A stretch of DNA of 50,348 nt from Selenomonas sp. GTDB taxonomy: Bacteria > Bacillota > Negativicutes > Selenomonadales > Selenomonadaceae. The translations under genes and the position numbers were made by a program. Positions 1 to 50,348 of this stretch are shown here, in pieces. Numbering within the stretch: position 1 is the first letter of the stretch; the number at the start of each line of letters is the position of its first letter. The DNA lies in assembly GCA_017635515.1 (NCBI GenBank), contig JAGBLH010000257.1, positions 1 through 50,348 on the forward strand, in the 5' to 3' direction. The notes under the pieces were generated by a model. The model had not been told where the DNA came from, searched no databases, and saw only the letters and a program-made list of their open reading frames with translations.

Positions 1-62
1 AAATATCTAATGTTGAATTGTATAAGCATACTGCCATAAATATTTTATCTAAAACAAAATAA
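1..62 (+). CDS. 3' end of a gene truncated by the window edge
   Basis: One frame is open from base 3 to a TAA at 60-62 and reads ISNVELYKHTAINILSKTK, which looks like an ordinary protein C-terminus. The next gene starts 12 bases later, as in an operon. Too little is visible to assign a family. The partial gene at the other window edge ends in a different frame, so if the molecule is circular the two would not be one gene. Confidence 0.3.
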   Translation, partial: ISNVELYKHTAINILSKTK

Positions 63-74
63 TTTATATATTAT

Positions 75-392
75 ATGATTCCTAAATTCTTAATCGAATT
101 TCCTGATTTTGATAATTTAGAACCGATATCAAAATTAAAAGATTGGCAAGATACTTCATTATCTTTAGATGGAAGGCCTTCTTTTGAGAAAAAAGATGAA
201 GACGGACATTTATATAAGTTATTCGTTGGTTATTCCTTGTATTCAGAACACAATATAAAAGTTCCAGGAGAAAAGCGATATGAATTATTGCAGGATGATA
301 ATCTTATTGTAAGTGGAAATACGTTTCAAAATATTTATAAAAAATATAAAGAGATTGCTAAAGATAATTCCGCAAATATAGATAAAAAATGA
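75..392 (+). CDS. hypothetical small acidic protein (105 aa)
   Basis: Not recognised. The 105-residue product has no signal peptide, membrane segment or cysteine motif, is rich in Asp, Glu and Lys, and has an aromatic-rich middle (YKLFVGYSLYSEHN). There is no clear Shine-Dalgarno sequence before the ATG; an in-frame TAA lies 15 bases upstream, so this ATG is the first possible start. Base composition is AT-rich, unlike the region after 1.5 kb, and it follows a truncated gene by 12 bases. Its size and position would suit an immunity or antitoxin-like partner, but nothing proves this. Confidence 0.55.
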   Translation: MIPKFLIEFPDFDNLEPISKLKDWQDTSLSLDGRPSFEKKDEDGHLYKLFVGYSLYSEHNIKVPGEKRYELLQDDNLIVSGNTFQNIYKKYKEIAKDNSANIDKK

Positions 393-555
393 AGATAAAA
401 TGCAAGAAGTAAGTGGCACGAAGGATAAGTTGTGTAGGGAATAATGATTATAAACATTTGAGTAGACAACTTGCAAGGGATGATGTATGCATAATATACA
501 CAACGCTGGATAATTTATATCCTCTGGGAATAATGAGTTTACGAGGGAATTCTTT

Positions 556-783
556 ATGGATACTCAGAAAATGGAAAAGAGAAAAACATCGTCCCTGAAT
601 TACAGCCTCTCCAATTCGTTAGCGCAAAAAGCAAAAATAGAAATGTTGGAAACAGGAGAAGTAAAGACGATTTGTCCAAAATGCAAGGAGAAAGTAGAAG
701 TAACAATAACGGGTATGTACGGTGAGAGAGTAAAGATGCGTTGTAGTTGTGGCTTTGTTTCATGCATTGAATATGGAATATAA
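556..783 (+). CDS. small zinc-ribbon protein
   Basis: A 75-residue protein with an N-terminal basic, Ser-rich helix and a C-terminal zinc ribbon: CPKC at about residues 41-44 and CSCG near residues 64-67, with regular beta-strand spacing between (VEVTITGMYGERVKMRCSC). Such ribbons bind nucleic acid or act as protein-interaction modules; the specific role is unknown. The start is supported by a GAGGG site nine bases upstream. It stands alone, with about 160 bases before it and 220 after it in which I see no convincing gene. Confidence 0.7.
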   Translation: MDTQKMEKRKTSSLNYSLSNSLAQKAKIEMLETGEVKTICPKCKEKVEVTITGMYGERVKMRCSCGFVSCIEYGI

Positions 784-1007
784 AAATGGGGGTTACAGGA
801 GACGTATAATGCCATGGTGGAGAGGATGGCAGGGTATTGAGAGGGAGAATGGGAAGGGGAGATAGAATTGGATTCTAACATCAAGTATGGGGGATAGATG
901 GTGAGTTATCAATCTATTAAATATGGATTGTTAGTGGTATTGAGTGTTGATGGCAATAATGTTATAATTGAATTGTCCTTTTACAAAATATTCAGGGAGG
1001 TTTTCAC

Positions 1008-1223
1008 ATGGCTAGAGAAGTGGATTATGCAAAGAAGATTGAGGCGCTGAAGGAGAAGATCGAGAAGAAATCTGAGCAGCTGAAAGTTCTCAAGGCTGAA
1101 CTCAAGGATCTCGAAGAAGCAGTGGCACGGCAGAACATGCAGGACATTGCAAGCTTCATCCAGGAGAAGAAGCTTGACCCGGCAGAGGTGCTGAAGGCTC
1201 TGAACGAGCGTTTTGCAGAGTAG
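1008..1223 (+). CDS. DUF4315-like coiled-coil conjugation accessory protein
   Basis: A 71-residue protein, almost entirely one charged coiled coil (heptads from residue 5 to 40), followed by a short helix ending DPAEVLKALNERFAE. This arrangement matches the small DUF4315-type proteins found near relaxase and T4SS genes in Firmicutes conjugative elements. The start has a strong GGGAGG site. The gene is followed by a short hairpin and then a long terminator, so it seems to form its own unit. Two related coiled-coil proteins lie beside the relaxase at 30.9-31.6 kb. Function is not established for the family. Confidence 0.75.
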   Translation: MAREVDYAKKIEALKEKIEKKSEQLKVLKAELKDLEEAVARQNMQDIASFIQEKKLDPAEVLKALNERFAE

Positions 1224-1238
1224 AGTGGGTGAAATTGC

Positions 1239-1261
1239 CCCTCTCCCTGTGTCAGAGAGGG
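1239..1261 (+). terminator. weak hairpin after the coiled-coil gene
   Basis: CCCTCTC and GAGAGGG form a 7-bp stem around a 9-nt loop, 15 bases after the stop codon. There is no T-run after it, so it may be an RNA-stability hairpin rather than a terminator. The stronger terminator follows at 1346-1388. Confidence 0.4.
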
Positions 1262-1280
1262 CTAAATTTGCCGAAATGGC

Positions 1281-1388
1281 TGAATAGCTCACAGGAGCCT
1301 GTCTGACGGGCAATAGGGTCTGAGGCATATATTTATACCTAAAACAAAAAATCGTGGCTTAGAAGCGAATCTGAGCCACGATTTTTTT
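1281..1388 (+). repeat. dispersed ~110-bp repeat, copy R1, ending in a terminator
   Basis: First of five copies (others near 25318-25427, 32649-32768, 36973-37083, 42819-42935). It contains a CACAGGAGCCT block, a GGCATAT..TTATACCTAAAAC block, and a hairpin whose arms (AATCGTGGCTTAG and CTGAGCCACGATT, 1350-1384) are bordered by A-run and T-run. The hairpin is a textbook bidirectional terminator. Conservation extends well beyond the hairpin, so the unit is more than a terminator. A palindrome of the second family follows 12 bases later. Confidence 0.75.
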
Positions 1389-1399
1389 GTGCGTGTTTC

Positions 1400-1430
1400 C
1401 GAAAGTGGTTCTAATAGCACCACTTTTACG
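1400..1430. repeat. dispersed palindrome, copy P1
   Basis: Arms AAAGTGGTTCTA and TAGCACCACTTT flank a single central A, with one T/C mismatch; flanks CG and CG extend the symmetry around an extra base. The same palindrome occurs at 10859, 22636, 36824 and 42957. It lies directly after repeat R1 and before the T4SS operon. Confidence 0.75.
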
Positions 1431-1528
1431 CCTCGCTGATGCATTTTGCTATTTTTCTGTAAGTCGGCATAGATTTCGGCGTGTAACATAAGAAATAGAG
1501 AAGATGTGTCATGAGGTAGGTGGATATA

Positions 1529-3436
1529 ATGAGGCAAGTGTTGCCGAGGCAGCTACTGGGGTGCTTCTTTTTTGTCATGATAGTTCTGCTGTGCATGGGA
1601 CGGGGGTGTTCGGCCCAGACTTGGGCAGGAAATATGGCTCCTGTGATGGGAGATGGTGCGATTGTCACAAGTCACTTTGGGTATCGTGAAGATCCGCAAA
1701 CAGGTGAAGGGAAGTTTCATAAGGGAGTTGATGTATCGGATGGCATAGAAGGTACACCTGTTTACGCTGCTTGTGATGGCATAATTGGTGATGCAGGATT
1801 TTTTGATCCTAACGGATATGGAGCATGGATTGAAATATATACTGAAGATGACCAGTACGGGACTATAATGGTTGGATATGCTCATTGTAGACCTACCCCA
1901 GAGGTTTTAAATGGAAATTGGAGTCTTCGTGTTACAAAAGGACAATATATTGGCAATGCTATTACAATAGGCAAGTCTACAGGCTCTCATGCCCATATTG
2001 AGGTGCGCCAGGGAAACGATCAAGGTAATCCACTTGATCCAGGTATTTTCTTTCCTTCATATGCGGGAGGCAGCGGTGGTGCTGCTATGTCTGGGATTGA
2101 AGTTGCTGTGACTAAGCTGCAATTCGATGTAGCTTATAAATTCGGTGAGCCTCTGCAAGAGTTTTCTGAGACAATTTCCAAGGCTTGTATTTCAGGTTTA
2201 GATAAACTGAAGGATGTCATGGTCTACCTGTTCTTCATCCTCATCACCATAGATCTGATATACGGCGTGTCTATGCTGATGATTGATTCTGAGCAGGGCA
2301 ACAGTCTTTTCAAGTGGCTACTCTCGAAGACACTGATGTATCTGATTCTGCTGTATATCATATCCAACTGGGCCGGTACGGTGGCTAACTTCATGCGAGA
2401 CTTCTATGTGGGGGCTGCCGCTACGGCTACGGGGAGCAGTATCACGGATGCACAGAATGCTGTGGCTAATCCGTTTGACTTGCTGCAGAAGGGGGCAAGC
2501 ATCGTTGCACCTATCGTTCAAAATATAGTAAACCCTGCGGGCATTATCCTCAGTGGGGTGATGTTTTTGGCGATGGTTGTGCTCTTTGGGCTGTGCGCTA
2601 TCATATGTTTCCAGATTTTGATGGCGTATATTGAGTTCTATATGGTGATGATTTTTGGCTTCGTTCTTTTCGTCACTTCGGGTTCCAAGCATGTGCGACA
2701 GTTTGCCGCCAGGGCGTTCAATGCTATGTTCATGGTATGCGCCAAGCTGATGTTCATGGTGTTCTTTTCCATGATGGTTCAGAACGTGATGACGAATTTG
2801 CAGACGGATAATCTTATCAAGCAGCATACTATTACGGTGGCAGCCGGTGGCGAGAAGGAGGTCTTCGATACATTAAAGGGCATGGGGGCTTCGGATGGGC
2901 AGATAGCCGGAATCATGGGCAATATCAAGCAGGAAGATGGGCCTTTCAATCCGGCAGAACAAAATGAGCTTGGCTATACAGGGCTATTCCAGTGGGACCC
3001 CGTTGATAGATGGCCTAGATTTGTCGAGTGGTGCGAAAAACAGTCTCCTCCGCTTAACCCATATAGCAATGCAGTTCAGGTCAGATATGCTGTTACGGAG
3101 GAGTACGGTAATTTGTTGCCAGAGATATCTTCAGATCCGCAGCAGGCCGCAGCAGACTGGCATCGAATTTTTGAGCGTTCCCTTGAAGGTCCAGGAGATG
3201 AAGGATATGATAATAGACTTAAAAATGCACTTGGATATCAAATGAGAATCCATGATGGAATTCTTGAAGGAGCTACCAATGGCATGACTACACGGATGAC
3301 GGTTTCGGTCATGGATTTTGCCCTGCTTTGCAAGATAATTGTCATCCTGCTGGCATTCATGTTCATTGCAGATCGCATCAGCTCAAGCCTCATCAAGGGC
3401 TTTGCTAATGGCGGGTTCAAGTTCGGAAATGATTGA
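1529..3436 (+). CDS. VirB6/TrbL-like T4SS channel protein with M23 peptidase and lysozyme-like domains
   Basis: A 635-residue fusion. Residues 1-30 form a signal peptide. Residues about 40-165 are an M23 (LytM) peptidase with both zinc motifs: HKGVD (His64, Asp68) and SHAHIE (His154, His156). Residues about 210-430 hold several hydrophobic helices of a TrbL/VirB6-type channel. Residues about 455-570 resemble the phage-tail lysozyme family (GASDGQIAGIMGNIKQEDG, GYTGLFQW). A last membrane helix lies near 600. VirB6 proteins form part of the inner-membrane T4SS channel; the hydrolases would open peptidoglycan. ATG 1529 is chosen over an earlier GTG because GAGGTAGG lies eight bases upstream. The next gene follows after 17 bases. 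The hydrolase families are clear; the channel assignment is by topology. Confidence 0.85.
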   Translation: MRQVLPRQLLGCFFFVMIVLLCMGRGCSAQTWAGNMAPVMGDGAIVTSHFGYREDPQTGEGKFHKGVDVSDGIEGTPVYAACDGIIGDAGFFDPNGYGAWIEIYTEDDQYGTIMVGYAHCRPTPEVLNGNWSLRVTKGQYIGNAITIGKSTGSHAHIEVRQGNDQGNPLDPGIFFPSYAGGSGGAAMSGIEVAVTKLQFDVAYKFGEPLQEFSETISKACISGLDKLKDVMVYLFFILITIDLIYGVSMLMIDSEQGNSLFKWLLSKTLMYLILLYIISNWAGTVANFMRDFYVGAAATATGSSITDAQNAVANPFDLLQKGASIVAPIVQNIVNPAGIILSGVMFLAMVVLFGLCAIICFQILMAYIEFYMVMIFGFVLFVTSGSKHVRQFAARAFNAMFMVCAKLMFMVFFSMMVQNVMTNLQTDNLIKQHTITVAAGGEKEVFDTLKGMGASDGQIAGIMGNIKQEDGPFNPAEQNELGYTGLFQWDPVDRWPRFVEWCEKQSPPLNPYSNAVQVRYAVTEEYGNLLPEISSDPQQAAADWHRIFERSLEGPGDEGYDNRLKNALGYQMRIHDGILEGATNGMTTRMTVSVMDFALLCKIIVILLAFMFIADRISSSLIKGFANGGFKFGND

Positions 3437-3453
3437 TTGAGGGGGATTTTTAC

Positions 3454-4443
3454 ATGAGAAAGAAAATAGCTGCATTGACATGCGTAGCGGTGATGGGCTT
3501 CTCATTTGGGGTGATGTCTGTTACTTTTGCAGAGATAATTCCAGGGGTGGATGAGCCTTTCGACCCTACGGCTTATTACAGCCCGACTGCAATTTCTTGG
3601 GCTGACAGTGCTCCTTCGCCGTTTGCTTTGCGGGATCTGGCCAGCAATGGCGGGCAGGTCTACGATTATACCCGCCATATAAAGTCTATTCTTTTTGGGG
3701 ATACGTTTGAGAAAATCTTGGGCGTGGAAGGTGACAAGACCAAGCTGGAAAAGAAAAATATGGATAACTGGTCAGAACATAGCATCAGCTCCACTATTTC
3801 AAGGACACTTTCGATACTCAAAGGCATGGGAGGTGAGCATCGGGACAAGTCTGGCAATGTAATCGGCAGCAGTGATGATTGGGCCTCTGGTTCGGTCAAT
3901 GATAATAACAAGAAGGTATTAGAACGCTTGGGGAAAAATCACATGGACAACGTGACTTCATACGATTTTTCAACTCAGGCAGGTGGCCTCTTCTGGGGCG
4001 TTGATATGGGCGATGAGGGGATGGGCAGAACCAAGACTTCAGAGGCTGAACAGGTTGCTTGGATAAGGAAGGCTTATAACGAGATAGGCGAATCGTCCAG
4101 GAATATTGCAGCTGACCAGCAGCAAATCCTGGCTGCCAATGAGTATGCCTTGAGCCTTTCAAGCGAAGCTGAGGGAAAGGTACAGGCTATGATTGCAGAT
4201 ACTATGGCTCGGACAGTCCATACTCAGGCTCTGGTGGACAGAAGTGAGCTTTATAATAAGCTGCTTCAGATGGAATCCATTGATTGGATGGAGAAGATAG
4301 ATGAGGAACAGCATGCAAATGACATAAAGGAAAGCTTCTCTTATCATGTTGCCAATCCGTCTGATGAGAATGCGTACAAATACGCCAAGGAAAACTATGG
4401 CATAGAGAAGATTCAGGGGCATGGCATGCCTGATTTCAAGTGA
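3454..4443 (+). CDS. VirB5/TrbJ-like exported T4SS protein
   Basis: A 329-residue secreted protein: residues 1-26 are a clear signal peptide (MRKKIAALTCVAVMGFSFG, cleavage near TFA-EI). The rest is mostly helical, with a long amphipathic segment from about residue 200 to 290 (RKAYNEIGESSRNIAADQQQ). Order after a VirB6-like gene and this shape fit the VirB5/TrbJ minor-pilin or adhesin-like components, but the sequence match to a named family is weak. The ATG at 3454 has a GAGGGGG site; the 17-base gap to the upstream gene suggests co-transcription. No cysteines are visible. Confidence 0.65.
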   Translation: MRKKIAALTCVAVMGFSFGVMSVTFAEIIPGVDEPFDPTAYYSPTAISWADSAPSPFALRDLASNGGQVYDYTRHIKSILFGDTFEKILGVEGDKTKLEKKNMDNWSEHSISSTISRTLSILKGMGGEHRDKSGNVIGSSDDWASGSVNDNNKKVLERLGKNHMDNVTSYDFSTQAGGLFWGVDMGDEGMGRTKTSEAEQVAWIRKAYNEIGESSRNIAADQQQILAANEYALSLSSEAEGKVQAMIADTMARTVHTQALVDRSELYNKLLQMESIDWMEKIDEEQHANDIKESFSYHVANPSDENAYKYAKENYGIEKIQGHGMPDFK

Positions 4444-4476
4444 TTGAGAAATAAGTATTGCAAAAGGGTATAAGTC

Positions 4477-5130
4477 ATGAGCAATAAGGTTGGCAAGATG
4501 ATTGCTATATTCAGTGCTGTTTCAGTTATTTCAGCTTGTTTTATGGGATGGCTGAACAGCGATTCTTCATTCGAGGATGAAGAGAACGGGCCTTATCAGG
4601 GTGATGACACTGGGGCTTTGGTTCCGCAAGAAGAGCAAAGATTGCTTGATGATAATGGCAATGGGTATACTTTGTTCAGCAATCCCTACGGCTCTGAGAC
4701 TGCTTCTTTTGATAATGGGGAGCAGGTCACTTTTTCCAGGGAAGAGGACGGCAGCCTGAGCTTCATATCCGGCAGTGCTGGCCTATTGGCTGGCATGCTG
4801 GCAAGCTATTATCTGTTCCATGGATTCAATCCTCCAGCGGGCAGGTGGAATCAGAATACGAACCGATATACTGTTTCAGATACCATGAAGCCTTTATCTG
4901 ATGTGGAGAGGGCTTCGGCTATGAAGAAGTATCTGCCGCCAAATACTCAGCTGAATCGACCTGTTGCGTTCCATCAGCAGAAAGAGGAGCCAAGGGGCAG
5001 CGGGGGGGCCGCTGGCGGTGGCGGGATCAGGAGCAACGGAAGTTCAACTGATGGGAAGGCAAGCAGCAAGTCTGTTGGCAGTGTGAAGAGCGGCTTTGGC
5101 GGTGCCGGAGCCAGGGGCGGTGCATCTTGA
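4477..5130 (+). CDS. YgiB-like (DUF1190-type) membrane or lipoprotein
   Basis: A 217-residue protein with an N-terminal membrane segment that ends in a lipobox-like ISAC (Cys21). An acidic linker, a second hydrophobic stretch (AGLLAGMLASYYLFHG, about residues 101-116) and a Gly/Ser-rich tail from about residue 170 follow. A Gly/Ser-rich tail and position just before a YgiC-like gene match the ygiB-ygiC gene pair of Enterobacteria, so I assign it as YgiB-like with moderate confidence. It starts after AAAAGGG, 33 bases after the VirB5-like gene, and appears part of the same operon. Its role in conjugation is unknown; it may act at the cell envelope. Confidence 0.55.
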   Translation: MSNKVGKMIAIFSAVSVISACFMGWLNSDSSFEDEENGPYQGDDTGALVPQEEQRLLDDNGNGYTLFSNPYGSETASFDNGEQVTFSREEDGSLSFISGSAGLLAGMLASYYLFHGFNPPAGRWNQNTNRYTVSDTMKPLSDVERASAMKKYLPPNTQLNRPVAFHQQKEEPRGSGGAAGGGGIRSNGSSTDGKASSKSVGSVKSGFGGAGARGGAS

Positions 5131-5139
5131 AAGCGGTGG

Positions 5140-6471
5140 TTGAAGGTGGCAGTGGCAAACAATCTTGGGCATGGTGACTGGATTGACAGGATCAGTCGGG
5201 AAATCATGCCTTTCGTGGAGTATGACGGTTACGAATATCGCTATCCTGCAAACGATATCCGTGTGATGCCTGGATATAGGATAGAAGAACTGAGAGAAGC
5301 AAGCAGGAAGCTGTTTGCTGTTTTCTGCAAGGCCACTATGATATGTCAGCATTGTGAAGACAGGCTCCTTCAGGAAATGGAAATCCCCCAGGATATGATA
5401 CCGTTCCTGCACAGCATGAATGCTCTTAATCTGCCTACATGGCTGGCTCGTTTTGATTTTGTGCTGAATGAATCTGACGAGTTCAAAATGGTGGAGATAA
5501 ATGCGGATACTCCATGTGCTGTGGTTGAATCTTATTATGCAAATGAGCTTGCTTGCAGGAATTTTGGCAAGGCAAATCCTAACCGTGGGTGCTATGAGGG
5601 GCTGAAAGATTGGCTTACATATATCTATTGGGCTGCTTCGCCTGAGATTGATCTGAAGGCAAGCCATTTCTCAACAGTCCGTCCTTTTGTTTTCTCCTGC
5701 TTTGAGGATTACAAGGAGGATTACGGCACGACATTGTTCTTGATGAATGCCATGAAAGCGGGGGTGGGGGAATTTGTTCCTGATGAGGCGATTTGCTTTG
5801 AGTCTTTTTACGGTTTGGGGATAGATGAGGCCAATCAGGTTATCACTTCTGATGGCAGGGTGGCAAAGGGGATATACCGCCTCCATCCCATGGAGCTGCT
5901 GATTGATGAGACCAGTGATGACGGAAGCACTATTGGCATAAATATGATGAAGGGGTACGCTGAAGGTAAATTCATGATGTTCAATCCCCCGGAATCTTTA
6001 ATCATGCAAAGCAAGGGATTCCAGGCTTTTCTTTGGGCGTTGGCAGAAAGGGAGCACAAGTCGCTGAATGCTGATGAAGTGCATACTATAAGGAAGTATA
6101 TGCTGCCAACGTATTTCGAGGATGACTGTGACATTGGAAAGAAGAAATATCCTGACCAGCTTTGGATCAGAAAACCGCTCTGGGGCAGGGAGGGGCTGGA
6201 TATTTCAGTGGTTGATGGTTCCGGCAGGATACAGTTCCAGAAAGATAATCTGCCTGAGGAGATAATCAGAAGGGAGAGCAGGACTTCCATATGGCAAAAG
6301 TATGCTACTCAGCCTATGATACAGGCGAATACGGATGAGGGTTTTTTGAATGGCTACCAGACTGTATCTTGCTTCATGCTTGGGGGTGTGCCAAGCGCTG
6401 TCTATGCCAGGTTTTCTCCTGAAGCTATTGCAGGGACGGAGGCATACTGGCTTCCCTTGGGCATAGAATAA
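5140..6471 (+). CDS. YgiC-like ATP-grasp carboxylate-amine ligase (glutathionylspermidine synthase family)
   Basis: About 443 residues of the GSP_synth ATP-grasp family. Recognisable are the substrate-side block FKMVEINADTPCAVVES (about residues 111-127) and the ATP-grasp block DQLWIRKPLWGREGLDIS, which parallels the RPLxGREGxNI motif of YgiC and Gss. The family joins an amine to a carboxylate using ATP; the substrate of YgiC-type members is not settled. The start is uncertain: TTG 5140, GTG 5146 and GTG 5152 all lie close to GGTGG or AAGGTGG. It follows the YgiB-like gene by nine bases and ends directly before a strong terminator, so it closes the T4SS operon segment. Confidence 0.85.
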   Translation: MKVAVANNLGHGDWIDRISREIMPFVEYDGYEYRYPANDIRVMPGYRIEELREASRKLFAVFCKATMICQHCEDRLLQEMEIPQDMIPFLHSMNALNLPTWLARFDFVLNESDEFKMVEINADTPCAVVESYYANELACRNFGKANPNRGCYEGLKDWLTYIYWAASPEIDLKASHFSTVRPFVFSCFEDYKEDYGTTLFLMNAMKAGVGEFVPDEAICFESFYGLGIDEANQVITSDGRVAKGIYRLHPMELLIDETSDDGSTIGINMMKGYAEGKFMMFNPPESLIMQSKGFQAFLWALAEREHKSLNADEVHTIRKYMLPTYFEDDCDIGKKKYPDQLWIRKPLWGREGLDISVVDGSGRIQFQKDNLPEEIIRRESRTSIWQKYATQPMIQANTDEGFLNGYQTVSCFMLGGVPSAVYARFSPEAIAGTEAYWLPLGIE

Positions 6472-6512
6472 AGCAAAGCCCCCAGTTTCATAGGAACTGG
6501 GGGCTTTGCTTC
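6472..6512 (+). terminator. strong terminator of the T4SS operon segment
   Basis: AGCAAAGCCCCCAGTT and AACTGGGGGCTTTGCT form a perfect 16-bp stem around a 7-nt loop, beginning one base after the YgiC-like stop codon. Being nearly symmetrical it could also act on the minus strand, where the kinase gene ends 220 bases away. Between 6513 and 6731 I see no gene. Confidence 0.85.
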
Positions 6513-6731
6513 CTCGCTAAGTGCATTGATAGAGAAGGAAATATGGCTTTAGGATACACCATTGGTCTAAATTAGTCAATAGTTACGGGGGAAAAATAGT
6601 TTTGTTGTGTTTCAAATCAATTTCTTTGCAGAGTGAATTGGAAAACTTGTACTATGGATTCGATAGCTCTTCGGTGGGATTCGAGGAAGCTTGCCGCATT
6701 GACAGAGGAAATGCCATTGCTTAAAGATTTA

Positions 6732-7808
6732 TCATTGCCTAAGTAAATCACTCCCTTGGCTTTGATGGTGGTTTTGTGTTTTATTTAATCGGCTCTGGCA
6801 GGTTGTGTCCTCTATGGGCTGGAAATATTTTTTATTGTATTCCATGTCAGCCTGTAAATCTTTTGTTGAGTATTGACTGCCACTTAGTATGCGTTCCAGT
6901 GCTTGGGAATCGTATTTCTTAGTGACACAACGATCATATGCACGGTCTAATATTAACTTCTTGCGATAGTCAATGTATTTTTTGTAAAATTCTTTGCGTG
7001 TTTCTGAAATCAATGGTGTGTTGTCAATTATTCTATGGATGGTATCTATGTTGATTCGAGGAACCATTCTTTTTACAGCAGAGGTACAGTCTGAATCGTA
7101 ATTGGATGCCATCATATCGTAATATCCGACCTTGCCTTTTTTTTCGGCAGTTATGAATAAGGTGGCAGAAGGGAATACCAGGCATCGTTCGTACAGCATG
7201 AATTCGTTATTCATTATCGTTTCAATGCCGTCATCGGAAAGCTGTGGTAATAAGGAGCTACCAAAATCATACACGGGAGCAATGGATAGCTGATTGTTGT
7301 TGGATAAATACCCCCAGTTTCCTGCATGACGATCAAAGTTACCCACCAAGGCATCCGCAACAAATGTATCCCAATATCTTGCTATAGAATCCTCTCTGAG
7401 TTCTTCAGAAAATATATTTGTATCACTCAAAGTGTTATATATTTGGTCCAATCGGATTACTCTTTTTATTTCCTTTGGTTCATAACAGGCCCGGACGAAT
7501 TCGGCAAATTCAATGTTCTGTTCGTTTGGACCACGAAAATCCAGGCAACCTACAACAGGCCTATCATCATAAAGACCCAAGACGGTTTTATGTGTTGGAA
7601 GCCCCATGGATTCAGATATATGAGAACAAATATACTCTGAAACTACATTGTTAATATAACTGGTTGACATATCTGTTTTTTTTGCGTGTTTATCTGAAAA
7701 TTTAATTATATAAGGATTTCCATTGTATTCTACTTCAAACTTTCTGTCAGTTCCACCTAACGCACGAAAAATTCTCTTGCAGTTTGTGAAGTCGATAATT
7801 TCTTCCAT
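6732..7808 (-). CDS. HipA/CtkA-type serine/threonine kinase
   Basis: A 358-residue kinase-like protein. The catalytic loop ALVGNFDRHAGNWGYL (Asp159, His161, Asn164) and the metal-binding PVYDFGSS (Asp181) are the two signatures of HipA-fold kinases. The N-terminal lobe has a beta-sheet with the ATP-lysine candidate in YIIKFSDKH (Lys36). It lacks the HipB-contacting N-subdomain of long HipA proteins and is nearer in size to the shorter CtkA-like branch. It is the last gene of a five-gene minus-strand operon and starts one base after an 82-residue protein, so translation is probably coupled. In toxin pairs of this fold the kinase phosphorylates a translation-related target; the target here is unknown. 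Confidence 0.85.
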   Translation of the reverse strand: MEEIIDFTNCKRIFRALGGTDRKFEVEYNGNPYIIKFSDKHAKKTDMSTSYINNVVSEYICSHISESMGLPTHKTVLGLYDDRPVVGCLDFRGPNEQNIEFAEFVRACYEPKEIKRVIRLDQIYNTLSDTNIFSEELREDSIARYWDTFVADALVGNFDRHAGNWGYLSNNNQLSIAPVYDFGSSLLPQLSDDGIETIMNNEFMLYERCLVFPSATLFITAEKKGKVGYYDMMASNYDSDCTSAVKRMVPRINIDTIHRIIDNTPLISETRKEFYKKYIDYRKKLILDRAYDRCVTKKYDSQALERILSGSQYSTKDLQADMEYNKKYFQPIEDTTCQSRLNKTQNHHQSQGSDLLRQ

Positions 7809-7809
7809 A

Positions 7810-8058
7810 CTATTTTACCTCTAAGATGCCACCATCCTGATAATAATCCCGCATTAACTGGATTTGTTCATCAGTCAATAATGATTCACGATAACACCAA
7901 TTTAATATTAACCTTATTTCGGTTTCGTAATAATCAATACTTCCATGGTCACTATTGTTCAAGTAGTCTACATACTGAATAATTATGTCGCTTAATTCTT
8001 CAGGGATAATAAAGTTTATTGGCAAAGAAGTATACTTGGTATTTGCAGTTTGTTTCAT
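7810..8058 (-). CDS. small protein paired with the kinase
   Basis: An 82-residue protein ending one base before the kinase gene. It has a short N-terminal tail, a helical segment IPEELSDIIIQYVDYLNN and an acidic C-terminus (YYQDGGILEVK). Its start overlaps the region of the previous gene's stop, with GAGGAAGTGAG as ribosome site. Size and position make it a candidate antitoxin or regulatory partner of the kinase, but it has no recognisable DNA-binding motif and I do not recognise the family. Confidence 0.6.
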   Translation of the reverse strand: MKQTANTKYTSLPINFIIPEELSDIIIQYVDYLNNSDHGSIDYYETEIRLILNWCYRESLLTDEQIQLMRDYYQDGGILEVK

Positions 8059-8062
8059 TAAC

Positions 8063-8245
8063 TCACTTCCTCAGATGCTCCACTTCAAATTCAGCGGTCA
8101 AAGAGTTGGTGTATTCCTTGGTATCAGCTTCGTTAGGCTCTCCGAAATAGAAGCCTACAACGCTCAGGTATTCTTTTTGTTCGACAACTTCTTTTTCCAT
8201 TATGAAGGTCATGTCATTTTCCCTGGCATAGATGGTATAAATCAT
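8063..8245 (-). CDS. hypothetical small protein (60 aa)
   Basis: A 60-residue acidic protein (MIYTIYARENDMTF at its start) preceded by a GGGGGG ribosome site and lying between the small membrane protein and the kinase partner. Its first residues weakly resemble those of the 105-residue protein at 35813 (MIQYIVAYEDDNME). Both lie directly after paralogous membrane proteins, so they may be diverged members of one two-gene cassette. Function unknown. Confidence 0.6.
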   Translation of the reverse strand: MIYTIYARENDMTFIMEKEVVEQKEYLSVVGFYFGEPNEADTKEYTNSLTAEFEVEHLRK

Positions 8246-8260
8246 ATTTTATCCCCCCTG

Positions 8261-8488
8261 TTATTCCGGCAAAAAAATTCCCAGCACCAATGTAACCAGA
8301 CATAGAAACATCCAAGGATATGCTCTTTTTATATCATGAGGCCATATAGACATCAGTGTTGAAAACACAAACATAGCCGCAAAAACATGTTTTAATTCGG
8401 TAAGAGTTAAACCGTAAGCGAAATATATAACAAAAGGAAATAAACATGCTACACCAAAAAAAACATTATCCACATCAAGATGAAACAT
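8261..8488 (-). CDS. small membrane protein, paralogue of the one at 35571
   Basis: A 75-residue protein with hydrophobic segments near residues 8-28, 33-47 and 58-73. It is closely related to the plus-strand protein at 35571-35795: both contain a WPHDI block, and RAYPWMFLC followed by VTLVLGIFLPE is identical in both. The start at 8488 is preferred to an ATG at 8506 because GAGGTGAG lies just before it. It begins inside the spacing after the XRE regulator gene. No enzymatic motif is visible. The product is likely an inner-membrane protein of unknown function. Confidence 0.75.
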   Translation of the reverse strand: MFHLDVDNVFFGVACLFPFVIYFAYGLTLTELKHVFAAMFVFSTLMSIWPHDIKRAYPWMFLCLVTLVLGIFLPE

Positions 8489-8498
8489 GGATCTCACC

Positions 8499-8972
8499 TC
8501 ATTCATAGTCAGTTGGCAAGCAGAAGTTCAGGATGCTGTCCAGCTTGCTGGGGTCATCTTTCAGGACACGCAGGAGGTTTGACATGGAGCGGCTGGGGAG
8601 GATGTCTCCTGATTCGTAACGCTGGAAGCTTCTCAGGCCACCGCCTATCTTTCTGGCTGCCTGTTCCTGGGTGAGGCCAAGGCCTTCACGGATTTCTTTG
8701 ATCTGCTCCGGCAGCAGGAGGTTTTCGGCTTCGGCTTTGGCTCGGTTGATGTTGCGGTGAATCTGCTTCTGGTCTTCCTTTGAATAGATTCCGTATGTGC
8801 CTTCAGGTTCATCTTCAGGATACCAGCCCGGATTGATGACTTCTTTCTCGATGCCGTTGAAGACGAATTTTTCTTTGCGGTAGCCACGGACACAGATCTG
8901 GCCTGATTCTGCCATCAGCTGATATTCGGGGAGCTTGCTTTCGTAGGGGTAAAGAAATTCCATGGTTTGCAC
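8499..8972 (-). CDS. MqsA/YgiT-type XRE regulator (antitoxin-like)
   Basis: A 157-residue protein. Its C-terminal half (about residues 85-145) is a Cro/C1-type helix-turn-helix with the MqsA/YgiT pattern LLPEQIKEIREGLGLTQEQA followed by GGGLRSFQRYESGDILPS. The N-terminal half would be the zinc domain in MqsA, but here it has a single Cys in place of paired CxxC motifs, so zinc binding is unlikely. It is first in the minus-strand operon and lies downstream of a palindrome between promoter boxes, so autoregulation is likely. GTG 8972 or ATG 8963 could be the start; AGAAAGG lies upstream of both. Confidence 0.8.
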   Translation of the reverse strand: MQTMEFLYPYESKLPEYQLMAESGQICVRGYRKEKFVFNGIEKEVINPGWYPEDEPEGTYGIYSKEDQKQIHRNINRAKAEAENLLLPEQIKEIREGLGLTQEQAARKIGGGLRSFQRYESGDILPSRSMSNLLRVLKDDPSKLDSILNFCLPTDYE

Positions 8973-9005
8973 AACCTTTCTAGCTAAATAGTATTATTCA
9001 ATCTT

Positions 9006-9033
9006 ATTATACATCATAATGATGTATTGTCAA
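9006..9033 (-). promoter_or_regulatory. promoter and palindromic operator of the regulator-kinase operon
   Basis: On the minus strand TTGACA (9033-9028) and TATAAT (9011-9006) are separated by 16 bases. A perfect dyad, ATACATCAT and ATGATGTAT around one central base (9009-9027), fills the spacer and overlaps the -10 box. This is a typical place for a repressor dimer, most simply the XRE protein encoded first in the operon. Confidence 0.8.
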
Positions 9034-9138
9034 TAACAATAAGGAAATCACTGGAAGATGTGCATTGATTGTATTGGAGTGTCAAAACGTGTAAGTTGAT
9101 TGTCTTCCAATGCTATAAAATCATATCAGAAAGGCGGG

Positions 9139-10848
9139 ATGGACATGACAGAGGAAAAGATGGTAGAAGATATTATTGGCTGCATCCGGGCTGCCGGGAT
9201 TGATGTGGTCACGGACAGGAGTGCTATGGACAGCATCCTTGGCGAGTCGCTTGAGGGTGCTTATAGGAGCGAAATGCTTCAGAAGTATGTCATCACATAC
9301 GCAGAGGGGAATCGTGCTCCTGATCTGGCTCCCAGGTCTATTGTGCTGAAGGATGGCAACGGCAAGGAAAAAAATATGTATTCTGTCCAGTTCTACGGGG
9401 ACAGGCCCAAGGATTATGTGCCAAAGTCTGTCAACAAGGCTTACAAGCTGATGGAGCAGTGGCCGGATGGCTCTCTTCATGCATTGTTTGCAGGCACGGA
9501 AACACCTTATCCTATGCAGGAGTGGGACTGGGCCAAGGGGTTCAGCCAGGATGAGATCAAGGGCATGAAGCTGGCTCCACGGTATGGCTGGCACATGGGA
9601 ACAGGTGTTCCTTCTGCTCCGCATCTGATGGGGATAGGGGAGGCAGAGAATCCTGAGATTGGCTATTACAGCAAGGAGTCTTCAGGCCAACCAAAGGGCA
9701 GCAAGCGGGTCTGGGTGGAGGTGAGCTTCGATGCTTCCACGGATTATACTGATGTGGCAAACCGGAATCCTGACAAGAAGGAAAAGGATATCCGTGGGCT
9801 GGTTCCTTTTGGCGGGTACTATATGTTTCAGGAGAGCAATCTGTCCAATTGGGTGGTGGCAAGTTCCATCAGGCTTGACCGTATCATTCCTGAGGAGGAT
9901 CGTCAGCATATCATGGCAGAGGCGGGTTATGACGAGAAATGTATGTGGGCCAAGAGGTGCGCAAGGCCAAGGCTGAAGGCTGCTGCGACCAAAATCCTTC
10001 AGGATATTGGGAAGACTGGCAACCATGAGCTTCTGGAGAAGCTCATCACGGTGAACCGTCATGAGCTGGATATGGAGCTGATGATTGCTGAACGCTCCAA
10101 GGGGGAGGAACCGACTTATGCCAGAGAGGCTTTTGACGGCTTCATCAGGAGCTATGAAGAGGCGAGGGAGCTTACATCAGAGGAATTGATGGCGAAGGCT
10201 GCGGATTTCATGGAAGAGAGGAAGGCTTTCTTCGCAGGGGAGGGCAATCTCAAGGGCAGGAGGCTTACCCAGGCAGAGATTGGGGCCAACCGTGAGGAGA
10301 TTCGGGAGCGTGTGGCTTTGAATTCTGAGTGGCTGGACAGGAAGGCCCATGAGTTCCTGACCACGGGGCAGGGACGGGTGCTGGGGCTTGCACAGGGCAA
10401 TACTATTTATCTTGACCCTGAAAATATCAGGGTGGAAACGCCTATACATGAGTATACGCATATCTGGGACCGCATATGTCAGAAGGAGAATCCCAAGCTC
10501 TGGGAAGAGGGCGTGGCTATCATGAAGAAGATGAAGCTCTGGGAGACTATCAAGAATGCCCCGGAGTATGCTGATATTGCCCATGATGACAATCTCATTG
10601 CCAGCGAGGTGCATTCCCGCCTTTCAGCCCAGGCAGGGAAGGAACTGCTCCTTCAGAACGAACCCAAGACTCTGCGGGATAAGTTCAAGAAGTGGAACAA
10701 GCAGTTCTGGAAGGGCATCCAGAAGTCTTTCGCCAAGGTCACGGGCAAGAGCTATGTGGCCCATCTGGATGCGGAGGATTTCATTCAGGCCCCGGTAGCT
10801 GACCTTATTTTGAAGAGAAAGCTGGTCAAGGCGGCACAGGGACGGTGA
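9139..10848 (+). CDS. polyvalent-type protein with zincin metallopeptidase domain
   Basis: About 570 residues. The zincin signature HEYTHIWD lies at residues 437-444, preceded by DPENIRVETPI, and a Glu-containing helix follows (DDNLIASEVHSRLSAQ), as in zincin domains of polyvalent proteins carried by phages and conjugative elements. The N-terminal 300 residues are unrecognised and contain a Trp/Gly-rich core (GWHMGTGVPSAPHLMGIG, LVPFGGYYMFQES). The C-terminus ends KAAQGR, part of a pattern shared by six neighbouring genes. AGAAAGG precedes ATG 9139; ATG 9145 is an alternative. Such proteins are thought to enter the recipient with the DNA. Role here inferred, not shown. Confidence 0.75.
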   Translation: MDMTEEKMVEDIIGCIRAAGIDVVTDRSAMDSILGESLEGAYRSEMLQKYVITYAEGNRAPDLAPRSIVLKDGNGKEKNMYSVQFYGDRPKDYVPKSVNKAYKLMEQWPDGSLHALFAGTETPYPMQEWDWAKGFSQDEIKGMKLAPRYGWHMGTGVPSAPHLMGIGEAENPEIGYYSKESSGQPKGSKRVWVEVSFDASTDYTDVANRNPDKKEKDIRGLVPFGGYYMFQESNLSNWVVASSIRLDRIIPEEDRQHIMAEAGYDEKCMWAKRCARPRLKAAATKILQDIGKTGNHELLEKLITVNRHELDMELMIAERSKGEEPTYAREAFDGFIRSYEEARELTSEELMAKAADFMEERKAFFAGEGNLKGRRLTQAEIGANREEIRERVALNSEWLDRKAHEFLTTGQGRVLGLAQGNTIYLDPENIRVETPIHEYTHIWDRICQKENPKLWEEGVAIMKKMKLWETIKNAPEYADIAHDDNLIASEVHSRLSAQAGKELLLQNEPKTLRDKFKKWNKQFWKGIQKSFAKVTGKSYVAHLDAEDFIQAPVADLILKRKLVKAAQGR

Positions 10849-10858
10849 GTGTGGGTAT

Positions 10859-10893
10859 GAGAAAGTGGTTCTATTAGAACCACTTTCTCTTTT
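10859..10893 (+). repeat. dispersed palindrome, copy P2, acting as a terminator
   Basis: GAGAAAGTGGTTCTA and TAGAACCACTTTCTC are perfect 15-bp arms around a single T, followed by TTTTC. It lies ten bases after the zincin gene's stop and could terminate its transcript. The outer GAG/CTC pair differs from the outer bases of other copies yet still pairs. Confidence 0.85.
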
Positions 10894-10970
10894 CGGAAGG
10901 GAATATATTTCTGTAATTTGCCCATGCCTTTTTTCTGTAGAATAGAATCATAGGGAAGAAAGGAGTAGCA

Positions 10971-12095
10971 GTGCCTATGAGTGTGAAGGATTATACCACT
11001 ATCATAGATGAGGGGGATGTCGCAACTTATTCCGGTCTTGGCGAACTTCTGAAGCAGGACATACGCAAGAAGGCTGAGATTGAGACTGCCCAGGCTCCGC
11101 AGGTCTACAAGGTTGCTGTGCAGGATGGAGTCGATGATTTATGCGAGGCCATGGATGCCTTCAAGGAAACTGAGCAGGAGACAATAGTATCGCCCCTTAC
11201 ATGGAAGCAGTATGTTTCCAATAATAAGGAAGCTGTTGATAAATCTTTGTCAGATCTGGGCGTTCTGATCGGTTCTGCTGCCGAGAATGCCAAGACGGCG
11301 GTGACGGAACAGGCCGAGAAGGTTTTTGAGCTGACGGAGAAAGCCGTCAAGTCCTTGTCAGAGGCTGCGGGGTATTTCCATAAGGCAAGGGAGGCCTTGA
11401 AGGAAAAGGACAGGGGCGTAAAGGATTCCATGAAACGAATCCAGGAAATCATGGTTGACCTCAATGAGCTGTCCCAGAAGGAGATGCCGGATGAGGCCAA
11501 GGATGCCTTTGCCAAGATGCAGAAGGAGAGCATGGAAATGCTTGAGCATTTCCAGTCGCTGTATGATGCGGCCCACAAGCCTACAGGCAAGATGGTCCCC
11601 GGCAAGGTTGCGGAGATGTTTGATGTGGCAAGCACCAGCCTCAGCAATGTAAGGGATGACCTGAAGGTTTGTTACTGCATGAAGAAGGCAGCAGTGAGGG
11701 AACAGGCTTCGAGCGTGTTCGGATTCATTGCCAAGACTGCCAGCAAGATTACCGGCAAGGCAAAGGACTACATGAAGGCCTTGCGCACTGCCAAGGACAA
11801 GGTTTACAGCAAGGGAAAGGATATCAGCGACAAGCTGCAGCACCTGAAGCCTGTCCTGGTGATCGGCGTGACCGACAGCCGGGATATGCAGATGAGCAAG
11901 TATCTGGTGAATGCTAATCTTACAGGCCCGCCACCAGACAGCCTGGCACAAACAATGGTGAAGGCCATGATGAAGGACGGGCTGGGGAAGAAGGAAATAC
12001 TGGATAATCTGACACGGCTGGGCAAGATTATCAAGGATGCTGCCAGCGACAAGAAGACTCTTGAGATGATTGATGGGAAAGATACTGGAAGGTAA
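10971..12095 (+). CDS. helical polyvalent-cluster protein of unknown function
   Basis: A 374-residue, Lys/Ala/Glu-rich protein that is nearly all alpha-helix. Repeated amphipathic helices run from about residue 75 to 250 (AAENAKTAVTEQAEKVFELT, EAAGYFHKAREALKEKDRG). No catalytic motif or membrane segment is visible. It ends DGKDTGR, sharing the C-terminal Gly-Arg of its neighbours. AAGGAG lies seven bases before the GTG at 10971; ATG 10977 is possible. A short hydrophobic strand LKPVLVIGVTDSR near residue 295 may be a domain core. It may be a scaffold or a DNA-protecting protein delivered during transfer; this is inference. Confidence 0.65.
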   Translation: MPMSVKDYTTIIDEGDVATYSGLGELLKQDIRKKAEIETAQAPQVYKVAVQDGVDDLCEAMDAFKETEQETIVSPLTWKQYVSNNKEAVDKSLSDLGVLIGSAAENAKTAVTEQAEKVFELTEKAVKSLSEAAGYFHKAREALKEKDRGVKDSMKRIQEIMVDLNELSQKEMPDEAKDAFAKMQKESMEMLEHFQSLYDAAHKPTGKMVPGKVAEMFDVASTSLSNVRDDLKVCYCMKKAAVREQASSVFGFIAKTASKITGKAKDYMKALRTAKDKVYSKGKDISDKLQHLKPVLVIGVTDSRDMQMSKYLVNANLTGPPPDSLAQTMVKAMMKDGLGKKEILDNLTRLGKIIKDAASDKKTLEMIDGKDTGR

Positions 12096-12124
12096 TTGTT
12101 TGCGTAAGAAAGGAAGTATTGAAA

Positions 12125-13288
12125 ATGGCCAACGAGAATACTATGGAAAATCGTGTGTTGAGCAATGGAGAGGCAGAGGTTCTGATGGATGTGGCAAGGC
12201 ATATAGAGTCGGATGATTCGGCTTATGACAAGCAGATGTCGATAGATGAAGAGGCATTGGAGAAGTGGGCAAAATCAATGGATAATCCTCAGGAGCCTGA
12301 AAAACCCGCTAAGAAAGTTCTTACTGCTGAGGATAAAGAGGCGTTGGAATACATGCGCAAGGAAGCTGACAAAGACCTGCCGTTGGTTTTAGCTGATGAA
12401 ATGTCCAGAAAAGCAGCAAGGGGAGAAGCTGTCTGGCAGGCCCCCAAGGATGAACGTCCTATCATGCATATGCCTGTAAATCCTCGCACTGGTAATTATT
12501 TCCAGAATGGGAAAGCCCTTGTTCTTATGCAAGCACAGTATGAGATGAAGACTGCTGACAATCGCTGGATTTCTGCCAGAGCTTTAAATGTTCTGCGGAA
12601 GAAAGAGGGAAAGGATATCATCCCCAAAAAAGGAGAGCATGCAATAATTATTCCTTCCGGCGATAAGGATAACCCTCGTTCTGTGGCATATTTCAATTAC
12701 AGTCAGCTTCATGGCAAAGATTTGCCCAAAAGTATTGAAATCATTGACAAGACCAAGGATTCCCTGGGTGAGAAGATGCTGAACTATATGCGTTTCAAGG
12801 CAAACGATGCTAAGGAAAAGGCAGAAGTGACCAAAGAAAATTTCTGGGAATTAGGGCGTAAGGCTAATTACGATGCTATCTGCTATTCTGCGAAGCTTCA
12901 GACAGAACTTGACAAATCAATGTCTGTCTTCAAGGATGCAATGCCTGAATTCGAGAACCGGCTGGCCGCTATCAAGGGGTTTGACCGGAAAGCAGAACCT
13001 AAAAATGAGGAAGATCGCTTCATGCGCAGCATGGCCAATAGCCTGGAGTTTGAGCCTGATAAGAAGAATTATGTCATAAAGGCCGCCGCTTCGGCCCTTA
13101 TCAATCAGGTTCCTGAGAAGACGGTCATCAAGATGATTGACAAGTTCGCCCCGGAGGCTGCCAAGGATGCGGTCAAGATGGAGCAGGGCAAGGGGAAATA
13201 TTCCAAGTTTGTCATGGACACTCTTGGGAAGGACAAGGTGCTCCAGGCAAAGATTGCCGAGGGCAAGAACAAAAGCGCGGCTCGCTGA
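12125..13288 (+). CDS. ArdC-N-like polyvalent protein
   Basis: A 387-residue protein. Residues about 115-185 resemble the ArdC N-terminal ssDNA-binding domain: PVNPRTGNYFQNGKALVLM, a WISARALNVL helix and a KKGEHAIIIPSG turn correspond to the conserved blocks of that fold. ArdC-type domains protect incoming single-stranded plasmid DNA from restriction. The C-terminal half is helical and ends KNKSAAR. AAGGAAG lies nine bases before the ATG at 12125. The following coding segment lies in the +1 frame and overlaps or abuts this end, so the gene may once have continued into it, or a frameshift may join them. Confidence 0.7.
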   Translation: MANENTMENRVLSNGEAEVLMDVARHIESDDSAYDKQMSIDEEALEKWAKSMDNPQEPEKPAKKVLTAEDKEALEYMRKEADKDLPLVLADEMSRKAARGEAVWQAPKDERPIMHMPVNPRTGNYFQNGKALVLMQAQYEMKTADNRWISARALNVLRKKEGKDIIPKKGEHAIIIPSGDKDNPRSVAYFNYSQLHGKDLPKSIEIIDKTKDSLGEKMLNYMRFKANDAKEKAEVTKENFWELGRKANYDAICYSAKLQTELDKSMSVFKDAMPEFENRLAAIKGFDRKAEPKNEEDRFMRSMANSLEFEPDKKNYVIKAAASALINQVPEKTVIKMIDKFAPEAAKDAVKMEQGKGKYSKFVMDTLGKDKVLQAKIAEGKNKSAAR

Positions 13289-13919
13289 GACGAGCAACGC
13301 TGAGGCTGAAAAGGCTGGCGTAAATAAGGATGAGGCGTGGCATAAGGCGTTTGATTATGTGCAAAATAACCCTATGGTGATGCCCGAAGATGATTTCAAA
13401 AGAAAGGGATATTACTTCGAGATTAATAATGATACAGCTGTATTCAGCGAGAGAGTCCTGCGTGTGACCAGGGTGGAAAATCATCCTAAGTACGGCGATC
13501 AGTGCCATAATGAGTTCTTTTCTCCGCATTTCCTGAAGCTTGACTTGTCTCTCAAGGGTGATAAGGCTATGCTTACGGGGCCTTTCGGGGAACAGGCTGT
13601 GACTATCAAGGAATGTGATGATGATTTTCTGGTTCAGCGGCGCAAGGGCAGCATGACTATCAATATCAAGGGAGGCAAGAAAGGGTTCAGGGAATGGATG
13701 ATGAACCCTGACAAGCACAGCATTGAGATTGGCTATGTCAAGCATCATGTCGAGGATATAGCACAGCAGAAGAAAATGGTTCCACCGGAGTATGACAGCC
13801 ATCAGGAGATAGCAAAGCTGAAGGCAAGGCCGGATTTTGAGTATGGCAAGGATTACAGCTATCTGTATTCCGATATGGCACTGCCTATGTTTGAGAAGAG
13901 CAAGGTACAGGGCAGGTAA
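13254..13919 (+). CDS. polyvalent-cluster protein, start uncertain (possible frameshifted continuation)
   Basis: Protein-like sequence in the +1 frame begins at about 13285 (AETSNAEAEKAGVNKDEAWH) and runs to TAA at 13917-13919. No ATG with a ribosome site is found at its beginning: candidates are TTG 13254 inside the upstream gene, GTG 13359 after AAGGCG, and ATG 13374. The beta-rich middle (YYFEINNDTAVFSERVLRVT, GPFGEQAVTIKEC) is unrecognised. It ends KSKVQGR, the Arg terminus shared by its neighbours. Either translation is coupled to the upstream gene, or a shift in the AAAA run near 13272 fuses the two into one protein of about 600 residues. Confidence 0.55.
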   Translation: MPRARTKARLAETSNAEAEKAGVNKDEAWHKAFDYVQNNPMVMPEDDFKRKGYYFEINNDTAVFSERVLRVTRVENHPKYGDQCHNEFFSPHFLKLDLSLKGDKAMLTGPFGEQAVTIKECDDDFLVQRRKGSMTINIKGGKKGFREWMMNPDKHSIEIGYVKHHVEDIAQQKKMVPPEYDSHQEIAKLKARPDFEYGKDYSYLYSDMALPMFEKSKVQGR

Positions 13920-13941
13920 AAATATAAGAAAGGTGGTGCAT

Positions 13942-13974
13942 ATGGCGGTACTCCTGCGGGGGTATCGCCATTAG
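13942..13974 (+). promoter_or_regulatory. hairpin with a 10-codon leader frame before the 309-aa gene
   Basis: AGAAAGGTGG (13928-13937) is followed five bases later by ATG and a short frame MAVLLRGYRH ending at TAG 13972-13974. The same bases form a hairpin: ATGGCGGTA (13942-13950) with TATCGCCAT (13963-13971), one G-T pair. The main ATG is at 13979, too far from the ribosome site unless the hairpin folds, which would shorten the gap to about 11 bases. It may be a leader peptide or a structure that sets translation. Confidence 0.5.
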
Positions 13975-13978
13975 GATT

Positions 13979-14908
13979 ATGGAAGATAAAGATGATGAAT
14001 TTATGGATTTAGTCAGGAAAAATTTTCAGGAGCGGTTTGAACTGAAGGAGATACTGAAGGAATTTGATGCCAATGGCATATTTGCCAGCGGTAATCATTG
14101 GTTCATTACACGGGGAGGGTATGATTTAGACTGGGAATTGCAACATGACGGAGAACCCGTAATCCAGTGCATTGCTGGCAAATTGGAAAATGTTTCTCTT
14201 TCGGCTGAAAACTTTGACCGTATTGGTAGTGTCATCAAAGAAGTGTATAATGATGTTCACTTCGACAAAATCATTTCTCAGGAAAGTGAAGCCGTAGAAT
14301 TTGATCCTGTTGTTGACTGGCGGGGATTTACGGAGCAGGATTTCGAGAATCTGCAAGCTGACAGGATGTATGACCCAAACTATGAGTACAACCATGAATT
14401 TTACGCAGGAGATGTAAAGCTTGCCATTGAGGGTTCAGTGAGATATGGTGAAAAATTTATCAACCTTTATGCGTTAGAAAATGGTGGTACTCCAGAAGCT
14501 AGTTTCCATAATTTTTACAACAGCATAGGCTTGCATATGCCTGAAGTCAAGAAGATGACTTATGAGGAATTTCAGGACAAGATTGAGTCGCATTTGAGGG
14601 AGGCTATACGGAACGACAATCGTAGAATGCTTCCTAAAGAGAAAATATTTTTAGCAGAAAATCTTGCAAAGCCTTCTCCCAAAAGCTGGGCATATGCCCA
14701 TCTTTATGAGCTGACGGCGCTATCCAAGGAGCTTATCCGTGAGGATGGAAAAAGCCTCTCGGATATTGAGAAAAAATGGGTAAAGCCGAACAGCAGGAAG
14801 GTGAAGCTCCTTCATGGGGGCAGCAAAAATCTGATGAATAAATTGAAAAAGGAATTGGAGAAGGATAAGGAAATCAAGAAAATCTTGTCCGCTCAAAAAG
14901 GCAGGTAA
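13979..14908 (+). CDS. polyvalent-cluster protein of unknown function (309 aa)
   Basis: A 309-residue protein. Residues about 20-170 are beta-rich and contain many aromatic residues (NHWFITRGGYDLDWELQHDG, VVDWRGFTEQDF); residues about 185-309 are helical and basic. A similar N-terminal plan, sensing-like beta domain then helices, occurs in unclassified proteins of conjugative elements, but I recognise no named family. It ends ILSAQKGR, again Gly-Arg. Only AGG lies close to its ATG, so translation may depend on the upstream hairpin. The next gene starts 16 bases after its stop and shares the operon. Confidence 0.65.
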   Translation: MEDKDDEFMDLVRKNFQERFELKEILKEFDANGIFASGNHWFITRGGYDLDWELQHDGEPVIQCIAGKLENVSLSAENFDRIGSVIKEVYNDVHFDKIISQESEAVEFDPVVDWRGFTEQDFENLQADRMYDPNYEYNHEFYAGDVKLAIEGSVRYGEKFINLYALENGGTPEASFHNFYNSIGLHMPEVKKMTYEEFQDKIESHLREAIRNDNRRMLPKEKIFLAENLAKPSPKSWAYAHLYELTALSKELIREDGKSLSDIEKKWVKPNSRKVKLLHGGSKNLMNKLKKELEKDKEIKKILSAQKGR

Positions 14909-14924
14909 AGAAGGAGGCGGGAAA

Positions 14925-17900
14925 ATGGCCACAGATATTGATCAAGCGTTGTTTGAGGATGAGTTGTCACCCGGTTACAATTCTTTTAATGAGGCTCTGG
15001 CAAATGCCGTGGCTGCTGCCATGCGCAAGAGGCGGGAAGAGGGCAGGGCTAAGACGGAGCCTCCCAAGGATGGCGGGGGTGACGAGGGCACAGAAGAAAA
15101 AGCGGAGGAAGCATCTGCTTCGGAGGAGGTGGCAGAGGCAGCCCAGGAATCTCCCGAACAAGGTGAGCTGGGGCTTGATGATGGCGAAACTGTAGAGGGC
15201 GAGGTCGAAAGCGAGGAGAAGGAGGAGGCAAAGAAGGATTCCGGCAAGATTGAGGATTTTGGTGAGAAGCTTGGCGGGGCCAGGAAAGACCTGTATCAGA
15301 GATATCGTGAGATGTTCCTCAAGGTGACTGAAGATGAGCTGTCTAAGTATCCGCTGGCGAAGCTCTGGCCTCAGCCTAACTATAAAAAGCTTCTGGATGA
15401 AGGGGTGGAGCCTTGGCGTGTGGTGATGCTCAGGGTCCTGCGGGAAGATCTGGGGAAACGGCCTCCCACATCGTCTTATAAAGTACACAGGTGGAACCGA
15501 AAGTTCCTCTATAACCGTTCTGTTGCAGAGGAAGTGCTGGATGTAGAGAATAATGCCAATGAATTCGCTGATTACATGGGCTTTTATAACTCCAATTTTT
15601 CTGATGCTACGATCTGCAAAGCTTATATGTATTTAGAGCTGGGGGCTGATACATCTGAAAAAGAATTTCCGTACACGTTCAGGTATTTCAGCGAATTAGA
15701 AAGAGCTTATATCAACGGAGAGCCTTATTCAGGCTGCTATATCTTGATGGAACATGTATGGAAACCTGTGGAAGCATTCAATACCCATGCCGAGGCTCAA
15801 GAAGCCATGATAGCTGCGAATATGAGCATCATCGAAGAAAAAAGAAGATTCATGGAAGAAGCTCTGAGACAAATTGCGGGAGAGCAAGGCAAGGATGCAG
15901 CAACAGGAGAGGTTAAACGAAAGTACGACAAGTTTTCGGTTCTTGGCTGGCAGGGGGCTAAGGGGTACTGGTTCATTGGCAAGAAATACAACGGAGAGTG
16001 GTTGGAAGTCAAGAAGCCTTTTGAAGATGCAAAGGCTGCCAGGGAATATCTGGAAAGTCACAAGGATGAAATCCAAGACTTATTCGAGCAGTTCAAGTTT
16101 GTGCCCAGTCTTAGAAGAACGGAGAATCTGCCCAGGACGGAAACTGGCAATCCTGCCCGCATGAAGGATATCACTCCTGAGGAATTTTCTGAGGCCTTCG
16201 GCTTCCGGGGGGTTGAATTCGGCAACTGGGTGGAGGATAAAAAAAGGCAACAGGATTTGAACGAGGCCTATGACGGGCTGATGGATCTGGCAGGTGTGCT
16301 GAATGTTCCTCCCAAGGCATTGTCCCTTTGCGGGGAACTGGGGCTTCGGTTTGGCTCCAATGGCAGAGGCGGCAAGAATGCTGCCAAGGCTCATTATGAG
16401 CCTGACCTTATTGCTATCAATCTTACCAAGAAGGCGGGGGCAGGGTCGCTGGCCCATGAGTGGTTCCATGCTATGGATCATTATTTCAATCGGCATGTGG
16501 GGCAGAATGAAAATTCTTTTCTTTTGCTCACAGAAACTAGGGATATAGAAAGGCTGAAAAGCAATGAAGCTACAATGCAGACCGTCTTAGAGAACAATAA
16601 AGATCGTCCGGACCGCCAGGAATTTATTCAGAACAGGTATGATCATTACAATAGTTTTCGCAACGGAATATATGAAAACAGTGAAATCCGTAGAGAAGTG
16701 CTGGATAAGTTTGTCGGGCTGCTGAGTGCTTTCGAGAAGGAAACGCCTGATGTCAGCAAGACATATCTCAAGCGCAGCGAAGGTATGGACAGGTATCACA
16801 GCAAGCCTTACTGGAGCAAGAAGGTTGAGATGGCTGCCCGTGCCTTTGAGGCTTATGTCTATACGAAGCTGGAAGAGAAGGGGATTCGGAACGATTATCT
16901 GGTGAATTACCTCACCCCCAAGGAGTATGATGAAGTATCAGCCAAGAATCCTGCACGGCTTTCCGGCAAGTATCCTTATCCTGTGCCAGAGGAGATGCCC
17001 GTCATCAAGAAAGCTTATGATGACCTTTTCGAGACCATTGAAACCAGAGAGGCTGAAGATGGCAAAGTGGAATTGTACTCTTCCTCGGATTACAGGCGTT
17101 CCCGCCTGGAGCAGTGCGAGACGGTCTTCGATGAGGAGCTTTCTGAGGCGCAGCTGGATCTTAAAGCTTTTGCAAGCGCAGTGCTTGAGCAGGATGTGGA
17201 ATTCTTTGAGGGGCCTGAGACTTTCCATGGTTCCTATGATCCGCTGGAGAACAAGATACTGCTGAACATTAACAGCGAGAAGCCGATGGACTGGGTGCTG
17301 TGGCATGAGTGCTTCCATGCCTTCGGAGCACTGGAGCCGGAGACTTACAAGGAACTGACGGATTATATGGATGCCAATGCGCCCATCACCAGGGAACAGA
17401 TTGAGGCGTACAAGGAGTCGGTCAAGGGCTATGACCTGCCGGACAACGTGGTGAAGCAGGAACTCATGGCTGATGCCTTTGCTGATATGAAGAAACGGCA
17501 AGCCACCATGGAACAGATGAAGGACAAGGCTCCTGGCCTTTTCGGCAGGGTGTCTGGATACTTCTCCCGTGTGAAGGACAAGGCCAAGGAGTTCTTCTTT
17601 GGGAAAGAGGATGTGAAACTGACAAAGAAGCAGTTCGAGGTGTTCGAGCAGGGTATCAAGGATATTGAGAAGCTGCGTGTGAAGGCTGATCAGAGATTCA
17701 TTGATGATTATTTCCCTGAGCGCAATGGCTATGATGAAGAGATTGAGCGAGACCTGAGGGAGAGGGATATTTACTTCGAATCCCATTCGTCCAAGGCCGT
17801 TGCTCCGCATACGAACCCTATATTAGAAGGAAGGAATGCTGCTTCCCTGGAAACTGTGATGAAAGTGGCCCAACGGTGCGAGGACAGAAACCGCAATCGT

Positions 17901-18134
17901 TTGGAGGGGGCGTATGGCAATGAGAAGCAGGGAGTACAGAAGAGGCTGAAGATAATAGACTTCACGCCCTTACAGCAGAAGGATTTCGATGTCCAGTTTG
18001 CCAAGGATGCTATCCGGGATGGCGCAAGGCCCAGGGATGTGGAGTATGTGCTGAAGAAGGCCAGTCCTTTGGGGCAGAGCAAGCGGGCTGTGTCTGAGAT
18101 CATGCGTGAAGCCAAGGCAATCTATGCCAGATAG
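14925..18134 (+). CDS. large polyvalent protein with LPD1-type and two zincin motifs
   Basis: A 1069-residue multidomain protein. Residues 40-105 are an acidic linker. Residues about 325-385 resemble an LPD-type beta domain (LGWQGAKGYWFIGKKYNGEW). Residues about 415-520 match LPD1: FGFRGVEFGNWVEDKKRQQ through AHYEPDLIAINLTKKAGAGS, ending in a zincin-like helix HEWFH (511-515). A second zincin motif, LWHECFHAF, has HECFH at 794-798 and a following QELMADAFADM. The C-terminal 250 residues are helical and charged, ending AKAIYAR. GGAGG precedes ATG 14925. Polyvalent proteins of this kind are carried into recipients by conjugative elements and phages; the substrates of the peptidases are unknown. 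Confidence 0.85.
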   Translation: MATDIDQALFEDELSPGYNSFNEALANAVAAAMRKRREEGRAKTEPPKDGGGDEGTEEKAEEASASEEVAEAAQESPEQGELGLDDGETVEGEVESEEKEEAKKDSGKIEDFGEKLGGARKDLYQRYREMFLKVTEDELSKYPLAKLWPQPNYKKLLDEGVEPWRVVMLRVLREDLGKRPPTSSYKVHRWNRKFLYNRSVAEEVLDVENNANEFADYMGFYNSNFSDATICKAYMYLELGADTSEKEFPYTFRYFSELERAYINGEPYSGCYILMEHVWKPVEAFNTHAEAQEAMIAANMSIIEEKRRFMEEALRQIAGEQGKDAATGEVKRKYDKFSVLGWQGAKGYWFIGKKYNGEWLEVKKPFEDAKAAREYLESHKDEIQDLFEQFKFVPSLRRTENLPRTETGNPARMKDITPEEFSEAFGFRGVEFGNWVEDKKRQQDLNEAYDGLMDLAGVLNVPPKALSLCGELGLRFGSNGRGGKNAAKAHYEPDLIAINLTKKAGAGSLAHEWFHAMDHYFNRHVGQNENSFLLLTETRDIERLKSNEATMQTVLENNKDRPDRQEFIQNRYDHYNSFRNGIYENSEIRREVLDKFVGLLSAFEKETPDVSKTYLKRSEGMDRYHSKPYWSKKVEMAARAFEAYVYTKLEEKGIRNDYLVNYLTPKEYDEVSAKNPARLSGKYPYPVPEEMPVIKKAYDDLFETIETREAEDGKVELYSSSDYRRSRLEQCETVFDEELSEAQLDLKAFASAVLEQDVEFFEGPETFHGSYDPLENKILLNINSEKPMDWVLWHECFHAFGALEPETYKELTDYMDANAPITREQIEAYKESVKGYDLPDNVVKQELMADAFADMKKRQATMEQMKDKAPGLFGRVSGYFSRVKDKAKEFFFGKEDVKLTKKQFEVFEQGIKDIEKLRVKADQRFIDDYFPERNGYDEEIERDLRERDIYFESHSSKAVAPHTNPILEGRNAASLETVMKVAQRCEDRNRNRLEGAYGNEKQGVQKRLKIIDFTPLQQKDFDVQFAKDAIRDGARPRDVEYVLKKASPLGQSKRAVSEIMREAKAIYAR

Positions 18135-18152
18135 ATGACAGCATTGGAGGAG

Positions 18153-18178
18153 CCGCCATGGAAACATGGCGGTTTTTG
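18153..18178 (+). terminator. terminator of the polyvalent-protein operon
   Basis: CCGCCATG and CATGGCGG form a perfect 8-bp stem with a GAAA tetraloop, followed by TTTTTGTTT, about 20 bases after the stop codon. It ends the run of six Arg-terminated genes. Confidence 0.9.
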
Positions 18179-18281
18179 TTTCCTTATCTGCTGGGTTTGA
18201 AATAAAAATTTGTAATTTTTTAAGCATTTTTTCCTATAAAATAAAGGAAAGGATATTCAGACTGCTCAGAGGGGGATCACC

Positions 18282-19436
18282 ATGGAGAACAAGAAAGCCA
18301 CGTTAATAAAGGTCAGTATCAGACGGCTGGAGCCATTGGGGCATATGCATACATACGAAAGCTTTGCTGATGCGGATAGGCATCTGCGGGGCAGGTGCAA
18401 GGCTCTTGGTGCGGATATGTTCTCCACATACAGCTATCAGGCCGTATGGGAGGGGGAGGAAAACTTTTCCGTAAGCGGGGAGCTTGTCATTGACAGCAGC
18501 ATGAGGGATGATGAGAAAATCGTGCAGGAGGTAATCAATCTCAGCTTGGCAAATGAGTTGCTGCTCTATACTTTGTCACCTCGCAGGGAGGACTTGCGGA
18601 ATATGGTCTTGCGGCTGCAATGGCAGATGGAAAGGCTTTTGCAGGACCCGCTCAAGAAAGAAAGGGCTTTGGAAATCATCACCAGATGCGAGGGCGTGGA
18701 TGAGAAGCGCATTTTGTCAGCTTATGGGATGCTCAGTGAAATGACTGAGAATGCAGACCTTTTCATGCCATTGCTCAGAAAGGTGTTCCCCAATGCCCAG
18801 CAGAAGCTTCAGAACATCAAGATGCTGAAGAATCGCAGCACTTGGTATATAAATAAAGCTGTCATGGATTTCCAAAGACTGGCTACAGATGTAATTGCTT
18901 GCGCATTGAATAATGAAGAGGAGCAGTTCGAGGAGAACTGGAAGAAATTGGTGAATTTTTGTGTCATGGTTTCTGAGGAACAGAAATATGCTGATGAACG
19001 GCTCACTTTCATAGGCAAAAAGCTTTATTTGCTTGGGGATTCGGACTTGCGCTTGATTAAAGATGAAGCGTTTGGACAGATAAAGCCTTTCTCGGAGGAA
19101 TCCTCCAGTGAGTATTTTGCCCGGAATAATAAGATCAAGCGGGCATACTACAGCAATGGAGATAATGACCTGACATCATGCGGAAATAGTTCACAGGAAG
19201 GGGTGGCTTCAGATGAATGTGTTTACTTGAAGTTGTATGCTGATGAATATAGGAAGAAGAAAAGCAGGATTTCTTCCAGGCTGGTTATGTCGATTCATAC
19301 TGCCAAGTCGCTTTTGCATGATGGCAAAATATCCAAGGAGCAGCTCAAGAGCATGATTGGCCGCTATGATCCCATGGCAGTCCAGTTTGAATCTTATCCT
19401 GACCATGTATTAGATTATATTGATAACAATATATAG
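18282..19436 (+). CDS. hypothetical protein (384 aa)
   Basis: Not recognised. The 384-residue product is soluble and mainly helical. Two beta-rich blocks lie near the N-terminus (LIKVSIRRLEPLGHMHTY, NFSVSGELVIDSS) and a helical remainder follows. A Ser-rich patch near residue 270 (FSEESSSEYFARNN) may be a linker. It starts after GAGGGGG and follows the terminator at 18153, so it has its own promoter, perhaps around the TATAAAAT at 18233. It does not end in Arg and thus lies outside the polyvalent group. It sits just before the partition region. Confidence 0.7.
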   Translation: MENKKATLIKVSIRRLEPLGHMHTYESFADADRHLRGRCKALGADMFSTYSYQAVWEGEENFSVSGELVIDSSMRDDEKIVQEVINLSLANELLLYTLSPRREDLRNMVLRLQWQMERLLQDPLKKERALEIITRCEGVDEKRILSAYGMLSEMTENADLFMPLLRKVFPNAQQKLQNIKMLKNRSTWYINKAVMDFQRLATDVIACALNNEEEQFEENWKKLVNFCVMVSEEQKYADERLTFIGKKLYLLGDSDLRLIKDEAFGQIKPFSEESSSEYFARNNKIKRAYYSNGDNDLTSCGNSSQEGVASDECVYLKLYADEYRKKKSRISSRLVMSIHTAKSLLHDGKISKEQLKSMIGRYDPMAVQFESYPDHVLDYIDNNI

Positions 19437-19463
19437 AATTATTTGAATTATATAGAGTTAGTT

Positions 19464-19530
19464 TGCAAAAGTGAATACATTTTAACTGCAAAGCTGAATA
19501 CATTTCGGTTGCAAAAAAGAATACAAAAAG
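19464..19530. repeat. three direct repeats with 23-bp spacing, candidate parC centromere
   Basis: TGCAAA(A/G)..GAATACA occurs at 19464, 19487 and 19510, exactly 23 bp apart, each followed by a T- or A-rich spacer; a partial fourth (GCATACAAAAG) is at 19530. They lie just upstream of the parM promoter, the usual place of ParR-binding sites in ParMRC systems. Replication iterons are an alternative, but no Rep gene is near. Confidence 0.7.
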
Positions 19531-19542
19531 CATACAAAAGTG

Positions 19543-19571
19543 TTGACATAACGAAATAGTTCCCATATAAT
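19543..19571 (+). promoter_or_regulatory. promoter of the partition operon
   Basis: TTGACA (19543-19548) and TATAAT (19566-19571) are both consensus and separated by 17 bases. The start of parM is 56 bases downstream. The upstream phased repeats abut the -35 box, so ParR binding there could repress the operon. Confidence 0.85.
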
Positions 19572-19626
19572 ACAAAATATAAAGGAAATAGTTCATAGAA
19601 CATAGAAACATATGGGAGGAAATGAA

Positions 19627-20793
19627 ATGCTCAAGCTAATGATCGCCAATGACAATGGGAACAGTGAACAGGATATGTTCATCAACAACGTGCCGGTGGG
19701 GCAGCCTAATGTCTATGCACATATTCATCGGCTTCCTAACATGGATGAGGTCAATGTGGAATATGTGCTGAACGATATCCACAACAATCTCATCGTTTCT
19801 GTTGAGGGTCAGCTGTATTATGTGGGGAACAAGGCTCTCAAAAGCGGTTCCCGCTGCCGCTCGATTGAGGTAGGCGTGGACAACAACAAGGTCACGAACC
19901 ACATTGTATATGTGAACACCTTGGCACATATAGCTGGCGAGGCTGTAGCGGAAACCCACCGCCAGGGCAAGCCTCTGGACCATGAGATTCAATGTGAAGT
20001 GGATATGGCTACGGCTATACCTGTTTCCTACTACTCAAAAAGCACAGGGGCTGCCTTTGCACAGCGATTCATGGGCAAGGAGCATTTGGTATCCATCTTT
20101 GTAGGCCCCATGGAAGTATCCGTGAGAATACGCTTCGATTTCGTGAAGGTGATTCCCGAAGGTGTCACAGCCGCTCATGCATTCCTCAACCACCCGGAAT
20201 TTTTCGAGGCTTACAATGATTTCCATGAGGATATGATTACCACGGATTATATGGGCAAGGCCAGGATTCTCCATGTGGCTATCGGTGAGGGGACAACGGA
20301 ATTTCCCCTTACTTATAACGGCATAGAGTTCAACCCCGATTTCATTGAAGGGACTAACAACGGCAATGGACACGCCATTGACAGGATATTCATTCCCTTC
20401 AAGCAGGATGTTGGCCTCCTGAAATTCACTAGGCAGGATTTTTCCAATATCCTCAAGGATGGAGACCACCGCTATCATGACCGGGCTATGGATTTCATGC
20501 TGCCCTCGCTTGAGGAGGAAGCAGAAGATATTCTGGCAATGGCCAAGCATATTATATGCAAGGCCAACAACGAGATTGATGTGGTTGCTGTGTATGGTGG
20601 CGGTTCCATCCTGATGAGACCCATGATAGAGAAGAGGCTTCAGGATTTCTGCTCTACTGGGAACAAGGGAATAAAAGTCCTTTATATCGAGGCCAGCAAG
20701 GCCGTCATGCTGGAAGCCGTGGGACTCAATGACTTTGTTCATAGCAAGCTTTTCGAGCAGCTGAAAGAAATGAGCACAGCCAAGACGGCATGA
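19627..20793 (+). CDS. parM: ParM/Alp-type actin-like partition ATPase
   Basis: A 388-residue actin-fold protein. The phosphate-1 motif MIANDNGNSE (residues 5-14), phosphate-2 VAIGEGTTEFPL and adenosine motif VAVYGGGSILMRP lie in the order expected for ParM/Alp7A/StbA proteins. Such filaments push sister plasmids apart when capped by ParR on parC. The ATG at 19627 is chosen because GGGAGGA lies six bases upstream; the ATG at 19612 would overlap that site. A strong promoter and three phased repeats lie upstream, and a RHH-like protein gene follows 19 bases downstream, completing a ParMRC-like unit. Confidence 0.88.
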   Translation: MLKLMIANDNGNSEQDMFINNVPVGQPNVYAHIHRLPNMDEVNVEYVLNDIHNNLIVSVEGQLYYVGNKALKSGSRCRSIEVGVDNNKVTNHIVYVNTLAHIAGEAVAETHRQGKPLDHEIQCEVDMATAIPVSYYSKSTGAAFAQRFMGKEHLVSIFVGPMEVSVRIRFDFVKVIPEGVTAAHAFLNHPEFFEAYNDFHEDMITTDYMGKARILHVAIGEGTTEFPLTYNGIEFNPDFIEGTNNGNGHAIDRIFIPFKQDVGLLKFTRQDFSNILKDGDHRYHDRAMDFMLPSLEEEAEDILAMAKHIICKANNEIDVVAVYGGGSILMRPMIEKRLQDFCSTGNKGIKVLYIEASKAVMLEAVGLNDFVHSKLFEQLKEMSTAKTA

Positions 20794-20812
20794 TTGGAGG
20801 AGGCGCAATCTT

Positions 20813-21148
20813 ATGGCAAAAGTCATTACAAAATCTATCCGCTTGCCGGATAATGAGATGATGCGGAAATTTGTATCATGTCAAAGCAGTTTTTCCAATG
20901 CAATCCGTTATCTTATCATAAAATATCTCAGAGAGACAGGTTATAACAACATTGCAGATTTAGGCAAGGCTTACGATAATTTGATATATGAAGTGCCGCC
21001 CGTCAATGAATCGGGCTTCAAAAATCTGCCACAAAGCCAAAGCTCTCCTAAAGCTCCACTTCAGAAGGCGGCTTCCTATAGTGAGCCTATGGCAAAAGAA
21101 CCAATGATGACAGCTCCTGTTTCAGAAATACCAGCCTGTTATCAGTAG
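20813..21148 (+). CDS. ParR-like DNA-binding adaptor
   Basis: A 111-residue protein. The first ~50 residues (VITKSIRLPDNEMMRKFVSC and a following helix pair) resemble a ribbon-helix-helix DNA-binding domain. The last 50 are Pro/Ser-rich and probably disordered, which fits ParR proteins that bind the filament end with their tail. GGAGGAGG precedes the ATG. It follows parM by 19 bases. Function is assigned by gene order and the N-terminal fold; no single diagnostic motif is present. Confidence 0.7.
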   Translation: MAKVITKSIRLPDNEMMRKFVSCQSSFSNAIRYLIIKYLRETGYNNIADLGKAYDNLIYEVPPVNESGFKNLPQSQSSPKAPLQKAASYSEPMAKEPMMTAPVSEIPACYQ

Positions 21149-21215
21149 AAAGCAAATTGCTGATTTGTAATTTCAAGATTATGTTGATTTTTTAGCTATT
21201 GGGAGGGAAAAGATT

Positions 21216-22442
21216 ATGAATCAGACAGCACTCAAGAAAAGATATGGCCTCACAACCAAGCAGTTCACGGATGTTTTGCAGAACAATCTTCCTGAGTTGA
21301 ACAAGGATGGCGAACACGCCGTCCTGGATGGAAACCACTGGATCTTGGATGAAGTTGGCGTATCTCGGTTGGATGAAATGCTTCATTATGTGCCAGACCT
21401 GCCTATCCAGTCAACTGACACCAGCAAGAATGCTCTCAAGGCAGAGAATGAGGAACTGAAGAGCAAGGTTGAAGAGCTTCAGGAATACCTCATTAAAGCT
21501 GAGGCTACATTGGATGAGACCTTAAAGAAGCATAAGTCTGAGAAAAAAGACTATGAGAACCAACTGGAGGAACTTACCAAGCAGATCTACGCTACCCAGG
21601 AAGGGCAGAAGAACCTCAGCGATAATCTTATCCGCAAGTACAAAAATGATGCAGAGAAGGCAAATGCTTCGCTGGAATATGAGAGAGCAAAGAGCAAGGA
21701 TAAGATTGAATCCCAGGCCAAAATGATTGAAGAACTTCAGTCTAGGGAAAAGGATTACATCGAAAAGCTGAAAAAATACCTGGAGCTTCGCAATGAGCAT
21801 CTCAGACTTCAGAATGAAATAACTGTCAGCAGTGAAGAACAGCAGAAACTTCTGAGACAGCTGGGTGAAAAGAATGAGTATGTTTCCCAGATCGAAGATG
21901 TGCTCAACAATGCAAAAGCTACAAACAAAGATTACTCCATGGCAAATACCCTGCTCATAAAGGATATCAACACTGCCATGACGGAAATCCTCAATGTAAT
22001 CACTAACTTACAGAACTCCGTGGACAATCACGCTATTTCTTCTGAAGCCAAGAAAGCCCTGGTCAATGAAATCGAAAAAGTTAGCAATCGTCAGCGCAGG
22101 ATGATGGGCTATGAGGAAGAGACTCCGCAGGAGACTCCGGCTGAAGAAGCAGAAGATACAACGGCAACGGAAGCAAAGGAGAATACGGAGGAGGCACAGG
22201 AAGGCGCTCAGGCCGAAAAAATTCCTGAGGAAAATGTGCTTGATGGTGCAGTGGTTATTCCCTTGAACGAAAAAAGAAAAGCTAAAGGAGAAGCAAAGCT
22301 TCTGGCAGATAACGAATCGCTTGATACCGCCATTGCTGTACTCAGGGAAAGCCAGGATAAGCAGTGGGAAGAAGTCAAGACTGAAAACGAGAATAAAAAG
22401 AAGGGCCTTCTCGCCAGGGTGGCTTCCTGGTTCATTGCATGA
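21216..22442 (+). CDS. long coiled-coil protein with N-terminal DNA-binding-like domain and C-terminal amphipathic helix
   Basis: A 408-residue protein. Residues 1-60 look like a small helix-turn-helix or wing domain (LKKRYGLTTKQFTDVLQNN, LDEVGVSRLDEM). Residues about 75-300 are an uninterrupted coiled coil. Residues 305-345 are Glu/Ala/Thr-rich. The last 15 residues (KKKGLLARVASWFIA) form a basic amphipathic helix likely to touch the membrane. KfrA-like plasmid proteins share an N-terminal DNA-binding domain followed by a coiled coil. It lies 67 bases after the ParR-like gene and its stop overlaps the next start (ATGA), so it may link plasmid, membrane and ATPase. Confidence 0.7.
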   Translation: MNQTALKKRYGLTTKQFTDVLQNNLPELNKDGEHAVLDGNHWILDEVGVSRLDEMLHYVPDLPIQSTDTSKNALKAENEELKSKVEELQEYLIKAEATLDETLKKHKSEKKDYENQLEELTKQIYATQEGQKNLSDNLIRKYKNDAEKANASLEYERAKSKDKIESQAKMIEELQSREKDYIEKLKKYLELRNEHLRLQNEITVSSEEQQKLLRQLGEKNEYVSQIEDVLNNAKATNKDYSMANTLLIKDINTAMTEILNVITNLQNSVDNHAISSEAKKALVNEIEKVSNRQRRMMGYEEETPQETPAEEAEDTTATEAKENTEEAQEGAQAEKIPEENVLDGAVVIPLNEKRKAKGEAKLLADNESLDTAIAVLRESQDKQWEEVKTENENKKKGLLARVASWFIA

Positions 22443-23536
22443 TCGCCCAGTATGAGCTGTTCCTTCTCTGCCAACGTGCCGTGATGGAGAATGCTTCGGA
22501 TATCCATCTGAAACCAGGCTCCAAGCCATTTTGTCGGGATCGGAACGGAGAACTTCGCCCCTTGGCTCCTAGTGCGGAGGTTATCAGCGAAGAGACAGTC
22601 AGAGGCCTATGCTATCAGCTCTATGGTGCAGACATCAGTGAAAGTGGTTCTAATAGCACCACTTTCACTGATATGGAGGCGGTGCCGCAGTCCATACGCT
22701 CACTGATTGCTTCAGGATATGGGGAAGCTGATGCCAGTGCATCCATATCATTGCTTGATGGCACAACGGCTAATCTGCGCATAAACGCATTTTACAGCCA
22801 GATGGGACTCAGTTTGGCTATCAGAGTTCTTCATAGCAATATCATGTCAGCCAGGGATATTTGGTTGCCCAATTCCTTGTGGCCGCTGATACGGAAGAAG
22901 GAAGGGATTATCATCTTCTGTGGGGCTACTGGCAGCGGAAAGACAACTGCCATGTATGCCCTGCTGGATATGATCAATCATGAAGCCAGCAAGCACATCA
23001 TTACCTTGGATGAACCCTTGGAGATTGTCCTGAAAGAGGACAAGTGCATTGTTTCCCAACGGGAAGTGGGCATACACTCTGAGTCATTCTCCCAGGCATT
23101 GCGGGCTGCCCTGCGTGAAGATCCAGACATCCTGCTGGTAGGCGAAATGCGAGACAGGGATACTATACGGACAGCCTTGCAAGCAGCAGAAACAGGCCAT
23201 CTTGTATTGTCTACCATACATGCCTCTTCTGTCAGCGAGGTGGTTGACCGCATTGTTTCTTATTTTGATGCCGAGGAAGCAGTCCAATTGAGAAATGCTC
23301 TGGCAGCATCGTTTTTGGGCATTGTAGCTTGCAAGCTTCTGCCACGCAAGGGAGGAGGGAAGGTCAGTGCATTTGAGGTCCTGCTGCGAACTGTAGCAAC
23401 AACGGCTGTGATCAAGAACGGCAACATGATGCAGATAGCTGATTATATGTCTTCTGAGCATGGCATGCAGACGATGGAGAGGTCTATTGAATCGCTTCGG
23501 GCCATCAATGTTTTAGAGGATGACAGCCATGGCTAA
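22439..23536 (+). CDS. PilT/DotB-type secretion ATPase
   Basis: A 365-residue GspE/PilT-superfamily ATPase. Motifs in order: ASDIHLKPGSKP (19-30), Walker A GATGSGKT (162-169), an Asp-box equivalent TLDEPLE (189-195, acidic pair order DE rather than the usual ED), Walker B ILLVGEMRD (231-239) and His box HLVLSTIHA (254-262). Hexameric members power pilus retraction or, as DotB/TraJ, type IVB secretion. It starts by an ATGA overlap with the coiled-coil gene. Residues 66-78 (ISESGSNSTTFTD) are encoded by a dispersed palindrome inserted in frame between the N-terminal and ATPase domains, a position that probably tolerates a loop. Confidence 0.88.
   Translation: MIAQYELFLLCQRAVMENASDIHLKPGSKPFCRDRNGELRPLAPSAEVISEETVRGLCYQLYGADISESGSNSTTFTDMEAVPQSIRSLIASGYGEADASASISLLDGTTANLRINAFYSQMGLSLAIRVLHSNIMSARDIWLPNSLWPLIRKKEGIIIFCGATGSGKTTAMYALLDMINHEASKHIITLDEPLEIVLKEDKCIVSQREVGIHSESFSQALRAALREDPDILLVGEMRDRDTIRTALQAAETGHLVLSTIHASSVSEVVDRIVSYFDAEEAVQLRNALAASFLGIVACKLLPRKGGGKVSAFEVLLRTVATTAVIKNGNMMQIADYMSSEHGMQTMERSIESLRAINVLEDDSHG
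22636..22670. repeat. dispersed palindrome, copy P3, inside a coding sequence
   Basis: Arms CAGTGAAAGTGGTTCTA and TAGCACCACTTTCACTG flank one A, 17 bp each with a single mismatch, making this the longest copy. It lies inside the ATPase gene and keeps the frame open. The four other copies are intergenic, or begin at a stop codon. Confidence 0.85.
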
Positions 23537-23849
23537 CAAAGATGTGGGTTCCGTCTATCATTTTGGTGTCTTTGCCAATATGCGGGAGATTTATCTGCGA
23601 AAGCACAAGGAAAAGCTTTACAAGAAGATGCGGGAATCCGGGGAGCTGGAGAAGCACCTGAGGGCATTTCAGTATCATCATGCTGTCATTGCAGAAAAGA
23701 TGCATCAAAAGCTGGCTGAAGAAAGGGGAGTGAATCATCAGCTTCTCAGGCTTAATTATATAGAATGGGTTTCCGAGACAGTGAAAATCCAGGAAGAGGT
23801 CAGAGAGTACATGATTCAGCTCATCAACAGTAATATGCAAAAGTCATAG
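23529..23849 (+). CDS. TnpV-like protein
   Basis: A 106-residue basic helical protein with the TnpV pattern: a GELEKHLRAFQYHHAVIAEK helix, then KLAEERGVNHQLLRLNYIEWV and a C-terminal VREYMIQLINS helix. TnpV proteins are small accessory proteins of Firmicutes transposons and conjugative elements with no proven role. The ATG at 23529 overlaps the ATPase stop; AGAGGA lies eight bases before it. No transposase or IS end is visible around it, so it seems a plasmid gene rather than part of a transposon. Confidence 0.75.
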   Translation: MANKDVGSVYHFGVFANMREIYLRKHKEKLYKKMRESGELEKHLRAFQYHHAVIAEKMHQKLAEERGVNHQLLRLNYIEWVSETVKIQEEVREYMIQLINSNMQKS

Positions 23850-23863
23850 GAAGGTGGATTAAG

Positions 23864-24445
23864 ATGTCGAACAATCTGGTGACTCCTATTGGAAATGTCG
23901 TATATGCATGGATCAAGAATGAAGAAATCATACATAAAGATGGCAAGGATATTCCTACCGGCAAGTACAGCATCACGGTCAGTTTCTCGGAAGAGGAAAC
24001 CCAGAAGCTGAATGAAGTGATCAACAAGACCTGGGCTGATTTCCTCGAAAAAAACAAGCAGGACAAGGAATTCAACCTGACAAAATTTGTTGTCCCTACA
24101 CGCACACTCAATGAAAAGGTCTGTTTCGTGTTCAGGAAAAATGTCAGCATCATTTCCAAGGAAACGAATCAGCCAGTGAAGCTCTTTGTTCCTATCTTTG
24201 ATTCAGGGAACAAAAACTGCACCAAGAGCGTGGCGGGCATTGGTCGGGAGTCTCAGGTGAGGATTTCCTATACATTGGTTCCTTTTTATATGAACGCAAA
24301 CAATTATGGTGTTTCTCTCCGGCTCCAGGCTATCCAGCTTGTCAAGCTGGTTCCTATCACATCCAACGGCAGTCGTTACGGCTTTGATGAAGTGGCAGAT
24401 GGGTATGTTGCTCAGAATATGGATGAGCTGGAGATTCCATACTAA
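23864..24445 (+). CDS. ssDNA-binding protein of the T7 gp2.5/DUF2815-like type
   Basis: A 193-residue predicted OB-fold protein. It begins TPIGNVVYAWIKNEE, has conserved charged strands (GKYSITVSFSEEETQKL), a GIGRESQVRISYTLVPFYM block and VSLRLQAIQLVKLVP, then a short acidic tail (NMDELEIPY). This order matches phage-type single-strand-binding proteins of the DUF2815/gp2.5 kind, whose acidic tail recruits partner enzymes. It would coat transferred or replicating plasmid DNA. It lies 14 bases after the TnpV-like gene, with an AGGAAGGTGG ribosome site. Confidence 0.75.
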   Translation: MSNNLVTPIGNVVYAWIKNEEIIHKDGKDIPTGKYSITVSFSEEETQKLNEVINKTWADFLEKNKQDKEFNLTKFVVPTRTLNEKVCFVFRKNVSIISKETNQPVKLFVPIFDSGNKNCTKSVAGIGRESQVRISYTLVPFYMNANNYGVSLRLQAIQLVKLVPITSNGSRYGFDEVADGYVAQNMDELEIPY

Positions 24446-24462
24446 GGGGCGTTATTGAAACT

Positions 24463-24672
24463 ATGAAGATAGATAAGCACGGCACACCTATTCCCAGCAA
24501 TCGCATTGTAGATCCTATGCTGGGAGATACAGATGATTTGATTAGGGATATCCCCGATTACTGGGACAGCGTTCCGCACAATAGGTCACAGGAAAGACCC
24601 TCGGAATGCATAACCAGGATAGCCAGCCCTGAAGAAATAGAGGCCGAGTTGAGGAAATTGGGGATAAAGTGA
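24463..24672 (+). CDS. hypothetical small protein (69 aa)
   Basis: A 69-residue soluble, acidic protein with an N-terminal basic start and a C-terminal helix (SPEEIEAELRKLGIK). It follows the ssDNA-binding gene by 17 bases with a weak AAGGGG site 14 bases before its ATG, and is followed at once by a terminator hairpin. No family recognised. It is probably the last gene of this short operon. Confidence 0.6.
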   Translation: MKIDKHGTPIPSNRIVDPMLGDTDDLIRDIPDYWDSVPHNRSQERPSECITRIASPEEIEAELRKLGIK

Positions 24673-24680
24673 TTGAAAGA

Positions 24681-24707
24681 GGGGCATGGCATTGCCCCTT
24701 TTGTTTT
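24681..24707 (+). terminator. terminator after the ssDNA-binding operon
   Basis: GGGGCA and TGCCCC form a 6-bp stem with a 6-nt loop, followed by TTTTGTTTT, eight bases after the preceding stop. This makes a TTG at 24673 an unlikely start for the next gene, which instead begins at 24730. Confidence 0.75.
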
Positions 24708-24729
24708 AGCTATATGGAAGGTGGTTGCC

Positions 24730-25296
24730 TTGAAGAAGATACGTTGGATGCGTGTGACAGCAGTGATTGTTATACTATCTGGGATAATTTATGGTACATC
24801 TCTTGCCTACAATGAGTATGCAGCCCATGAGAGGGAAATCGAGAACTTGCAGACTGTGGCAGCTCAGGTATCTCATCAGTCAACGGAGGGAACTTCTACT
24901 CCGTATACAAACGTAGCGCCGGATGGTTACTCAAAATTTACCCCGCAAGAAAAGGAAGAATATCATAAATCGCATCTTATGCTTGATGACGATACCATAA
25001 AAACAAACAAGGAGAAAATCAAGCATGGAGATTTTACTGGCATCAAGGCAATAGTCTATGCAAACAGCAGCCAGACTGCGCAGTGGGGCAACTCTACAAA
25101 AGAGGCTGCAAGGATAAAACTCAGCGATTCGGATCAGGCCAAGCTTGACTTGCTGGCCGCACAGTATGCCGGGCAGGAAGCTGGCTTTGAGATAGAGTTC
25201 TATGACAATGACGGACACTTCACCATAAATCGACTGGTTCTGGGGGGCCTGAAAGATAAGAAGCAGGATTCGGAACCAGCAAAGCAGGGGAATTGA
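24730..25296 (+). CDS. membrane-anchored hypothetical protein (188 aa)
   Basis: A 188-residue protein with one N-terminal membrane helix (TAVIVILSGIIYGTSLAY, about residues 9-26) and an external domain with no cysteines. GGAAGGTGG lies five bases before the TTG at 24730; ATG 24745 is an alternative. The external part has a helical, charged region and a C-terminal beta-like block (AGFEIEFYDNDGHFTINRLV). A degraded copy of its 3' part and downstream region occurs at 36857-37258, upstream of the CRISPR genes. Function unknown. Confidence 0.65.
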   Translation: MKKIRWMRVTAVIVILSGIIYGTSLAYNEYAAHEREIENLQTVAAQVSHQSTEGTSTPYTNVAPDGYSKFTPQEKEEYHKSHLMLDDDTIKTNKEKIKHGDFTGIKAIVYANSSQTAQWGNSTKEAARIKLSDSDQAKLDLLAAQYAGQEAGFEIEFYDNDGHFTINRLVLGGLKDKKQDSEPAKQGN

Positions 25297-25317
25297 CGGA
25301 TTTTAATACTGGCATCC

Positions 25318-25427
25318 AAAAATCGTGGCTCAGATTCGCTTCTAAGCCACGATTTTTTTATTTTAGGTATAAGGATATACCTTGACGGTTTTAACCGCTC
25401 AGAGAGGTCCCTGTGCGATATTCTGCA
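25318..25427 (-). repeat. dispersed ~110-bp repeat, copy R2, with terminator
   Basis: Inverted relative to R1. The hairpin (ATCGTGGCTCAGA and TCTAAGCCACGAT, with A- and T-runs, 25318-25358) ends the preceding gene's transcript. The ATTTTAGGTATAAGGATAT and GGTCCCTGTGCGATATTCTGC blocks continue the similarity to R1 and R4 on the other strand. Confidence 0.75.
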
Positions 25428-25503
25428 TTTTTATGAACATAGAAACCATATATTCATATTCATAAAGATTTTTTTGCCTCAGAGAAATATTTATTAAAAT
25501 TAG

Positions 25504-25531
25504 TTGACACAATACATTATTGTGTTATAAT
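25504..25531 (+). promoter_or_regulatory. promoter with palindromic operator before a small membrane protein
   Basis: TTGACA (25504-25509) and TATAAT (25526-25531) with a 16-base spacer. A perfect dyad, ACACAATA and TATTGTGT around CAT (25507-25525), fills the spacer. The homologous promoter at 37157 upstream of csy1 keeps both boxes but not this dyad, so the two are probably regulated differently. Confidence 0.85.
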
Positions 25532-25574
25532 AGAATTGCAAGCAGAATACACAATATCTGAGGAGGAGTTCATT

Positions 25575-25748
25575 ATGAAGACAAACACTATGACCGCAGC
25601 AGAGTATCGTCACAGGATGGCACAGAGGGAAATGGTTCTGAGCATCGGACATGCAGTAATTGATTTCTTGGAGTACATTACTCCGTTCATTGGCATCGGA
25701 GTCGGAGCTATGCTCACCTGGTTCTGCATGTGCTTGCTGCTGGTGTGA
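25575..25748 (+). CDS. small single-span membrane protein (57 aa)
   Basis: A 57-residue protein: a basic N-terminal half (MKTNTMTAAEYRHRMAQRE) and a hydrophobic helix (YITPFIGIGVGAMLTWFCMC, about residues 34-53). AGGAGGAG lies six bases before the ATG. It is expressed from a consensus promoter with an operator-like dyad. Its size and topology resemble small membrane toxins or phage holin-like peptides, but that is only a resemblance. A broken copy of its first codons (ATG changed to ATA, stop after ten codons) lies at 37230-37260 upstream of csy1. Confidence 0.7.
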   Translation: MKTNTMTAAEYRHRMAQREMVLSIGHAVIDFLEYITPFIGIGVGAMLTWFCMCLLLV

Positions 25749-25771
25749 CACCCAAAAGCTGAGTAAGGCAA

Positions 25772-25792
25772 GGCAGCCCTCCGGGGCTGTCT
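25772..25792 (+). terminator. hairpin after the small membrane protein
   Basis: GGCAGCCC and GGGGCTGTC pair around TCC. A nearly identical hairpin follows the next gene at 26108. There is no T-run here, so termination is probably weak and the next gene may be read through. Confidence 0.5.
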
Positions 25793-25865
25793 TGGATAAT
25801 AGCATTTGATACTAGAAGATGATTATATTGATGGTGATTTTTTCGTAAAAGGGGAGGATAAACGT

Positions 25866-26102
25866 ATGAACAAGAAATTCGAAAGAAGGATGGATGCTCT
25901 ATCTGCGGAAGTGGAGCAAGCAGAATCATTCCTCAACCAAACCAAAAAGCTGATGCTGGATGCACTGGATCATGATTTGAGCCAGGAACATAATCTCAAC
26001 AACGCTATAGCTACTTTCGAAGAACTGCGTAATCGTGCTCGTAATGCGATGGAACTTCGGAGAGCATACAAGCTCATGGAAACGGTTCGGGAGACTGAGT
26101 AG
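25866..26102 (+). CDS. small helical protein (78 aa)
   Basis: A 78-residue, highly charged helical protein (two amphipathic helices, MDALSAEVEQAESFLNQTKK and EELRNRARNAMELRRAYKLM). GGGGAGG lies six bases before ATG 25866, which is preferred to the earlier ATG at 25806. It sits between two copies of the same GGCAGCCC hairpin. Not recognised; possibly a helical-bundle regulator of the neighbouring small genes. Confidence 0.65.
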   Translation: MNKKFERRMDALSAEVEQAESFLNQTKKLMLDALDHDLSQEHNLNNAIATFEELRNRARNAMELRRAYKLMETVRETE

Positions 26103-26107
26103 GATGA

Positions 26108-26131
26108 GGCAGCCCTTCGGGGCTGTCTTTT
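26108..26131 (+). terminator. terminator
   Basis: GGCAGCCC-TTC-GGGGCTGTC followed by TTTTA, five bases after the stop of the 78-residue gene. It is a copy of the hairpin at 25772 with one loop change. Confidence 0.75.
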
Positions 26132-26158
26132 ATACCAAAAGAAAAGGAGATGGAATCT

Positions 26159-26368
26159 ATGTTATCAGAGAAAGATCGTGAGTGGGCCAGAGGCTTTAAT
26201 GTTTCCAAGGAGAATATCGAGATATTCCGGCAGGAGCTGCTCCAAGCAGAGGAGAATGGCTCTTACCGAGTTTACAAAAAAGACATCAGAGAAATGGATG
26301 ATGATGAGATTAAGGTAGCCTATTCCAATATGCGGAATTACCTATCTGACATGAGGACACATCACTAA
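26159..26368 (+). CDS. hypothetical small protein (69 aa)
   Basis: A 69-residue charged protein containing a REMDDDEIKVAYSNMRNYLS helix and a Trp-Ala-Arg-Gly-Phe start. AAGGAG lies nine bases before ATG 26159; the ATG at 26150 overlaps that site. Unrecognised. It belongs to a row of four small genes (25575-26595) typical of accessory plasmid regions. Confidence 0.6.
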   Translation: MLSEKDREWARGFNVSKENIEIFRQELLQAEENGSYRVYKKDIREMDDDEIKVAYSNMRNYLSDMRTHH

Positions 26369-26391
26369 GGTTTTTTATGGAGGAAAACGAT

Positions 26392-26595
26392 ATGCCGAAA
26401 GCGAGAGCTACCGAAAGGATAACCAAAACACTTATCTTTAAGACCTCTATCTGCGGGGAATATTATAAGGGCAAGCTCCATGACTACATATACATGGAGG
26501 ATGAGGAAGGGCGTGAGTATGTCTTTCCTGCCATCGTTGGTAGCATTGTGGGGGCGAACTACAACTCTCAAGGAGTGACACAAAGTACACCATGA
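26392..26595 (+). CDS. hypothetical small protein (67 aa)
   Basis: A 67-residue protein, basic at its N-terminus (MPKARATERITKTLIFKTS) and then beta-like (YKGKLHDYIYMEDEEGREYV), suggesting a small SH3-like or OB-like fold. GGAGGA lies seven bases before ATG 26392. It is followed by about 90 bases without a gene and then a strong terminator. No family recognised. Confidence 0.6.
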   Translation: MPKARATERITKTLIFKTSICGEYYKGKLHDYIYMEDEEGREYVFPAIVGSIVGANYNSQGVTQSTP

Positions 26596-26685
26596 GCTTT
26601 TCGCCAATCCTTAGCGAGAATGAAAAAATCATTATGTTCAGACCACGGATTATCAAAAGGCATGACGAACATGAGAAATAAAACA

Positions 26686-26712
26686 ACGGGTGGCAAAACC
26701 ACCCGTATTTTT
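26686..26712 (+). terminator. terminator of the small-gene row
   Basis: ACGGGTGG and CCACCCGT pair around a 5-nt loop and are followed by ATTTTTG. A second hairpin, GGCGGGA-TAAC-TCCCGCC, lies at 26761-26778. The 293 bases between 26596 and 26888 hold these two hairpins and no gene. Confidence 0.85.
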
Positions 26713-26888
26713 GTGTCTGTTTATATTTCAACAGCGTGAAATATTTTTTGTAGTAAAATAGGCGGGATAACTCCCGCCTTTGCAAACAGTGTACACAGAA
26801 TCTGGTGAGCAATCACCAAGTTCATAACACTCATTTTATTTTAGCACAAATTGGCATCTATGCCAAGAGTTTATTAACACACGCTTGA

Positions 26889-27179
26889 AAGATTCTTCCT
26901 GTTCTTATTTCCAGCTATAAGAAAATCCTGTCAGGATATAGATGGGGTTACTTTTTATCCTCAAAGAATCCTGATGATAAGCGCATCAAGGAGCCAGATT
27001 TTAAAGAGAAATTCATTGGGGTTATCCCAGACTGGAAGAAAGTTTCCAGGAGCAGTGTCCCTGCATGCACCATTCCTTTTGAGGATTTTTGGTATTATGA
27101 TATTTTGTTCCCTAAGGATTTACAAAACAGTGTTCTAGCTGATTGGAAGCGAAGCCTTTCTACAATATATAGTCTTTAG
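26889..27179 (+). pseudogene. 3' fragment of a gene without a start codon
   Basis: A frame of 96 codons is open from a TGA at 26886-26888 to TAG at 27177-27179 and reads like a real protein end (SSYKKILSGYRWGYFLSS, IPFEDFWYYDILFPKDL, LADWKRSLSTIYSL), yet it contains no ATG and no ribosome site. It is followed by a terminator, as a functional gene would be. I interpret it as the C-terminal remnant of a gene whose 5' part was lost, probably when the upstream small genes were inserted. The family is not recognised. Confidence 0.6.
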
Positions 27180-27193
27180 ATCAAAGACACAGG

Positions 27194-27217
27194 AAAAGGC
27201 CCCTTAGGGGGGCTTTT
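27194..27217. terminator. hairpin between the remnant and the relaxase gene
   Basis: GGCCCC and GGGGGGC around TTA, with A-run before and TTTTT after. It suits termination from both sides: the remnant on the plus strand and the relaxase gene, whose stop lies 60 bases away, on the minus strand. Confidence 0.65.
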
Positions 27218-27274
27218 TCGATTATTATGCAAGAAATTTTTTCTTGAGAATTGCTATATTCTCCTTCTCTTATA

Positions 27275-30247
27275 TTACAATAGTCGCTTGAACGCTTTTT
27301 CCTGTTCTTCTTCTTGTTCGAATACGCTCATGAGCTTCCAATTCTTGGCGGTGTCATCGCTCTTCATGGAAACAATGTTCTTTGCCATGGCGTTTCCGTT
27401 GATGGCAGCCGTGATGATGGTGGGCCTGTCCAGATTTGAAAATTGGGGGGTGATGGGGGGCAGGTTTGCTATGCCACCACCAGAACTGCCTCCGCTTTTG
27501 GCTACTGTGTAGCGGGTGGTCGCTCTCTCTTTGTCCATTGCTTCTTTGATGCCGTTAAGATTCTTGCCAGCCTCCATATACTTTTGATGGGCAAGCTGTG
27601 TACGCTTCTTGGCTGTTTCATAGATTCTTGCCTGAGGGAGATTCTTTCTGAGGATTCCTGCGGTGATCTCTTTGATTTTTTCTGGCGCGCCGGGAGCTTC
27701 GCACTTGGCTCTAAGCTCTGCCTCTTTTTTGTTTAGGCTGCTTTCTTTGCTTTCTAATGTGCTGCGAGTGGATTCGATTTCTTTTTTTAGACGATGGCAT
27801 TCATCGGAAAGGGCAAGATGTTCTTCTGTTCCAGGCTGGAATTTTCCTAATCTGTGCTCGGCTCCTGCCAGCTTGCCTATTTGAGCCTGAAGCTTCTCCT
27901 GCTCTTTTTTCAATGCCCTTCGCTCGGAACGTAGGACTTTGTATTCTCCCTTGACGAAAACATCCTCAGCCATTTTCGTGGCTCGTTCAGGAGAGATGTA
28001 TTTCTTGGCAGCTTCTTCTTCTTCTTCTCTTGCTTTCTGGTATTCGTTCTTGGCAGCGTAGTATCTTTTCCTCATTATGTTGTAAAGGTCACGGAGGGTA
28101 TAGCTTTCCTGATTGTTGATCAGGTCTTCGCCGCTGTCTAAGGCTTGGGTGAGTGAAAGCATGGAGGTTCGCAGGCGTTTGAGAGATTTCTTTAGTTCAA
28201 TGCGGCTGTTCTTATCTTCCTCCAAAAGGTTATGGACATATTTTTGTCTCCGCTCTTTCAGTTCTGGCTGAGTCAGCTTTTTGTCAAGGAGCTGTATGGC
28301 TGGCTCCATATGTTCCTTCAGATGTTCCATTGCTTCGATTTTGGTTTGGATGGGGGAAAGGAGCTTCAGGTAATCAGGTGTGCTCTCATCTGGATCTATG
28401 CTGGCATAGAATTCTTTCCAATGCTCGATTTCATCTGTGAGTGCAAGATATTTCTGATACTGTTCTTTCTCGTCCTCTTCCAGAAATGCAAGCTTGCCTT
28501 CGGTCACGGCATCGTCTACCCATAAGACTGTTTTCTCATCTATCTTCATTTGCTTCAGAGCATCGAGAAAGTCATTCTTCAATTCTGCCATAAATTCATC
28601 GCTGTCTTCATCTTCTTCGATTTCTTCAAAGTCATTTCGCCGCATAAGCTCGTCAGCCAGATCCCTTAGTTCGTCAATCTCTTTTTTCAGTTCAAGTTCA
28701 TTGATTTCTTTCCTGATGATTTCTGTTGAGAAAAGCTTGTCTTGGTATTCCCGTTTCTGCTGACGGTATTGCTTGAGAGCTTTATAGGCTTGGCTCTCTG
28801 TTTTCATGCTTCCAATGGGGCCTAATGTCCTCTCAGGAATTCTTTTCAGTATATTTGCCATAAATTCATCGCCGTTCATCAGGGCTTCCTCACGCATGGC
28901 TTTTATGGAGCGGTGATCTACTCTGTCAGGCTTGCCGTACTTTTCGAGAATGTCATTTGTGACTTCGGCAAAATCTCTGCGGGCTTCTGATATGAATCTT
29001 TGGGCACTTAACCTGCGTTCGACATGAGCACCGCCTTTTCGTGCTTCTTCTAAAGTTTTAGCATTTCGTTTCGGGTAGAGGAAGTATTTGCTGGCAGGTC
29101 TTTCCTTTTCTTGCTCTGCTTCATCTATTATCCTGGGTGAAAACATCAAGTGTACATGAAGATTATGGGAGCCATCTGACATGGCTCCCACTTTGTCATG
29201 GATTGCAAAGGTATAGTAGTGGTTTGGTATTTCTTTGTCAATATAGTTATGGATGAGTTCAAGGTTTTGCTCCATGGTCAATTCATTCGGCAGGGCAAAC
29301 TGAAATTCAAGATATCGTACATTTTTCTTGCTCTCATATCTGTCAGCTGCTGCGAAAAATCGTTTCGCATCACCTTTTGCCCATTTTGGAAGGCGGTTTT
29401 CTGTATAGATGCATCCTCCCTTTTTCTCGAAGGCGGCTTCACGGTTGATGTACTCTACATGAGAAAAAGCGTGTACCTTGTCTTCTGCTTTCTCTATGTT
29501 GGCTATTATTCTTCCGGCTGTTCCTCTGATGAGTCTTCCTCTTCCGTCACGATTATTCCATCGCACATGGGAATTAAGTTCTGATCTTCTGTGCTCCAGC
29601 AGGTCGAGGAAGTGGTCTTGCAGTAGCATTGCAGGTTTTCCTGATCCAGTATTATCCATACTGCGTTTGGGCAGTGTGCGCAGAGTGGGAGGGGAGAGGG
29701 ATACAGATTGTGATAGGGTGCGTCCTCTCCCATCATGGATAGGAGTGTCATGCTTTTGGGTGGCTCTCCTTTTAATGTATTTACCGCCTCTAAGTCGAAA
29801 TTCTCTTCGCTCATTTTGTTCTTCCTCCATTTTCTTTGCCAGTGTTCTTTTTGATTCCTCATCCAGGGTTATGTCAATATTGAATTTCAGGATGCTGTCC
29901 AGTGCCTTTTCTTTGAAGGCATTGCTCCCACGGAGTATGACTGTCTCGTTCTTATAGGTTTCTGCTGCTATTGTGAGAGCAATAGCTATGGTGGCTTCTG
30001 ATGAATCACCTGAGATCTTCAATCCATGTGGCGTATTTGTGATTTGCCCATAAGCACTATCATAAAGGAGCAGTGGCTCTCCATCCAGAAGGTCCTTGCC
30101 ATTGGCAAAGGAAATGAAGTTGTTGGGGGGCTTGTCCTGATTTTGATATTTTCCTTTCCTCTCGATGTATTCCAGGTGCTCCACGCAGGAAACTTTGGTT
30201 TTGTCTGGTTTTTTGTCTTTGTGGACAGAGAAATGATACATTGCCAT
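27275..30247 (-). CDS. MobA/MobL-family relaxase with long coiled-coil C-terminus
   Basis: A 990-residue relaxase. The MobA/MobL core lies at about residues 280-380: SHVEYINREAAFEKKGG, LPKWAKGDAKRFFAAADRYE, RYLEFQFALPNELT and the metal-binding histidines in HNLHVHLMFSPR near residue 365. A transesterase Tyr would lie near the core start. Unusually, the protein also begins with a similar motif pair (MAMYHFSVHKDKK, CVEHLEYIERKGKY), so a partial domain copy or a ~250-residue insertion precedes the core. Residues 480-900 are coiled coil. ATG 30247 is used because GGAG lies eight bases upstream; an earlier start would overlap the previous gene. It nicks oriT and pilots the strand into the recipient. 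Confidence 0.9.
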   Translation of the reverse strand: MAMYHFSVHKDKKPDKTKVSCVEHLEYIERKGKYQNQDKPPNNFISFANGKDLLDGEPLLLYDSAYGQITNTPHGLKISGDSSEATIAIALTIAAETYKNETVILRGSNAFKEKALDSILKFNIDITLDEESKRTLAKKMEEEQNERREFRLRGGKYIKRRATQKHDTPIHDGRGRTLSQSVSLSPPTLRTLPKRSMDNTGSGKPAMLLQDHFLDLLEHRRSELNSHVRWNNRDGRGRLIRGTAGRIIANIEKAEDKVHAFSHVEYINREAAFEKKGGCIYTENRLPKWAKGDAKRFFAAADRYESKKNVRYLEFQFALPNELTMEQNLELIHNYIDKEIPNHYYTFAIHDKVGAMSDGSHNLHVHLMFSPRIIDEAEQEKERPASKYFLYPKRNAKTLEEARKGGAHVERRLSAQRFISEARRDFAEVTNDILEKYGKPDRVDHRSIKAMREEALMNGDEFMANILKRIPERTLGPIGSMKTESQAYKALKQYRQQKREYQDKLFSTEIIRKEINELELKKEIDELRDLADELMRRNDFEEIEEDEDSDEFMAELKNDFLDALKQMKIDEKTVLWVDDAVTEGKLAFLEEDEKEQYQKYLALTDEIEHWKEFYASIDPDESTPDYLKLLSPIQTKIEAMEHLKEHMEPAIQLLDKKLTQPELKERRQKYVHNLLEEDKNSRIELKKSLKRLRTSMLSLTQALDSGEDLINNQESYTLRDLYNIMRKRYYAAKNEYQKAREEEEEAAKKYISPERATKMAEDVFVKGEYKVLRSERRALKKEQEKLQAQIGKLAGAEHRLGKFQPGTEEHLALSDECHRLKKEIESTRSTLESKESSLNKKEAELRAKCEAPGAPEKIKEITAGILRKNLPQARIYETAKKRTQLAHQKYMEAGKNLNGIKEAMDKERATTRYTVAKSGGSSGGGIANLPPITPQFSNLDRPTIITAAINGNAMAKNIVSMKSDDTAKNWKLMSVFEQEEEQEKAFKRLL

Positions 30248-30267
30248 GGTGCCGCTCCAATCATCAC

Positions 30268-30597
30268 TTAATAGCTGGGCTTGAAGTAAGGGACGGTTAT
30301 TTCTTGTACCCTTTTCATGAACCTTTCGTAAAACTTCACGATTTCCCCCGTAGGATGATGGAGGAGCAGACCTTTGCATACTTCGCTGTTTTCTGCAATC
30401 ACTACAGAATATCCCATCAGTCCACGGTATGATACGGGGAAAATATCTAATCCTATGGGTCCTGATTCCATCAGCACCAGTTCCGTCAGGTGCTCACTTA
30501 GTGCATTTTCTACTGATGTACCCTGGGGAGCCAGTTCGATAGATATACCAGCCAGGCTCTCAGGCAGTCCTTTTATGTCTTGGTTGTTGATTATCAT
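30268..30597 (-). CDS. hypothetical protein encoded ahead of the relaxase
   Basis: A 109-residue soluble protein (start MIINNQDIKGLPESLAG) with GAGGAG before its ATG, ending 20 bases before the relaxase start. It could be a relaxosome accessory protein by position, but it has no ribbon-helix-helix motif and is not recognised as MobC. Its central SYRGLMGYSVVIAENSEVCK suggests a small alpha/beta fold. It lies immediately downstream of the candidate oriT. Confidence 0.65.
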   Translation of the reverse strand: MIINNQDIKGLPESLAGISIELAPQGTSVENALSEHLTELVLMESGPIGLDIFPVSYRGLMGYSVVIAENSEVCKGLLLHHPTGEIVKFYERFMKRVQEITVPYFKPSY

Positions 30598-30639
30598 GGT
30601 TATCTCCTCGTTACTCAGCCAACGGCAGGTTCAATGAGC

Positions 30640-30770
30640 GGAGCGAATGGCAAAATTTTTAGCGGGCGTGAAGCCTTGCTACATAAGGGTTTTTGGGGCG
30701 TTTCGCAGGGCGAAATGCGGAAGTGCACATCTGAGACCATCCCAGAAAGGGGTGGTCTCCTTTTGGTTAA
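30640..30770. other. candidate origin of transfer (oriT)
   Basis: The region between the divergent mobilisation genes has the MOB-Q type plan: an inverted repeat GCGTTTCGC/GCGAAATGC (30698-30706 and 30710-30718, one mismatch) followed by GGAAGTGCAC (30719-30728), which resembles the AAGTGC core of MOB-Q nic sites. A second hairpin, GAGACCATCCC with GGGGTGGTCTC, follows at about 30742-30768. Location 5' of the relaxase operon supports the call. The exact nick position is inferred. Confidence 0.6.
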
Positions 30771-30798
30771 TTGTATCATACGGAAAAGGTACTTTTTG

Positions 30799-30836
30799 GT
30801 TCTATCCGTGGGAAAGAGAGTTCTATTCGTGGGAAA
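30799..30836. repeat. two direct repeats next to oriT
   Basis: GTTCTAT(C/T)CGTGGGAAA occurs at 30799 and 30820, 21 bp apart. They sit between the oriT candidate and the start of the plus-strand coiled-coil genes and could bind a relaxosome protein or a regulator. Confidence 0.6.
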
Positions 30837-30898
30837 AAGGTCTTTCTTAAAGGCAATTATGCTATATTAGTTATTAGATTTAAAGGAATGTGGTCGAT

Positions 30899-31153
30899 AT
30901 GATGAACGTAGAAAATCTCTTGGCGAAGAAAAATCTCCTCCTCCAGGATCTCGAAGATGAGCTGATTACTACAGAGAAGAAACTAAGGCATTGCCAATAT
31001 GAGCAGGAGGCTCTGAAAGAAAAGAAACATGAGCTGATGCTGATAGAGGCAGGGAAGATTGTTGAGAAAGCTGGTTTGCTTGAATCATACGATGAAAATG
31101 AGCTTTACCTGCTGCTTCTTATGAACAAGTCGCAATTAACAAAGAAAGGATGA
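30899..31153 (+). CDS. small coiled-coil mobilisation protein
   Basis: An 84-residue protein forming one coiled coil (LLLQDLEDELITTEKKLRHC, EQEALKEKKHELMLIEAGKI) and a C-terminal helix (DENELYLLLLMNKSQLTKKG). This plan matches small DUF3847/TraD-like accessory proteins beside relaxase genes in Firmicutes elements. AAAGGAA lies before it; ATG 30899 or 30902 may start it. Its stop overlaps the next gene's start region. It is transcribed away from oriT, divergent from the relaxase. Confidence 0.7.
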   Translation: MMNVENLLAKKNLLLQDLEDELITTEKKLRHCQYEQEALKEKKHELMLIEAGKIVEKAGLLESYDENELYLLLLMNKSQLTKKG

Positions 31154-31155
31154 AC

Positions 31156-31623
31156 ATGATGAGAGGGTCTGTCACTATCAAGTCTGTTACTGCAAAAATT
31201 GAAAAGCTGGAGAAGATGGAGGCTTCTCTGGTAAGAAAGCTGGAAGATGTCCGCAAGCAGATTGCGGAGCAGAGAATAAAGAAGAATGAACTGATTGCGA
31301 AGATGATCACTTCCCAGGTCAGCAATCTGGATGAAGCGGTGCTCCAGAAGATACTCAACGATTACAGCCAGGCAACAAGTGAAGGGGCAGAGAATGAGAA
31401 GACTGCTCCTGCCAGCACAACAGAAGAGAAGGGCACGGCTCCTGCTGAAGAAAAGGAGAGTGCGGAAAGTTCCGCTGCTTCTCCTGCTCACAATGAATCT
31501 GCTCTCCATAATGCGGGAGAGGCAACTGCCGAGCAGAGGATTGCTTCTAAACCTAAGCAAGCAGAGGATCAAGAAGATGATGATGATGACGAATATGCAG
31601 TAAAGCCCAACTGGGGAAAATAA
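31156..31623 (+). CDS. DUF4315-like coiled-coil protein with acidic tail
   Basis: A 155-residue protein. Residues 10-75 are a DUF4315-like coiled coil (KIEKLEKMEASLVRKLEDVR) with the typical end helix NLDEAVLQKILNDY; residues 80-155 are low-complexity Glu/Ala/Ser and end in a run of Asp. AAAGGA lies before ATG 31150 and 31156. It overlaps or abuts the preceding gene and lies 16 bases before the methylase gene, so the three are probably co-transcribed. Likely a mobilisation accessory protein. Confidence 0.7.
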   Translation: MMRGSVTIKSVTAKIEKLEKMEASLVRKLEDVRKQIAEQRIKKNELIAKMITSQVSNLDEAVLQKILNDYSQATSEGAENEKTAPASTTEEKGTAPAEEKESAESSAASPAHNESALHNAGEATAEQRIASKPKQAEDQEDDDDDEYAVKPNWGK

Positions 31624-31639
31624 GAGCTTGAGGTAAGAG

Positions 31640-32611
31640 ATGTATACGGTTGCTTCTTTCTTTGCTGGAGTCGGCGGTATTGATTTAGGATTTGAGAAGA
31701 CTGGTCACTGCAAGACTATATATGCCAACGAGATTGACGAGTATGCTGCGGAGACATATGAAAAGAACTTTCCTATCAAAGTGGACGGCAGGGATATCAG
31801 AGAAGTCGGCAGTCAGGATATCCCCTACGCTGATATTGTGGTAGGTGGTTTTCCCTGCCAGTCTTTTTCGATTGCAGGTCTCAATCAGGGGTTTGATGAT
31901 GACAAGGGAAGAGGTAAGCTGTTTTTTGAACTTGTCAGATTGCTGAAAGATAAGAAGCCTCAGGCTGCACTTTTTGAGAATGTCAAAAATCTGGCAAGCC
32001 ATGATAACGGTGCTACCATTGCGGTAATCCTCAATGAGCTTTCCCGTTTGGGTTATTATGCTGGGTACAGGATCTTCAATGCCAGCGAGTATGGGAATGT
32101 CCCGCAGAACAGGGAACGGATTTACATAGTAGCTTTCCTGCATAAGGAAAATTTTGAGAAGTTCTGCTGGCCTAAGCCAATACCATTGAAGACCAGGCTC
32201 ACTGATGTGATTGATTTCCATAACAGGATTGGCGAGGCATATTATTATAGGAAGGAAAAATTTAAGGGGGATGTGTACGAACAGCTTCAGCTGGCTATGC
32301 TGGATGAGGATATCGACAATCCTGGTATTTATCAATGGAGGCGGCGGTACATTCGGAAGAACAAGAATGGGCTGATTCCTACCCTCACCGCCAATCAGGG
32401 CGGGGGAGGTCATAATGTCTGCATTGTCAAGACCTATTACGGCATCAGGAAGATGACTCCAAGGGAATGCTTCAATGCTCAAGGCTTTCCTTCCAGTTTC
32501 ATGCTTCCTGCTCAAAGTGATTCGAGACTTTACAAGCAGGCTGGCAATTCGGTTTGCGTTCCAGTGATAAAGAGGATAGCGGATTGCATTGTCAAGGCGT
32601 TGAAGCAGTGA
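31640..32611 (+). CDS. C5-cytosine DNA methyltransferase (orphan)
   Basis: A 323-residue M.HhaI-type enzyme. Motif I SFFAGVGGIDLGFEKTG (6-22), motif IV FPCQSFSIAG with the catalytic Cys73, motif VI ENVKNL (113-118), motif VIII QNRERIY (156-162), and motifs IX-X (MTPRECFNAQGFP, QAGNSVCVPVI) are all present, so it should be active. It transfers a methyl group to C5 of cytosine. No restriction endonuclease gene is adjacent, so it is an orphan, probably shielding the plasmid from host restriction before or after transfer. It ends the mobilisation operon. Confidence 0.92.
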   Translation: MYTVASFFAGVGGIDLGFEKTGHCKTIYANEIDEYAAETYEKNFPIKVDGRDIREVGSQDIPYADIVVGGFPCQSFSIAGLNQGFDDDKGRGKLFFELVRLLKDKKPQAALFENVKNLASHDNGATIAVILNELSRLGYYAGYRIFNASEYGNVPQNRERIYIVAFLHKENFEKFCWPKPIPLKTRLTDVIDFHNRIGEAYYYRKEKFKGDVYEQLQLAMLDEDIDNPGIYQWRRRYIRKNKNGLIPTLTANQGGGGHNVCIVKTYYGIRKMTPRECFNAQGFPSSFMLPAQSDSRLYKQAGNSVCVPVIKRIADCIVKALKQ

Positions 32612-32648
32612 TATAGAAAATAAATCTTCACAGAATATTTTTTGGAAT

Positions 32649-32768
32649 ATCTGACAGGAGCCGTTTTGAGGGGCTTTATGCTATCGGGTATATGAGAATA
32701 CCTAAATCTGATTTTCGTGTCTTAGAACGAATCCTGTGAGGTCGATTTTTCTAAGGCACGATATTTTC
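32649..32768 (+). repeat. dispersed repeat, degenerate copy R3
   Basis: GACAGGAGCC, ATACCTAAAT and a TTTTCGTGTCTTAGAACGA block align with R1, and a GTGAGGTCGATTTTT segment is shared only with R5. The hairpin is partly eroded. It lies between the methylase gene and the duplicated topB start. Confidence 0.6.
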
Positions 32769-32866
32769 TTTGATGAAATGACTAAAAAGTTTGTAAGTTG
32801 TTTCATGTCCCCTACACTACAATAGATATATAGATTGTTTTGCTTATTATAGGAAGGAAGATTGTC

Positions 32867-32980
32867 ATGCAGCTATTCATTGCAGAGAAGCCATCCCTGG
32901 GCAGAGCCATTGCCGAGGGGATTGGCACAGGAGAAAAGAAGGATGGGTATATAGGAAGGATAAGTTCAAAGGGGATGTAG
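32867..32980 (+). pseudogene. truncated duplicate of the 5' end of topB
   Basis: ATAGGAAGGAAGATTGTC and the following ATG, then about 30 codons (LFIAEKPSLGRAIAEGIG...GEKKDGYI), match the intact topB at 33262 with silent differences. After GYI the match stops and the frame ends at TAG 32978-32980. The whole ribosome site was duplicated too, so the fragment may still be translated into a 37-residue peptide. The divergence between copies shows the duplication is not recent. Confidence 0.85.
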
Positions 32981-32982
32981 TT

Positions 32983-33177
32983 TTGATTTCTGAGGTAACA
33001 TTTGACGATTGCTTGATAGCAGCTTTCACTGTCGCATTTGTTTTCCTATATCCTGAGACTAGAATTTTTTGCAAGGGCAGCATCTATAGGATATTATTTT
33101 TGGCTCTAACATTATGGTCAGTATTTATTATTGCAGGTTTGTTTTTGAGGTATCTTAGTTCTCTGATTCTGCAATAA
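32983..33177 (+). CDS. small membrane protein between the two topB starts
   Basis: A 64-residue hydrophobic protein with two probable membrane helices (CLIAAFTVAFVFLY and ILFLALTLWSVFIIAGLFL). The start is a TTG three bases after the topB fragment's stop, nine bases from a GGGG ribosome site, suggesting coupled translation. It is inserted with the duplicated topB beginning. Unrecognised; no motif beyond the helices. Confidence 0.5.
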   Translation: MISEVTFDDCLIAAFTVAFVFLYPETRIFCKGSIYRILFLALTLWSVFIIAGLFLRYLSSLILQ

Positions 33178-33261
33178 CAATTAAACTGAGAGAGTGACAA
33201 TACACGATTATTGGTTTGTAAAATATCTTGATTCAAGGAAGCTATAGGAAGGAAGATTGTC

Positions 33262-35538
33262 ATGCGGCTATTCATTGCAGAGAAGCCGTCCCTTGGCAGG
33301 GCTATTGCTGAAGGCATCGGCAAGGGAGAGAAGAAGGATGGGTATATCAGCCTCAATGGTGGCGAGGTCATCGTGACCTGGTGCTTCGGGCATATCCTGG
33401 AGCAGTGGTATCCTGAGCAGTATGATGAGAAATATAAGAAGTGGAATATGGATGACCTTCCGCTCATCCCTGATGTATGGAAGGTTTCTGTGAAGAAGGA
33501 CAGTTCCAAGCAGTTCAAGATTGTGAAGGAGCTTATCGGCAAAGCGGATTATATCGTCAACGCTGGCGATCCTGATCGTGAGGGACAGCTTCTGATTGAT
33601 GAAGTGCTGGAGTATGTCGGGAACAAGAAACCTGTGAAGCGTATCCTGCTGAATGCTATTGATGACAAGAGCGTGAAGCAGGCGCTTCAGGATTTGCGGA
33701 ACAATGATGATTTCATCGGTCTCCGCAATTCTGCATTGGGAAGGAGCAGGGCCGACTGGCTGGTGGGCATGAATCTTTCCCGTGCTTATTCTCTCCAGGC
33801 ACAGGATGCGGGTTATGGTCATATCTCCGTGGGTCGTGTCATGACTCCTACTATGGCTTTGGTGGTGCGGCGTGAACAGGAAATCATGAATTTCAAGCCG
33901 ACCACGCATTACCAGGTGCAGGTGGAATGGTCCCATGCTAATGGAAAGTTCCCGACTGCTTGGGTCATCCCTGAGGATTTTGACGGGCTTGATAGCGAAG
34001 GGAGATTGCTTTCCAAGGAACAGGCTGAGAAAGTGCTGAAGGATGTGGAAGGGAAACCCGGAAAAATCATCAGCATTACGGAGAAAGAAAAGAAGTCTGG
34101 GCAAAGGCTTCCTTATTCTCTTTCGACTTTGCAGATTGAAGCTGGTCGGCGTTATGGCTACAGCCCCCAGCAGGTTCTTGATACCATGCAGAGTTTATAT
34201 GAAGCAAAGCTCACCACTTATCCCCGTTCTGATTGCGATTACCTGCCGGAGAATCAGAGGTCGGAAGCTAATGAGGTGCTTCGGGCTATCGGTTCCATCA
34301 CGAAGGATGGCTTCAATGAGCTGGTGAAGAAAGCGGATACCAGCATTTGCAGCAAGGCGTGGAATGATAAAAAGATTTCTGCTCACCACGCTATCATCCC
34401 GACTTCCGTTAATCCTAAGTTTGACAGCCTCGAACCTATACAGCAGAGGCTCTACCTGATGGTAGCCCAGGCGTATCTGGCACAGTTCTTCCCAATACAT
34501 ATCTATACTGCTATCAAGGTGGAAGTGGAGTCGGCAGGTCATACTTTTGCCGGGACAGGAAAGATCGTGCTCAACAATGGCTGGAAGGAAATCTATAAGG
34601 GCATTGCTGATGAGGAGGAGGACGAGGCTCCGGCTATCCCCGAAATGAATGAGGGGGAAGATGTTGTATATAATGAAGGAAATGTGCAGGAGAAGATCAC
34701 GAAACCGCCTTCCCGCTTTACTCCCGCAACGCTTCTGAAGGCCATGAAGGAGATTTACAAGTATGTCAAGGATGATGGCTTGAAGGCAAGCCTGAAGGAG
34801 TTCAATGGGATTGGCACTGAGGCTACCCGTGCCGGTATCATCGAGAAGTTGCAGACTTCAAAGTATCTGGCTCTGGAAAAGGGCAAGCTGGTTCCTACTG
34901 AGATCGCTGAAATGGCTGTGAAGATCCTGCCTGATGAGATAACTTATCCTGATACCACTGCTGTATGGGAGAAGGAATTGGAGGATGTGGCCCAGGGAGC
35001 CATGAGCCTCAACGATTTCACAACGAGGCAGACGGACAGGATCAAGAATTTCCTTGACCAGGCAAAGGCTTTGAAGATGGCTCCTCCGCAGAATGCTGCC
35101 AAGTGTCCTGAGTGCGGGAAGGTTATGCACCGCAGGAAGGGAGCCAATGGCTTCTTCTGGGGATGCAGCGGTTATCCCGATTGCCGTGTAACGGCCCCGG
35201 ACAAGAATGGCAAGCCTGATTTCGAGGCTAAGAAAGCAGCCTCGGTTTCTCTGGGCAAGTGCCCCAGGTGCGGAAAAGATATCCACGAAACTGCCAAGGG
35301 ATTCAGTTGCGAGGGATACAAGGACGATCCGAAGTGTACTTTCACTATCTGGAAAGAGGCAAAGTTCGGCCCGCTGGCCGGGAAGAAAGTCACTGCCAAG
35401 ATGGTGAAGGACTGGCTGGCAGGGAAGAAGGTTCCGATGAAGGGGCTGAAAAAGAAGGATGGCTCCAAGTTCGATGCGGATACTTATCTGGAGGATGATG
35501 GCAAGTATGCCAATATCAAGCTGTCCTTCAATAAGTGA
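33262..35538 (+). CDS. topB: type IA DNA topoisomerase (topoisomerase III)
   Basis: A 758-residue TopB-type enzyme. The TOPRIM domain carries FIAEKPSLGRAIA (4-16) and GDPDREGQL near residue 107, the catalytic Tyr is Tyr320 in LTTYPRSDCDYL, and the C-terminus has two zinc-ribbon repeats (CPECGKVMHRR, CPRCGKDI). It relaxes or decatenates single-stranded crossovers and is common on conjugative plasmids, where it may resolve replicating or transferred DNA. GGAAGGAAG lies upstream of its ATG. The following small membrane-protein genes start 32 bases later. A truncated duplicate of its 5' end lies at 32867. Confidence 0.95.
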   Translation: MRLFIAEKPSLGRAIAEGIGKGEKKDGYISLNGGEVIVTWCFGHILEQWYPEQYDEKYKKWNMDDLPLIPDVWKVSVKKDSSKQFKIVKELIGKADYIVNAGDPDREGQLLIDEVLEYVGNKKPVKRILLNAIDDKSVKQALQDLRNNDDFIGLRNSALGRSRADWLVGMNLSRAYSLQAQDAGYGHISVGRVMTPTMALVVRREQEIMNFKPTTHYQVQVEWSHANGKFPTAWVIPEDFDGLDSEGRLLSKEQAEKVLKDVEGKPGKIISITEKEKKSGQRLPYSLSTLQIEAGRRYGYSPQQVLDTMQSLYEAKLTTYPRSDCDYLPENQRSEANEVLRAIGSITKDGFNELVKKADTSICSKAWNDKKISAHHAIIPTSVNPKFDSLEPIQQRLYLMVAQAYLAQFFPIHIYTAIKVEVESAGHTFAGTGKIVLNNGWKEIYKGIADEEEDEAPAIPEMNEGEDVVYNEGNVQEKITKPPSRFTPATLLKAMKEIYKYVKDDGLKASLKEFNGIGTEATRAGIIEKLQTSKYLALEKGKLVPTEIAEMAVKILPDEITYPDTTAVWEKELEDVAQGAMSLNDFTTRQTDRIKNFLDQAKALKMAPPQNAAKCPECGKVMHRRKGANGFFWGCSGYPDCRVTAPDKNGKPDFEAKKAASVSLGKCPRCGKDIHETAKGFSCEGYKDDPKCTFTIWKEAKFGPLAGKKVTAKMVKDWLAGKKVPMKGLKKKDGSKFDADTYLEDDGKYANIKLSFNK

Positions 35539-35570
35539 TGTATGAGTATGGACAAAAACGGGGGATAGAC

Positions 35571-35795
35571 ATGAATAATGTAGATAAATGCGTGTTTGGT
35601 ATGGCGTGCTTGTTCCCTTTGATCCTATTTTACGTTTATGGTCTTGCTCTTGCCGAGTTAAAGAATGTTTTCATGGGTATGTTTATGTTTTCAGCATTTA
35701 TGTCTGCATGGCCTCATGATATAAGAAGAGCATACCCATGGATGTTTCTATGTGCGGTCACATTGGTGCTGGGAATTTTCCTGCCGGAAGAATAA
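35571..35795 (+). CDS. small membrane protein, paralogue of the one at 8261
   Basis: A 74-residue hydrophobic protein with two or three membrane helices. It shares most residues with the minus-strand protein at 8261-8488, including the WPHDI block and an identical RAYPWMFLC. CGGGGG lies six bases before ATG 35571, preferred to the start at 35535 that overlaps topB. Each copy is followed by a small gene whose product starts with MI.YI, suggesting a duplicated two-gene cassette. Function unknown. Confidence 0.75.
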   Translation: MNNVDKCVFGMACLFPLILFYVYGLALAELKNVFMGMFMFSAFMSAWPHDIRRAYPWMFLCAVTLVLGIFLPEE

Positions 35796-35812
35796 AGGGA
35801 GGTTGATTAGAA

Positions 35813-36130
35813 GTGATTCAGTATATAGTAGCTTATGAGGATGACAACATGGAGTCTCCTGTTTCGGTTTATGATACGGAAAAATCTTTGGGTGACATTT
35901 TCACTTTCAATGATAATGCTAATATCCATGAGTTTTTCAATGAGCTGTACAAGTTGAAAGCTGAAGGAGCAAAGATGCCCAAGGGCGGGCTGGTCCAGGT
36001 CAAGGACACAGATTTGAATGAACTCACTACCAGATATCCTGCTGATGAAAATGCCGAAGAGCTTTCCAAGGAGGTCCTGGCGGCTATGGATACATATCCT
36101 GATGCGGTGTTTTTCTATACTTTTGAATGA
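35813..36130 (+). CDS. hypothetical acidic protein (105 aa)
   Basis: A 105-residue acidic, soluble protein. It uses a GTG start at 35813, nine bases after GGGAGG; no ATG is better placed. Its sequence (MIQYIVAYEDDNME, then DLNELTTRYPADENAEELSK) has no known motif. It lies 17 bases after the membrane protein, so the two are co-transcribed. Its N-terminus weakly resembles the 60-residue protein at 8063, which follows the paralogous membrane protein there. Confidence 0.65.
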   Translation: MIQYIVAYEDDNMESPVSVYDTEKSLGDIFTFNDNANIHEFFNELYKLKAEGAKMPKGGLVQVKDTDLNELTTRYPADENAEELSKEVLAAMDTYPDAVFFYTFE

Positions 36131-36145
36131 AAAGGTGACTGCATC

Positions 36146-36343
36146 ATGGTATCTACCTATTTGATAATATTCTATATAGTTTTTGTCATTGCTTCATTAG
36201 CATATATAAAGCATATAGCTCCTCTGGACAGGGATTGGAAGGTGAGGATGTTCATACTTATAATCTTTGCGGATTCCCTCTTATTGTTTTTCATATTGAT
36301 GCAAATGATCGGGTTGTCGGATTCTAATATAATAATTCTCTGA
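36146..36343 (+). CDS. small membrane protein (65 aa)
   Basis: A 65-residue protein with two membrane helices (YLIIFYIVFVIASLAYI and MFILIIFADSLLLFFILM) joined by a short charged loop (KHIAPLDRDWKVR). AAAAGGTG lies before the ATG. It lies 15 bases after the acidic protein and 19 bases before the signal-peptidase homologue, so it belongs to the same envelope-related operon. Unrecognised. Confidence 0.65.
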   Translation: MVSTYLIIFYIVFVIASLAYIKHIAPLDRDWKVRMFILIIFADSLLLFFILMQMIGLSDSNIIIL

Positions 36344-36362
36344 TATATTCTGGAAGGGTGTT

Positions 36363-36827
36363 ATGAAATATCTAGTTTCATTCCTGCTGATTTTGGTGGG
36401 AATCATACTGCTTGTAATAAAGACTTTGGTCTATACTATGCCTTCTGATGCTATGATGCCTCATATAAAATCAGGCAGCCATCTGGTGGTGATTTCCAGT
36501 GAATATTCCAATGGTTTCCTGCCCAAGAACGGCGAGGTTGTGATGTATCAGACTTATAAGATGGACAAGCCAGCTTTTTCCAGGATAGCTGGCTGTCCTG
36601 GTGATACCTTGAGCCTCAATGGTGGCCTCCTGACTCTGAATGGCAATACTTACAAGGAGCCGTATGTTGATGATCAGGAATTTACTATCATGCCTCAGGT
36701 CAAGGTCCTGGATGGCAGGTATTTCCTGCTGAACGATAATCGTTCCATGCTTTCTGACAGCAGAAATAAGGACATTGGAATGATAAGAAAAGACGATATC
36801 AAGGGAAGGGTTGTGCTTGTGTTCTGA
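36363..36827 (+). CDS. signal-peptidase-I homologue lacking the Ser-Lys dyad
   Basis: A 154-residue S26-family protein with an N-terminal membrane anchor (LVSFLLILVGIILLVIKTLV). The conserved boxes are recognisable: PSDAMMPHIKSGSHLVV corresponds to the SMxPT box, FSRIAGCPGDTLSLNGG to the KRxxGxPGD box and LLNDNRSMLSDSR to the GDNxxxSxDSR box. The nucleophile Ser is replaced by Ala and the general-base Lys by Ser, so peptidase activity is not expected. The last codons run into the palindrome P4, whose TGA is the stop. TraF-type peptidases of conjugative systems belong to this family; this one may be a structural or inhibitory homologue. Confidence 0.8.
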   Translation: MKYLVSFLLILVGIILLVIKTLVYTMPSDAMMPHIKSGSHLVVISSEYSNGFLPKNGEVVMYQTYKMDKPAFSRIAGCPGDTLSLNGGLLTLNGNTYKEPYVDDQEFTIMPQVKVLDGRYFLLNDNRSMLSDSRNKDIGMIRKDDIKGRVVLVF

Positions 36828-36855
36828 AAGTGGTTCTATTAGCACCACTATTCAG
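36824..36855. repeat. dispersed palindrome, copy P4, overlapping a stop codon
   Basis: CTGAAAGTGGTTCTA and TAGCACCACTATTCAG flank one T; pairing needs one bulged A and one mismatch. The TGA of the signal-peptidase homologue (36825-36827) is inside the left arm. The decayed duplicate of the 25-kb locus begins directly after it. Confidence 0.75.
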
Positions 36856-36856
36856 A

Positions 36857-37258
36857 GGAAACTTCTACACCATATACTAAACAAATCGCTTGGTTCTGGG
36901 GAATTGAAAGATAAGAAGCAGAACTTGGAATCTGCAAAACAGAGTGATTGGCGAATTTTGATACTGACATCCAAAAAATCGTGGCTCAGATTCGCTTCTA
37001 AGCCCCGATTTTTTGTTTTAGGTATAAAGATATGCCTTGGAGTATTCACTCGTTCAGAAAGGCTCCTGTGCGATATTCTGCACTTTTATGAATAAATGAG
37101 TTATATATTCACATTCATGGAAAGTTTTGCCTCAGGGGAATATTTATTAAAAATAGTTGATAATGTATATTATCGTGCTATAATAGAATTGCAAACAGAA
37201 TACACAACACCTGAGGAGGAGTTCATTATAAAGATAAATATTATGACCGCTAGAGATT
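36857..37258 (+). pseudogene. decayed duplicate of the 24.9-25.6 kb locus, including repeat R4
   Basis: From GGAAACTTCTACACCATATAC this stretch follows 24888-24915, then jumps about 320 bases and follows 25234-25605: gene 3' end (TTGAAAGATAAGAAGCAG), repeat R4 (36973-37083, minus orientation, GTGGCTCAG/CTAAGCCCCG hairpin), promoter, and GAGGAGGAGTTCATTAT. The small membrane-protein copy is dead: its ATG is ATA and a TAG follows after ten codons. No intact gene lies between 36828 and 37296; this duplicated region now serves as the upstream region of the csy operon. Confidence 0.8.
37157..37184 (+). promoter_or_regulatory. putative promoter of the csy operon
   Basis: TTGATA (37157-37162) and TATAAT (37179-37184) with a 16-base spacer, homologous to the promoter at 25504. 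The spacer has a different, shorter dyad (GATAAT and ATTATC around GTAT, 37160-37175), so repressor specificity may have changed. It lies about 110 bases before csy1 with no terminator between. Confidence 0.75.
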
Positions 37259-37296
37259 AGTTCAGGATTTGCTCCCAATACGGGGGAGGAGTGAAA

Positions 37297-38442
37297 ATGA
37301 GCATATTTGGTGAATATGTGCGGGCAGCTGCTGAGAAGAAGAAGCTTCTGCCTGATGAGTGGCTCAGGAATGCAGCCAGCAAGGCAGAGTGCTGCAATTT
37401 TTCTACGCATGTTGGTAGATACAGCCACCCGGATGTGAAGACTACATGGCAAGCTGAAAGAAATTGCTGCCCTGATGAGCCGTATGTGTCAACGGCTTCC
37501 GCTGACTGCGCTCTGGATGTGGCTGTTTCAGCTGCTTATCTGCCTACTATAAATCTGCTGTACCTCCAGCTGGAGGATGGGAGGACTTTTTATGAGCATC
37601 TGGCAGAGGATGATGAAGTCCTAAGAAGGGATATAGAGGCTTTTGATGTCGATTATCATGCCCTGCGGGATGATTTTTTGAGCATCGGGTCTTATGAGAT
37701 ACCTAAGGCAACGGATCACAGGCTTTATCAGGTTTTCTTCCCTGTGGGCAATGATGATTATCATCTGCTTACGGTGATGCCACCATCCAGCGTCATGCAG
37801 GAGTTAAAAAGACGGATTGTAGCCAGGAATAATCAGGCCTATGAGGACTGGAAGAACGGCAAAGAAAACACTTACCATAGAAAGCTCCATATCGTTCAGA
37901 CCAAGTTTGGGGGAACAAAAGTTCAGAACATCAGTTTCGTGAATAACAGCATGGGAGGACGGCTCTATATGCTGGAATCTTTGCCTCCCATACTGAGGAA
38001 GAGGGATGTGGTTTATCCTCGGAACGATTTCTTCATGGATGTGCTCAGGTTGCGTGAATTCCGTGGATTGTTTTACAGGCTTCATGGCAGGTACAAGGAC
38101 GGCAGACATAACAAGGAAATCCGGCAGTCTGTCCGTGATGTCGAGGCTCAGATCATGGAGAGAGTCCTTCTGCATGTCTATGACCTGAGGCAGGGGCCGG
38201 ACGGATGGAGCGATTGCCGCCATATAAGCACAGCACAGGCAATATGGCTTGATGACAAGCATGCTGACCTGAGGCAGAAAATGAGCTGGAGACAGGAGAT
38301 AGCTGACAGCTTTGCTGCCTGGTTCATGAATTCTTACCGCCTGGTCATGAAGCAGAAAGCTGTTGAGCTGGGCGATGGTGAATTCAAGGCATTGAGCGCA
38401 GAAGTGAAGGAGTTCATTGCCGATGACATTAGAAATCAGTAG
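37297..38442 (+). CDS. csy1: type I-F Cascade subunit Csy1 (Cas8f)
   Basis: A 381-residue Csy1/Cas8f. Diagnostic blocks are FSTHVGRYSHPDVK (about residues 35-48) and QTKFGGTKVQNISFVNNSMG followed by LESLPP (about residues 200-230). It is somewhat shorter than the ~430 residues usual for I-F. In the Csy complex it pairs with Csy2 at the crRNA 5' end and contributes to PAM recognition. GGAGGA lies six bases before ATG 37297; a GTG at 37291 is too close to it. It is first in a four-gene operon with no cas1 or cas2-3 upstream, unlike standard I-F loci. Confidence 0.92.
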   Translation: MSIFGEYVRAAAEKKKLLPDEWLRNAASKAECCNFSTHVGRYSHPDVKTTWQAERNCCPDEPYVSTASADCALDVAVSAAYLPTINLLYLQLEDGRTFYEHLAEDDEVLRRDIEAFDVDYHALRDDFLSIGSYEIPKATDHRLYQVFFPVGNDDYHLLTVMPPSSVMQELKRRIVARNNQAYEDWKNGKENTYHRKLHIVQTKFGGTKVQNISFVNNSMGGRLYMLESLPPILRKRDVVYPRNDFFMDVLRLREFRGLFYRLHGRYKDGRHNKEIRQSVRDVEAQIMERVLLHVYDLRQGPDGWSDCRHISTAQAIWLDDKHADLRQKMSWRQEIADSFAAWFMNSYRLVMKQKAVELGDGEFKALSAEVKEFIADDIRNQ

Positions 38443-38453
38443 GGGATGATTAT

Positions 38454-39323
38454 ATGTCTGAGAAATTTTTGCTGATTCCCCACTTGCGAATCATAAATGC
38501 CCAGGCTGCCAGTACGCCGTACACTGTTGGTTTTCCAGCTATGACTGCCTGGCTGGGGCTTGTCCATGCGCTTGAGCGTTCTATTCGGCAGACTGAGCCA
38601 TTTCATGAGGCAAGGCTGCCACGGGTTGCTGTATCTTGCCACAGCTGTGATTTGCAGGTGTTCAGGGATAAGAACAATCGCTATGGGTCGCTGATTGGCA
38701 TGAAAAAGCCGTTGCGGAAGAAGCAAAACTCAAATGAGTTCCTTCCTGCCCAGTTCATCGAGGAGAGCCGCTGCCATCTGGAGGTCAGCTTGCTGATTGA
38801 GGTGACAGGGCTGGAAAGCGCTGATATCAGGGCTTTCGAGGATGCAGCAAGGAAGGAATTGCCACGGCTGAAGGGAGCAGGTGGGGATATTGTGTTGTCC
38901 TGCCATGAGCTTGACCGCTGGAGGGTTTATGAGATAGCGGAAGATGATATGTCAACTGAGCAGAAACTCAGGAACAAGCTGATGCCTGGGCATGTCATCA
39001 TCGAAAGGCAAGATCTGATGGAGCATGAGGCTGGAACTGACTCTATAGACCGCATGCTTGATGTGATACAGGGGATATGCCCGTCAGATGGCTGGATCGT
39101 TCCGATTGCGGTTGGCTTCCGGGATTTGTCTGGCAGCCTCAAAGTGAAGAACCAGCGGTCATATGACCATGACCACCATTTCGTGGAGCCTCTGGTTACT
39201 ATGGGAGAGTTCATTATTCCATACCGTCTGAAGTCTATCCGGGATATGATGTGGTCATATGAGTATAGAGAAGCAGATGGCCTATATTTGTGCAAGAACA
39301 ATGGCAAGAAGCATTCTGATTGA
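38454..39323 (+). CDS. csy2: type I-F Cascade subunit Csy2 (Cas5f)
   Basis: A 289-residue Csy2. The N-terminus LLIPHLRIINAQAASTPYTV followed by GFPAMTAWLGLVHALER is the family hallmark; the C-terminal half keeps the SYDHDHHFVEPL region. It binds the 5' handle of the crRNA and forms a heterodimer with Csy1. It is a little shorter than Pseudomonas Csy2 (about 330 residues). It starts 11 bases after csy1 with AGGGG as ribosome site and ends 18 bases before csy3. No frameshift or missing region is apparent. Confidence 0.92.
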   Translation: MSEKFLLIPHLRIINAQAASTPYTVGFPAMTAWLGLVHALERSIRQTEPFHEARLPRVAVSCHSCDLQVFRDKNNRYGSLIGMKKPLRKKQNSNEFLPAQFIEESRCHLEVSLLIEVTGLESADIRAFEDAARKELPRLKGAGGDIVLSCHELDRWRVYEIAEDDMSTEQKLRNKLMPGHVIIERQDLMEHEAGTDSIDRMLDVIQGICPSDGWIVPIAVGFRDLSGSLKVKNQRSYDHDHHFVEPLVTMGEFIIPYRLKSIRDMMWSYEYREADGLYLCKNNGKKHSD

Positions 39324-39341
39324 TTAGTGGAGGTTTTGATT

Positions 39342-40394
39342 ATGGCTAAGAATACTTTGGAAGTTCCTTCTGTACTGTCTGCTGAAAAGAAAATCGTGGT
39401 GTCTGATGCGTATATGTATGGCACTACATGGTTTGATGTTCGGCATGCACTCAATGCTAATAATGTATCCTGCGAACCTTTACAGCTGGTGGAAAAGTCT
39501 GTGCGGGGAACTATTTCCAACAGGCTGAAACCTGCTATGCAGAATGATCCTGCCAAGCTGAATGCTGAGGTCGAGAAAGCTAATCTGCAAAAAGTGGATG
39601 CTTGTTCACTTAATATCAACCAGGATACATTGAAGCTGGTGTTCACTGTCAAGGTATTGAGTGGCGTAGACAGGTTCTGCGCTTGCAACAGCAGCGCTTT
39701 TGCCCAGAGCTATGGCAACTCTGTCAGGAGCTATTATCGAGAAACTGGATTCAAGGAACTGGCTTATCGTTATGCTCATAACATTGCCAATGGCCGCTTC
39801 TTGTGGCGCAATTATTTTGGGGCCGAGAAGATTGAGGTACTGGTTGATGTTGATGGGAAAAATCTTTCAGATGACATCCATCTTGAGCTGAATGCACATG
39901 ATTTCTCCATGCGTGATTTTAAGCATAATCCGGAGATTGATGTTCTGGCTGACAGGATTGCTGCCGCTTTGTCCGGCGAGATTCCTTTCCTGCTCATCAG
40001 GGTGGCTGCTTTTGCGAAGATGGGAGCAGGGCAGGAGGTTTATCCCAGCGAGGAGCTTGTGTTCGACAAGGGCAAGAGCGACAAGAGCAAGGTTCTTTAC
40101 CAGGTAGGGGGCACGGCTGCCATGCATTCCCAGAAGATAGGCAATGCAATCCGTACTATTGATACATGGTATCCTGATTTCGGCACGGAGGCCGGGGTTG
40201 GCCCGATTCCTGTTGACCCTTATGGGGCTATCACGACAATGGGGAAGGCTTTCCGCAACCCGCAGGGGAAAAAGGATTTCTATACGCTTTTTGATAAGTT
40301 CGCTTCGGGAGAAAGTCTTGAGTGCGTAGAGGATGAGCATTTTGTCATGTCCGTGATGGTGCGTGGGGGCGTTTTCGGGAAGGCGGGAGCTTGA
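39342..40394 (+). CDS. csy3: type I-F Cascade backbone subunit Csy3 (Cas7f)
   Basis: A 350-residue Csy3, the usual length. Typical blocks include SGVDRFCACNSSAFAQSY, the NGRFLWRNYFGAE segment and the C-terminal GPIPVDPYGAITTMGKAFR. Six copies polymerise along the spacer of the crRNA. The ATG at 39342 follows GTGGAGG by nine bases; an in-frame GTG at 39327 overlaps that site. The stop codon overlaps the csy4 start (ATGA). All visible conserved regions are present, so the interference complex should assemble. Confidence 0.93.
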   Translation: MAKNTLEVPSVLSAEKKIVVSDAYMYGTTWFDVRHALNANNVSCEPLQLVEKSVRGTISNRLKPAMQNDPAKLNAEVEKANLQKVDACSLNINQDTLKLVFTVKVLSGVDRFCACNSSAFAQSYGNSVRSYYRETGFKELAYRYAHNIANGRFLWRNYFGAEKIEVLVDVDGKNLSDDIHLELNAHDFSMRDFKHNPEIDVLADRIAAALSGEIPFLLIRVAAFAKMGAGQEVYPSEELVFDKGKSDKSKVLYQVGGTAAMHSQKIGNAIRTIDTWYPDFGTEAGVGPIPVDPYGAITTMGKAFRNPQGKKDFYTLFDKFASGESLECVEDEHFVMSVMVRGGVFGKAGA

Positions 40395-40969
40395 TGTTTT
40401 ATCAGGAGCTTACTTTGCTGCCAGATGTGACTATAAATATCAATCATTTGTGGAGCAAGGTATATACGCAGATCCATCTGGCTCTGGCATCGCAGATGCC
40501 TGATGGAGCAAAGGGAATCATAGGCGTGTCGTTCCCGCAGTATGAGGCTGGCAAGGATATGACTTTGGGCAGCAAGCTTCGCCTGTTCGCTGAAACTAAG
40601 GATGTCCTGGACAATCTGGAGATACGGGAGTGGCTTCGGGCATATCGTGAGTATGTCCATATCAAGGATGTCCATTCCGTGCCCGCTGATATTGATGGGT
40701 ATGCTGTGTTCAGGAGGCATCGCCAGGACAATGATGCAACACGGAAGGCCAGACGGTATGCCAAACGGCATGGTGTCTCTTTTGAGGAGGCCAAGAGATT
40801 ATATCCTGAAGAGATACAGTTCAAAGATTATCCGTTTATCCGCATGAACAGCGAAACCAATCATAACAGATTCTGTCTTGTCATCGAGAAGGTTCATCGG
40901 GATGGCAAGATTGTTGAGGGGTTCGGAAGCTTTGGGCTGGATAGCCATTCGACTGTGCCGGAGTTTTGA
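40391..40969 (+). CDS. csy4: crRNA endonuclease Csy4 (Cas6f)
   Basis: A 192-residue Csy4/Cas6f. His29 sits in KVYTQIHLALASQ at the same position as the catalytic His of the Pseudomonas enzyme. Ser154 in RMNSETNHNRF matches its active-site Ser148. The Arg-rich groove helix (RRHRQDNDATRKARRYAKRH) and the end motif GFGSFGL...TVPEF are also present. It cuts at the base of the repeat hairpin and stays bound to it. The array's hairpin (CCGCC-GTGTA-GGCGG) has the same 5-bp stem and 5-nt loop as standard I-F repeats, with paired substitutions, so enzyme and array seem matched. Confidence 0.94.
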   Translation: MMFYQELTLLPDVTININHLWSKVYTQIHLALASQMPDGAKGIIGVSFPQYEAGKDMTLGSKLRLFAETKDVLDNLEIREWLRAYREYVHIKDVHSVPADIDGYAVFRRHRQDNDATRKARRYAKRHGVSFEEAKRLYPEEIQFKDYPFIRMNSETNHNRFCLVIEKVHRDGKIVEGFGSFGLDSHSTVPEF

Positions 40970-41014
40970 CCGAAATTTTTTGTGTGGCTCAAGACCCGCA
41001 TGAAATAAGGGAGT

Positions 41015-41293
41015 ATGGGCACTAAAAAAATCATGGGTAAAAGAGCGGGAAAGGGTGTGGAAAAGGCCGTGAAAACGCCCCCTCATAGCAGCAAGTCGAG
41101 CAAGGAGCAAAAAAGAAAATTGCTGGATATGCTGGCTCGTCTGAGCACGGACGAGTTAGCTTTGGTCATGGCAACAGGATTGAAGTGCGAACATTGCCCT
41201 GTTGCAGGAGAAAAAGGTGCTTGCTATGATAAGGTAGTTTGCTGCAAAACAATGTCACAATGGTTGGGAGAGGAACAAATGGCATGCAGATGA
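41015..41293 (+). CDS. Cys-rich small protein between csy4 and the array
   Basis: A 92-residue protein. The N-terminal 40 residues are basic and Ser/Lys-rich; a helix KRKLLDMLARLSTDELALVM and a Cys cluster follow (CEHCP...ACYDKVVCCKTMSQWL), suited to bind zinc. Small Cys/Trp proteins of this type are common in phages and mobile elements. AAGGGAG precedes the ATG. It lies 45 bases after csy4 and overlaps an rdgB remnant (ATG at 41284). Whether it helps the CRISPR system or is a passenger carried along with the rdgB fragment is unknown. Confidence 0.65.
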   Translation: MGTKKIMGKRAGKGVEKAVKTPPHSSKSSKEQKRKLLDMLARLSTDELALVMATGLKCEHCPVAGEKGACYDKVVCCKTMSQWLGEEQMACR

Positions 41294-41367
41294 TGATTGC
41301 ATCCAGCAATACTGGAAAAGTAAGGGAAATTCGGGAATATTTTTCTGATTTGCCTGTTGAGGCATGA
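41284..41367 (+). pseudogene. 5' remnant of an RdgB/HAM1 nucleotide pyrophosphatase gene
   Basis: Starting at ATG 41284, 27 codons read MIASSNTGKVREIREYFSDL from residue 4 on, then PVEA and TGA. This is the start of the HAM1/RdgB fold (S/T-N-x-GKxxEx) that normally continues for about 190 residues. The match ends abruptly 40 bases before the first CRISPR repeat. It marks a recombination joint: a gene pair (Cys-rich protein and rdgB) was cut, and the array lies at the break. Confidence 0.7.
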
Positions 41368-41406
41368 TGCCAGCTGTGGTGCGGGATAGTACCAGTGTTC
41401 CTTACT

Positions 41407-42435
41407 GTTGACCGCCGTGTAGGCGGCTTACAAGTGCAACTTCGTTGCTGGTTAAACCCCTTGCGGGGTTGACCGCCGTGTAGGCGGCTTACAATTGCAA
41501 GTACCGCCCTATGAATGGTGCTTGCCTGTTGACCGCCGTGTAGGCGGCTTACAAGATGACACCCCAGGCAATCAAATCCTTCGGCTGGTTGACCGCCGTG
41601 TAGGCGGCTTAGAAATGATGGTGATTTTTCGATAAGGCAATGGCTGCGTTGACCGCCGAATGGGTGGCTTACAAGCTAGAGGAATGTCAGTAGATCTGAA
41701 TTATTTGATTGACCGCCGTGTAGGCGGCTTACAATTGTCGAGCTGCTTGAAAATATCTGCCAAGGCAGTTGACCGCCGTGTAGGCGGCTTACAAGTGTGT
41801 CCATACGGATACTTGTTTGACTTTGCAGTTGACCGCCGTGTAGGCGGCTTACATGTGCTGTAAGTGATAACCGTATTAAGTGGGATAGTTGACCGCCGTG
41901 TAGGCGGCTTACAAACGTATCTTATCAATGCATTTTTTTAACCTTTTGTTGACCGCCGTATAGGCGGCTTACAAGTAGTGATATTACAGCAACGATGAGA
42001 GCTAGGAGTTGACCGCCGTATAGGCGGCTTACAGGATCAGGTACTAGATGTACATGGAACAACGCCCATTACCGCTGTGCAGGTGGCTTGCAGTCCAGGG
42101 GGATTTGAGTAGAAGTTTTCCCGCCGTATAGGTGGCTTACAGGAGGGACATCCATCAGCTAACCTGATATCAGCTGATTGACCGCCGTACAGGTGGCTTA
42201 CAAGTGTGGTTATTATTGGCCGACTTATTGACCGCTGAGCAAGTGGCTTACAAGTCATGGGGCCGGAGCAGTATATCAAGGCCTTTGTTGACTGCCGTGT
42301 AGGCGGCTTACAGGTTGGCAAATTTATAGTTGAACTGTAAATTTGCCATTGACCGCCGTGTAGGCGGCTTACAGAATGCTGTAAGCTTTGGCTGTGCATT
42401 ACGCTTTATTGACCGCCGTGCAGGTGGCTTACAAT
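41407..42435 (+). CRISPR. type I-F CRISPR array, 18 repeats and 17 spacers
   Basis: Repeat of 28 nt beginning GTTGACCGCC and ending GGCGGCTTACAAG, with hairpin CCGCC-GTGTA-GGCGG. Starts: 41407, 41468, 41528, 41588, 41648, 41708, 41768, 41828, 41888, 41948, 42008, 42068, 42117, 42177, 42227, 42287, 42348, 42408. Most spacers are 32-33 nt; two are about 22 nt (42095-42116, 42205-42226). Repeats are uniform at the csy4 side, apart from the one at 41648, and degenerate from 42068 on, so the plus strand is probably the transcript and the leader side is near 41400. There is no AT-rich leader. Three spacers are strongly palindromic (41435, 41496, 42315). Confidence 0.97.
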
Positions 42436-42494
42436 TCCAATGGCAAACACGCCAGTCTGGCTTTTTTAGTTATTCGGTTTAGGAGAGGAAAGCT

Positions 42495-42785
42495 ATGTCT
42501 AATCATTGTGATAAGCATCTGATAGAAAATCTGAAAGTGGCGATTGATTTTCTTGAAGACAGGAAGAAATTGATAAATGACAATATTCCGATATATAATG
42601 AAGAAGAAAAAATTTCGTTTTCTGAATCGTGGTTGATGAATACCTGGCAGGTAAACACTGACATTGATCGGCTGAGGGGTCTGCTGCATAACTGCCAGTA
42701 CAATCCTCAGATTGTGTCAGAAGAGGGCGTGAGGCAGCTGGCTGCCTGGCTATATAAGAAATATGGGATTGATGTAAGAAAATAG
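42495..42785 (+). CDS. hypothetical small protein after the array (96 aa)
   Basis: A 96-residue soluble protein with an N-terminal helix (LIENLKVAIDFLEDRKKLIN) and a C-terminal helical block (EEGVRQLAAWLYKKYGIDVR). AGGAGAGGAAAGC precedes its ATG, 60 bases after the last repeat. It has two Cys and a central Trp but no known motif. It lies between the CRISPR module and the repeat R5, so it may belong to the same cassette. Whether it relates to CRISPR function or is an anti-CRISPR-like or passenger protein cannot be said. Confidence 0.65.
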   Translation: MSNHCDKHLIENLKVAIDFLEDRKKLINDNIPIYNEEEKISFSESWLMNTWQVNTDIDRLRGLLHNCQYNPQIVSEEGVRQLAAWLYKKYGIDVRK

Positions 42786-42818
42786 TGAATATAGATGGTG
42801 TGCTATTCGCTATTTGTT

Positions 42819-42935
42819 TGAATACAGCGTAGTAGGCGTTTTGAGCGTTCCTAGATGGCGAGGCATAGTTTTATACCTAAATTTGATTATCGTGGCTCAG
42901 AAACGATTCTGTGAGGTCGTTTTTAGAGGGATTTT
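42819..42935 (+). repeat. dispersed repeat, degenerate copy R5
   Basis: GGCATAGTTTTATACCTAAA and ATCGTGGCTCAGAAACGATTC align with R1, and CTGTGAGGTCG is shared with R3. It has the opposite orientation to R4 at 36973, so R4 and R5 bracket the CRISPR module as inverted repeats. The 308-base gap 42786-43093 holds only R5 and the palindrome P5. Confidence 0.6.
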
Positions 42936-42956
42936 TATCATTTTGCAGGGGGAATC

Positions 42957-42987
42957 AGCAAAGTGGTTCTATTAGAACCACTTTGCT
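42957..42987. repeat. dispersed palindrome, copy P5
   Basis: Perfect 15-bp arms AGCAAAGTGGTTCTA and TAGAACCACTTTGCT around one T. The outer AGC/GCT pair differs from P2's GAG/CTC, so the outer bases co-vary. It lies about 22 bases after R5 and about 105 bases before jetA. Confidence 0.85.
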
Positions 42988-43093
42988 CCCAGATACATAT
43001 AGAACCTTGGGTGCTTGGGTGGGATGATGACAAAGGGCACAATGCAAGCTGTGGTGAGAGGTTTGTGATTAAGGTTTTGATTATGGTGGTTTT

Positions 43094-44632
43094 ATGAATA
43101 ATATTTCATTCGAGAATTTGAAAAATATCCAGAAATCTGCGATAGGCATGTTTATGCAGGTTGTACACAAAGAGTTTTGTTTATATTCTATTGATTTTCT
43201 GAACAAAGAGTTAAACTCCAGTTCCGAGATACACATAGAAATTCCCCTTGATGTATTATCTCAAAAACTTGACCTATACAGGGAACATACCTCTTTTCCT
43301 GCATCTATGCAGGATGATAGATTTGTTAGGGATGATGCTACGGATATATTACATACTTTGGCTAATTCACCGTATATGCTGATTTCTATTTTAGAATCCT
43401 CTGATTATGGAGAAAAGGTGCGTCTTGCCGAAAACTTCTATTTTTATACGAATCAATTTGCCTCTGCATGTCTGCCAAGCAAGCAGACGAAGCAAAGTCT
43501 TATTGGCTCAACAACTGGCATCCCATCAAAAATCGAGGATTTACATGATTCATTATATAGAACCAAGGAGACCAGGATTAAACAGATTGATTCTATGATT
43601 TCAGCGCTTCAAAAGGAAAAGGAGGAGCTTCTTGCAGGTGGTGAACTAAAAACATTTAGTGAAGATGATTTCCAGTGCAGTTATGAAAATATTCGTCAGG
43701 AGCTGAGTAAATTATTGTCTTCTGCTAGAAGGGCTAGTGAAGAATACCTAAGAGTTTCCCGTGAAATACAAGATTCTTGGAATAAAAAAACTGGGGGTGA
43801 GGTTGTTGAAGACTGCAAGAATATGATTGAGACACAGTATAATCTTAAAGATAATGATTCATTATATAAAAGGATTTCTGATATCCTATATCCAGAACAG
43901 GATTATTCAAGATTAAGGTCATTACTTCAGGAAACGGAAAAAAAGCCTGAAATCAAAAAGATTCTTGGCTATTCAAACAAAGCTTCTCTTATGCTTGATA
44001 CTTTAAATAATATGCTCTTTGGCTTCCACGATATTACACTTAGGCTTGTCTCTAAATTAAATGATTTGATATATGTCAGAAGTTCATCAAACAGTTATCA
44101 TGGTCGGCTAAAAATCTGTAATGAAATTCTTTACCCATCTTCATATACATTGCATGAAGAAGAAAGAAAATATATAAATCAGAATGAAAAATTACTTTAC
44201 ATAAATTTTCCTTGGATATCTGAAATTTGGTCACTGCATAGCAGAGGCTTGACATATAAATCTAGTGAACGACTTTCATCAGAAACAAGTGAAAAAGATG
44301 ATTCGGTCTTCAGTGTACCTGATTGTCCCAGTAATATAATTGCTCCTACAATCCTTTCCATGTCTAAGGATTTCATTAATATAATGGGGGAGTATAATGA
44401 AATATCATTAAGTGATTTTTTGGAAAAACATCCAATAATATATGGCTTATGTGAAGTAAATATTTTAATCACAATCGCACAATATAAATGTTTTGATTCA
44501 ACTCAAATTGATGGTTTTCTTGATAATCTTCCTGTATATGATGTTTTAAGCAATAGCAGTTTCAATATAAAACATTTCCCTAATTATATTTTTAGAGAAA
44601 AAGTAATTTCTGAAATTCTTTTAGAATCTTGA
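43094..44632 (+). CDS. jetA: Wadjet protein JetA (MukF-like kleisin)
   Basis: A 512-residue, mostly helical protein, first in a four-gene operon whose order and sizes (512-245-1151-409 residues) match jetABCD. The N-terminal region is winged-helix-like (IPLDVLSQKLDLYREHT). A central coiled region contains the DUF3375-like FSEDDFQCSYENIRQELSKL and ARRASEEYLRVSREIQDSW blocks. It acts as the kleisin joining JetC and JetB in the complex that recognises and cleaves small circular plasmids. A GGTGG site lies four bases before the ATG. The whole operon is AT-rich compared with the preceding 40 kb, which suggests separate acquisition. Confidence 0.88.
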   Translation: MNNISFENLKNIQKSAIGMFMQVVHKEFCLYSIDFLNKELNSSSEIHIEIPLDVLSQKLDLYREHTSFPASMQDDRFVRDDATDILHTLANSPYMLISILESSDYGEKVRLAENFYFYTNQFASACLPSKQTKQSLIGSTTGIPSKIEDLHDSLYRTKETRIKQIDSMISALQKEKEELLAGGELKTFSEDDFQCSYENIRQELSKLLSSARRASEEYLRVSREIQDSWNKKTGGEVVEDCKNMIETQYNLKDNDSLYKRISDILYPEQDYSRLRSLLQETEKKPEIKKILGYSNKASLMLDTLNNMLFGFHDITLRLVSKLNDLIYVRSSSNSYHGRLKICNEILYPSSYTLHEEERKYINQNEKLLYINFPWISEIWSLHSRGLTYKSSERLSSETSEKDDSVFSVPDCPSNIIAPTILSMSKDFINIMGEYNEISLSDFLEKHPIIYGLCEVNILITIAQYKCFDSTQIDGFLDNLPVYDVLSNSSFNIKHFPNYIFREKVISEILLES

Positions 44633-44652
44633 TTCTGATTGGAGGTAATATC

Positions 44653-45390
44653 ATGAATCCTGAAGAGATAGACAATGATTATGATTCGGAATCCGAAATA
44701 TATGATCAAAATACGGATTGTTATAAATTCTGGTTTAATGACTGTAATGATTTTGATTTCAAGACGGATTTTTCTTTAACTGTTCGCAAATTGCTAAATG
44801 GTCCAATAGATAAGTACGATCCATATACAAGAGAAAGTTTTAGCTTTCTGCTACAAAATCGTCAGGTCGTGTCAGATTATCTGGCTCCACTGGGACTTGA
44901 TATAACTTTTTATAAAGAGTGTTTCTTTATTAAGGAATCAGATAACAATATAGATTCTTCATATAGTATCTTAAAGAGAGATGCATTGAGCTATCAATCA
45001 ACTATATTTATCGCCGTTTTACAAATCTGCTGCGATAAAAGAAAAATGGAAAGAAAAAGCGGTTCGAATGATATTGTTGTACCATTAAAGGAAATTAAAG
45101 AAAAATATATTGAAGCAAATCAAAATGGCTTGGATGAAGCTAAGGCGGTTAAATCTTTTGAAAACCAATTAAAGAAATTTAGTGAAGTTTTTAAAACTAT
45201 TGTGATTAAAAATGAAAAAGTTTTTGTAAAACCATTGTTTGAATATTTATTTAACATAAATGTTATAAATAAACTTAAAGAAGCAAAAGAGAATACAGAG
45301 CTTTCTGCTGTTAATAAAGCACCAAAGAAAATACAGAGGCAGCTTTCAAGGGATGATTTCAATTCCGTAGATTCAAATCCATTGTTTTGA
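44653..45390 (+). CDS. jetB: Wadjet protein JetB (MukE-like)
   Basis: A 245-residue protein, the expected JetB/DUF4194-type size, between jetA and jetC. The N-terminal 25 residues are acidic; a winged-helix-type core follows (ALSYQSTIFIAVLQICCDKR, VVPLKEIKEKYIEANQ), and a basic tail of about 35 residues ends the protein. In the family JetB binds the kleisin. The ATG at 44653 is chosen because GGAGG lies seven bases upstream; the TTG at 44629 is in frame but overlaps the jetA stop. Assignment rests mainly on gene order and size, with moderate sequence support. Confidence 0.85.
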   Translation: MNPEEIDNDYDSESEIYDQNTDCYKFWFNDCNDFDFKTDFSLTVRKLLNGPIDKYDPYTRESFSFLLQNRQVVSDYLAPLGLDITFYKECFFIKESDNNIDSSYSILKRDALSYQSTIFIAVLQICCDKRKMERKSGSNDIVVPLKEIKEKYIEANQNGLDEAKAVKSFENQLKKFSEVFKTIVIKNEKVFVKPLFEYLFNINVINKLKEAKENTELSAVNKAPKKIQRQLSRDDFNSVDSNPLF

Positions 45391-45412
45391 AAGTATTAGA
45401 GGAGGATTATTT

Positions 45413-48400
45413 GTGGATAATACTACAGATTTAACATATGGACTTTTCGATTCTTTTGATGCAAAGAAAGATGGAGTTCACCTATCCAGATTTGAGTTGT
45501 ATAACTGGGGAGGATTTTCAGGTAAACCATTTGTCCTAACTCCATTGAGTTCCTCAGAACTTCTTATGGGGACTAATGGAACAGGAAAATCCACATTGAT
45601 GGATGCTTTTTTTCTTGTTCTATTAAATTCGCAAAATTTTAACCCCCTGGGAGGAAAAGGGAAGAGGGGTAGAAGCAATGGAGATAACAGAACTTTATTG
45701 AAATATGTCAGAGGTGTAAGCAGGAATAATTCAAGCCTTTTTGAACAGAAAGATACATATATGAGAAATACGAATGATTTTTCTGTATTGCTTGCTGTAT
45801 TTGAGGACACCAAAGGGAATCAGATTACTATAGGACATTTTTACACATGTAATGGAAATAATGTTAGTAAACCAAAGGCTTTTTATTTTGTTGCCAGAAG
45901 TTCGATTTCTATTGAAGCTGATTTTCTTTCAAAAAAGGCTGTTCTTGAATCCGACCTGAAAAATCATTTGAAAAACAAGAAAAATGCTTCGATTTATACA
46001 AACTTCAGTGATTATTATGACGGATTTCGTTCTTTAATTGGACTTCCTGAAAAGAATATTGCACGGTTTATCCATACAGTTTCATCATTGAAGAATATTG
46101 AGTCATTCAATGATTTTATCCGTGATTTTATTATAGATTCTGCTGATGTTTATGATGATGGAGATAAGCTCGTTGAATCTATTGATACTTTTTATGAACT
46201 GAATGCTTCATTTAAAGATATTCATAAACAAATTATTGAATTAAAACAATTAGATATACCTTTTGCAGAATATAATAAAGCTAATAGATTGTATGAAGAA
46301 TTTGATAATGAAAAAAAACTATTCACGAATTGGGTTAAAAAGAGGACATTTGATAGTGCTAAAAAGACTATAAAATCAAGTGAAACAAGAAATGAAAATT
46401 ATTTGCGTGATTTAGATGTAAAAAGACAAGGGCTTTTAGAAAAAGAAAAGTTATATTATGATAATATAAAGAGAATAAATTCCTTAAAAGATGAGTTTGG
46501 AATTGATAAGCTGGAAAATGAGTCAAAAGATTTAATAACTAAAATCAATGATGCTAATAAAGCGTTAGAAAGATTGAAGCCTATTTTGAATAAACTTGAT
46601 GTATCTTTAACTGATTATTCTACATATAAGTTTTTTGTGGATTCAATTGACAGCCATATACAACATTTTAATCAGCTCTTGACTTTATGTTGTGAAAAAG
46701 AGGAGTCGCTCAATAATAAAAAAAATACTTTAATCAAGAATTTGGAAGATAAGAATGATGAATTAACATATCTTAAAAATCATCGTGATACGAATATTGA
46801 CTTCAAACTTGCTCGGCTTAGAAATGACTTTGCAAATCATGTTTCATGTAGGATTTCTGATATTCCTTTTGCAGGTGAATTGATAAAGATAAAGGAAAGT
46901 GAAAACAAATGGCAAGGAGCTTTGGAAAGACTCCTTCATCCTCTATCTGTTTCACTTCTTGTTCCTAAAAAATTTTATTCTGATGCAGTAAAATATTTTG
47001 GCAGCCAGAATCTTAAATTGAAATTAATTTTTTATAAAATTGATGATGATTTTTCATTAGCAGAAGAATCTTTTCATGCTAATGATATTTTAGATAAGCT
47101 TGTATTTAATCCAAATGCTCCTAAAAATTTTATACAGTGGGTACAGTATCAAATATCATCAAAATATAATCATAAACTTGTTGATAGATATGAAGATTTG
47201 AAAAATGAACGGTTTGCTTTATCAATTGATGGCATAGTAAAAAATGATTCGAAGCATGTGAAGGATGATCGACATGAGATTGATGACCGTTCTTTTTGGT
47301 GCATTGGTTTTGATAACAAATCCAAACTAGAAGACTGTAAAAATGATATTCAAAATATGAAAAATTCGTTGGCAGAATGTCAGTCGGAATTAAAATCAAA
47401 GAATGAAGAACGCAGTCTTATTGATATATGTATTGATAGGCTCAATAATTTTCCAGAGTGGGAAAAGATTGATGTCACATCTTTCCGCAGTCAACTTTCT
47501 GAGGTCAAGCGTCTTATAAATAATTTCAGTAATTCGGATAATGCCAAGGAAATTGCAAGGCTTGAGGAAGAAACCAAACATTATGAAAACAGTTTGAATA
47601 ATCTACGAGAAGAAATGGCAACTATTTCATCATATGTCGTTTCATTTTCTAATACTATTAGAAAAATGGAAGATCTTTGTGCTGAACGTATTAGTTATCA
47701 AGATTTTTCTGTCTCGGATGAAAGCTATGACAAATTTTCCACTTTCTGTCAAAGGTGTGATTGTTCAAGTGAAAATCTTGCTGATAAGGAAAAACAATAT
47801 ATTGAGTATTTTTCCAGGGATATTAACGATAAAATGAAAGAACAAAGCAGTATTATGGAACAGTCGAAAATTAATATGAATGATTTAATGACTAAATTCC
47901 AAGAAAACTTTCCACATGTCGTTCAATGTTCTACAGATTTTGAAGATTATATTTCTTATAAAGAGGCTGCTGTTCGTCTTGAAAAGGAGGATTTGGTTAA
48001 TAAGGGGAGGGAAATTAAGGAAATGTATCATAAAACCATTTCTTCCGAAATTAAAACATTGAAATATAAAGTTGATAACAGGAAAAATATCATTTCGTCA
48101 CAGATAGAGACAGTCAATAATGTTCTTAGTAAATTCAAATATAATACTACCTGTTATGTTAAAATTACTCATAAAGAACTTCCTGAAACTGACAGCAATA
48201 ACTTCAGAAATCTTATAGATAAGCTGAATACTATGGCGGATGAATCTTTCAATGAAGATGAAGAAAGTATGAAATACCAGGAAATGGTTGAGAGTCTTAA
48301 TGAATTGATTGGGTACTTTGCCAAGATTCCTGATGGTCTATCGAATTATGCTCTAAAGGTTGAAGAAGAAAACAGAAGAAAGTTGATTGATGTTAAATAT

Positions 48401-48868
48401 TCATACATGTATATGATTGAAACTAAAAATTTTTCAACTAATGATACTGTGAATATATATACATCAAGCGGTTCCCTTTCTGGTGGTGAAGGAGAAAAAA
48501 TAGCATATTTTCTTCTCCTTGCTTGTTATATCAATCGTTTCCATTTGTTTGATGCTCAGAATGAATCCCCGTGTTTCAAAACACTATTTATTGATGAAAT
48601 CTTTGCGAAGATGTCAACAGATAATGCAAGGAGTGTCCTTAAACTCATGAAAGATTTGGGAATCCAATGCATCTTTATTCGTCCAAATGAAGGAATTAGC
48701 GTATTTCCAGAGTTTATTCGAAAGGTTGCAATTTTTTCAAAAGCATCAGATGATTCTGGTCTGGTTAAATTTGATGAGTATGAAATCGAGGATTTCATTG
48801 ATAGAAGTAAGAAAGCCGAAGAGGAGCTGCGGAAGAAAATTGCCGATCTGCAACAATTGTCTGAGTGA
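45413..48868 (+). CDS. jetC: Wadjet SMC-like ATPase JetC (MukB-like)
   Basis: A 1151-residue SMC-family ATPase. Walker A GTNGTGKS (53-60) follows the typical LYNWGGFSGKPF start; long coiled coils (about residues 280-480 and 660-960) flank a hinge-like region, and the signature LSGGEGEK (1022-1029) and Walker B LFIDEIFAKM complete the head. It should extrude DNA loops, the step that lets Wadjet measure circle size. A GTG start at 45413 follows GAGGAGG by seven bases. jetB ends 22 bases before it. All ATPase motifs are intact, so an active system is expected. Confidence 0.95.
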   Translation: MDNTTDLTYGLFDSFDAKKDGVHLSRFELYNWGGFSGKPFVLTPLSSSELLMGTNGTGKSTLMDAFFLVLLNSQNFNPLGGKGKRGRSNGDNRTLLKYVRGVSRNNSSLFEQKDTYMRNTNDFSVLLAVFEDTKGNQITIGHFYTCNGNNVSKPKAFYFVARSSISIEADFLSKKAVLESDLKNHLKNKKNASIYTNFSDYYDGFRSLIGLPEKNIARFIHTVSSLKNIESFNDFIRDFIIDSADVYDDGDKLVESIDTFYELNASFKDIHKQIIELKQLDIPFAEYNKANRLYEEFDNEKKLFTNWVKKRTFDSAKKTIKSSETRNENYLRDLDVKRQGLLEKEKLYYDNIKRINSLKDEFGIDKLENESKDLITKINDANKALERLKPILNKLDVSLTDYSTYKFFVDSIDSHIQHFNQLLTLCCEKEESLNNKKNTLIKNLEDKNDELTYLKNHRDTNIDFKLARLRNDFANHVSCRISDIPFAGELIKIKESENKWQGALERLLHPLSVSLLVPKKFYSDAVKYFGSQNLKLKLIFYKIDDDFSLAEESFHANDILDKLVFNPNAPKNFIQWVQYQISSKYNHKLVDRYEDLKNERFALSIDGIVKNDSKHVKDDRHEIDDRSFWCIGFDNKSKLEDCKNDIQNMKNSLAECQSELKSKNEERSLIDICIDRLNNFPEWEKIDVTSFRSQLSEVKRLINNFSNSDNAKEIARLEEETKHYENSLNNLREEMATISSYVVSFSNTIRKMEDLCAERISYQDFSVSDESYDKFSTFCQRCDCSSENLADKEKQYIEYFSRDINDKMKEQSSIMEQSKINMNDLMTKFQENFPHVVQCSTDFEDYISYKEAAVRLEKEDLVNKGREIKEMYHKTISSEIKTLKYKVDNRKNIISSQIETVNNVLSKFKYNTTCYVKITHKELPETDSNNFRNLIDKLNTMADESFNEDEESMKYQEMVESLNELIGYFAKIPDGLSNYALKVEEENRRKLIDVKYSYMYMIETKNFSTNDTVNIYTSSGSLSGGEGEKIAYFLLLACYINRFHLFDAQNESPCFKTLFIDEIFAKMSTDNARSVLKLMKDLGIQCIFIRPNEGISVFPEFIRKVAIFSKASDDSGLVKFDEYEIEDFIDRSKKAEEELRKKIADLQQLSE

Positions 48869-48896
48869 ACCTTGTGTATTTTTTAGGGGGAGTTAG

Positions 48897-50126
48897 ATGG
48901 ATGCAGAAAAAATTCGTTTCTTAAATGCTTCATTGAAGAATGAGTCCTTTGAAAATATTGCAGGAATCCTCAAAAAGATGGATTCTGCTGGCACACTGTA
49001 TTCTCTTGCTTTTGAAGATAAGCTTTGTGCCAAGGTGTTTCCTACTGGCTCTCCCAAAAACTTAAAAGAAGCTACTCCTGACTTGATAAGGCTTGAAAAT
49101 AATAAAGGGTATTTCTTTATGGAGGGCGAGAGACTTGGCATATGGACGGTAAAATGGCTTCGTAAAAAGATTGGGAATACTTCTGCTAAACTTGACATTC
49201 CATGCAGTATAGTATTCAATTCGATTGATTCAGTTTTTGCGATAATAGGCAAGAAAAAATCACTAGATAAATTACTTTCGGTTCGAAAACTTCTCCCTGA
49301 TGGTGACGGCTTCTCTAAATGGGTTGTCCGTCACAGGGAAGTATTATGGAAATCAGATATAGATTTCTGTAATTGTCTTGTGTCTTTTGTGGATATACTT
49401 GGAAAGCGTTATAATGCTGATGTATCTCCGATTTATCTCAGAGAACTCTATGTTCCTCATGCTGATACTAAATTCTTTGAAAATAATAGGAAGATCGTAT
49501 GCAGCTTGTTTCGTGAATTCCATGCTGAAGCAGGAGAAGCTTCAGATATTCTCTCAGCCTGTTCTATCATGGAAGTGGAATCAGCAGTTGCCAATCTCAG
49601 AAGTCTTGACAAAAATATTTCATTCATGGGGCTTGGATGGCTATCAACAAGTATGGGAGAACTCAAAAAGTTATGTGTTCCAAGCAATGTAAAAAAGATC
49701 ATCATTGTTGAAAACAAGCTGACTGGTATCAAATTCCCTGATGTTGAAGGGGCAATAGTCATTTTCGGTATTGGAAATGCTATAACTGACAGTGATGTAA
49801 TACCCTGGCTTACCGACATGCCGATATACTATTGGGGAGATTTGGATACTGATGGCTTTTCTATTCTTAGTCGTGCAAGAAAACTCTATCCACAGATTGA
49901 ATCTTTTTGCATGGATATGGATACATTAAATACCTATAAGGGTAAGTCAGTCAGAATTGAATCAGGTGCTCATAACGAAGATTATAGCGGATTGTATGAA
50001 ACTGAAAAAAGAGTTTTTGATTCATTGCATATTGATGATTGTGTTTCAGTGAGACTGGAACAGGAACGTATCCCAATCGAGCATGCATTATCAAAGCTCA
50101 ATGAAATCTTAACAATGAGTGATTGA
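48897..50126 (+). CDS. jetD: Wadjet nuclease JetD (TOPRIM type)
   Basis: A 409-residue JetD. The N-terminal 180 residues correspond to the DNA-binding DUF3322-type arm. The C-terminal TOPRIM (DUF2220-type) fold has Glu272 in IIIVENKLT and Asp315/Asp317 in YYWGDLDTDGFSIL, the metal-binding residues. In Wadjet this subunit cuts the plasmid once JetABC has extruded it. GGGGGAG precedes the ATG; jetC ends 28 bases upstream. With all four subunits complete the operon should be functional. A further gene starts 60 bases after it. Confidence 0.93.
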   Translation: MDAEKIRFLNASLKNESFENIAGILKKMDSAGTLYSLAFEDKLCAKVFPTGSPKNLKEATPDLIRLENNKGYFFMEGERLGIWTVKWLRKKIGNTSAKLDIPCSIVFNSIDSVFAIIGKKKSLDKLLSVRKLLPDGDGFSKWVVRHREVLWKSDIDFCNCLVSFVDILGKRYNADVSPIYLRELYVPHADTKFFENNRKIVCSLFREFHAEAGEASDILSACSIMEVESAVANLRSLDKNISFMGLGWLSTSMGELKKLCVPSNVKKIIIVENKLTGIKFPDVEGAIVIFGIGNAITDSDVIPWLTDMPIYYWGDLDTDGFSILSRARKLYPQIESFCMDMDTLNTYKGKSVRIESGAHNEDYSGLYETEKRVFDSLHIDDCVSVRLEQERIPIEHALSKLNEILTMSD

Positions 50127-50186
50127 ATATAAATTGGGAGAAGCTTCTATCTTTAAAAGTTTTGGAAATAAGAAAGGGGAATTGAT

Positions 50187-50348
50187 ATGGAAAGCACGAA
50201 TTCTTATGATAAAAATATATTTGTTCTCAGATTTCTCAGCAACAAGAAAATAGATCCAATCTCTTTCTTTGTTTATGATTTGGATTTATCCAAATCAGAT
50301 AAAGATACGGAGAAAAAGATGTTTTTTAATAGTATGTGCCGACATTTG
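50187..50348 (+). CDS. gene truncated by the window end
   Basis: Fifty-four codons are visible from ATG 50187, preceded by AAAGGGG. The sequence (NIFVLRFLSNKKIDPISFFV, then a Lys/Asp-rich stretch) is AT-rich like the jet genes and lies 60 bases after jetD, so it may belong to the Wadjet operon or to a neighbouring module. No family can be assigned from this fragment. Confidence 0.6.
   Translation, partial: MESTNSYDKNIFVLRFLSNKKIDPISFFVYDLDLSKSDKDTEKKMFFNSMCRHL

What the first reader, a model, noticed from the sequence alone, without database searches (positions are those of the whole stretch)
9139..18134. Six consecutive polyvalent-type proteins share a C-terminal Arg, mostly Gly-Arg
The ends are KAAQGR, KDTGR, NKSAAR, KVQGR, AQKGR and AIYAR. 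No other protein in the window ends in Arg. Two carry zincin motifs and one an ArdC-like domain, families thought to be delivered with conjugating DNA. T4SS substrates often use positively charged C-termini, so this may be a shared translocation tag, or a recognition site for processing.
Basis: partly seen in the sequence, partly recalled or inferred. Interest (0 to 1): 0.75.

Follow-up and report, generated by a model that had tools for sequence, protein, structure and literature searches.

The report
Shared Arg tail on conjugation cargo
Many unrelated proteins that conjugative elements probably send into a new host cell end in the same amino acid, arginine, and in places carry interchangeable tails, which looks like a short "export me" label and would help predict which proteins travel with mobile DNA.

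Summary
Six consecutive ORFs (9139-18134) end in Arg, four in Gly-Arg. The baseline in the same genome is 8/178 for Arg and 0/178 for Gly-Arg. One small extra ORF (41015-41293, 92 aa) also ends in Arg.

The pattern is not local. A second contig of the same MAG (C247) has seven genes with a shared C-terminal module, six ending -QGR, plus a primase ending -GAGR. Searches blind to the C-terminus found the same in conjugative elements across the Negativicutes: ArdC-type metallopeptidases 17/26, PBECR nucleases 5/5 in T4SS elements versus 0/9 elsewhere, and some relaxases. It also occurs in IncU pRA3 and Moraxella plasmids. Phage-borne relatives mostly lack it. Tails are otherwise very diverse, Arg beats Lys only at the last position, and tails are modular: a Moraxella Fic toxin and a zeta toxin share their last ~220 nt at 94.6% identity.

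Best reading: a C-terminal type IV secretion (T4SS) translocation signal whose last residue is Arg, perhaps read by the coupling protein. Translocation and binding are inferred, not shown. C-terminal basic T4SS signals are known; a terminal-Arg rule was not found in the papers searched. The processing-site idea is not supported.

The parts
9139..10848 (+). p1, 569 aa, zincin motif HEYTH, ends KAAQGR
   Evidence: 47% homolog in G036 inside a >3000-aa ORF cut by its contig end
10971..12095 (+). p2, 374 aa, coiled-coil-like, ends GKDTGR
12119..13288 (+). p3, 389 aa, weak ArdC N-terminal domain, ends KNKSAAR
   Evidence: homologs end EAAR (G160), ATVR (G162), SFSK, GKAL
13254..13919 (+). p4, about 220 aa, start uncertain (possible TTG 13254, overlaps p3), ends KVQGR
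   Evidence: fused to a p3 homolog in G162
13979..14908 (+). p5, 309 aa, ends AQKGR; N-terminal relative in C247
14925..18134 (+). p6, 1069 aa, LPD5 + LPD1, two HEXXH motifs, ends KAIYAR
27275..30379 (-). MobA/MobL relaxase with LPD7, ends KAFKRLL (no terminal Arg)
1520..3436 (+). TrbL/VirB6-like T4SS protein with M23 and lysozyme domains: T4SS context
22439..23536 (+). Type II/IV secretion ATPase, VirB11-like: T4SS context

Best explanation
The six proteins are most likely cargo of the element's T4SS. Their C-terminal tails carry a translocation signal whose last residue, Arg with a free carboxylate, is the one part held constant. Upstream, the tail varies by lineage: an amphipathic helix ending -QGR, a basic beta-strand such as RRVTVRR followed by a linker ending -SRGMER, or an Ala-rich stretch ending -AAVR. 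The coupling protein VirD4 or an adaptor would read the tail end and feed the protein into the channel with or beside the DNA, so that ArdC-like, peptidase, primase, nuclease and toxin domains act early in the recipient. Shown here: shared terminal Arg across unrelated families, restriction mainly to T4SS elements, modular tail exchange, Arg-not-Lys specificity at the last position. Inferred: translocation, the secondary structure of the tails, and who binds them.
For: 1) C-terminus-blind Pfam searches: MPTase-PolyVal ORFs in Negativicutes, 17 of 26 resolvable end in Arg with divergent tails. Their same-strand neighbourhoods: 32/58 vs baseline 8/178, Fisher 2e-16, redundancy not removed. 2) PBECR/MuF_C: 5/5 in T4SS elements vs 0/9 elsewhere, p=5e-4; 3 of the 9 are fragments or pseudogenes. 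3) Arg 34 vs Lys 6 at -1, but Arg 78 vs Lys 148 at -2 to -20, p=3e-9. 4) Runs of four cargo genes ending in Arg, relaxase included, in G021, G159 and G282. 5) Tail modules: C247; AbiEii and a coiled-coil protein share 65 aa; Fic and zeta toxin share 222 nt at 94.6%. 6) Outside the class: IncU pRA3 relaxase, LPD7 and zincin end DEDER, TENER, EDMER; Moraxella plasmids 9/12 cargo. 7) An IncI Sog-like primase ends SPGR; Sog primases are reported to be transferred during conjugation (PMC7213743). 8) Phage-borne p6 relatives rarely end in Arg.
Against: The window's relaxase ends KRLL, other relaxases end RDL, WSL or GRGC, and several cargo proteins lack Arg (L156 LNFLQD and ARKK; AbiEii ends HKK; Alistipes cargo ends LKL/IKM; IncP-type DAGL, ARIG). 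Counts include homologs, so Fisher values overstate independence; when homologs are merged loosely only 12-15 of 30-34 groups are mostly Arg-ended. Terminal Arg codons favour AGA/AGG (29/45 vs 26% internally), unexplained. No translocation or binding data exist. R388 ArdC was not required to be exported (PMC7213743).
Confidence: 0.75

Rival explanations
1. The tails are only inherited by common descent or gene duplication; Arg has no special function.
For: C247 ORFs are paralogs along much of their length; many MPTase ORFs are homologs.
Against: The Arg is kept while the rest of the tail diverges beyond alignment, and it occurs on unrelated families (relaxase, PBECR nuclease, helicase/methylase, Fic, zeta toxin, primase). 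Homologs in phages mostly lack it.
Confidence: 0.1
2. The Arg end protects the proteins from, or directs them to, a protease in donor or recipient (a stability tag).
For: C-terminal residues affect ClpXP-type recognition in general (own knowledge, not tested here).
Against: Does not explain the link to T4SS elements, the preference for Arg over Lys at -1, or the presence on some relaxases.
Confidence: 0.07
3. Nucleotide-level selection: AGR followed by a stop acts as a ribosome-binding or termination context for the operon, making Arg a by-product.
For: AGA/AGG make up 29 of 45 terminal codons vs 26% internally.
Against: All six Arg codons and all three stops occur; in the window the visible Shine-Dalgarno sites lie after the stop; the last gene of the window cluster (p6), about 150 bp before the next ORF, also ends in Arg.
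Confidence: 0.04
4. Processing site: a peptidase cuts at the Arg.
For: Two of the six carry zincin motifs.
Against: Nothing is encoded after the Arg.
Confidence: 0.02

Closest known systems
Agrobacterium VirB/D4 C-terminal Arg-rich transport signal (VirF etc.; Vergunst 2005, as reviewed in PMC10025392)
   Same: C-terminal, basic, Arg matters, shared by unrelated substrates of one T4SS
   Different: There the Arg residues form a consensus within the C-terminal region; here the constant feature is one Arg at the very last position
BID domain plus positively charged tail (Bartonella Beps, VbhT; PMC5675462)
   Same: A modular C-terminal T4SS signal joined to toxins and shared with relaxases; VbhT shown to be transferred by CRAfT
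   Different: No BID domain was found by Pfam in the tails tested here; these tails are short and sequence-diverse
Polyvalent proteins of phages and conjugative elements (PMC5512222)
   Same: LPD, ArdcN, MPTase, PBECR and YodL domains, T4SS context
   Different: In the passages read, that paper describes no terminal-residue signature
XVIPCD domain of Xanthomonas X-T4SS effectors (PMC10025392)
   Same: Conserved C-terminal delivery module on varied effectors
   Different: About 120-residue domain, antibacterial T4SS

Membership tests
Polyvalent proteins of conjugative elements | LPD / ArdcN / zincin-like domains in T4SS-bearing elements | tested here: met
   p6 LPD1 and LPD5 over cutoff; p3 ArdcN just under cutoff; relaxase, VirB6 and VirB11 in the window. 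p2, p4, p5 have no known domain.
C-terminal T4SS translocation signals | Tail shared by unrelated proteins of one element | tested here: met
   C247, G021, G159, G282 and Moraxella plasmids
C-terminal T4SS translocation signals | Tail is necessary and sufficient for T4SS-dependent transfer | not testable with these tools
   Needs a Cre or split-reporter assay
[quoted passage not shown]
   No BID match in the window and C247 C-terminal regions scanned, max E 5
Agrobacterium-type Arg motif | Spaced Arg residues within the last ~20 aa | tested here: not met
   Upstream positions are Lys-rich rather than Arg-rich, no single dominant Arg position

The most novel reading that the evidence does not exclude
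A terminal-Arg rule, read through the free C-terminus by the coupling protein of several T4SS lineages (Negativicutes, IncU, Moraxella), marks whole sets of unrelated cargo including toxin-antitoxin toxins, and can be exchanged between genes as a short cassette.
Probability: 0.5. Interest if true: 0.85.

Novelty: new variant of a known kind. Interest (0 to 1): 0.74.

Why it matters
T4SS signals are said to have no overall consensus and to be hard to predict (PMC10025392, PMC5675462). A one-residue terminal rule combined with element context would let cargo be listed from sequence and give a sharp test of how coupling proteins read substrates, including whether they sense the free C-terminus. 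It also supports the long-standing guess that polyvalent proteins travel with conjugating DNA.

Tried and rejected
DNA-level search for the window cluster in plasmids: no match. p3 by tblastn in plasmids: none. p1, p3 and a G001 ArdC protein in IMG/VR: none. Genome contigs with p6: a single Mariprofundus locus. p3/p4 as one frameshifted gene: rejected, as p3 homologs end at the same place. A link of the tails to Pfam RepB_primase_C (weak hit in one G021 protein) was not reproduced in window or C247 tails. Window and C247 as one contiguous piece: no end overlap found and GC differs (0.437 vs 0.475), so unresolved. A 60-aa C247 tail profile finds only C247 in the genome, so the tails are not one alignable domain. 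Two ORFs of G266 found with the C247 profile do not end in Arg, but one of them is a MatE-like transporter and not cargo. No prior report of a terminal Arg in T4SS substrates in the papers searched.

Full report
The observation. All six ORFs between 9139 and 18134 end in Arg, four of them in Gly-Arg. In 20 other contigs of the same genome 8 of 178 ORFs end in Arg and none in Gly-Arg, so six in a row is about 8e-9 by chance. Different Arg codons and stops are used, and the Shine-Dalgarno sites of following genes lie after the stops. The one correction is a plausible 92-aa ORF at 41015-41293 that also ends in Arg.

The setting. The contig is conjugative-element-like: a MobA/MobL relaxase with LPD7, a TrbL/VirB6-like protein, a VirB11-like ATPase and an actin-like ParM-type protein. 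p6 has LPD5 and LPD1, and p3 a weak ArdcN. No close copy of the cluster was found in the collections searched.

A second case in the same genome. p5 has a relative on contig C247. There, seven ORFs share a C-terminal module of roughly 60-110 aa; six end -QGR and one -GVGK, while their N-termini differ. A CHC2/Toprim primase beside them ends -GAGR.

Homologous clusters. p3 relatives elsewhere end EAAR, ATVR, SFSK and GKAL. In a genome of the same genus (G001), four neighbouring polyvalent-type ORFs end RSR, VVR, AVR and IGR; counterparts in another genus (G276) end MAR, TTR and AVR.

Blind tests. I searched Pfam MPTase-PolyVal in 220 genomes of the class without regard to C-termini. Seventeen of 26 resolvable proteins end in Arg, one more being cut by a contig end; two of the 17 are split genes read through to their second piece. 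The tails are otherwise diverse: AAVR, QGVR, GRSR, YIR, LSR, EMAR, MER, GMSR, LTR, GGR. Several exceptions are short peptidases that stop soon after the catalytic domain. Same-strand neighbourhoods: 32 of 58 vs the 8/178 baseline. A second blind search with PBECR/MuF_C gave 5/5 Arg in T4SS elements and 0/9 elsewhere; three of the nine are fragments or pseudogenes. In G021, G159 and G282 the relaxase, PBECR nuclease, peptidase and giant protein all end in Arg.

Specificity. In a 60%-non-redundant cargo set, which includes the window and C247, Arg exceeds Lys 34 to 6 at the last position but is outnumbered 78 to 148 in the preceding 19. That is more than general basicity. Merging homologs loosely leaves 12-15 of 30-34 groups mostly Arg-ended, so the effect is strong but not universal.

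Modularity. A Moraxella lincolnii Fic protein and a M. nonliquefaciens zeta toxin share their last 222 nt at 94.6% identity, with no other similarity beyond short chance matches. In G276 an AbiEii toxin and a coiled-coil protein share 65 C-terminal residues at 46%, though that AbiEii ends in Lys. The validated precedent is VbhT, a Fic toxin joined to a relaxase-like signal and shown to pass through a conjugative T4SS (PMC5675462).

Other lineages. IncU pRA3 cargo end in ER; Moraxella plasmid cargo end in Arg in 9 of 12. Alistipes cargo have their own tail (LKL, IKM) and IncP-like ones DAGL, ARIG or RHAM. The tail type may therefore follow the T4SS lineage. Phage-borne relatives of p6 rarely end in Arg.

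Verdict. Translocation and coupling-protein recognition remain inferred. C-terminal basic signals are a known kind; a single conserved terminal Arg was not found in the literature available here, which lacks most subscription papers.

Noticed in passing
window 37291-42437: Type I-F CRISPR-Cas genes (Csy1, Csy3 by Pfam) followed by an array of 17-18 repeats on the same conjugative-element-like contig.
   Followed up: partly
window 41015-41293: 92-aa ORF between the cas genes and the array, Shine-Dalgarno-like upstream, ends QMACR.
   Followed up: partly
L191:11075-12187 and L208:10795-11667: Fic and zeta toxins on different Moraxella plasmids share an almost identical C-terminal tail: a natural tail swap.
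   Followed up: partly
L103:3374-4540: AbiEii toxin with a C-terminal extension shared with a neighbouring coiled-coil cargo protein.
   Followed up: partly
45 cargo ORFs: Terminal Arg codons favour AGA/AGG (64% vs 26% internally); cause unknown.
   Followed up: no
L174: Alistipes plasmid cargo share a different tail (NRLKL, NKLKL, PRIKM), suggesting lineage-specific signals.
   Followed up: no
window 5140-6471: Glutathionylspermidine synthase-like ATP-grasp gene next to the VirB6-like region.
   Followed up: no

What the first reader, a model, noticed from the sequence alone, without database searches (positions are those of the whole stretch)
37297..42435. Plasmid-borne type I-F CRISPR system reduced to the Csy complex, with no Cas1 or Cas2-3
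csy1-csy2-csy3-csy4 and an 18-repeat array are complete, and Csy4 keeps its catalytic His and Ser. No cas1 or cas2-3 is adjacent or elsewhere in the window. TniQ and Tns genes are absent, so it is not an I-F3 CRISPR-transposon. The complex could bind DNA without cutting (transcriptional or replication block), recruit a host Cas2-3, or depend on an unknown effector. Plasmid-borne systems without adaptation genes are known for type IV and some type I; a four-gene I-F set beside Wadjet is at least rare.
Basis: partly seen in the sequence, partly recalled or inferred. Interest (0 to 1): 0.85.

Follow-up and report, generated by a model that had tools for sequence, protein, structure and literature searches.

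The report
Plasmid-borne Csy complex without its nuclease
A plasmid of a rumen-type Selenomonas relative carries a CRISPR machine that can find DNA but has no blade or memory-making genes of its own; a matching blade (Cas3) sits elsewhere in the same assembled genome, so the plasmid may borrow it, though nobody has tested whether it cuts, blocks or does nothing.

Summary
Window 37297-42435 holds intact csy1-csy2-csy3-csy4 plus an 18-repeat I-F array on a contig with MobA/MobL, TrbL, ALP and TopB genes. No cas1, cas2-3 or TniQ, or remnant of cas1/cas3, lies on the contig. The proteins belong to I-F1 (sister to Selenomonas I-F1, 49-65% identity). They are neither I-F3 (Tn7) nor the I-F Cas8-HNH variant, whose published Cas8-HNH sits, 100% identical, on another contig of this genome. 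(1) The assembly does encode one I-F Cas3 (contig C7, a Cas2-less form shared with a genus mate); its only Cas1 is in a type I-C-like locus. (2) csy1 is driven by a duplicated plasmid promoter. (3) The leader is broken by a 92-aa ORF and the repeats have diverged in the crRNA handle, so self-adaptation is unlikely. (4) The Csy1 helical bundle, the Cas3 platform, is as conserved as in Cas3-bearing systems. Best reading: a plasmid-embedded, non-adapting I-F1 surveillance module that borrows host Cas3 and otherwise only blocks its target. One comparable plasmid (Methylomonas) exists. A new variant of a known kind; no spacer target was found.

The parts
36898..37259 (+). duplicated plasmid promoter module (about 80% identical to 25243-25606); the small gene after it is broken here and csy1 follows
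37157..37184 (+). sigma-70-like promoter TTGATA-16-TATAAT with TG before the -10, upstream of csy1
   Evidence: 11 of 12 matches; the paralogous copy reads TTGACA..TATAAT; not tested experimentally
37297..38442 (+). csy1 (cas8f), 381 aa from ATG; N-terminal domain plus intact C-terminal helical bundle
38454..39323 (+). csy2 (cas5f), 289 aa
39327..40394 (+). csy3 (cas7f), 355 aa
40391..40969 (+). csy4 (cas6f), 192 aa, His29 and Ser154 kept
40970..41014 (+). remnant of the first part of the I-F leader that follows csy4 in Selenomonadaceae loci
   Evidence: 27-28 of 45 identical; shuffle p about 5e-5
41015..41293 (+). ORF of 92 aa, Cys-rich C-terminus, lying between the leader remnant and the array; found in no other family genome
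41407..42435 (+). I-F CRISPR array, 18 repeats (16 distinct), 17 spacers, 60-nt period; stem CCGCC/GGCGG paired in all copies; handle mostly CTTACAAG/T instead of CTTAGAAA
43094..50126 (+). neighbouring Wadjet JetABCD operon (G+C 0.30-0.37 against 0.48-0.50 for csy and most backbone genes)
27275..30379 (-). MobA/MobL relaxase (plasmid context)
1520..3436 (+). TrbL/VirB6 with M23 peptidase and lysozyme domains (plasmid transfer context)

Best explanation
The locus is a plasmid-embedded I-F1 surveillance module. It is transcribed from a plasmid promoter, Csy4 cuts the array transcript into crRNAs, and Csy1-4 with a crRNA form a Csy complex that binds matching DNA. Cutting depends on a Cas3 supplied in trans by the host (here the C7 Cas3; in other hosts a standard Cas2-3). 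Where no compatible Cas3 is present the complex would only block its target. The module does not adapt by itself: its spacer set is an old, slowly decaying repertoire. Shown: gene and array content, absence of cas1/cas3 on the contig, a Cas3 gene in the same assembly, promoter duplication, leader interruption, conservation of the Cas3 platform. Inferred: expression, complex formation, recruitment of C7 Cas3, and targets.
For: One I-F Cas3 lies elsewhere in the assembly (C7:32921-35848, 721 bits), and it is 88% identical to that of a genus mate. All other family genomes with standard csy genes carry an I-F cas3; the only Csy3-positive genomes without one (G146, G155) have the rearranged Cas8-HNH-type operon. 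The Csy1 helical bundle, the documented Cas3 platform (PMC11480323), is not relaxed: the bundle/N-terminal identity ratio is 1.02, against 0.69-1.17 in 35 other I-F1 Csy1 proteins outside the g22 set, nearly all from cas3-bearing loci, and its predicted fold spans P. aeruginosa Csy1 to the end (Z 16.6). Conserved residues are kept at rates normal for the family. All stem variants still pair. The csy genes match the plasmid backbone in G+C and GC3 and use a duplicated plasmid promoter. An engineered plasmid with exactly csy1-4 and a mini-array represses genes without Cas3, and in strains with a native I-F system had to be combined with Cas2-3 inhibitors (PMC10581170), so both outcomes are mechanistically open.
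Against: C7 Cas3 belongs to another I-F branch (its csy1 is 37% identical to the window's over the N-terminal part) and lacks the Cas2 domain; compatibility is untested. The remaining csy genes and array of the C7 locus are not in the assembly (one search finds csy3 only on C216 and C172; one search finds no such repeats). The assembly is a draft of 316 contigs with 5.8% contamination, so plasmid and Cas3 may not share a cell. The bundle also locks target DNA, so its conservation does not prove Cas3 use. No spacer target was found.
Confidence: 0.45

Rival explanations
1. The Csy complex works without any nuclease, as an RNA-guided roadblock against rival plasmids or as a regulator of genes, comparable to type IV-A or to engineered I-F CRISPRi.
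For: No nuclease on the contig; a strong plasmid-type promoter; an engineered csy1-4 plasmid silences genes without Cas3 (PMC10581170); handle and repeats have diverged from those of all Cas3-bearing relatives; it sits beside Wadjet, another anti-plasmid system.
Against: The Cas3 platform of Csy1 shows no relaxation. No DinG-like or other partner gene was identified. No spacer matches a host promoter closely; the only genomic match is a palindrome with 4-5 mismatches.
Confidence: 0.25
2. A decaying remnant of a complete I-F1 locus whose cas1 and cas2-3 were lost, kept by chance, with no current function.
For: Leader interrupted; distal repeats degenerate and two out of phase; no spacer hits; the one comparable plasmid locus (Methylomonas) has a split csy3 and an insertion in its array.
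Against: Four intact genes with normal retention of conserved residues; every stem change keeps pairing (low power); near-consensus promoter; leader-proximal repeat cores almost identical.
Confidence: 0.2
3. An ordinary split I-F system: cas1 and cas2-3 sit on the unassembled remainder of the same plasmid.
For: The contig is not circular and the assembly is a draft.
Against: Only one I-F Cas3 and one (type I-C-like) Cas1 in the whole assembly; C7 is chromosome-like and its genus-mate locus lies on a 2.1-Mb contig; csy1 is joined directly to a duplicated plasmid module.
Confidence: 0.07

Closest known systems
Type I-F1 CRISPR-Cas of Selenomonas (e.g. S. ruminantium Z108, locus L113)
   Same: Csy1-4 family, gene order, 28-nt repeat with CCGCC/GGCGG stem, 60-nt period
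   Different: The known loci carry cas1 and cas2-3, an intact leader of about 130 nt, uniform repeats ending in TAGAAA, and are mostly chromosomal
Methylomonas sp. AM2-LC plasmid CP157006.1 (L132)
   Same: csy1-4 and array on a plasmid, no cas1 or cas3 match anywhere in the record
   Different: csy3 split into two pieces; array interrupted by an insertion with a reverse-transcriptase-like ORF
Acinetobacter plasmids pB18-3 and pM3-1-68, and chromosomal loci C7 and G165 (L044)
   Same: I-F loci without cas1 and without the Cas2 domain
   Different: They keep an adjacent cas3
Type I-F Cas8-HNH (Selenomonas sp. RGIG9219)
   Same: Four-gene I-F effector without cas1 and cas3; present in the same genome (C172, 100% identical)
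   Different: HNH replaces the helical bundle of Cas8, gene order csy3-csy4-csy1-csy2, own nuclease; the window Csy1 has the bundle and no HNH
Eroded type I-F locus of Acetobacter malorum LMG 1746
   Same: csy1, csy2, csy3 and cas6 without adjacent cas1/cas3 (PMC9379143)
   Different: On the bacterial genome, with cas1, cas2 and cas3 at a second locus
Engineered plasmid CSYi system (PMC10581170)
   Same: csy1-4 plus array on a plasmid, no nuclease
   Different: Man-made

Membership tests
Type I-F1 | Csy1-Csy4 of the I-F1 clade in the order csy1-2-3-4 followed by an I-F array | tested here: met
Type I-F1 | cas1 and cas2-3 in the locus | tested here: not met
   the Cas3 on C7 is a separate, Cas2-less locus
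Type I-F1 | Intact leader and uniform repeats (active adaptation) | tested here: not met
Type I-F3 (Tn7 CAST) | TniQ encoded with the cascade | tested here: not met
   whole assembly
Type I-F3 (Tn7 CAST) | Cas8-Cas5 fusion | tested here: not met
   csy1 and csy2 are separate genes
Type I-F2 | No Cas8f | tested here: not met
   csy1 present
Type I-F Cas8-HNH | HNH domain in place of the Cas8 helical bundle | tested here: not met
Type IV-A (works-like comparison) | Csf proteins and DinG helicase | tested here: inconclusive
   All four Cas proteins match I-F models, so the Csf part is not met; DinG was not searched for specifically and not every ORF was scanned
Nuclease-independent CRISPRi-like action | Silencing of a matched target without Cas3 | not testable with these tools
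   needs an assay
Cas3-in-trans interference | Recruitment of C7-type Cas3 by this Csy complex | not testable with these tools
   gene present; interaction untested

The most novel reading that the evidence does not exclude
A natural nuclease-free I-F1 Csy complex maintained by a plasmid as an RNA-guided DNA-binding weapon or regulator (a natural counterpart of engineered I-F CRISPRi), with crRNA handles that have diverged from those of Cas3-bearing relatives.
Probability: 0.22. Interest if true: 0.8.

Novelty: new variant of a known kind. Interest (0 to 1): 0.45.

Why it matters
It would be a clean natural case of a type I effector stripped to target recognition on a plasmid, in a genome that also encodes Cas3 and a Cas8-HNH system. 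It makes a long-standing question directly testable: do mobile elements carry Cascade-only modules to borrow host Cas3, or to block DNA without cutting?

Tried and rejected
Hairpin spacers: two of 17 are strongly self-complementary, but the set does not differ from 281 control spacers (p 0.16). TG-start bias of spacers: weak (p 0.017) once the control bias is used. Stem covariation in the repeats: 100% paired, but shuffles reach it in 74 of 500, so weak. The IMG/VR Mu-like contig L090 looked like a second mobile Csy-only case; its csy1 lacks about the first 44 residues, so a prophage inserted into csy1 of a host locus is likelier. The rearranged csy3-4-1-2 loci (C172, G146, G155) looked new but C172 is the published Cas8-HNH system. 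I-F3 rejected.

Full report
Observation. The window is a complete contig (C216, 50,348 b) of a draft genome of 3.59 Mb in 316 contigs, estimated 95% complete and 5.8% contaminated. csy1-4 at 37297-40969 are intact and match the type I-F models. An array of 18 repeats with a 60-nt period follows at 41407-42435. The contig carries MobA/MobL, TrbL/VirB6, a type II/IV secretion ATPase, an actin-like protein, TopB and a cytosine methylase, consistent with a mobilisable plasmid; it is not closed. tblastn with ten Cas1/Cas2-3 proteins finds no remnant. TniQ is absent from the assembly.

Genome context. The only Cas1 in the genome lies on C238 beside genes that read as cas4, cas2 and a type I-C-like cas7 (subtype is my reading of the ORFs). 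One I-F Cas3 lies on C7 (32921-35848, 975 aa, starting at the HD motif without the Cas2 domain), followed by a csy1 cut by the contig end. The same cas3-csy1 pair (88% and 87% identical) occurs in genus mate G165, where cas3-csy1-2-3-4-array without cas1 sits on a 2.1-Mb contig. csy2-4 and the array of the C7 locus are not in the assembly. A third I-F set on C172, csy3-csy4-csy1-csy2, has a Cas8 identical over 344 residues to the solved Cas8-HNH of Selenomonas sp. RGIG9219, and its repeat matches the published crRNA. The assembly is therefore probably that isolate's genome or its closest kin.

Relatives. Csy3 is found in 25 of 189 family genomes and I-F Cas3 in 25. Every genome with the standard csy order has a cas3; G146 and G155, which lack it, have the Cas8-HNH-type order. 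The window proteins are sister to ten Selenomonas/G166 loci (99/97 support) at about 49-65% identity. All of those that are not cut by a contig end carry cas1 and cas2-3. Thirty named genomes found by sequence likewise carry them where the contig allows, apart from a few remote or cut loci. Among 36 PLSDB plasmids with Csy3, the distant ones without Cas3 (about 25-30% identity) are probably Tn7-type (not checked one by one); the one near relative without cas1 and cas3 is Methylomonas CP157006.1, with a split csy3 and an interrupted array. Two Acinetobacter plasmids have cas3 without Cas2 and no cas1. Plasmid systems lacking adaptation genes are common in general (36% carry them against 88% on chromosomes; PMC9071438).

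Anatomy. The 360 b before csy1 are a copy, about 80% identical, of 25243-25606, including a near-consensus promoter; the small gene that follows in the original copy is broken here and csy1 comes in its place. G+C and GC3 of csy genes (0.48-0.50, 0.52-0.58) equal those of most backbone genes, unlike the A+T-rich Wadjet genes. In relatives the leader starts right behind csy4 and is about 130 nt long; here its first 45 nt remain and a 92-aa ORF unique to this plasmid follows, so the array is 437 nt from csy4. Repeats of relatives are uniform and end in TAGAAA; here 16 of 18 are distinct and 17 read TTACA or TTGCA in place of TTAGA. The stem pairs in every copy, but the test has little power. I infer that adaptation in cis has stopped and that the array is old yet probably still processable.

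Mechanism. The helical bundle of Cas8f is the documented platform for Cas3 (PMC11480323). In the window it is as conserved relative to the N-terminal domain as in other I-F1 Csy1 proteins, nearly all from cas3-bearing loci (ratio 1.02; others 0.69-1.17), and the predicted fold covers it with confidence. This favours use of Cas3 in trans over a nuclease-free role, without excluding the latter. An engineered csy1-4 plasmid silences genes without Cas3 and needs anti-CRISPRs against native Cas2-3 in strains that have it, so the outcome in nature would depend on the host. No spacer target is known; one palindromic spacer resembles an extragenic palindrome of the family, including one copy in this genome, with 4-5 mismatches.

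Verdict. A real, rare, plasmid-embedded I-F1 module reduced to target recognition; a new variant of a known kind. Function is inferred, not shown.

Noticed in passing
G000:C7 (L016:8921-12601) and L044:9396-16051: I-F loci of this genus with a stand-alone Cas3 lacking the Cas2 domain and no cas1; adaptation must come from elsewhere or be absent.
   Followed up: partly
G000:C172 (L045:4975-8838), L048, L049: Cas8-HNH type I-F loci; C172 is 100% identical to the published Selenomonas sp. RGIG9219 Cas8-HNH, and two further family genomes carry relatives at one shared hemL-side site.
   Followed up: yes
window 42315-42347; G000:C190:17656-17688; L122, L123, L124: Spacer 16 is a near-perfect palindrome (GGCAAATTTATA-N7-TATAAATTTGCC type) that recurs as an extragenic palindrome in several family genomes, twice just upstream of DUF4143-like ATPase genes.
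   Followed up: partly
window 1329-1388, 25300-25359, 36956-37015, 42867-42926: Four copies of a terminator-like palindrome; two of them bracket the csy-array cassette, which suggests modular exchange on the plasmid.
   Followed up: no
L090 (IMGVR_UViG_2816332657_000002): Mu-like prophage apparently inserted into the 5' part of a host csy1, so a viral contig carries csy genes.
   Followed up: partly
window 5140-6471, 6732-7808, 8499-8972: Glutathionylspermidine synthase-like gene, HipA-like kinase gene and MqsA-like antitoxin gene on the plasmid backbone.
   Followed up: no
L132:11100-12600: An insertion with a reverse-transcriptase-like ORF (probably a group II intron) lies inside the CRISPR array of the Methylomonas plasmid.
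   Followed up: no
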